From positions 1-20,809 of IMG/VR virus record IMGVR_UViG_3300044645_000797: 20,809 bases of DNA. The stretch is one strand, 5' to 3'. This DNA comes from a virus. Below, piece by piece: positions 1 through 20,809 of the stretch. How positions within the stretch are numbered: the stretch's first letter is position 1; each line of letters starts with the position of its first letter. The position numbers were made by a program, and so were the translations under genes. The notes beneath the pieces are model-generated. The model was not told where the DNA came from. It ran no database searches and saw only the letters and a program-made list of their open reading frames with translations.

Positions 1-176
1 GGCGCTACAGTCCGATAATGCATATTATCATACTATAGGCGGACATTCTATGTCCTAGGGGGAAAAGGATTGTTTTTCCATAGAATGGCACGAAAGTTGA
101 CGTAAGACCTGGCACCCCCTTTGCGGGTGGGCTTCGTTTACGATACCCCCCTCAAAAATTTTCCGTCTTTTTGACC
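1..176. promoter_or_regulatory. Non-coding leader with nested palindromes
   Basis: I see no convincing gene in this stretch. It holds several inverted repeats. GATAAT/ATTATC at 14-19 and 24-29 flanks the loop GCAT. GGACAT/ATGTCC at 41-46 and 50-55 flanks TCT. CATTCTATG at 44-52 pairs with CATAGAATG at 79-87, and GAAAA/TTTTC (62-66 and 74-78) lies inside it. CACCC/GGGTG (113-117 and 125-129) is a further short hairpin. The sequence ACTATAGG at 32-39 resembles the core of single-subunit phage RNA polymerase promoters. The 44-52 arm is used by two mutually exclusive hairpins. An upstream gene could end at the TAA at 16-18, but too little is visible to say. The role (operator, promoter, origin or RNA switch) is inference. 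Confidence 0.5.
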
Positions 177-713
177 ATGTTAAGTAAAATTAAAATTGGT
201 CAAGTTATTTCTCTCAATCAAGCTGAGAGGAAGTTGGCCCACTTCGTAGCCAAGAATCGCAACGGCAATAATCGTCATTTCAACACTACGAACTTGAAGG
301 TAAGCGATGCTGACCCTGCGACGGTGGATCTGGAAGGCGTGTGCGGCGAGATAGCCTTCTGTAAGCTATTCAATGTCTATCCCGACATCGACACGGATCG
401 TGAGCCTCCGCACCCGCTCTACGACGCGATTATCCCGCCTATCCCTCCGGGCATTCGCATCGATGTAAAGACGACGAAGTACGAGAATGGAAAGCTGCTG
501 GTCGATGCGCGCAAAGGTTCGAAGACCGATGGCGTGGATTTCTATGCTCTGATGACGGGTCAATTTCCCGGTCCGTATACGTTCAGGGGATTCATCGCGA
601 AGGAGCATATCATCCAGCCGCACAGGATCGGAACGATCATCAAGGGATACAAAAGCTACATTGCCGAGCAGAGCGAACTGACTGATAGTATTCCCAATCA
701 AGACTTATTCTGA
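177..713 (+). CDS. PD-(D/E)XK-like nuclease, small
   Basis: This 178-residue soluble protein has the spacing of a PD-(D/E)XK nuclease core. Counting from the ATG at 177, there is an acidic helix with Glu58 (GVCGEIAFCKLF), then Tyr82-Asp83, then the strand Ile-Asp96-Val-Lys98-Thr-Thr. The Asp-x-Lys and the upstream Glu and Asp are the expected metal-binding and catalytic positions. Known members of the fold include restriction enzymes, recombination exonucleases and resolvases. The partner and substrate here are unknown. A TTG six bases upstream (171) could add two residues; I chose the ATG because neither start has a Shine-Dalgarno sequence. It stands alone upstream of the capsid gene with about 200 bases between them. 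It could serve DNA processing or degrade competing DNA; neither is shown by the sequence. Confidence 0.6.
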   Translation: MLSKIKIGQVISLNQAERKLAHFVAKNRNGNNRHFNTTNLKVSDADPATVDLEGVCGEIAFCKLFNVYPDIDTDREPPHPLYDAIIPPIPPGIRIDVKTTKYENGKLLVDARKGSKTDGVDFYALMTGQFPGPYTFRGFIAKEHIIQPHRIGTIIKGYKSYIAEQSELTDSIPNQDLF

Positions 714-745
714 TTGACGCGTAAGGCACCAGTGTGTCTCAGTCC

Positions 746-783
746 GGCTATCGACCTTAAGCAAGGCGGAGGCTTGGTCAGCC
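746..783 (+). promoter_or_regulatory. Bulged stem-loop in the capsid gene leader
   Basis: The 199 bases between the nuclease and capsid genes contain no convincing gene. At 746-783 the right arm GCTTGGTCAGCC is continuous and pairs fully with the left arm GGCT-(ATC)-GACC-(TT)-AAGC. This gives 12 base pairs with two bulges on the 5' side and a nine-base loop (763-771). A second small hairpin, CCATC-GTTT-GATGG, lies at 845-858. An RNA of this shape in the leader of the most abundant virion protein could be a protein-binding site, a transcript-stability element or a processing site. The function is inference. Confidence 0.4.
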
Positions 784-912
784 ATCGCAAAACTGTCTAA
801 GCGGCAATGACGCTCCGCATCGGTCAGCGCGTAGGTCCGGTCCGCCATCGTTTGATGGATGGATAGAATGGCCTACCAAATGCAGATAACGTCGGTTTAA
901 TTTTTTCTCAAT

Positions 913-2151
913 ATGGCTTGTCCCAATGTCTTCAACGCCTTCGCCGTAGCGACTGAGTCGCTCGCGCAGGACGTCTATAAACGCGCCTCGTATCGCTCGA
1001 TGTGGCTCAATATGATTGAGCGCGGAGAGTATCCTCAAGGTACTGGCTTGACCCAGACCTCGTTCACCACCACTTCCATCGAGCCGACTGCGGCTGAGGA
1101 GTGGTCGGCTATCACGCTCGCCAGTGGCGAGAACGGTGGCGCTTGCGATGTCACTTACAGCGAGGTTCCGGTCGGCTATAATGCCGTTACTTGGAGTCCT
1201 GAGCGTTTCGCCCTCAAAGGTCCGCTCCTGTGTAAGGACGATCTGACCTTCGACCATCGCGTCGAGGCGTTCTTGCGCGTGTACTTGGAGAAGCTCTCGA
1301 TCCGCGCACAGCGTTCATGGGAAACCCGCTATCAGAACACCTTCGCCAAGTTCGCCATCAAGGCTGTGGCCGACTCGTCCTTCACTCAGGTCGAGACGAT
1401 TCCCTCTGGCGTGAATGAGTTCCCGTGGATTCAGACCGGATCGGCTGGTCAGGCGCTCAATCAGTCCACCTCTGAGTTGACTCAAGAGATGCTGGATGTC
1501 GCGGCTGCTACACTGATCCGTAACGGTGCGACGAATCCTGATAGCTCCGGTTTCATCTCGTACAGCAGCGATGGTCCGGTATTTCCGCTATATATCGGCT
1601 TGGAGGCTTCGCAGCGTATCGCTCAGAACAACCCCGCGTTCCGCGATGACTTGCGCTTCGCTGATCAGGGAAGTGGCGCTGGAGCGGAGTTGCTCAAGCG
1701 GATCGGTGCGAACCGGGTGATTAAGAACTATCGCCATGTGCCGAATCTGTTTCCGCCCCGCTTCACTTATGCTGGCGGCAAATACACGCTGGTGCAGCCG
1801 TTCACCAGTGCGAGCGGAACGAAGGGTACTGTGTTCAGCGTCAATTCGAGCTGGACGACCGCTCCGTACGAGGCTGCGTTCATCGTGACTCCGTATGTAT
1901 TCAAGAGCCACATCGTGCGGCCCGTCAATCGGGTTGGCGATCTGAGCTGGATGCCGACCAACTACATGGGCGAGTGGCAGTGGGTGACTGGTGCCTACAA
2001 GCTCGATGTGGATTGCGCCGATCCGCTGGAGAAGAAGGGTCAGCATTATGCTGAGTTCGTTCACGCAAGTGAGCCTATATTCACCAACCAAGGAATGACC
2101 ATCATCTTCCGACGTTGCACAGGCAGTTTAACCCAGATCATCTGCTCGTAA
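913..2151 (+). CDS. Major capsid protein (probable)
   Basis: This 412-residue protein has the size and character of a tailed-phage major capsid protein. It has an N-terminal helix-rich arm (FNAFAVATESLAQDVYKRASYRS), a segment GEYPQGTGLTQTSFTTTS around residues 38-55, a long central alpha/beta region, and a closing strand ending in an Arg-Arg-Cys pattern. I recognise the general pattern from phage capsid proteins but cannot align it to a named family by eye, so an HK97-like fold is an inference. It is followed immediately by an intrinsic terminator and preceded by a structured leader, as expected for a gene expressed at high level. There is no Shine-Dalgarno sequence before the ATG, only a T-rich run ending in CTCAAT. 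Its scaffold partner lies on the other strand at 6333-7514, which is unusual. An alternative role is another abundant head protein. Confidence 0.75.
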   Translation: MACPNVFNAFAVATESLAQDVYKRASYRSMWLNMIERGEYPQGTGLTQTSFTTTSIEPTAAEEWSAITLASGENGGACDVTYSEVPVGYNAVTWSPERFALKGPLLCKDDLTFDHRVEAFLRVYLEKLSIRAQRSWETRYQNTFAKFAIKAVADSSFTQVETIPSGVNEFPWIQTGSAGQALNQSTSELTQEMLDVAAATLIRNGATNPDSSGFISYSSDGPVFPLYIGLEASQRIAQNNPAFRDDLRFADQGSGAGAELLKRIGANRVIKNYRHVPNLFPPRFTYAGGKYTLVQPFTSASGTKGTVFSVNSSWTTAPYEAAFIVTPYVFKSHIVRPVNRVGDLSWMPTNYMGEWQWVTGAYKLDVDCADPLEKKGQHYAEFVHASEPIFTNQGMTIIFRRCTGSLTQIICS

Positions 2152-2176
2152 TCGATCAGAGGTTCATACGAAAGAT

Positions 2177-2212
2177 CCGCAGGCGTGAAAATGCTTGCGG
2201 GTTTTTCTTTTT
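2177..2212 (+). terminator. Intrinsic terminator after the capsid gene
   Basis: CCGCAGGC (2177-2184) pairs with GCTTGCGG (2193-2200), eight pairs including one G-U, around the loop GTGAAAAT. The stem is followed by TTTTTCTTTTT with one interrupting C. It lies 26 bases after the stop codon of the capsid gene. Confidence 0.85.
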
Positions 2213-2278
2213 GGGACATCGTTGCCTCGGTTGAATCAATAGGTTGAATGTCTTGTAAATCGCCTCACAACGAGGCAC

Positions 2279-2315
2279 CCCGTCACTGGCCCGAAAAGTT
2301 AGTGGCGGGTTTTTT
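2279..2315 (+). terminator. Second intrinsic terminator in the same gap
   Basis: CCCGTCACT (2279-2287) pairs with AGTGGCGGG (2301-2309), nine pairs including one T-G, around a 13-base loop, and is followed by six T residues. Just upstream, GCCTC/GAGGC (2262-2266 and 2272-2276) can form a small hairpin. TGCCTCG at 2223-2229 can pair instead with CGAGGCA at 2271-2277, so two alternative folds are possible before the terminator. Confidence 0.75.
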
Positions 2316-2371
2316 ATTGCCCGTTATCGCTTAGACATTGACATCCCAATGGGTCGCGTAATGCTCCCCGT

Positions 2372-2653
2372 ATGCCGTCATTTACGATTCCAAAAGGCGT
2401 AGAAATCCCCGAGAACCTTGCGGAGGGCGAAGCGTTCCAGACTATGGCGACTATCGTTCTTGGCAAGGGCGGTAAGGCGGAGGTCATCGAGATTGATGGT
2501 GTGGCCATTCCCGGATACGAGAAGAAATCCAAGGGCAAGAAGCTGGCCGAGCGCGGTGAGGAGGAGGAGATGGAGGAGGAGGGCGAGGCTCCCGGCGGCG
2601 GCGGTTTTATCGCCGAGGTGATGCAGCGCGGCGCTGGTCCGATGGCACGATAA
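2372..2653 (+). CDS. Small acidic, Gly-rich protein of unknown function
   Basis: This is a 93-residue protein I cannot assign to a family. Residues 1-50 look like a small mixed alpha/beta unit (MPSFTIPKGVEIPENLAEGE, then a hydrophobic strand IDGVAIPGYE). Residues 51-60 are Lys-rich. Residues 61-72 are a run of Glu (GEEEEMEEEGE), followed by GGGG and a short hydrophobic tail. Its place directly after the capsid gene suggests a head-associated accessory protein or capsid completion factor, but that is inference. It follows the second terminator, so it probably has its own promoter or depends on read-through. No Shine-Dalgarno sequence precedes the ATG. Confidence 0.65.
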   Translation: MPSFTIPKGVEIPENLAEGEAFQTMATIVLGKGGKAEVIEIDGVAIPGYEKKSKGKKLAERGEEEEMEEEGEAPGGGGFIAEVMQRGAGPMAR

Positions 2654-2674
2654 CCGATTTTTCAATAGAACGAT

Positions 2675-3112
2675 ATGCCAAACATCACATGCGACGAGGC
2701 GGCAACGCTCATCAACGAGGCGGCGTCGCTGGGATGTCGCTCACCGTGGGAGGTTGAGTTGGCCAAGCTGGCGCTGGAGAACCGCATTGCGACGTATCTT
2801 CAGGGCGGCGGTGCGACACGCGGTGCGTATCGGTCCGTGACGACCAGCGGCAGCGTGGTGAGCGGCGATTACTTCTTGGTCTGCGATGCGACGGCTGGCG
2901 CGATTACGCTGACATTGCCCCCGGCGGCGTTGGTTGCTGGTCGTATCTACGTTTTCAAGCGCATCAATGCTGGCGCGAATACGGTGACGGTTGATGCGTA
3001 CGCGTCCGAGACGATTGACGGAGCGGCCACACATGTGCTGTCCCCGCAATGGAATTCGATTACCATCATTTCGAACGGTACGGCTTGGTTCATCACTTCG
3101 CATCCGTTCTAA
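2675..3112 (+). CDS. Virion or fibre accessory protein with a beta domain
   Basis: This 145-residue protein has two parts. Residues 1-40 form a helical module (NITCDEAATLINEAASLGC, then SPWEVELAKLALENR) that recurs in the next gene. Residues about 50-145 are a beta-rich domain with repeated small and aromatic strands (YRSVTTSGSVVSGDYFLVCD; GRIYVFKRINAGANTVTVDA; WNSITIISNGTAWFI). This pattern is common in phage tail and appendage proteins. A likely reading is that the N-terminal module docks the protein on the virion and the beta domain is displayed. It is 21 bases downstream of the preceding gene and 6 bases upstream of its partial paralogue. The function is not proven. Confidence 0.65.
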   Translation: MPNITCDEAATLINEAASLGCRSPWEVELAKLALENRIATYLQGGGATRGAYRSVTTSGSVVSGDYFLVCDATAGAITLTLPPAALVAGRIYVFKRINAGANTVTVDAYASETIDGAATHVLSPQWNSITIISNGTAWFITSHPF

Positions 3113-3118
3113 AATATC

Positions 3119-3328
3119 ATGGCAAACATTTCTTGCGCCGATGCGGCCACACTAATTGCGGAGGCTCAGGGAGCTTCGTGCATGAGTCCGCGTGAACGAA
3201 TTCTGCTGGAGATTGGCCTACTCTGGGAAGCGGCGACGCTTGGCGGAATGGCGGATATCACGGCGGATAACACGGTGATAAGCGCGGATGTGACGATCAT
3301 CACGGCGGACATGACCGAATTTCTGTAG
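3119..3328 (+). CDS. Short paralogue with 7-residue TAD repeats
   Basis: This is a 69-residue protein. Residues 1-40 resemble the start of the preceding protein (NISCADAATLIAEAQGASC, SPRERILLEIGLLWEAA), sharing the two Cys, the AATLI-EA core and the Ser-Pro turn. In place of the beta domain it carries three copies of a seven-residue unit at residues 47-67: ITADNTV, ISADVTI, ITADMTE. The same unit appears in the large tail protein at 17399. It probably arose by duplication of the neighbour followed by replacement of the distal part. It may be a short virion decoration or adaptor; the function is unknown. There is no Shine-Dalgarno sequence before the ATG. Confidence 0.6.
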   Translation: MANISCADAATLIAEAQGASCMSPRERILLEIGLLWEAATLGGMADITADNTVISADVTIITADMTEFL

Positions 3329-3355
3329 GTCAACGAAACATTCATTTAGTCATAT

Positions 3356-4468
3356 ATGTCAAAGCAAACCATCAATATCGGCGCATCGCCGAACGACGGA
3401 ACGGGGACGCCGCTGCGGACCTCGTTCGATTATACCAACCAGAACTTCACCGAGCTGTACACGGCTCTTGGAGGCGGCGTTGGTCTTCCCGGTGCGACGA
3501 CTCAAGTCATCTTCAATGATGGCGGAACGAATCTGGCAGGCGATGCCGGTCTGGTTTACAACAAGACGACCGATGCGCTGACCGTTGCCGGACTCGTCAC
3601 CGCTGGCTCCGCCGCCATCACTGGCGATCTGACGGTGGACACCTCGACGCTGAAGGTTGATGCGACGAATGATCAGGTGGGTATTGGTACGGCGGCACCG
3701 ATTGCTGGTTCAAAACTTGATGTTCGCAGTGCGGTTGGAACTGGAATAGAAATTCAATCGCTTAATGTGGTTGATACATCTGCTCTTGCTATCAATAACG
3801 GTGGCGGATTGAGCATGGGTTATGTTTTCCTAGCTCCAAGCACCGTGATTGCCCGTGCGGGATGCATTAAGACAATCAAGGAAAACGCTACGGACGGTAA
3901 TTACGCCAGCGCAATGGTGTTTGGTGTTACCGCAAACGGAGTGGCAACCGCTGAACGGATGCGGCTCGACTCCACTGGCAACGTAAAAATAGCCAACGGT
4001 AACTTGGTAATGTCAACGTCCGGCAAAGGCATCGACTTCTCCGCGACTGCGGACGGCAGCGGAACGATGACCTCCGAGCTACTGAACGATTACGAGGAGG
4101 GGACGTTTACCGCTACGTTGAATGGAAGTGTTACTAATCCTGCAACTCTTTTAACAACAGTTGGTAAATACACTAAGATAGGCAGAACAGTAACTGCTCA
4201 GGTGTTTTTCTCAAATATAATTACTACAGGATATTCAGGAAGAATTTCCATTTCTGGATTACCATTTGCAAACGGAACTGTAGAAACCGTCGCAAGTGCT
4301 GGTTTTTACGGAGCAGCAACATTCACTGGATCTATTTTTGGATTGTGTACAGCATCTGGAACAGCTATTTCTATGTACTCATCTGTTTCTAACTCTGCAT
4401 TTGCCGATGTAACATTTAACCCCGGTTCTGTTCAATACATTTGGGCTAACTTAACCTACACCGTCTAA
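3356..4468 (+). CDS. Tail fibre protein, modular
   Basis: This 370-residue protein has the layout of a phage tail fibre. The N-terminus (SKQTINIGASPNDGTGTPLR, then an NFTELYTALGG segment) is a widespread phage fibre-attachment sequence. It is followed by a shaft of Gly/Thr/Asp-rich short beta repeats (residues about 50-125, with ITGDLTVDTSTLKVDATNDQ) and a middle beta region with an ERMRLDSTGNVKI segment. The LLNDYEEGTFTATL linker near residue 240 leads into a distal domain (about 250-370) that is probably the receptor-binding tip. The DNA for the tip is much poorer in G+C than the start of the gene (hand count: 114 of 300 bases at 4141-4440, against 139 of 240 at 3361-3600), which points to exchange of the tip. 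It is likely trimeric, by analogy with other fibres. Confidence 0.85.
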   Translation: MSKQTINIGASPNDGTGTPLRTSFDYTNQNFTELYTALGGGVGLPGATTQVIFNDGGTNLAGDAGLVYNKTTDALTVAGLVTAGSAAITGDLTVDTSTLKVDATNDQVGIGTAAPIAGSKLDVRSAVGTGIEIQSLNVVDTSALAINNGGGLSMGYVFLAPSTVIARAGCIKTIKENATDGNYASAMVFGVTANGVATAERMRLDSTGNVKIANGNLVMSTSGKGIDFSATADGSGTMTSELLNDYEEGTFTATLNGSVTNPATLLTTVGKYTKIGRTVTAQVFFSNIITTGYSGRISISGLPFANGTVETVASAGFYGAATFTGSIFGLCTASGTAISMYSSVSNSAFADVTFNPGSVQYIWANLTYTV

Positions 4469-4472
4469 TCAT

Positions 4473-4724
4473 ATGCTCACCGAACGCACCATATTCTCTC
4501 TCTGCGAGGTTCTTCCTTCAACCGTCCTTCAGGTTCGACTATCGGATCAGATCGTCGATGGCGAAGTCGTGAAGGCTTCCACCTTCCGCCGCTATTGCTT
4601 GCCTCCCGGCTCAGACCTTACGGGTCAGCCTGAACAGGTTGTAGCGATTGCCAACGCTGTCTGGACTCCTGCCGCTGTCGCAGCCTACGCCGCCGCTCAA
4701 ACCTCTAGCCCCACCATCCAATGA
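4473..4724 (+). CDS. Small conserved phage protein, copy 1 of a pair
   Basis: This is an 83-residue protein of unknown function. It has a beta-rich N-terminal half (FSLCEVLPSTVLQVRLSDQI) and the motif LPPGSDLTGQPEQVVAIANA, then VWTPAAVAAY. I recall the PG-x-x-L-x-GQP...IANA-WT pattern from small proteins next to phage tail fibres. It starts four bases after the fibre gene stop and overlaps the next gene by ATGA, so the three are probably translated together. It may be a fibre chaperone or a small tail subunit; this rests on position only. Confidence 0.6.
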   Translation: MLTERTIFSLCEVLPSTVLQVRLSDQIVDGEVVKASTFRRYCLPPGSDLTGQPEQVVAIANAVWTPAAVAAYAAAQTSSPTIQ

Positions 4725-5005
4725 TCGTACCAGTCAACATTGTCGCAGTGCAGTGCAACCAGAACAACTCGCTGTTCGTGACGACCGGCGTTGATTACGA
4801 CAACAGCGGTTCGATTGTGGGTTCTGAGATTACCTCGCAATACACATTGAACCCCGGTGACTCGCTGGAAGGGCAGCCAACCGAGGTTGTGAATATCGCC
4901 AATGCGCTGTGGACTTCGGCAGTTGTGGAGGCTTACAAGTTGGCGAATCCGGTGCCGGTTGTGGCAACGGCTGATTCGCTTGCAGAGGCTCCGCTCGCTA
5001 ACTAA
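4721..5005 (+). CDS. Small conserved phage protein, copy 2 of a pair
   Basis: This 94-residue protein is a clear paralogue of the preceding one. The shared core is LNPGDSLEGQPTEVVNIANA followed by LWTSAVVEAY, against LPPGSDLTGQPEQVVAIANA and VWTPAAVAAY. The N-terminal halves have diverged strongly; this copy has NIVAVQCNQNNSLFVTTGVD and a short Ala/Val-rich tail. Translation is coupled to copy 1 through the ATGA at 4721-4724. A tandem duplication followed by divergence is the simplest origin. Function is unknown; a fibre-associated role is inferred from the neighbours. Confidence 0.6.
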   Translation: MIVPVNIVAVQCNQNNSLFVTTGVDYDNSGSIVGSEITSQYTLNPGDSLEGQPTEVVNIANALWTSAVVEAYKLANPVPVVATADSLAEAPLAN

Positions 5006-5013
5006 CCATCACG

Positions 5014-5208
5014 ATGACGGACCACCACGCTTTTATTAGAGACATCTCAATCGGCGTCGGTGGTCCGATCATCGGTATTCTGGGGAACGCGGTATTTTCA
5101 GATCCTCATCTCAAGACTGCGTCGTTAGCTCTTGGCGCATTCGCCGCGCTTCTAACCTGCGCCGTCAAAGCACTCGAACTGTATCGCAAACTAAAAACAG
5201 AAAAATGA
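5014..5208 (+). CDS. Holin-like small membrane protein
   Basis: This is a 64-residue protein with two predicted membrane helices, about residues 11-29 (ISIGVGGPIIGILGNAVF) and 36-54 (ASLALGAFAALLTCAVKAL). It ends in a basic, charged tail (ELYRKLKTEK). Size, two-helix topology and position at the head of a lysis group fit a class II-like holin or a holin antagonist. Its stop overlaps the next gene by ATGA (5205-5208), so the two are probably made in a fixed ratio. Which of the two forms the lethal lesion cannot be told from the sequence. Confidence 0.6.
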   Translation: MTDHHAFIRDISIGVGGPIIGILGNAVFSDPHLKTASLALGAFAALLTCAVKALELYRKLKTEK

Positions 5209-5402
5209 ATCCTAATCTCGCCTCTCTTGTCCGCCACATCTTGACCGCTGCCGGTGGTTTCCTCGTCGCCAAAGGGTTGGCCAGTGCTGATCAACTCGCT
5301 GAACTCGTAGGCGCTGTCGTAAGCATCGCTGGCGTTGGCTGGTCTGTTTACAACAACAAGAAGGCCGCGAAGGCTGCGCCCGACGTCGCCAAAGCTGAAT
5401 GA
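5205..5402 (+). CDS. Putative holin, Pam3-gp28-like
   Basis: This is a 65-residue membrane protein. The N-terminus MNPNLASLVRHILTAAGGFL, followed by VAKGLASADQLAELVGAVVS and a GWSVYNNKKA segment, matches my memory of the Pam3-gp28 family of putative phage holins. There are hydrophobic segments at about 8-27 and 31-48, and the C-terminus is Lys-rich. It would open the inner membrane at the end of infection. It overlaps the genes on both sides by ATGA (5205-5208 and 5399-5402). No endolysin gene is recognisable nearby, so the enzyme it serves must lie elsewhere. Assignment to this family is by recall, not by search. Confidence 0.7.
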   Translation: MNPNLASLVRHILTAAGGFLVAKGLASADQLAELVGAVVSIAGVGWSVYNNKKAAKAAPDVAKAE

Positions 5403-5578
5403 ACTTCTTGGCCGACTTGGTGATGAAGCTGGTTATCTGGCTTCACGCGCTGACGAAGCAGGATGTCACAAGCGAAGATGCGAAAAAACAACCCGATCTT
5501 AAGCGCGGTCTGCTTGCTCGCATTGATGAGCATGAGCGTGAGCTGCGCGAGCCGGGTGATTTACGTCCCCCACGGTGA
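5399..5578 (+). CDS. Inner-spanin-like small protein
   Basis: A 59-residue frame opens at the ATG inside the ATGA overlap with the holin gene. Residues about 3-18 (FLADLVMKLVIWLHAL) form an N-terminal membrane anchor. Residues about 25-53 (EDAKKQPDLKRGLLARIDEH, then ERELREP) form a charged helix likely to coil. This N-in membrane anchor plus periplasmic helix is the plan of an inner-membrane spanin, although at 59 residues it is much shorter than lambda Rz. The last 116 bases overlap a second gene in another frame that encodes a lipoprotein-like product, as in other embedded spanin pairs. The tight coupling and the charged helix support a real gene; the spanin role is inference. Confidence 0.6.
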   Translation: MNFLADLVMKLVIWLHALTKQDVTSEDAKKQPDLKRGLLARIDEHERELREPGDLRPPR

Positions 5579-5702
5579 GCCTGTGCGCCTCGCTGAAAGC
5601 GTTAAGGCAAAGGTTTGGGTGGTTGACTCTACCGGCAAAACGGTGCGCTCTCAGAACCGTATAACGCTCTCAGAAGGCTGGTACGCACTTCCTAAGCCAT
5701 GA
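5463..5702 (+). CDS. Lipoprotein-like protein, possible outer spanin
   Basis: This 79-residue protein starts inside the preceding gene in another frame. It has a basic N-terminus (MRKNN from the second Met, residue 6), a hydrophobic core (PILSAVCLLALMSMSV) and Ser-Cys28, which looks like a lipoprotein signal. The -3 position is Ser rather than Leu, so the lipobox is imperfect. The mature part is a small beta-rich unit (SRVIYVPHGEPVRLAESVKA, then KVWVVD and EGWYALPKP). I recall the YVPHGEPVRL and GWY-LP pattern from phage lipoproteins next to holins. It would sit in the outer membrane and pair with the inner spanin. Unlike lambda Rz1 it is not Pro-rich. The start at 5478 (second Met) is an alternative. 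Confidence 0.65.
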   Translation: MSQAKMRKNNPILSAVCLLALMSMSVSCASRVIYVPHGEPVRLAESVKAKVWVVDSTGKTVRSQNRITLSEGWYALPKP

Positions 5703-5857
5703 AAAAGAACGTCCCGACCAATACGTCGCTCTACAGCAAGATGAAGTCAGCGGCGAAATCGAAGTTCGACGTGTATCCATCCGCATACGCTAATGCTTGG
5801 CTCGTTCGCGAGTACAAGAAGCGCGGCGGCAAATACAAGGTTGCCAATGTCGGATAA
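5699..5857 (+). CDS. Tiny conserved phage protein, VYPSAYANAW motif
   Basis: A 52-residue basic protein opens at the ATGA overlap with the lipoprotein gene (5699-5702). The core SKMKSAAKSKFDVYPSAYAN, then AWLVREYKKRGGKYK, matches a pattern I recall in many phages and some large DNA viruses, in which a Lys-rich helix leads into a VYPSAYAN motif. Function is unknown. The high charge (many Lys) and the small size suggest a nucleic-acid or virion-binding peptide, possibly packaged. It overlaps the next gene by 11 bases. Conservation of the motif is my main reason for calling so short a frame. Confidence 0.65.
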   Translation: MKKNVPTNTSLYSKMKSAAKSKFDVYPSAYANAWLVREYKKRGGKYKVANVG

Positions 5858-6113
5858 AAAGGTCCGTGGCGGTCTAGGCCGTTGGTTCGCCGAGAAATGG
5901 GTGGACATCAAGACCGGCAAACCATGCGGTCGTCAGGAAGGTGAGGAACGCGCCGGATATCCAGCGTGCAGACCCACCAAGCGCGTGAGCGATAAGACCC
6001 CAAAGACGACGATGGAGATGAGCAGCGCGGAGAAATCCCGGTTCAAACGCGAAAAAACCAGTTTCCAGAAGATCGGTTACCAGCATAGGATGCGGAAGAA
6101 AGCAAAATTATGA
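5847..6113 (+). CDS. Small basic conserved phage protein, KWVD/CRPTKRV motifs
   Basis: An 88-residue, very basic protein. I chose the ATG at 5847, which lies inside the end of the previous gene, rather than an earlier in-frame ATG at 5793, because the recognisable family sequence begins with MSDKKVRGGLGRWFAEKWVD. Further motifs are KTGKPCGR, YPACRPTKRVSDKTPKTT and a Lys/Arg-rich tail (HRMRKKAKL). I recall this set from small proteins in many tailed phages. The conserved Cys pair (CGR and ACR) could bind metal. Function is unknown. Translation passes by ATGA (6110-6113) to the next gene. Confidence 0.7.
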   Translation: MSDKKVRGGLGRWFAEKWVDIKTGKPCGRQEGEERAGYPACRPTKRVSDKTPKTTMEMSSAEKSRFKREKTSFQKIGYQHRMRKKAKL

Positions 6114-6268
6114 GCAATAACGCACCGTACAAAGGTTCACCGTCTGTTAAGGGGAGTGGCAGCGGACCTTACAAGCAGTCTCCGCCATCGAAGCCTCCGG
6201 TTAAACCGAAGCCTGCCCCAAGTGGCAGTGGTCCGTATCGCGGCGGCAGCGGTCCGTATCGTAAGTGA
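6110..6268 (+). CDS. Tiny Gly/Pro/Ser-rich protein with GPYR repeats
   Basis: A 52-residue low-complexity frame starts at the ATGA overlap. It carries three similar units, GSGSGPYK, SGSGPYR and GSGPYRK, around a central PPSKPPVKPKPAPS stretch. It has no hydrophobic core and is probably disordered. It closes the plus-strand gene run just before the terminator. The coupling to a conserved neighbour and the repeated Gly-Pro-Tyr-basic unit argue for a real product, but I know no function. Chance translation of a repetitive stretch is a possible alternative. Confidence 0.45.
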   Translation: MSNNAPYKGSPSVKGSGSGPYKQSPPSKPPVKPKPAPSGSGPYRGGSGPYRK

Positions 6269-6279
6269 TTCAAAGAAAA

Positions 6280-6312
6280 ATCCCCCAGCGGTAACAAAAA
6301 CCACCGGGGGAT
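6280..6312 (-). terminator. Intrinsic terminator between converging gene blocks
   Basis: ATCCCCC (6280-6286) pairs with GGGGGAT (6306-6312), and GGT/ACC extends the stem inside after mismatches. On the minus strand the stem is followed by TTTTTCTTT, so it ends the head-gene operon 20 bases after the scaffold stop. On the plus strand the downstream T run is poor (AATTACTT), but the hairpin may still stop the plus-strand run. Confidence 0.8.
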
Positions 6313-6332
6313 AATTACTTCTACACGTAAAG

Positions 6333-7514
6333 TCAGCGTCCTAACGACTTCAGGACGTTCGTGACAAAGTCCTCGCTCTTCGAACCATTCGCATTTGATG
6401 CACGGGAGCCGCCAGCCGTTGCTTTCGAGCTAACACCGGGTTCACTGCCCCGATACTTCGCCAGTTCGGCTTGCAGGCGCTTGTTTACCTCGACCTGAGA
6501 GTAGAGAAGCTCGCGGTATTTGGGTGCGGCAGCGGCCCATAGAGCGGCCTTGGCGAGGTCTTCTTCGCTGTTCTCGCCGTTGAAGATCTGCTGCGCGAGG
6601 CTAAGTCGGCCAGTTAGTTCCGTGTTCCATTCGTCGTCGTTTTCACGCGGCTCAAAGATTTCCAGAGCGCGAGCGTTCTCGCTGACCTTTGTCCAAGTTT
6701 TATTGGCCGACTCCAGTGCAGCGCGAGTGCCTTCCTCGTTGTCCTGCTGGTACTTCGAAATGATCGAGTCGTAATCGGACTTCGCTTCGGACATCTCCGC
6801 AGACTTCTCGCCGTTAATCTCGTCGTACTTGACGATTAGAGCGCCAAGCTTTGCTTTCTTGGACGGAGAAAGACCCTCGACAATGTCGTCGATCTGCGAG
6901 TTCCGATAATCGTTCTCAGGAGACTTGAGTAGGCCAATAAGCCTGTCGCCGTCCGTGCCGACGACCGATTTCATCGAGTCGAACACGCCGGTAATCTTGC
7001 CTTCGTACTTTTTGACGAAGTTGGGATGGCGCTCAATGTCGAGGAGTCGAACACGTTCGGAAAGCGCGTCACGCTCCTCCTGCAAAGTCTTGAGCTGCGC
7101 TTCGAAGTTTGGATTGGCAACCTTGCCAGACTTCATCTCCTCAAGCTGCTTGGCCAACTGCGCCTTCTCTTCCTTGATCTTGCGAAAAGCATCAGCGGCT
7201 TTCGTAGATTTGATGGACTCAGGGATGCCAGAGTCATCAGTAGCCGAGGAATCCTCGGTAGCTGGAGCCTTCTCTTTCGGGCTGAACATCCGCTCGATAT
7301 CCATCTCAGACTTGCTGAGCTTGGTGTTCGCTTCGGACTTAGGCTGCGTTTGCTTCTTCTGCTTAGGCTCCTCAGTTACTTGCGAAGCTTTTGCACTAGC
7401 CTCTCCAGCGGCAGCATCCTCAAGAGTGTTAGCCTTGAAAGATTCGATAAAGGAGCTTTCGAAATCAGGCGTTTGCGCGGAGTTAACGGTCGGTGAGTTC
7501 AGTGGTTCTTCCAT
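6333..7514 (-). CDS. Head scaffolding protein (probable)
   Basis: This is a 393-residue, highly charged, largely helical protein at the end of the terminase-portal operon, the usual place for a scaffold. Residues 1-100 are acidic and low-complexity. Residues about 105-162 (AADAFRKIKEEKAQLAKQLE, then LKTLQEERDALSERVRLLDI) form a coiled coil. A helical middle region follows. The C-terminus (GSRASNANGSKSEDFVTN, then VLKSLGR) is a flexible linker with a short amphipathic basic helix, as in scaffolds that bind the capsid shell through their last helix. It guides capsid assembly and is then lost. It starts six bases after the previous stop with no Shine-Dalgarno sequence. The missing piece is a capsid gene downstream: that gene lies on the other strand. 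Confidence 0.8.
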   Translation of the reverse strand: MEEPLNSPTVNSAQTPDFESSFIESFKANTLEDAAAGEASAKASQVTEEPKQKKQTQPKSEANTKLSKSEMDIERMFSPKEKAPATEDSSATDDSGIPESIKSTKAADAFRKIKEEKAQLAKQLEEMKSGKVANPNFEAQLKTLQEERDALSERVRLLDIERHPNFVKKYEGKITGVFDSMKSVVGTDGDRLIGLLKSPENDYRNSQIDDIVEGLSPSKKAKLGALIVKYDEINGEKSAEMSEAKSDYDSIISKYQQDNEEGTRAALESANKTWTKVSENARALEIFEPRENDDEWNTELTGRLSLAQQIFNGENSEEDLAKAALWAAAAPKYRELLYSQVEVNKRLQAELAKYRGSEPGVSSKATAGGSRASNANGSKSEDFVTNVLKSLGR

Positions 7515-7520
7515 AAAATG

Positions 7521-7853
7521 TTAGTATTGTTTTTCAAATGTTGCTTCAGGTTCTCTCGTTGTGTCGGTTACTGCAAGTTTTCGAATGTTTTCGAGGCAAT
7601 GAGCGTAGCCAGCGGTTACACCGGCAGCGAAAACAATGTCCGATTCCTTGCTTCCTTGGGAGGGCATAGGCACCGGCATCGACTCAGCCACGATGCGTAA
7701 AGCCATCCGAAGAATCGGATTTCGCAAAATAAGCGCAAGTTCGCCCTGTTGGCCAGCCGTTGTCCATTCGAGAATGTCTACTTCAGGCAAGTCCATCAGA
7801 CTTTTCGCCATCTCCTTGCGGTTCTTCGTCGAGCCTCTTAGCCAGTTCATCAT
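7521..7853 (-). CDS. Small unknown protein between propeller and scaffold genes
   Basis: A 110-residue protein that I cannot assign. A hydrophobic-helical centre (ALILRNPILRMALRIVAE) is followed by a Met/Pro linker (SMPVPMPSQGSK) and a helix FAAGVTAGYAHCLENIRKLA. This plan is seen in small proteins of phage head operons, but no function is known to me. The frame from 7853 overlaps the end of the beta-propeller gene by 71 bases. An internal ATG at 7811, directly preceded by AAGGAG but with no spacer, would cut the overlap to 29 bases. The start is therefore uncertain. It may be a head-completion or scaffold-associated factor. Confidence 0.6.
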   Translation of the reverse strand: MMNWLRGSTKNRKEMAKSLMDLPEVDILEWTTAGQQGELALILRNPILRMALRIVAESMPVPMPSQGSKESDIVFAAGVTAGYAHCLENIRKLAVTDTTREPEATFEKQY

Positions 7854-9138
7854 ACTTTGATTTCTTGTTTCGTTTTAGTTTATGTCTCTGCGGAATTGGA
7901 TCGAGAACTTCGTCGAGTTTGATTGGGTTCTCTTTGTTGACGACGTCACGCTTGGGTCGAATCACCTTCGTCACCTCAAGCAAGTCGGCCAACGGAATCT
8001 TGATGTAACCGCAGTCCACATCGTTGATTCCGTACGAGACGACGAACTTATTCTTTGCGGTATCGAAGAATGCGCCGCACGGGAAGACGACCGCAGGCAA
8101 TCCCGGCCACCAATCCTGCTGATTCGTTCCAGTCAGAAGCGGCAACGTCGTCATGCGGACGATGCGGAAAGGCGGCTTCGCCTCGAAAGCGTAGGCACCC
8201 ATGTAGTAACGGCGCTTCTTGTTGATCCACGGCAGCGAGCTGTGGAAGAAAGTCCAGTACAAGCCGTCGCATAGGATCGGATTGGAGCCTCCGCGCACCT
8301 CGCCAAACTTCCAGAGCGGATTGAACTCGTCGGTGACGTATTCCTCCTCCTTCTCTAAACGCCCATTAAGGCGTACAACGACGTGAGGATTGGCCGAATA
8401 CACCATGTGTGGCGCGTTATCGTGGACGAAGTAGAGCCAGTTCTTCTCATGCCCATCGTTGATCATGGCCTGCGCGTAGTTGTTGCCGTAGATCATGTCG
8501 AAACGGCCTACGTTCAGGAAATGCTTGTCCAGAAGGAACATTCCTTGGTGCGCGTAGCTCTTGAACGGGACGAATGTGCAGCACGCAAGCCCGTACTTGT
8601 CGCCGAATTTGAGGACGCGAGGGTCTTCGAACTGTTCGAGGGGGTAATGGGAGATTAACTGGGTCAAAGACTTCTTTGTGGCGCGAAGATCCTGACTCAG
8701 TTCGAATATGACGATGTCATTTTTCTCGATGTAGACATCCTCGTCCTTCTCGCGCTTGTTACGGCAGCGACGGGCAAAAAGCATGATTCGACCATCTGGT
8801 TCGAGCATGATTGCCGGGTTGAAGTAGTACGTCCCCGTTTCCTGCGGCAGGACGATTTTGCCAGTCTCCCAATCGGTTTGTTCACTCAGCTTGGGGACGT
8901 CATTTTTTGCGTAGCTCATTAGAAACTCGGCAGCGAATTTGATTTCATCGTAGAGGGCAAGCCAATGATCGCGCTCCTCGCGGACCTCGGTCAGATGCTC
9001 GTCATGTTCTTTGGTTCGAATCTCAAGCGTTTTGCGAAGGTCTTCGATTTCCTGAAGAAGATCCGCCGGACCATCGCCGCCCGTTGCAAATCGTTTGAGT
9101 GCCTTGAGGGACAGGCTTCGGATTATGTCTTTCATCAT
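7783..9138 (-). CDS. GH130-like five-bladed beta-propeller protein with coiled coil
   Basis: This is a 451-residue protein. Residues 24-60 are a coiled coil (LLQEIEDLRKTLEIRTKEHD). Residues about 100-395 look like a five-bladed propeller of the glycoside hydrolase 130/43 type: FNPAIMLEPDG (106), EDPRV (171), NWLYFVHDNAP (233), RGGSNPI (282), MGAYAFEAKPPF (313), VFPCGA (351), SYGINDVDCGYIKI (368). GH130 enzymes cleave mannosides by phosphorolysis or hydrolysis, while related propellers only bind glycans; which applies here is not shown. The last 50 residues are charged and probably flexible. The gene follows two glycosyltransferase genes, overlapping the second by ATGA (9135-9138), so it probably acts on or binds the same glycan. 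The coiled coil suggests an oligomer or tethering to the virion. Confidence 0.65.
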   Translation of the reverse strand: MMKDIIRSLSLKALKRFATGGDGPADLLQEIEDLRKTLEIRTKEHDEHLTEVREERDHWLALYDEIKFAAEFLMSYAKNDVPKLSEQTDWETGKIVLPQETGTYYFNPAIMLEPDGRIMLFARRCRNKREKDEDVYIEKNDIVIFELSQDLRATKKSLTQLISHYPLEQFEDPRVLKFGDKYGLACCTFVPFKSYAHQGMFLLDKHFLNVGRFDMIYGNNYAQAMINDGHEKNWLYFVHDNAPHMVYSANPHVVVRLNGRLEKEEEYVTDEFNPLWKFGEVRGGSNPILCDGLYWTFFHSSLPWINKKRRYYMGAYAFEAKPPFRIVRMTTLPLLTGTNQQDWWPGLPAVVFPCGAFFDTAKNKFVVSYGINDVDCGYIKIPLADLLEVTKVIRPKRDVVNKENPIKLDEVLDPIPQRHKLKRNKKSKYDELAKRLDEEPQGDGEKSDGLA

Positions 9139-9764
9139 GGATACAAGTTTGTGTTCTCCTGCGTAGCTAACCTTGGAAGAACCCCGTAGAAGTTCATCCT
9201 TGGCATTGAATCGACCAGCATCTGGATGTCGATTGGTGCCCAGACCTTTTGATTCGTTTCGAGGAGCTTACAAACGCCCTCGTAATTTACAAGATATGCG
9301 TGGGTACACATGCCTCTCACCAGTTTGTAAAGGTTTGATGCGATGTAACCGTGGTCTTCGATGGGGTCGGTGCAGCAACTTCCAAGGTAGACGACGTGCC
9401 AGTCATTCGGCAGAAACTCAAGGTTGTCGTTGGCCTTTGCTTTCCAGTTCTCGTCAAGAAACTCAACGTCATCCTCGACGATCAGGAAGGTGCGATGATC
9501 GGTTACCTTTGATTCAACCATCCACTTGATGGCCGACCAAACGGAGAAGTGACTAAGTCCGGCGACGATGGTCTTGCACTTCGCCTTTTCCTTTTCGCGA
9601 GTGTGATAGTAGTCGGTTGAGATGCCGCAGTTATGCGAACGAAAGCCGTAAATCGGAACCGCATCGATTCCGAATGACTTCATGTATCTGATGCACCGCT
9701 TCTCTTTTTCGCCCTCAGGTTTTGAGACGATGAAGGTCGGTGTATTCTCGAAATCAACTTTCAT
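9135..9764 (-). CDS. GT25-like glycosyltransferase, copy 2
   Basis: From the ATG at 9764, which forms an ATGA overlap with the methyltransferase gene, the protein has 209 residues. Features typical of glycosyltransferase family 25: an N-terminal strand (TFIVSKPEGEK), AGLSHFSVWSAIKWM around residue 68, the metal and donor-binding LIVEDDVEF (94-102), LPNDWHVVYLGSCC (118-131), CTHAYLV (153) and APIDIQM (176). Members transfer sugars to glycans or to hydroxylysine from nucleotide-sugars. A longer frame starting at 9809 lies mostly inside the upstream gene and is unlikely. It is a clear paralogue of the enzyme at 10356. The acceptor could be a virion protein or a host surface glycan; context favours a virion link. 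Confidence 0.75.
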   Translation of the reverse strand: MKVDFENTPTFIVSKPEGEKEKRCIRYMKSFGIDAVPIYGFRSHNCGISTDYYHTREKEKAKCKTIVAGLSHFSVWSAIKWMVESKVTDHRTFLIVEDDVEFLDENWKAKANDNLEFLPNDWHVVYLGSCCTDPIEDHGYIASNLYKLVRGMCTHAYLVNYEGVCKLLETNQKVWAPIDIQMLVDSMPRMNFYGVLPRLATQENTNLYP

Positions 9765-10351
9765 CGGTTTGGAAGGATGTAGATGATACCACGTCGCGCA
9801 CCCGTGCATCGGCTCGGATGATTGTAGTAGTAGCTATAGCCATAACGCTGAGTTAAAGTTTTAGCCCTATAAATAGCGTCTAGCTTCTCTTTGACGTATC
9901 CAAAACATATTTCATGCTCTTTGTAAGCGTCGTAACCAAGCTGTCCGGTGGGTTCTTTGAAGTCGTGGATTGCGATGACTGGATGAATATCGAACCGATT
10001 GATAGCCTCAAGCTCTTCGAGAAGCGGTAGATAGTCGTTCCAATGCGCGTCGAGAAAGAAAATTGTGTCGTGTCCAACCCCGTGATGCGGGATGAACCAG
10101 TTCATACAGGCATCGCTGCTACCTTCGAACATCTCGACGTAGACATTCTCGCGCTTGAACCGCTCCTTCGCCTTCTCAACCCGATCATTGTCAAGTTCGC
10201 AGGAAACCGTCTTCAGGAAGTTCTTGGCCAACCAGATGGTTGTATCACCTTCGTGCGTTCCTGTTTCGACCGCAGTCGTAAGCTCGAAGCGTTCCTTGAG
10301 GTAAAGAAACTCCTGCTCAATGAATGTGTCTCCGTTGAATGGTGAACCCAT
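9761..10351 (-). CDS. Class I SAM-dependent methyltransferase, copy 2
   Basis: This is a 196-residue Rossmann-fold methyltransferase. Motif I is AVETGTHEGDTT (27-38). The acidic end of strand 2 is CELD (51-54). FFLDAHW (98-104) and IAIHDF (126-131) follow. The LDAHW and HDF pattern is that of small sugar- or peptide-modifying methyltransferases. It probably uses S-adenosylmethionine to methylate a glycan or protein made by its neighbours. It lies between the two glycosyltransferase genes, four bases after one and overlapping the other by ATGA. It is only distantly similar to the methyltransferase at 10963, so the two are probably not recent duplicates. Confidence 0.75.
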   Translation of the reverse strand: MGSPFNGDTFIEQEFLYLKERFELTTAVETGTHEGDTTIWLAKNFLKTVSCELDNDRVEKAKERFKRENVYVEMFEGSSDACMNWFIPHHGVGHDTIFFLDAHWNDYLPLLEELEAINRFDIHPVIAIHDFKEPTGQLGYDAYKEHEICFGYVKEKLDAIYRAKTLTQRYGYSYYYNHPSRCTGARRGIIYILPNR

Positions 10352-10355
10352 AGTT

Positions 10356-10958
10356 TTAGTCGGCTAAATTCATTCCCTCTTGGTCGGCGACACGCGGGAA
10401 AATTGTGAAGCAGTTGAGGTGATGCTTGCTGTTGAAATACATCTGCAAATCAATCGGAGCGTAAATTTTCTCGTTCGTCTCGATTAACGTCTTCAGCGCC
10501 TTCTTTCGGACAACGTAGCAGTGGGTGCAGAGCGGCATCCCCTCGAACAGATTGGAATCATACTCACGGCTAATCTTGCCGTGAACGCAGCATGAGCCGG
10601 GATAGAGCAAATCCCAGTTCTCAGGAAGCTTGGTTAGAGCGCGTTCAACCGTCTCGCGCCAGTTCGGCCTGAACAAGATGTCATCCTCAAGCACCATGAC
10701 CATGTCAGGAGTGTTTGGATCAAACTCTAGGGCGTTCCAGAGCATCCAATGCGACATCGTGCATCCGACATGCTTGTGGCAGATTGTGTATCCAGAGCCG
10801 GGGTTATCGACCTCGTACGGAATGCTGGCCTTTAGCCCAGACTTCTTCCCATCAAGACCATAGAAAATCCGATAGCTATTGATTCCAGCGGATTCAAGGT
10901 TTTCTTTTAAGCGCGGGATGCGAGAAGAACCTCGCACCGTGATAACGACCGTTTCCAC
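10356..10958 (-). CDS. GT25-like glycosyltransferase, copy 1
   Basis: This 200-residue protein starts at GTG, four bases after the preceding stop; no ATG fits as well. Family 25 glycosyltransferase signs: an N-terminal strand (VVITVRGSSR), CTMSHWMLWNALEF (66-79), MVLEDDILF (88-96), LPENWDLLYPGSCC (111-124), CTHCYVV (144-150), APIDLQM (167-173) and a QEGMNLAD end. The acidic VLEDD is expected to bind metal and nucleotide-sugar. Compared with copy 2 it keeps the GSCC, CTH and API-D motifs almost unchanged, so both come from one ancestor. Sugar donor and acceptor are unknown. Confidence 0.75.
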   Translation of the reverse strand: METVVITVRGSSRIPRLKENLESAGINSYRIFYGLDGKKSGLKASIPYEVDNPGSGYTICHKHVGCTMSHWMLWNALEFDPNTPDMVMVLEDDILFRPNWRETVERALTKLPENWDLLYPGSCCVHGKISREYDSNLFEGMPLCTHCYVVRKKALKTLIETNEKIYAPIDLQMYFNSKHHLNCFTIFPRVADQEGMNLAD

Positions 10959-10962
10959 GGGG

Positions 10963-11580
10963 TTACTTTAACTTTCGATAGATGGCAAATACGCTCTCGT
11001 TAAGGTCAAATCGCGAAATAAATTCGCAACGCTTGAGGACGAACTTGAGGGCTGTCTGGGTTGAATCCCAGTTCACATCGTCCATGACCAGATAGCCGCC
11101 AACCTTTAGCTTGGGGAGCCAGTTGACGACATCGCTCGTAGACGGCCATTCGGCGTGATTGGCATCGATGTGAACCATGTCCATGTCGGGCAGAAATCGC
11201 GATGCGTCCCACGAAGACATGCGACAGAACTGAATGTTTTTCACGACTCCAGCGCGAACTGTGTGTTCAACAAAAGCCTCGTAGTGCCTGTCCAGATCAA
11301 GCGTAGCCCACCACTCTTGATTCGCAGTAGACTCGTCATCGATGCAGTCCTCTTTCTTCCAAGAGTCGATGGCGTAAACGGTTCCGCTTCCGTTGAGCTT
11401 GCATGCGTAGGCTAGAGCAAGCGTTGACTTGCCTTCAAAAACGCCTACTTCAGCAATCCTTTGAGGCTTTGATTCGAGGACAAGCTTGGCAATTTCAAGC
11501 CCCTTTTTCGGATCGCACCATCCTCCCATTTTAGGGAACTGATCGGCGATGAATTGAGCGACATTTTGTTCGTTTTCCAT
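10963..11580 (-). CDS. Class I SAM-dependent methyltransferase, copy 1
   Basis: This is a 205-residue methyltransferase of the Methyltransf_24 type. Motif I is IAEVGVFEGKST (42-53). Asp72 in VYAIDSW is at the end of strand 2. MVHIDANHAEW (135-145) carries the motif IV Asp, and GGYLVMDDVNW (161-171) follows. Enzymes of this type methylate sugars, small molecules or proteins and are common in surface-polysaccharide loci. It begins three bases after the portal stop, with AGGGA seven bases before the ATG, one of the few Shine-Dalgarno-like sites in the window. It opens the glycan-type module inside the head operon. The acceptor is unknown. Confidence 0.8.
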   Translation of the reverse strand: MENEQNVAQFIADQFPKMGGWCDPKKGLEIAKLVLESKPQRIAEVGVFEGKSTLALAYACKLNGSGTVYAIDSWKKEDCIDDESTANQEWWATLDLDRHYEAFVEHTVRAGVVKNIQFCRMSSWDASRFLPDMDMVHIDANHAEWPSTSDVVNWLPKLKVGGYLVMDDVNWDSTQTALKFVLKRCEFISRFDLNESVFAIYRKLK

Positions 11581-11583
11581 ATT

Positions 11584-13833
11584 TTATCCCTGACGCGACA
11601 AGTTGGATTCCGCAGTTGCATTCGCACGCTGAATATCAGCGGTCGTCTTCGCATTCCGGCGTGACAAATCTGCCATCGCCTTCGTGTTCTGACGCTGGAT
11701 GTTGGCCATAGTCTCGGCGTTCTGGCGAGCGATTTTCGCCTGAACCTCCGCGTTCATTACGGCGGTACGAGGATCAGAGCCTTGCTGAATCGCCTGAGCC
11801 TGCTGCTGCTGAGCCATCGCTTGCTGCTGCTCTTGGAGCATCTGACCAAGCTGCTCGACGGTCTGCCCGAGCATTCCGAGCTGTTGGACGTACGCATCGA
11901 CCTGCTGCTTGCGCGACGGATCGGTTGCGAGCCTCTGGATGTGCTGCTGAACATGCTGACCAATACCCTGCATGAAGAGCATGATTTCCTCTGGGTTTCC
12001 GCCACCTTGAAGCGATGACGCTGCTTCGTTCGCCGCGCCAAGGTGAGTCTCGATGTGGATGATCTGATTCTGCGTATCGGTGACGAGCGGCATGTTGCCC
12101 TGACGCAGTGATGCGTGTTCCAGAACGGCGAGAGCGGCTTGATCCTGCGTACGAGACGACTGAAGCTGAGATGGCAGATAACGATCCACCATCTGTTGGC
12201 CAACCTGTGCGGCAATATAGTCCTTGAGCAGGTTAATTTTGCCTCCCTCTGGAAGCGAACCGGACAACTGGAGAAGCGAACCGAGGAGCTGTTGCTTAGC
12301 GAACTGTGAACCTTGGCCCACAGTCCTAGTCGCCTCAACGTAGTCGATGTCGATCATCGCCTGCACAGGAACGCCACGTTCTTTGCATCGACGCTGGAAC
12401 TCGATGGCGTCCTTATCGGACTTCGTAATCGGGTTCAGATTAGGATTCGAAGCGCGGTTGTACCGCTCCTCAAAGAAGGAATCGAGCTGAGTGTAATACC
12501 GGCTCAACTGCGTCTTGCCGATGGCGGACTGCTGCGAGACGATTGCTTGAACTTCCGTCGCTGTACGGGGGTTGCCCTGCGGTTTGTTGAGCGATTGGCG
12601 ATACTGAGAGAGATTGCCTTGAAGAACATTTTCAAGGTCCGCATTGACCGCCATTGGAGCATCCAGAACTCCAGCAATATTCTGCTGAACGACTTCGTAA
12701 TCTGGCGGAAGAATGGCATACGGTCCTTGCTGTACGACGCTTGTCTTGCTCAGCGCATTGGCGTTCAGGGGTCGGAATAGAATCTGAGTCCTCGCAAACG
12801 CGCTGTCTACCATTGAGCAGCGAAGACGATTCTTTAGCTCCATCGGCTGAAGCATCTTGATGCCCAAGCCCTTAACGCCGTGATGCTCGCCGTCGCCACG
12901 GTCGTAGTACATCGGATGAATGACCTGCTCCCACCGGCTGAACCGGCGAAGCTTGCGATACATAAAGCTCTCGCTGTCGCGTTCGTCGATGATTACATGG
13001 CTGATCTGACCATCAAATTCCTTGTAGAAAACGTGGCACATCAGCACGACCTCGGAACGAGCGGAAAACGTGATGTCGTTTGAGCGAAGCTGCTTCTGGA
13101 AGAACTCCCAGTCGTACTGAACACCTGAGCGATACGGCTCAGGCATCGCCGCACGAATGCGTTCGCGGACATAATCGACATCCCAACCGGAAGCTTTTGC
13201 CGCCTTTTCGTCTTGGATCTTCTCGAACAGATCATCCACGCCCATGCGCGTACGGACGCAGGCTACCTTCCAGTCGCTCACGTTTGACTTAGTGCCGTCT
13301 GGGACAAGCAAGTCCGTCGCCATGATGGCTTTGCAGCGCCAGTTGGTATTGTCCTCGAAGATCAGCGGACCATCGCCAATAAGGACCATCTCACGCTGCG
13401 AGAGCTGCATGATGTAGTCGAAGTCCTTGTCGAGCTTCTGGAGCCGGTCAAACTCTTCCGTGATAATCTTCGACCATTCCTCCCGCTTATCCATGTCATT
13501 GCCGTACGCGGTACGAATGTTCGTGTAGGTCGGAACCTCGGCGAACACGTCGTAGAAGGCTGACATTGCCAGCGTGAGGAACGCTTCCGACTCGCGGAAG
13601 TTGACGTTGGTGCGGAACGCTTGGTTGTTGCGGCGCAGTTCTGCTGGATTGTACGGAGGATTTCCATCGACCAGACCGCGCAGCTTGGCTCGCGTACTAT
13701 TACGCAGCTCATCAGCCATGATAAGCTTCTGGAAGATTTCGCGAGCGGATGCCGCGTCGGCTATGCGCGTTTCAGGCGCTTTGCCGTCTTCGTTGATAGT
13801 TTCAAGCGGCAGTTGGGCTAAGTTTCCGTACAT
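11584..13833 (-). CDS. Portal protein
   Basis: This 749-residue protein lies downstream of the terminase and matches the large portal proteins of short-tailed phages. The body (residues about 30-590) has the usual mix of helices and the long wing and stem region, including YNPAELRRNNQAFRTNVNFR near 60. From about residue 655 it becomes Gln-rich (EQQQAMAQQQQAQAIQQ). It ends in five 11-residue units (693-747) of the form x-N-A-x-x-x-A-x-I-x-R, which should form a long helical barrel reaching into the head, as in P22 gp1. The portal is the dodecameric DNA gate and docking site for the terminase. Its start overlaps the previous gene by 16 bases, so the two are translated together. Confidence 0.9.
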   Translation of the reverse strand: MYGNLAQLPLETINEDGKAPETRIADAASAREIFQKLIMADELRNSTRAKLRGLVDGNPPYNPAELRRNNQAFRTNVNFRESEAFLTLAMSAFYDVFAEVPTYTNIRTAYGNDMDKREEWSKIITEEFDRLQKLDKDFDYIMQLSQREMVLIGDGPLIFEDNTNWRCKAIMATDLLVPDGTKSNVSDWKVACVRTRMGVDDLFEKIQDEKAAKASGWDVDYVRERIRAAMPEPYRSGVQYDWEFFQKQLRSNDITFSARSEVVLMCHVFYKEFDGQISHVIIDERDSESFMYRKLRRFSRWEQVIHPMYYDRGDGEHHGVKGLGIKMLQPMELKNRLRCSMVDSAFARTQILFRPLNANALSKTSVVQQGPYAILPPDYEVVQQNIAGVLDAPMAVNADLENVLQGNLSQYRQSLNKPQGNPRTATEVQAIVSQQSAIGKTQLSRYYTQLDSFFEERYNRASNPNLNPITKSDKDAIEFQRRCKERGVPVQAMIDIDYVEATRTVGQGSQFAKQQLLGSLLQLSGSLPEGGKINLLKDYIAAQVGQQMVDRYLPSQLQSSRTQDQAALAVLEHASLRQGNMPLVTDTQNQIIHIETHLGAANEAASSLQGGGNPEEIMLFMQGIGQHVQQHIQRLATDPSRKQQVDAYVQQLGMLGQTVEQLGQMLQEQQQAMAQQQQAQAIQQGSDPRTAVMNAEVQAKIARQNAETMANIQRQNTKAMADLSRRNAKTTADIQRANATAESNLSRQG
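11593..11757 (-). repeat. Five 11-residue repeats at the portal C-terminus
   Basis: The last part of the portal consists of MNAEVQAKIAR, QNAETMANIQR, QNTKAMADLSR, RNAKTTADIQR and ANATAESNLSR, followed by Gln-Gly. The period of 11 is that of a hendecad helix with a slight right-handed supercoil. The DNA copies have diverged, so the repeat is old or held by protein-level selection. Confidence 0.8.
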
Positions 13834-14447
13834 GGTCGTTTTTTCCAGCAGTGAGCCGGAAGGTTTTCGTTCTCTGTAGCGTCCGAGAATTTATGAAGGG
13901 TTTCAATGGGAAACCAAACCATGCTTCTGATAAAGCAACCGCAAAACTCGCAGCTTTGCAGGTTTTCGTCTACCGGAGTGCTGCCGTGTTGAGAGAAAGT
14001 TTTGACAGCATCCTTTAGCACACGGGCGTTGCATCCTGTGCATCCGAGTGGTTTTCGGTTGAACGAACAAGTTGAGCAGATGCTTGCGCGTCGATTTGCT
14101 TCCGCCTGATCCACCTTGCCGCCGCCAACGGTAAGTCCGTGGAGAAGACTCATGCTGAACCGAATGACGTCTCCGATCTGAAGCGATTTACGTCCTTCTG
14201 GCTTGGGAATATTAACTTCGTTGTAAGAGCAATCAGCACCGTTACGACACGCATATTCGGTGATTAAATCGTCAAGGTTGCTCGGGATTTGAATCGCGTT
14301 TGCCGTGTAGTGATTGCGAACAAACTCATGGAGCTGCGCCCATGATCCTCCGGGTACTTCAATCCCAGTCTCAGGAATGCGGTAATGCCATCCGCCGGGG
14401 ATGACCATGTGTTCGTTCAGAACTTTGTAACCAGTGGTTTTGCTCAT
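13818..14447 (-). CDS. Cys-rich zinc-ribbon-like protein between terminase and portal
   Basis: This 209-residue protein begins in an ATGA overlap with the terminase (14444-14447) and overlaps the portal start. Residues 20-60 hold GGWHYRIPETG and a helix LHEFVRNHYTANA. Then come the Cys sets C124-x-x-C127, C136-x-x-C139, C166-x-x-C169-x-C171 and C200, plus C67 and C73, enough for two zinc sites. The PAHCW-K end is distinctive. I recall proteins of this plan (an RxPETG start, CSTC, CTGC, CGC and AHCW) in the same position in other phages, with no known function. Being made with the terminase and portal, it may be a packaging cofactor, perhaps the missing small terminase role; that is inference. 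Confidence 0.7.
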   Translation of the reverse strand: MSKTTGYKVLNEHMVIPGGWHYRIPETGIEVPGGSWAQLHEFVRNHYTANAIQIPSNLDDLITEYACRNGADCSYNEVNIPKPEGRKSLQIGDVIRFSMSLLHGLTVGGGKVDQAEANRRASICSTCSFNRKPLGCTGCNARVLKDAVKTFSQHGSTPVDENLQSCEFCGCFIRSMVWFPIETLHKFSDATENENLPAHCWKKRPCTET

Positions 14448-16144
14448 GCTTCAATTGTTTCGTCGTAGTAAATTGAATCTGCGTCCTTCACTAGCTTTTC
14501 CCAGACCTTATCCATCTTCGTAAAGCGCGGCTCCAAAACAGCAGTTTTGCGGACTAGATCAAGCAAGACTACAGCAGCGTCGGCCAAATCAGGCGATTTT
14601 CCGGTTCGCTGCTTCATCACGGTCTTGGATTCGACCGATATTTTTCGCTTGGAATCATCGAACATACGGGCGCAAAACTCCTGCAACGTCTCGATATCCA
14701 TGCCTCCAAGGCGCTCTTCAACGGCCCATTTACGCATCGAGAACCAGAGTTCCGTTACCTTTCTATCGTAAGCCTCATTGCATGGCCTACTGTCCTCGTC
14801 GCTGACAGGAATCGTTGATGGCGAGCCACCGAACTCAACGCGATGAATTACACCCCATTCGCGGGTCAAGATGTCAGCCAACCCACCGCCTTCACCGCTT
14901 GAATCCAGACCAAATTTGTCCGGTGGAACGCCGCGCTTGTTGCATTCCTCTTTAACCCGATTGGCTATCTGGTAATGCACCGGCTCCGTTAGTTGAGCGT
15001 TGACGGATATATGGATGATGTCCTGAAAAAGTATGCTGACCTTGTCGTTTGCGGTGCCAACCTTGGCAAAGCGAAGGATACATCTGTCGCCACCAAAGCC
15101 CGGATCAAGACCGGCAACGATTTGTACATTGGTCGTAAACACCAAACTTTTTGTAGGTGTGTGCGTCTCGATCAGCGATTCGGACAGAACCGTCTTGACC
15201 ATGCCGTCCGGCGACCAGAATCCGCGTGTGTACTTCCAAAACGTAGGGCTTTGCTCGCCCTCATGTCGCATAGCCGACAAGACCTGATCCTGAGTAATGA
15301 GGTACGGATACTTCGTGCGCCCCTCGCTGATGTTGGGCGACTTCATGCCGTCAAAGCGTCGGCACATCCCGCGTTCTGTCAGCCAATGTTGGTCTTCAAT
15401 CGTTACGCTGCGCCAACCCTTTGCCGGTGTGCAGAAGCGTCCATGCGGATCAAACTTTGAGGCGGGGTTTCCGATGACCAACATCTTGAACTCGCGGCAA
15501 CCCTTAGAAAGGTTCGTACACGCTTCGAAAGCCGCTTCAGGCGTATCCGTAGCTTCGTCGATAATAACCATCACACGCTCGGCGTGGATGCCCTGAATGT
15601 TGGCCACAGCCTTCGATGTGTTGCCCTCGGCGACGGCGATAGCCGAAATGGAGTGTCGGTCGTCTCCTTTGATGGCTTGAAGACTCATCTTCGAATCGAC
15701 CATGTTTCCGGGGAATCCGCGTGATTTCCGAACAAGATCCTGAAGATTGGCCCACATACGCTTTCGGATCATCTTTGCCGTTGTAGACGTGAGAACAACG
15801 GTTGTTTTGGACGGGTTGGCCAGCCACCAAACAGTCGCAAAGAGCGTCGCGCCGAAAGTCTTTCCGCTCGCGCCGCAACCTGCCCATCCGACGTAGTCGT
15901 GTTCGCAAAGACCTTCGACCTGTGCTTCGAGCCACGGGTTCCAGCTCATCTTCGGCCATAACATTTTCGTGGCGTTACGAAAATGATCGAAAGTACCTAG
16001 TCCGCCCTCATTCGGTTGGAGCCGATTTCGGAATGCGTAGAGTTCCAGTTCTAGGTCTGGAATCTTGACGGGCGAACGAATCCCGTACTTGTGGTCGATC
16101 AATGGATGCTCTGACACTTGCTCTGGCATAGTTTGGCCTTGCAT
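14444..16144 (-). CDS. terL: Terminase large subunit
   Basis: This ATPase-nuclease pumps DNA through the portal. I use the ATG at 16144 (566 residues). A start at 16195 would overlap the divergent fibre gene, and one at 16129 has a weak AAGG seven bases upstream and is equally possible. In the numbering from 16195 (subtract 17 for this start), Walker A is GCGASGKT (106-113), Walker B is VMVIIDEATD (208-217), and the coupling motif region is MLVIGNP (238-244). The nuclease domain carries Asp364 (AGLDPGFGGD), Asp431 (FGLDSSGEGG) and Asp536/539 (SPDLADA), the expected metal ligands. The C-terminal tail is basic and should contact the portal. No small terminase is recognisable nearby. It heads the minus-strand head operon. 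Confidence 0.93.
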   Translation of the reverse strand: MQGQTMPEQVSEHPLIDHKYGIRSPVKIPDLELELYAFRNRLQPNEGGLGTFDHFRNATKMLWPKMSWNPWLEAQVEGLCEHDYVGWAGCGASGKTFGATLFATVWWLANPSKTTVVLTSTTAKMIRKRMWANLQDLVRKSRGFPGNMVDSKMSLQAIKGDDRHSISAIAVAEGNTSKAVANIQGIHAERVMVIIDEATDTPEAAFEACTNLSKGCREFKMLVIGNPASKFDPHGRFCTPAKGWRSVTIEDQHWLTERGMCRRFDGMKSPNISEGRTKYPYLITQDQVLSAMRHEGEQSPTFWKYTRGFWSPDGMVKTVLSESLIETHTPTKSLVFTTNVQIVAGLDPGFGGDRCILRFAKVGTANDKVSILFQDIIHISVNAQLTEPVHYQIANRVKEECNKRGVPPDKFGLDSSGEGGGLADILTREWGVIHRVEFGGSPSTIPVSDEDSRPCNEAYDRKVTELWFSMRKWAVEERLGGMDIETLQEFCARMFDDSKRKISVESKTVMKQRTGKSPDLADAAVVLLDLVRKTAVLEPRFTKMDKVWEKLVKDADSIYYDETIEA

Positions 16145-16183
16145 TAGTTCTCGCTGGACTTGACGGTCTGGCAAAGGAAAAAT

Positions 16184-17395
16184 ATGCCGTCGCAACTTGT
16201 TTCTTCAACCGGCTGTTGCCAGCCTTGCGATACCGTTCCGGTTGTCGTGAATGTCCCCGGACCACAGGGTGCTGCGGGTACTAACGGAACGAACGGCGCG
16301 AACGGGGAAAATGCGTTCTCGTATACGACCGCGTCGTTTGTAGTTCCAACTTTTGGAGCATCGGTTGTCGTTGCGGTTGCAAACACTTCGTTTCTTCCAG
16401 AGTCGGTTGCTGGACAATTTTTTGTATCGGTTCAGGGATGCGGCTACTTGCAGGTTACATCGGTAGACGGTTTGCTGGTAACCCTACAAAACCCACTTGC
16501 AGGCGTTCTTGGAATCCCAAATGCGATTCCTACGACGGTGATTCCTATTGGTTCACTTATCACGCTGTCGGGTGCAATTGGCGCTACGGGTGCGGCAGGA
16601 GCGTCTGGCGGAGCATCCTCCGCAGCGACGTACATTGTTCGAACTCCCGACGCATCGGTTCCAAGCGCAACGGCGCTCAATTCGTTTTCATCTGGTTATC
16701 TCAAGACTCAAGGGTCGAGCGGATCTGGGTTTCTATCGACCGTCGCAACGGTTCCTGTGGGCGATATTAGCGGCGTGTTGCCGGTTGCAAACGGCGGAAC
16801 GAACCTATCGACCGTACCTACCAATGGCCAACTGCTCATTGGCAATGGAACGGGATACACGCTGGCAAGTCTGACGGCAGGATCGAACATCACGATTACG
16901 CCGGGTGCTGGCACCATCAGCATTGCATCGACGGCCAGCGGAGCAGCGTTCAACTACGTCACGTTTACGCGGAGGGTGACTGGTCTTGGAGCTGCAAATG
17001 CCCCGAATGTCAGTTCAACTTCGGCAAGCAATCCATACAGCACATCTGTTTACACGACAGCGTCTTACGCTGGCCTTGATTCAGCTTCTGGATTCACCGC
17101 TTCAAGCGGTCGGTTTACGGTTCCGTACACCGGATACTACAGAATAGACGCTTATTTCAATCTTGATGCGGTAGGAGCAACCGCAAACGTTACTGTTTTT
17201 ATCAGAAGAAACGGCTCTGATGTTTTAGCGTCAAAATCATTCGCTGTTACATCCAGTGGATACAATCCAGTATCTCTTGTTTATATTGATCAAGCAACCG
17301 CTCTAACTGATTTTTATGAGGTTTTGATTGGTACAGACCAAAATCTTTACGTCGATCAAGGCTCCTCATTCTCTGTCCAACGGATTCAGGCTTAA
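16184..17395 (+). CDS. Collagen-like tail fibre with C1q-like tip
   Basis: From the ATG at 16184, preceded by AAAGGA (the clearest Shine-Dalgarno site in the window), the protein has 403 residues. It starts with a Cys cluster (GCCQPC, 10-15). Then come six Gly-x-y triplets, GPQ-GAA-GTN-GTN-GAN-GEN (26-43), as in phage collagen-like fibre segments. A beta domain and a second Gly/Ala-rich stretch (GAIGATGAAGASGG) follow. Next is the common fibre sequence VANGGTNLSTVPTNGQLLIG. The last 135 or so residues (FTASSGRFTVPYTGYYRIDA, then NVTVFIRRNG) resemble a C1q/TNF-like jelly-roll tip, likely the receptor-binding trimer. The tip DNA has low G+C (hand count 70 of 180 bases at 17161-17340). Confidence 0.8.
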   Translation: MPSQLVSSTGCCQPCDTVPVVVNVPGPQGAAGTNGTNGANGENAFSYTTASFVVPTFGASVVVAVANTSFLPESVAGQFFVSVQGCGYLQVTSVDGLLVTLQNPLAGVLGIPNAIPTTVIPIGSLITLSGAIGATGAAGASGGASSAATYIVRTPDASVPSATALNSFSSGYLKTQGSSGSGFLSTVATVPVGDISGVLPVANGGTNLSTVPTNGQLLIGNGTGYTLASLTAGSNITITPGAGTISIASTASGAAFNYVTFTRRVTGLGAANAPNVSSTSASNPYSTSVYTTASYAGLDSASGFTASSGRFTVPYTGYYRIDAYFNLDAVGATANVTVFIRRNGSDVLASKSFAVTSSGYNPVSLVYIDQATALTDFYEVLIGTDQNLYVDQGSSFSVQRIQA

Positions 17396-17398
17396 GCC

Positions 17399-19246
17399 AT
17401 GAGCGAACGCGCACCACGGAGGTACACGGATGGGTCTGTCACCTTTGAGGGTGGCATTGACGCTGGTGTGATGCCGTCTGAGGTGGACAAGAATCAGGTC
17501 GCCTTCGCGGTCAACGCCAGCTTTCGGCAGGGATTCATCTCTCCTCGACCCGGTTTCATCCAGAAAGATTACGACGTATGCTTGTCGATTACGGCAGACA
17601 GCACGCTCGTCACTGCGGACCAAACCAATGTCACGGCGGACGGCTACTCCGAGGAATGCTACGGTTCGAGCAATTTGACCGGCGTGTTCCAGTGTGCGCT
17701 CCCATACATCGGCGACAACGGAGCGACGTTCATCCTGATGCTAATCAGTGGTAAAGTGTGGCTTTACGACTGCCTTCAAAACAGCGTTCAAAACCTTTCA
17801 GCTTCGCCCAATCTTGAGAACCCATCAAACATACTCGATGGCTGGATGGTTCAGGCTGAGAACTTCGTTGTCATTCAAGATGGTCAGAGCACACCGCTGA
17901 TCTTCAACGGATCAAGCCTGCGCCGCGCAACCACCGACGAAATCAAGTGCGGAAGAGTAATGGCCTACGTCAACGGACGTATCTGGTACGCGCTTCCAAA
18001 TGGATTCTCATTCAGAGCAACGGACATTGTTTATGGAGATGGTACGCGAGCGAGTGTTCTCAAAGAAACCGAGAATACCTTCCTCAACGAAGGCGGAGAC
18101 TTTGCGGTTCCGTCGGATTCAGGAGGAATCACTGCAATGGCCGTCCCCGGCGATCCAGATACGTCGCTTGGGCAGGGTCCGCTACTAGTCTTTACTCCTC
18201 GATACGTCTTCTCAGTTCAAGCTCCTGTTGATCGTGATACATGGAAGAACCTGAGCTATCCGATTCAGGCCATCAGTTTGCTGACTAGCGGTGCGCTTGG
18301 CGCTAGGTCGGCCATTACTGTCAACGGTGACGTGTTCTACCGCGCAGTCGATGGTGTCCGCTCGTTCATCATCGCTCGTCGTTCGTTTACTGATCCGGGG
18401 AATACACCGATCAGCGGCGAGATTCTGAACATCGCTGAGAACGATCAAACCAGTCTTCTGTGGTCTGGATCTGCGGTCGTGTTCGACAATCGATTGCTGA
18501 TGACCGGACAGCCTCGGTATAATGCCCAAGGCGTTATCCACAAGGCGTTGATGGTTTTGGATTTCGACCTGATTACGTCGATGCGGAAAAAGTTTCCTCC
18601 CGCGTGGGCAGGAATCTGGACTGGACTCGATGTGTTGCAGGTTTTGAAGACGGAGAGCGTTTACGGTGACAGATGCTTTTCGATTGCTCGCGGTGAAAAC
18701 GGGACGATTCAGATTTGGGAAATCAGCAAGGGCGACAAGTTCGACAACAACATTGCTGACGGAAAGAAGGAGATTCAGTGGCTGGTTCATACTCGCGCCT
18801 ACAACTTCGAGCTTCCGTTTGGATTGAAGCGGCTTGATTCGGGCGACATCTTCATTGATTCGCTGGACGGAGACGCTTCTTTCAATGTCGAGTATCGACC
18901 CGACCAGTACCCCGGATGGATTGAGTGGGCAGACTGGGCTGAATGCGCGACAACTTTGCAGTGCCAACCTGCTTGTCCGCTGGTCAATTTCCAGCCGCAG
19001 TACAGGCCGAAGATGCGCTTGCCGACTCCTTCGGATATTCCGTGCAATTCGAGCATTAGCACACCGACTCGAAACATGTACGAGGTTCAAATGAGCCTGA
19101 CAGTTACGGGATATTGCCGCATCAAGAGCATCCGCGTTCACGCTTACGACGTTCAGGAACCTGCGGTGGGCGAGTGCCTTGTTTTCGAAGGATGCAAGAC
19201 TCTTGATGCTTGCGACGTAAACCCGTTTACCTACACATCGGAATAG
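17399..19246 (+). CDS. Large tail hub/nozzle-like structural protein
   Basis: This is a 615-residue beta-rich protein. The start (VTFEGGIDAGVMPSEVDKNQ, then VAFAVNASFRQGFISPRPGF) is a sequence I recall from large phage tail proteins of short-tailed phages, in which a GG-x-D...P...NQ-AF-VN...RPG pattern opens a beta-propeller-like tail tube or nozzle protein. Residues 64-84 carry three 7-residue units, ITADSTL, VTADQTN and VTADGYS, shared with the protein at 3119. Repeated WxxG-type beta strands run to about 520. The last 100 residues are Cys-rich (CATTLQCQPAC, YCRIKSI, CLVFEGCKTLDAC). It starts three bases after the fibre stop. Exact place in the tail is inferred from neighbours. Confidence 0.7.
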   Translation: MSERAPRRYTDGSVTFEGGIDAGVMPSEVDKNQVAFAVNASFRQGFISPRPGFIQKDYDVCLSITADSTLVTADQTNVTADGYSEECYGSSNLTGVFQCALPYIGDNGATFILMLISGKVWLYDCLQNSVQNLSASPNLENPSNILDGWMVQAENFVVIQDGQSTPLIFNGSSLRRATTDEIKCGRVMAYVNGRIWYALPNGFSFRATDIVYGDGTRASVLKETENTFLNEGGDFAVPSDSGGITAMAVPGDPDTSLGQGPLLVFTPRYVFSVQAPVDRDTWKNLSYPIQAISLLTSGALGARSAITVNGDVFYRAVDGVRSFIIARRSFTDPGNTPISGEILNIAENDQTSLLWSGSAVVFDNRLLMTGQPRYNAQGVIHKALMVLDFDLITSMRKKFPPAWAGIWTGLDVLQVLKTESVYGDRCFSIARGENGTIQIWEISKGDKFDNNIADGKKEIQWLVHTRAYNFELPFGLKRLDSGDIFIDSLDGDASFNVEYRPDQYPGWIEWADWAECATTLQCQPACPLVNFQPQYRPKMRLPTPSDIPCNSSISTPTRNMYEVQMSLTVTGYCRIKSIRVHAYDVQEPAVGECLVFEGCKTLDACDVNPFTYTSE

Positions 19247-19247
19247 T

Positions 19248-20045
19248 ATGCCAAACCTAACCTTAATCACGCTTACACCTCCAAGTCTTCCGGTGAGTTA
19301 TTGTCCGTTGAACTACCAGAACTTGGCCAACGATATCATCGGAGGCACGCAAGCCGTTTTCAACAGCACGATTGGAAACTCGTTCTTCAATTTTGGACCG
19401 ACGTATCCGGCGATCAACAATCGGATTTATCCGTGGCTTGATGAGGATGGGCAGTGGTGGATTTTTGATCAGGGATTCTGGCTTCGTAAAAACCCAGTTA
19501 CGGCGGCAAACGAGCGTCGCATCTTTGTCGGAACGACCACGGATCTTCTTTCTTACGACGGCGGCGACGGAACGGCTACGGCGACAATCAGAACTGGCCC
19601 GATGTGGGAAGTTGACACTGAGTTTGAGGCTCGCTTCCCGGTCGGTGTTGGAGCGTTTGTTGCGAGCGGTGCGGTTGTTGTTCAGGGAAAGGCGACATCG
19701 ACATCAATCGTTGGCGAGGACAAGCACACGCTGACGGTTCCAGAGACTCCGTTCAACGAACACACTCACGGTGTCGCTCAGTTGATTGCTCCGGCAAACG
19801 ACGATTATTACCTCGTCAACAAGTCTTGGAGCGGACTTGGTTCGTACCCCACACAGATCCTTCAAGGTGCTGCTGGGAGCGGAGGCGGCGGAGCTGGCCC
19901 GAGCATCACTACTGGTGATATCGGAACTACCACTGCCGACAAGACTGGCAACGATACCCAGAACGCTGTCGGCCACAACAACCTTCCTCCGTTCTACGGC
20001 GTTTACTTCATCAAGCGAACCATCCGAGTCTATTACACCAAATGA
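19248..20045 (+). CDS. Tail collar or fibre-tip-like protein
   Basis: This is a 265-residue protein beginning one base after the previous stop. The N-terminal part has IIGGTQAVFNSTIGNSFFNF and an IYPWLDEDGQWW segment. The C-terminal half has features of collar-type tail domains: TGPMWEVDTEFEARFPVGVG (about 123-142), a THG motif (HTHG) near residue 175, a Gly-rich linker (GAAGSGGGGAG), and the closing GHNNLPPFYGVYFIKRTIRV. The His-x-His motif and the LPP-YG-YF-KR end match many collar proteins in which His residues bind a metal. It probably caps or anchors tail appendages. It shares an ATGA overlap with the next gene (20042-20045). Confidence 0.7.
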   Translation: MPNLTLITLTPPSLPVSYCPLNYQNLANDIIGGTQAVFNSTIGNSFFNFGPTYPAINNRIYPWLDEDGQWWIFDQGFWLRKNPVTAANERRIFVGTTTDLLSYDGGDGTATATIRTGPMWEVDTEFEARFPVGVGAFVASGAVVVQGKATSTSIVGEDKHTLTVPETPFNEHTHGVAQLIAPANDDYYLVNKSWSGLGSYPTQILQGAAGSGGGGAGPSITTGDIGTTTADKTGNDTQNAVGHNNLPPFYGVYFIKRTIRVYYTK

Positions 20046-20809
20046 AGCTAATCGTTCAGGACATTCGCTCGACAATCGCCCGTGTAGTCGGCGTCTGCGT
20101 CGATGACCCTCGCGTTTACGACTACATCAATCAGGCGTGCCGACGGCTTCTGCACAAGGGGTTGTGGGCAGGCGCGTACGGACGCTTCACTATCCACACG
20201 GTCGGAGGGTGCATCACTTGGCCGCGTCATATTGAAACCATCGAGTCCGTCGCTGATTGCTGCGGCGTCGGAACGGTTCGCAATCAATGGTTTGAATTTC
20301 AGGAAAGCGGATACGGATTGCTCGGAGAGAACAATGGCGGGTGCGTCGGCAAGCAGCTTGTGGATCGTGGCACCGTCGTTTCTTACCGCGACATGTCCGG
20401 CGAGACGAATAGCTTCATCCGAGTCTATCCCGGTGACGCTTCTGACGTTGGCAAGACCATCACCCTGCAAGGTGTCGATCAGAACGGGCAATGGATTCGC
20501 ACGCTGTCTGGTGGCGTATGGATCGACGGCGAGCAGCTAACCCTCGCGTTGCCGTACGTTCAATCGACCAAGAAGTTCATATCGCTGACCGGCGTCATTC
20601 GTCAGGCAACCAACACGTCGAGCCGGTTGTACGAATACAATGCGACAACATTGCTGGAACTTGATTTGGCAGTTTACGACCCTGATGAAACTTTGCCGCA
20701 GTACCGCCGCAGTTACCTGACGGATCGTTGTAACAACGACGAGGATAAGCCGGTGACGGTCATGGCGAAGATGCGCCATATCAACGCGACGAGCGTCAAT
20801 GACTACCTC
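20042..20809 (+). CDS. Tail adaptor-like structural protein, cut by the window edge
   Basis: The frame from the ATG at 20042 stays open for 256 codons to the end of the window, so the C-terminus is missing. It starts MKLIVQDIRSTIARVVGVCV; then YDYINQACRRLLHKGLWAGA carries the helix typical of short-tail adaptor (tail tubular A-like) proteins. It continues with GGCITWPRHIETIESVADCC, NQWFEFQESGYGLL, IRVYPGDASDVGKTITLQGV, NGQWIRTLSGGVWIDGEQ, YEYNATTLLELDLAVYDPDE and LPQYRRSYL. I recall this set from conserved virion proteins of podovirus-like genomes next to the nozzle protein. It would bind the portal and the tail tube. The assignment to tail tubular A is by context and pattern, not by search. 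Confidence 0.7.
   Translation, partial: MKLIVQDIRSTIARVVGVCVDDPRVYDYINQACRRLLHKGLWAGAYGRFTIHTVGGCITWPRHIETIESVADCCGVGTVRNQWFEFQESGYGLLGENNGGCVGKQLVDRGTVVSYRDMSGETNSFIRVYPGDASDVGKTITLQGVDQNGQWIRTLSGGVWIDGEQLTLALPYVQSTKKFISLTGVIRQATNTSSRLYEYNATTLLELDLAVYDPDETLPQYRRSYLTDRCNNDEDKPVTVMAKMRHINATSVNDYL

What the first reader, a model, noticed from the sequence alone, without database searches (positions are those of the whole stretch)
7783..11580. Glycan-modifying cassette embedded in the head-assembly operon
Five genes with carbohydrate or methyl-transfer signatures (methyltransferase, GT25, methyltransferase, GT25, GH130-like propeller) sit between portal and scaffold. They are spaced by 3-4 bases or ATGA overlaps, so they are co-transcribed and probably co-translated with virion genes. 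Glycosyltransferases in phages are usually placed with DNA-modification or lysogenic-conversion genes. Placement here suggests a late product made with the capsid: a glycan on the portal, capsid or fibre, or a trimmed methylated sugar for binding or evasion. The alternation of a methyltransferase with a paralogous glycosyltransferase looks like an assembled pathway rather than cargo.
Basis: partly seen in the sequence, partly recalled or inferred. Interest (0 to 1): 0.72.

Follow-up and report, generated by a model that had tools for sequence, protein, structure and literature searches.

The report
Swappable sugar-building cassette in phages
A common but uncultured group of water phages carries, inside its particle-assembly gene block, an exchangeable set of sugar-adding and sugar-methylating enzymes next to one fixed enzyme, which suggests that these viruses swap the sugars they build much as bacteria switch surface serotypes.

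Summary
The five genes are real and placed as described: MT1, GT25, MT2, GT25 and a GH130-family protein lie on the minus strand between a portal-sized gene and a scaffold-like gene, with 3-4 base gaps or ATGA overlaps. The interval is not a fixed pathway. In 70 distinct relatives the frame (terminase, portal, GH130, 110-aa gene, scaffold) is constant, but the DNA between the portal stop and the GH130 start is exchanged wholesale. At least nine arrangements are built from six families (GT25, GT32, GT-A, three methyltransferases). Homology ends within bases of the portal stop and resumes at the GH130 start in backbones 92-96% identical. Every cassette has at least one glycosyltransferase and one methyltransferase, MT2 and GT2 always travel together, and all genes are under purifying selection. 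GH130 followed by GT/MT genes recurs in unrelated large T4-type phages, beside replication genes rather than head genes, and one module (83.6% identical) was shared between lineages. Best reading: a modular glycan-synthesis system anchored by GH130. Whether the product decorates the virion or a host glycan is unproven; position alone does not decide it. No close GH130 relative occurs in 50,697 deposited phage records.

The parts
14444..16195 (-). terminase large subunit, constant frame
   Evidence: phrog_2, E 1.4e-23; present in all spanning relatives
13818..14447 (-). 209-aa Cys-rich protein, constant frame, function unknown
   Evidence: ORF with ATGA overlap to terminase; conserved
11584..13833 (-). 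portal-like protein, 749 aa, constant frame (label by position and size only)
   Evidence: follows terminase as the 740-aa portal does in MW202879; no sequence match to known portals
10963..11580 (-). MT1, class I SAM O-methyltransferase, variable module
   Evidence: PF13578 72.7 bits; profile matches 2hnk and NovP 2wk1
10356..10958 (-). GT1, GT25 glycosyltransferase with EDD motif, variable module
   Evidence: PF01755 51.9 bits; AF2 pLDDT 91; best fold matches COLGALT1 and mimivirus R655
9761..10351 (-). MT2, putative SAM methyltransferase, variable module, always with GT2
   Evidence: PF13649 in 8 of 12 homologues; 36 of 36 co-occurrence with GT2
9135..9764 (-). GT2, GT25 glycosyltransferase, variable module (corrected start)
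   Evidence: PF01755 21.5 bits, homologues above cut-off; EDD motif
7783..9138 (-). GH130-family protein with N-terminal coiled-coil-like extension; constant anchor gene
   Evidence: PF04041 43.0 bits; EDPR catalytic Asp172 invariant in the window lineage and in phage GH130s of other lineages; alignable in 100% of relatives
7521..7853 (-). 110-aa protein, constant frame
   Evidence: conserved between GH130 and scaffold-like gene
6333..7514 (-). scaffold-like protein, 393 aa, charged (label by position)
   Evidence: position as in MW202879; no family match
11577..11582 (.). upstream exchange boundary at the portal stop codon
   Evidence: nucleotide homology to L013, L014, L016, L023, L163 backbones ends here
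9135..9142 (.). downstream exchange boundary at the GH130 start; a second boundary used is 10357 (MT2 start)
16160..17395 (+). collagen-like virion protein candidate (conserved GPQG..GTNGTNG run, no Lys); part of the C-terminal half hypervariable; possible substrate
913..2151 (+). conserved 412-aa major-capsid candidate (inferred, no family match); possible substrate
3356..4468 (+). fibre-like protein, C-terminal part hypervariable
   Evidence: phrog_677/9942 matches; 0-2% alignable in relatives

Best explanation
This is a phage-encoded, modular glycan-synthesis system anchored by a GH130-family enzyme. Shown: a constant GH130 gene sits beside a swap site that holds different sets of glycosyltransferases (GT25, GT32, GT-A) and methyltransferases. 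The sets are exchanged as whole blocks at gene junctions between closely related phages, and single modules move between unrelated phages. Inferred: the soluble enzymes use host sugar nucleotides and SAM to build a short methylated oligosaccharide. GH130 performs the shared step, either mannosyl transfer or phosphorolysis on a common core, and the variable GT/MT pairs set the outer, identity-giving part. The phage's own RecT-type recombination could drive the swaps through the conserved flanks. Most likely target (about 0.55 on its own): a virion protein made from the same operon, so that the particle surface changes 'serotype'. The confidence below is for a modular glycan-synthesis cassette, whichever acceptor it uses.
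For: Families and intact motifs. 70 distinct cassettes in nine arrangements, all with at least one GT and one MT; MT2 and GT2 together in 36 and both absent in 34. Sharp boundaries at the portal stop and GH130 start. Flanks alignable in 93-100% of 73 deduplicated contigs, cassette in 53-71%. Arrangement turns over quickly: pairs with portal 94-96% identical share it in 26%, background 19%. Lower GC in swapped genes (0.36-0.51) than in flanks (0.51-0.57). dN/dS 0.06-0.11. No hydrophobic segments. DUF3799 nuclease and RecT in a near-complete relative. GH130 plus GT/MT in unrelated phages, fused to GT-B, with similar swapping between 98-99% identical backbones L384/L385, and MT1 shared at 83.6% identity between lineages. 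Bacterial GH130 relative in a polysaccharide-export setting.
Against: No product, acceptor or donor is known. In the T4-type phages the cassette lies by replication genes, not head genes. MT2 is only weakly recognised, and the GH130 fold model failed. The window GH130 scores far below the mannobiose-phosphorylase equivalog cut-off (41 against 550), so its reaction is unknown. Cassette type associates with GH130, scaffold and p615 alleles but not with fibre, collagen-like, p265 or capsid-candidate alleles within portal clades, so no substrate is singled out.
Confidence: 0.72

Rival explanations
1. The cassette remodels a host surface glycan (LPS core or capsule) during infection, blocking superinfection or freeing progeny from debris.
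For: GT25, GT32 and GT2-like enzymes are common in LPS and capsule synthesis (established knowledge); soluble enzymes fit LPS-core assembly; a bacterial GH130 relative lies beside a polysaccharide-export gene; in T4-type phages the cassette is outside the head region.
Against: No flippase, polymerase or membrane protein in the cassette; no integrase in 9 long genomes, so no lysogenic conversion; in this lineage the site is fixed in the assembly block.
Confidence: 0.28
2. The cassette glycosylates or methylates phage DNA for anti-restriction.
For: Phage glycosyltransferases often act on DNA; T4-type members place the cassette in the replication region.
Against: No thymidylate-synthase-type base hydroxymethylase in 9 window-lineage genomes; only ThyX was found; best fold relatives of GT1 act on proteins or glycans; multiple rapidly swapped GTs with GH130 are unlike known DNA-modifying sets. 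The TET search was silent in its controls too.
Confidence: 0.08
3. The swap site is a moron-type cargo hotspot whose genes have no joint function.
For: Lower GC than the flanks and varied gene content.
Against: Only GT and MT genes were found there in 70 cassettes, mostly in pairs, under strong purifying selection, and the same GH130 association recurs in unrelated phages.
Confidence: 0.05

Closest known systems
Mycobacteriophage virion glycosylation (Freeman et al. 2023, cited in PMC12619734 and PMC11256854; original not readable here)
   Same: phage-encoded glycosyltransferases; glycans on capsid and tail-tube subunits
   Different: no GH130 anchor, methyltransferase pairing or swap cassette is described in the passages read; a glycan is demonstrated there, not here
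PBCV-1 A064R capsid-glycan enzyme (PMC7019647)
   Same: virus-encoded GT plus methyltransferase building a methylated capsid glycan
   Different: algal virus; one fused protein instead of exchangeable genes; no GH130 mentioned
COLGALT1 and mimivirus R655 GT25 enzymes (PMC9546862)
   Same: closest solved folds and sequences to GT1; the window also has a collagen-like protein
   Different: the collagen run has no lysine; R655's acceptor is unproven in that paper
GH130 beta-mannoside phosphorylases (Lin0857, UhgbMP and relatives)
   Same: PF04041 family and EDPR-type catalytic Asp motif
   Different: far below the equivalog cut-offs; N-terminal coiled-coil-like extension or GT-B fusions; sits in GT clusters
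Bacterial O-antigen and capsule loci
   Same: constant flanks with exchangeable GT and modifying-gene sets (established knowledge)
   Different: in a phage; no flippase, polymerase or nucleotide-sugar synthesis genes seen

Membership tests
GT25 (PF01755) | profile match above gathering score | tested here: met
   GT1 51.9 against 24; GT2 21.5, below, but several homologues pass
GT25 (PF01755) | GT-A fold and acidic metal motif | tested here: met
   AF2 pLDDT 91, Foldseek E 4e-14 to COLGALT1; EDD invariant in A4
GH130 (PF04041) | profile match above gathering score | tested here: met
   43.0 against 26
GH130 (PF04041) | catalytic Asp in the EDPR motif | tested here: met
   Asp172 invariant in ten phage sequences from several lineages; that it is the catalytic residue is from established knowledge
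GH130 mannobiose phosphorylase equivalogs | NCBIfam equivalog cut-off | tested here: not met
   41.4 against 550; 33.6 against 450
Phage virion glycosylation systems | glycan on a virion protein dependent on the phage GT | not testable with these tools
   needs mass spectrometry
Gtr-type serotype conversion | temperate phage with membrane GtrA/GtrB/Gtr proteins | tested here: not met
   no integrase in 9 long genomes; no hydrophobic segment
DNA hypermodification by GT | enzyme that makes a hydroxylated base | tested here: not met
   PF00303 in 0 of 9 window-lineage genomes; the TET search was uninformative

The most novel reading that the evidence does not exclude
A previously undescribed class of phage glycan system: a GH130-anchored core with exchangeable GT/MT modules, shared across unrelated phage lineages, that gives otherwise closely similar virions different sugar coats, a viral analogue of bacterial serotype switching.
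Probability: 0.42. Interest if true: 0.87.

Novelty: new variant of a known kind. Interest (0 to 1): 0.7.

Why it matters
Glycosylated phage particles are known in few cases. If these abundant uncultured phages switch sugar coats by cassette exchange, the coat becomes a variable trait like an O-antigen, which could affect adsorption, binding to surfaces and recognition. The exchange between closely related genomes gives natural matched pairs in which the role of a phage glycan can be tested. It also points to a biosynthetic role for a GH130 branch whose family is known mainly for degradative phosphorylases.

Tried and rejected
Portal profile against PDB, PHROGs and the MW202879 portal: nothing. 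A hydroxylysine-collagen model (GT25 on lysines of the collagen-like protein) was dropped: the run has no lysine and no 2OG oxygenase was seen in the one near-complete genome read. Association of cassette type with fibre, collagen-like or p265 alleles was not significant within portal clades. Lysogenic conversion rejected: no integrase. GH130, portal, capsid-candidate, GT2 and MT1 searches of deposited phages gave no significant match beyond a 26% partial GH130 match at E 9e-3. Host assignment: one 4.8-kb contig in a Nitrosomonadales MAG, too weak to use. Papers: no hit describing the system.

Full report
WHAT IS THERE. The window is an IMG/VR virus fragment of 20,809 bases. On the minus strand one run of tightly spaced genes reads terminase (phrog_2, E 1.4e-23), a 209-aa Cys-rich protein, a 749-aa portal-like protein, MT1, GT1, MT2, GT2, GH130, a 110-aa protein and a 393-aa scaffold-like protein. 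GT2 should start at 9764, where ATGA overlaps the MT2 stop. Portal and scaffold are labels by position and size: neither has a convincing relative in Pfam or PHROGs, and the portal profile finds none in the PDB. The order matches MW202879 (terminase 25% identical), where portal and scaffold are separated only by a 62-aa ORF and no glycan genes are present.

THE LINEAGE. Portal, GH130 and terminase searches each hit the 80-locus limit in IMG/VR, with 160, 137 and 211 confirmed relatives. The portal, GH130 and capsid candidate have no significant match among 50,697 deposited phage records apart from a 26% partial GH130 match at E 9e-3. The longest contigs are mostly 43-47 kb and lack a tyrosine integrase in 9 of 9 tested. 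A 43.5-kb relative carries ThyX, a DUF3799 nuclease with RecT, and an AAA_25 protein. In 16 long contigs only one or two GT25 genes are found per contig, matching the cassette content.

THE SWAP SITE. Among 70 distinct portal-to-GH130 intervals the content falls into nine arrangements of six families: MT1-GT1-MT2-GT2 (23, the window type), GT32-MT3-MT1-GT1 (18), GTA-MT2-GT2 (8), GT32-MT3-GT1-MT1 (8), MT1-GT1 (4), GT32-GT1-MT1 (4), and three rarer ones. GT32, MT3 and GTA were identified. Terminase, portal, GH130, the 110-aa gene and the scaffold gene align in 93-100% of 73 deduplicated contigs; the cassette aligns in 53-71%. In backbones 92-96% identical to the window, homology stops at 11577-11582 (portal stop) and resumes at 9135 (GH130 start), or at 10357 when only MT1-GT1 is replaced. 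Six arrangements occur within one portal clade and five in another. Pairs with portal 94-96% identical share an arrangement in 26% of cases, against 19% by chance. The swapped genes have lower GC (0.36-0.51) than the flanks, while GH130 has backbone GC. GH130 is therefore part of the frame, and the GT/MT genes are the exchanged part.

SELECTION AND LOGIC. dN/dS is 0.06-0.11 for every cassette gene, like portal and capsid candidate. All 70 cassettes hold at least one GT and one MT. MT2 and GT2 are present together in 36 and absent together in 34. MT1 and GT1 are both present in 60 and both absent in 8. GT25s form three subfamilies about 30% identical to one another, each tied to particular arrangements; MT1 has two at about 33%. 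This fits a sugar-then-methyl pairing rule (inference).

ENZYMES. GT1 folds with pLDDT 91; the nearest solved structures are COLGALT1, mimivirus R655 and bacterial beta-1,4-galactosyltransferases (sequence profile). MT1 resembles O-methyltransferases including NovP, a sugar O-methyltransferase (established knowledge). GH130 keeps the EDPR motif but is far from the mannobiose-phosphorylase equivalogs, and its own fold model failed. None of the proteins has a membrane-like segment.

BEYOND THE LINEAGE. A search with the third GT25 subfamily and then with a GH130 alignment reached 13 contigs without the window's terminase or portal. Every one carries a GH130 homologue (41-48% identical to the window lineage over about 220 residues) followed by GT and/or MT genes. 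Their flanks include DNA polymerase and clamp-loader genes; one 124-kb contig has a T4 Gp23 match. GH130 is preceded by a GT-B domain in the same protein in L378 and L382 (Pfam) and, by alignment, in L380. L384 and L385 are 98-99% identical but carry a GT25 in one and MT1 in the other, and that MT1 is 83.6% identical to one in the window lineage although the GH130s are only 41-42% identical. GTA is shared with L390 at 65%. A bacterial relative of the GH130 domain lies in a 1,150-aa frame with polysaccharide pyruvyl transferase, beside a polysaccharide-export gene. These results favour synthesis over trimming and show that the association with GT/MT genes, not the head-gene position, is what is conserved across lineages.

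MECHANISM AND TARGET. Shown: a glycan-enzyme system with a fixed GH130 and exchangeable GT/MT modules. Inferred: an oligosaccharide with methylated sugars, whose outer part varies. For the target I give about 0.55 to a virion protein, because in this lineage the cassette is always inside the assembly block, because the only other strongly variable parts of the window are fibre-like, collagen-like and small genes, and because viral precedents exist (PMC7019647; Freeman et al. 2023 as cited in PMC12619734). I give about 0.28 to a host surface glycan and 0.08 to DNA. No association of cassette type with fibre, collagen-like or capsid-candidate alleles was found that would name the acceptor; GH130, scaffold and p615 did show association, which physical linkage may explain for the first two.

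VERDICT. I found no description of such a GH130-anchored phage system in the papers searched, but most subscription papers are not held.

Noticed in passing
window 3500-5000, 5700-5950, 16900-17400, 19750-19970: Other hypervariable stretches in an otherwise conserved genome: fibre C-terminus and two small genes, a 106-aa gene, part of the collagen-like protein, and the p265 gene.
   Followed up: partly
window 913-2151 and 6333-7514: Capsid candidate and scaffold-like gene lie on opposite strands about 4 kb apart, unlike the adjacent order seen in MW202879.
   Followed up: no
L378:2252-4690, L382:323-1798, L380:2622-4676: GH130 fused to a GT-B (Glycos_transf_1) domain in T4-type phages; phrog_28262 ('unknown function'), matched by the window GH130, may be this fusion.
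   Followed up: partly
L392:12581-13156: A sulfotransferase (PF03567) sits in a GH130 cassette, so decorations other than methylation probably occur.
   Followed up: no
L229: A window-lineage phage fragment was binned with a Nitrosomonadales MAG; weak host hint.
   Followed up: partly
L459:6967-10419: A bacterial frame joins GH130 and polysaccharide pyruvyl transferase domains next to a polysaccharide-export gene; the frame may be too long at its ends because the genome is 71% GC.
   Followed up: partly
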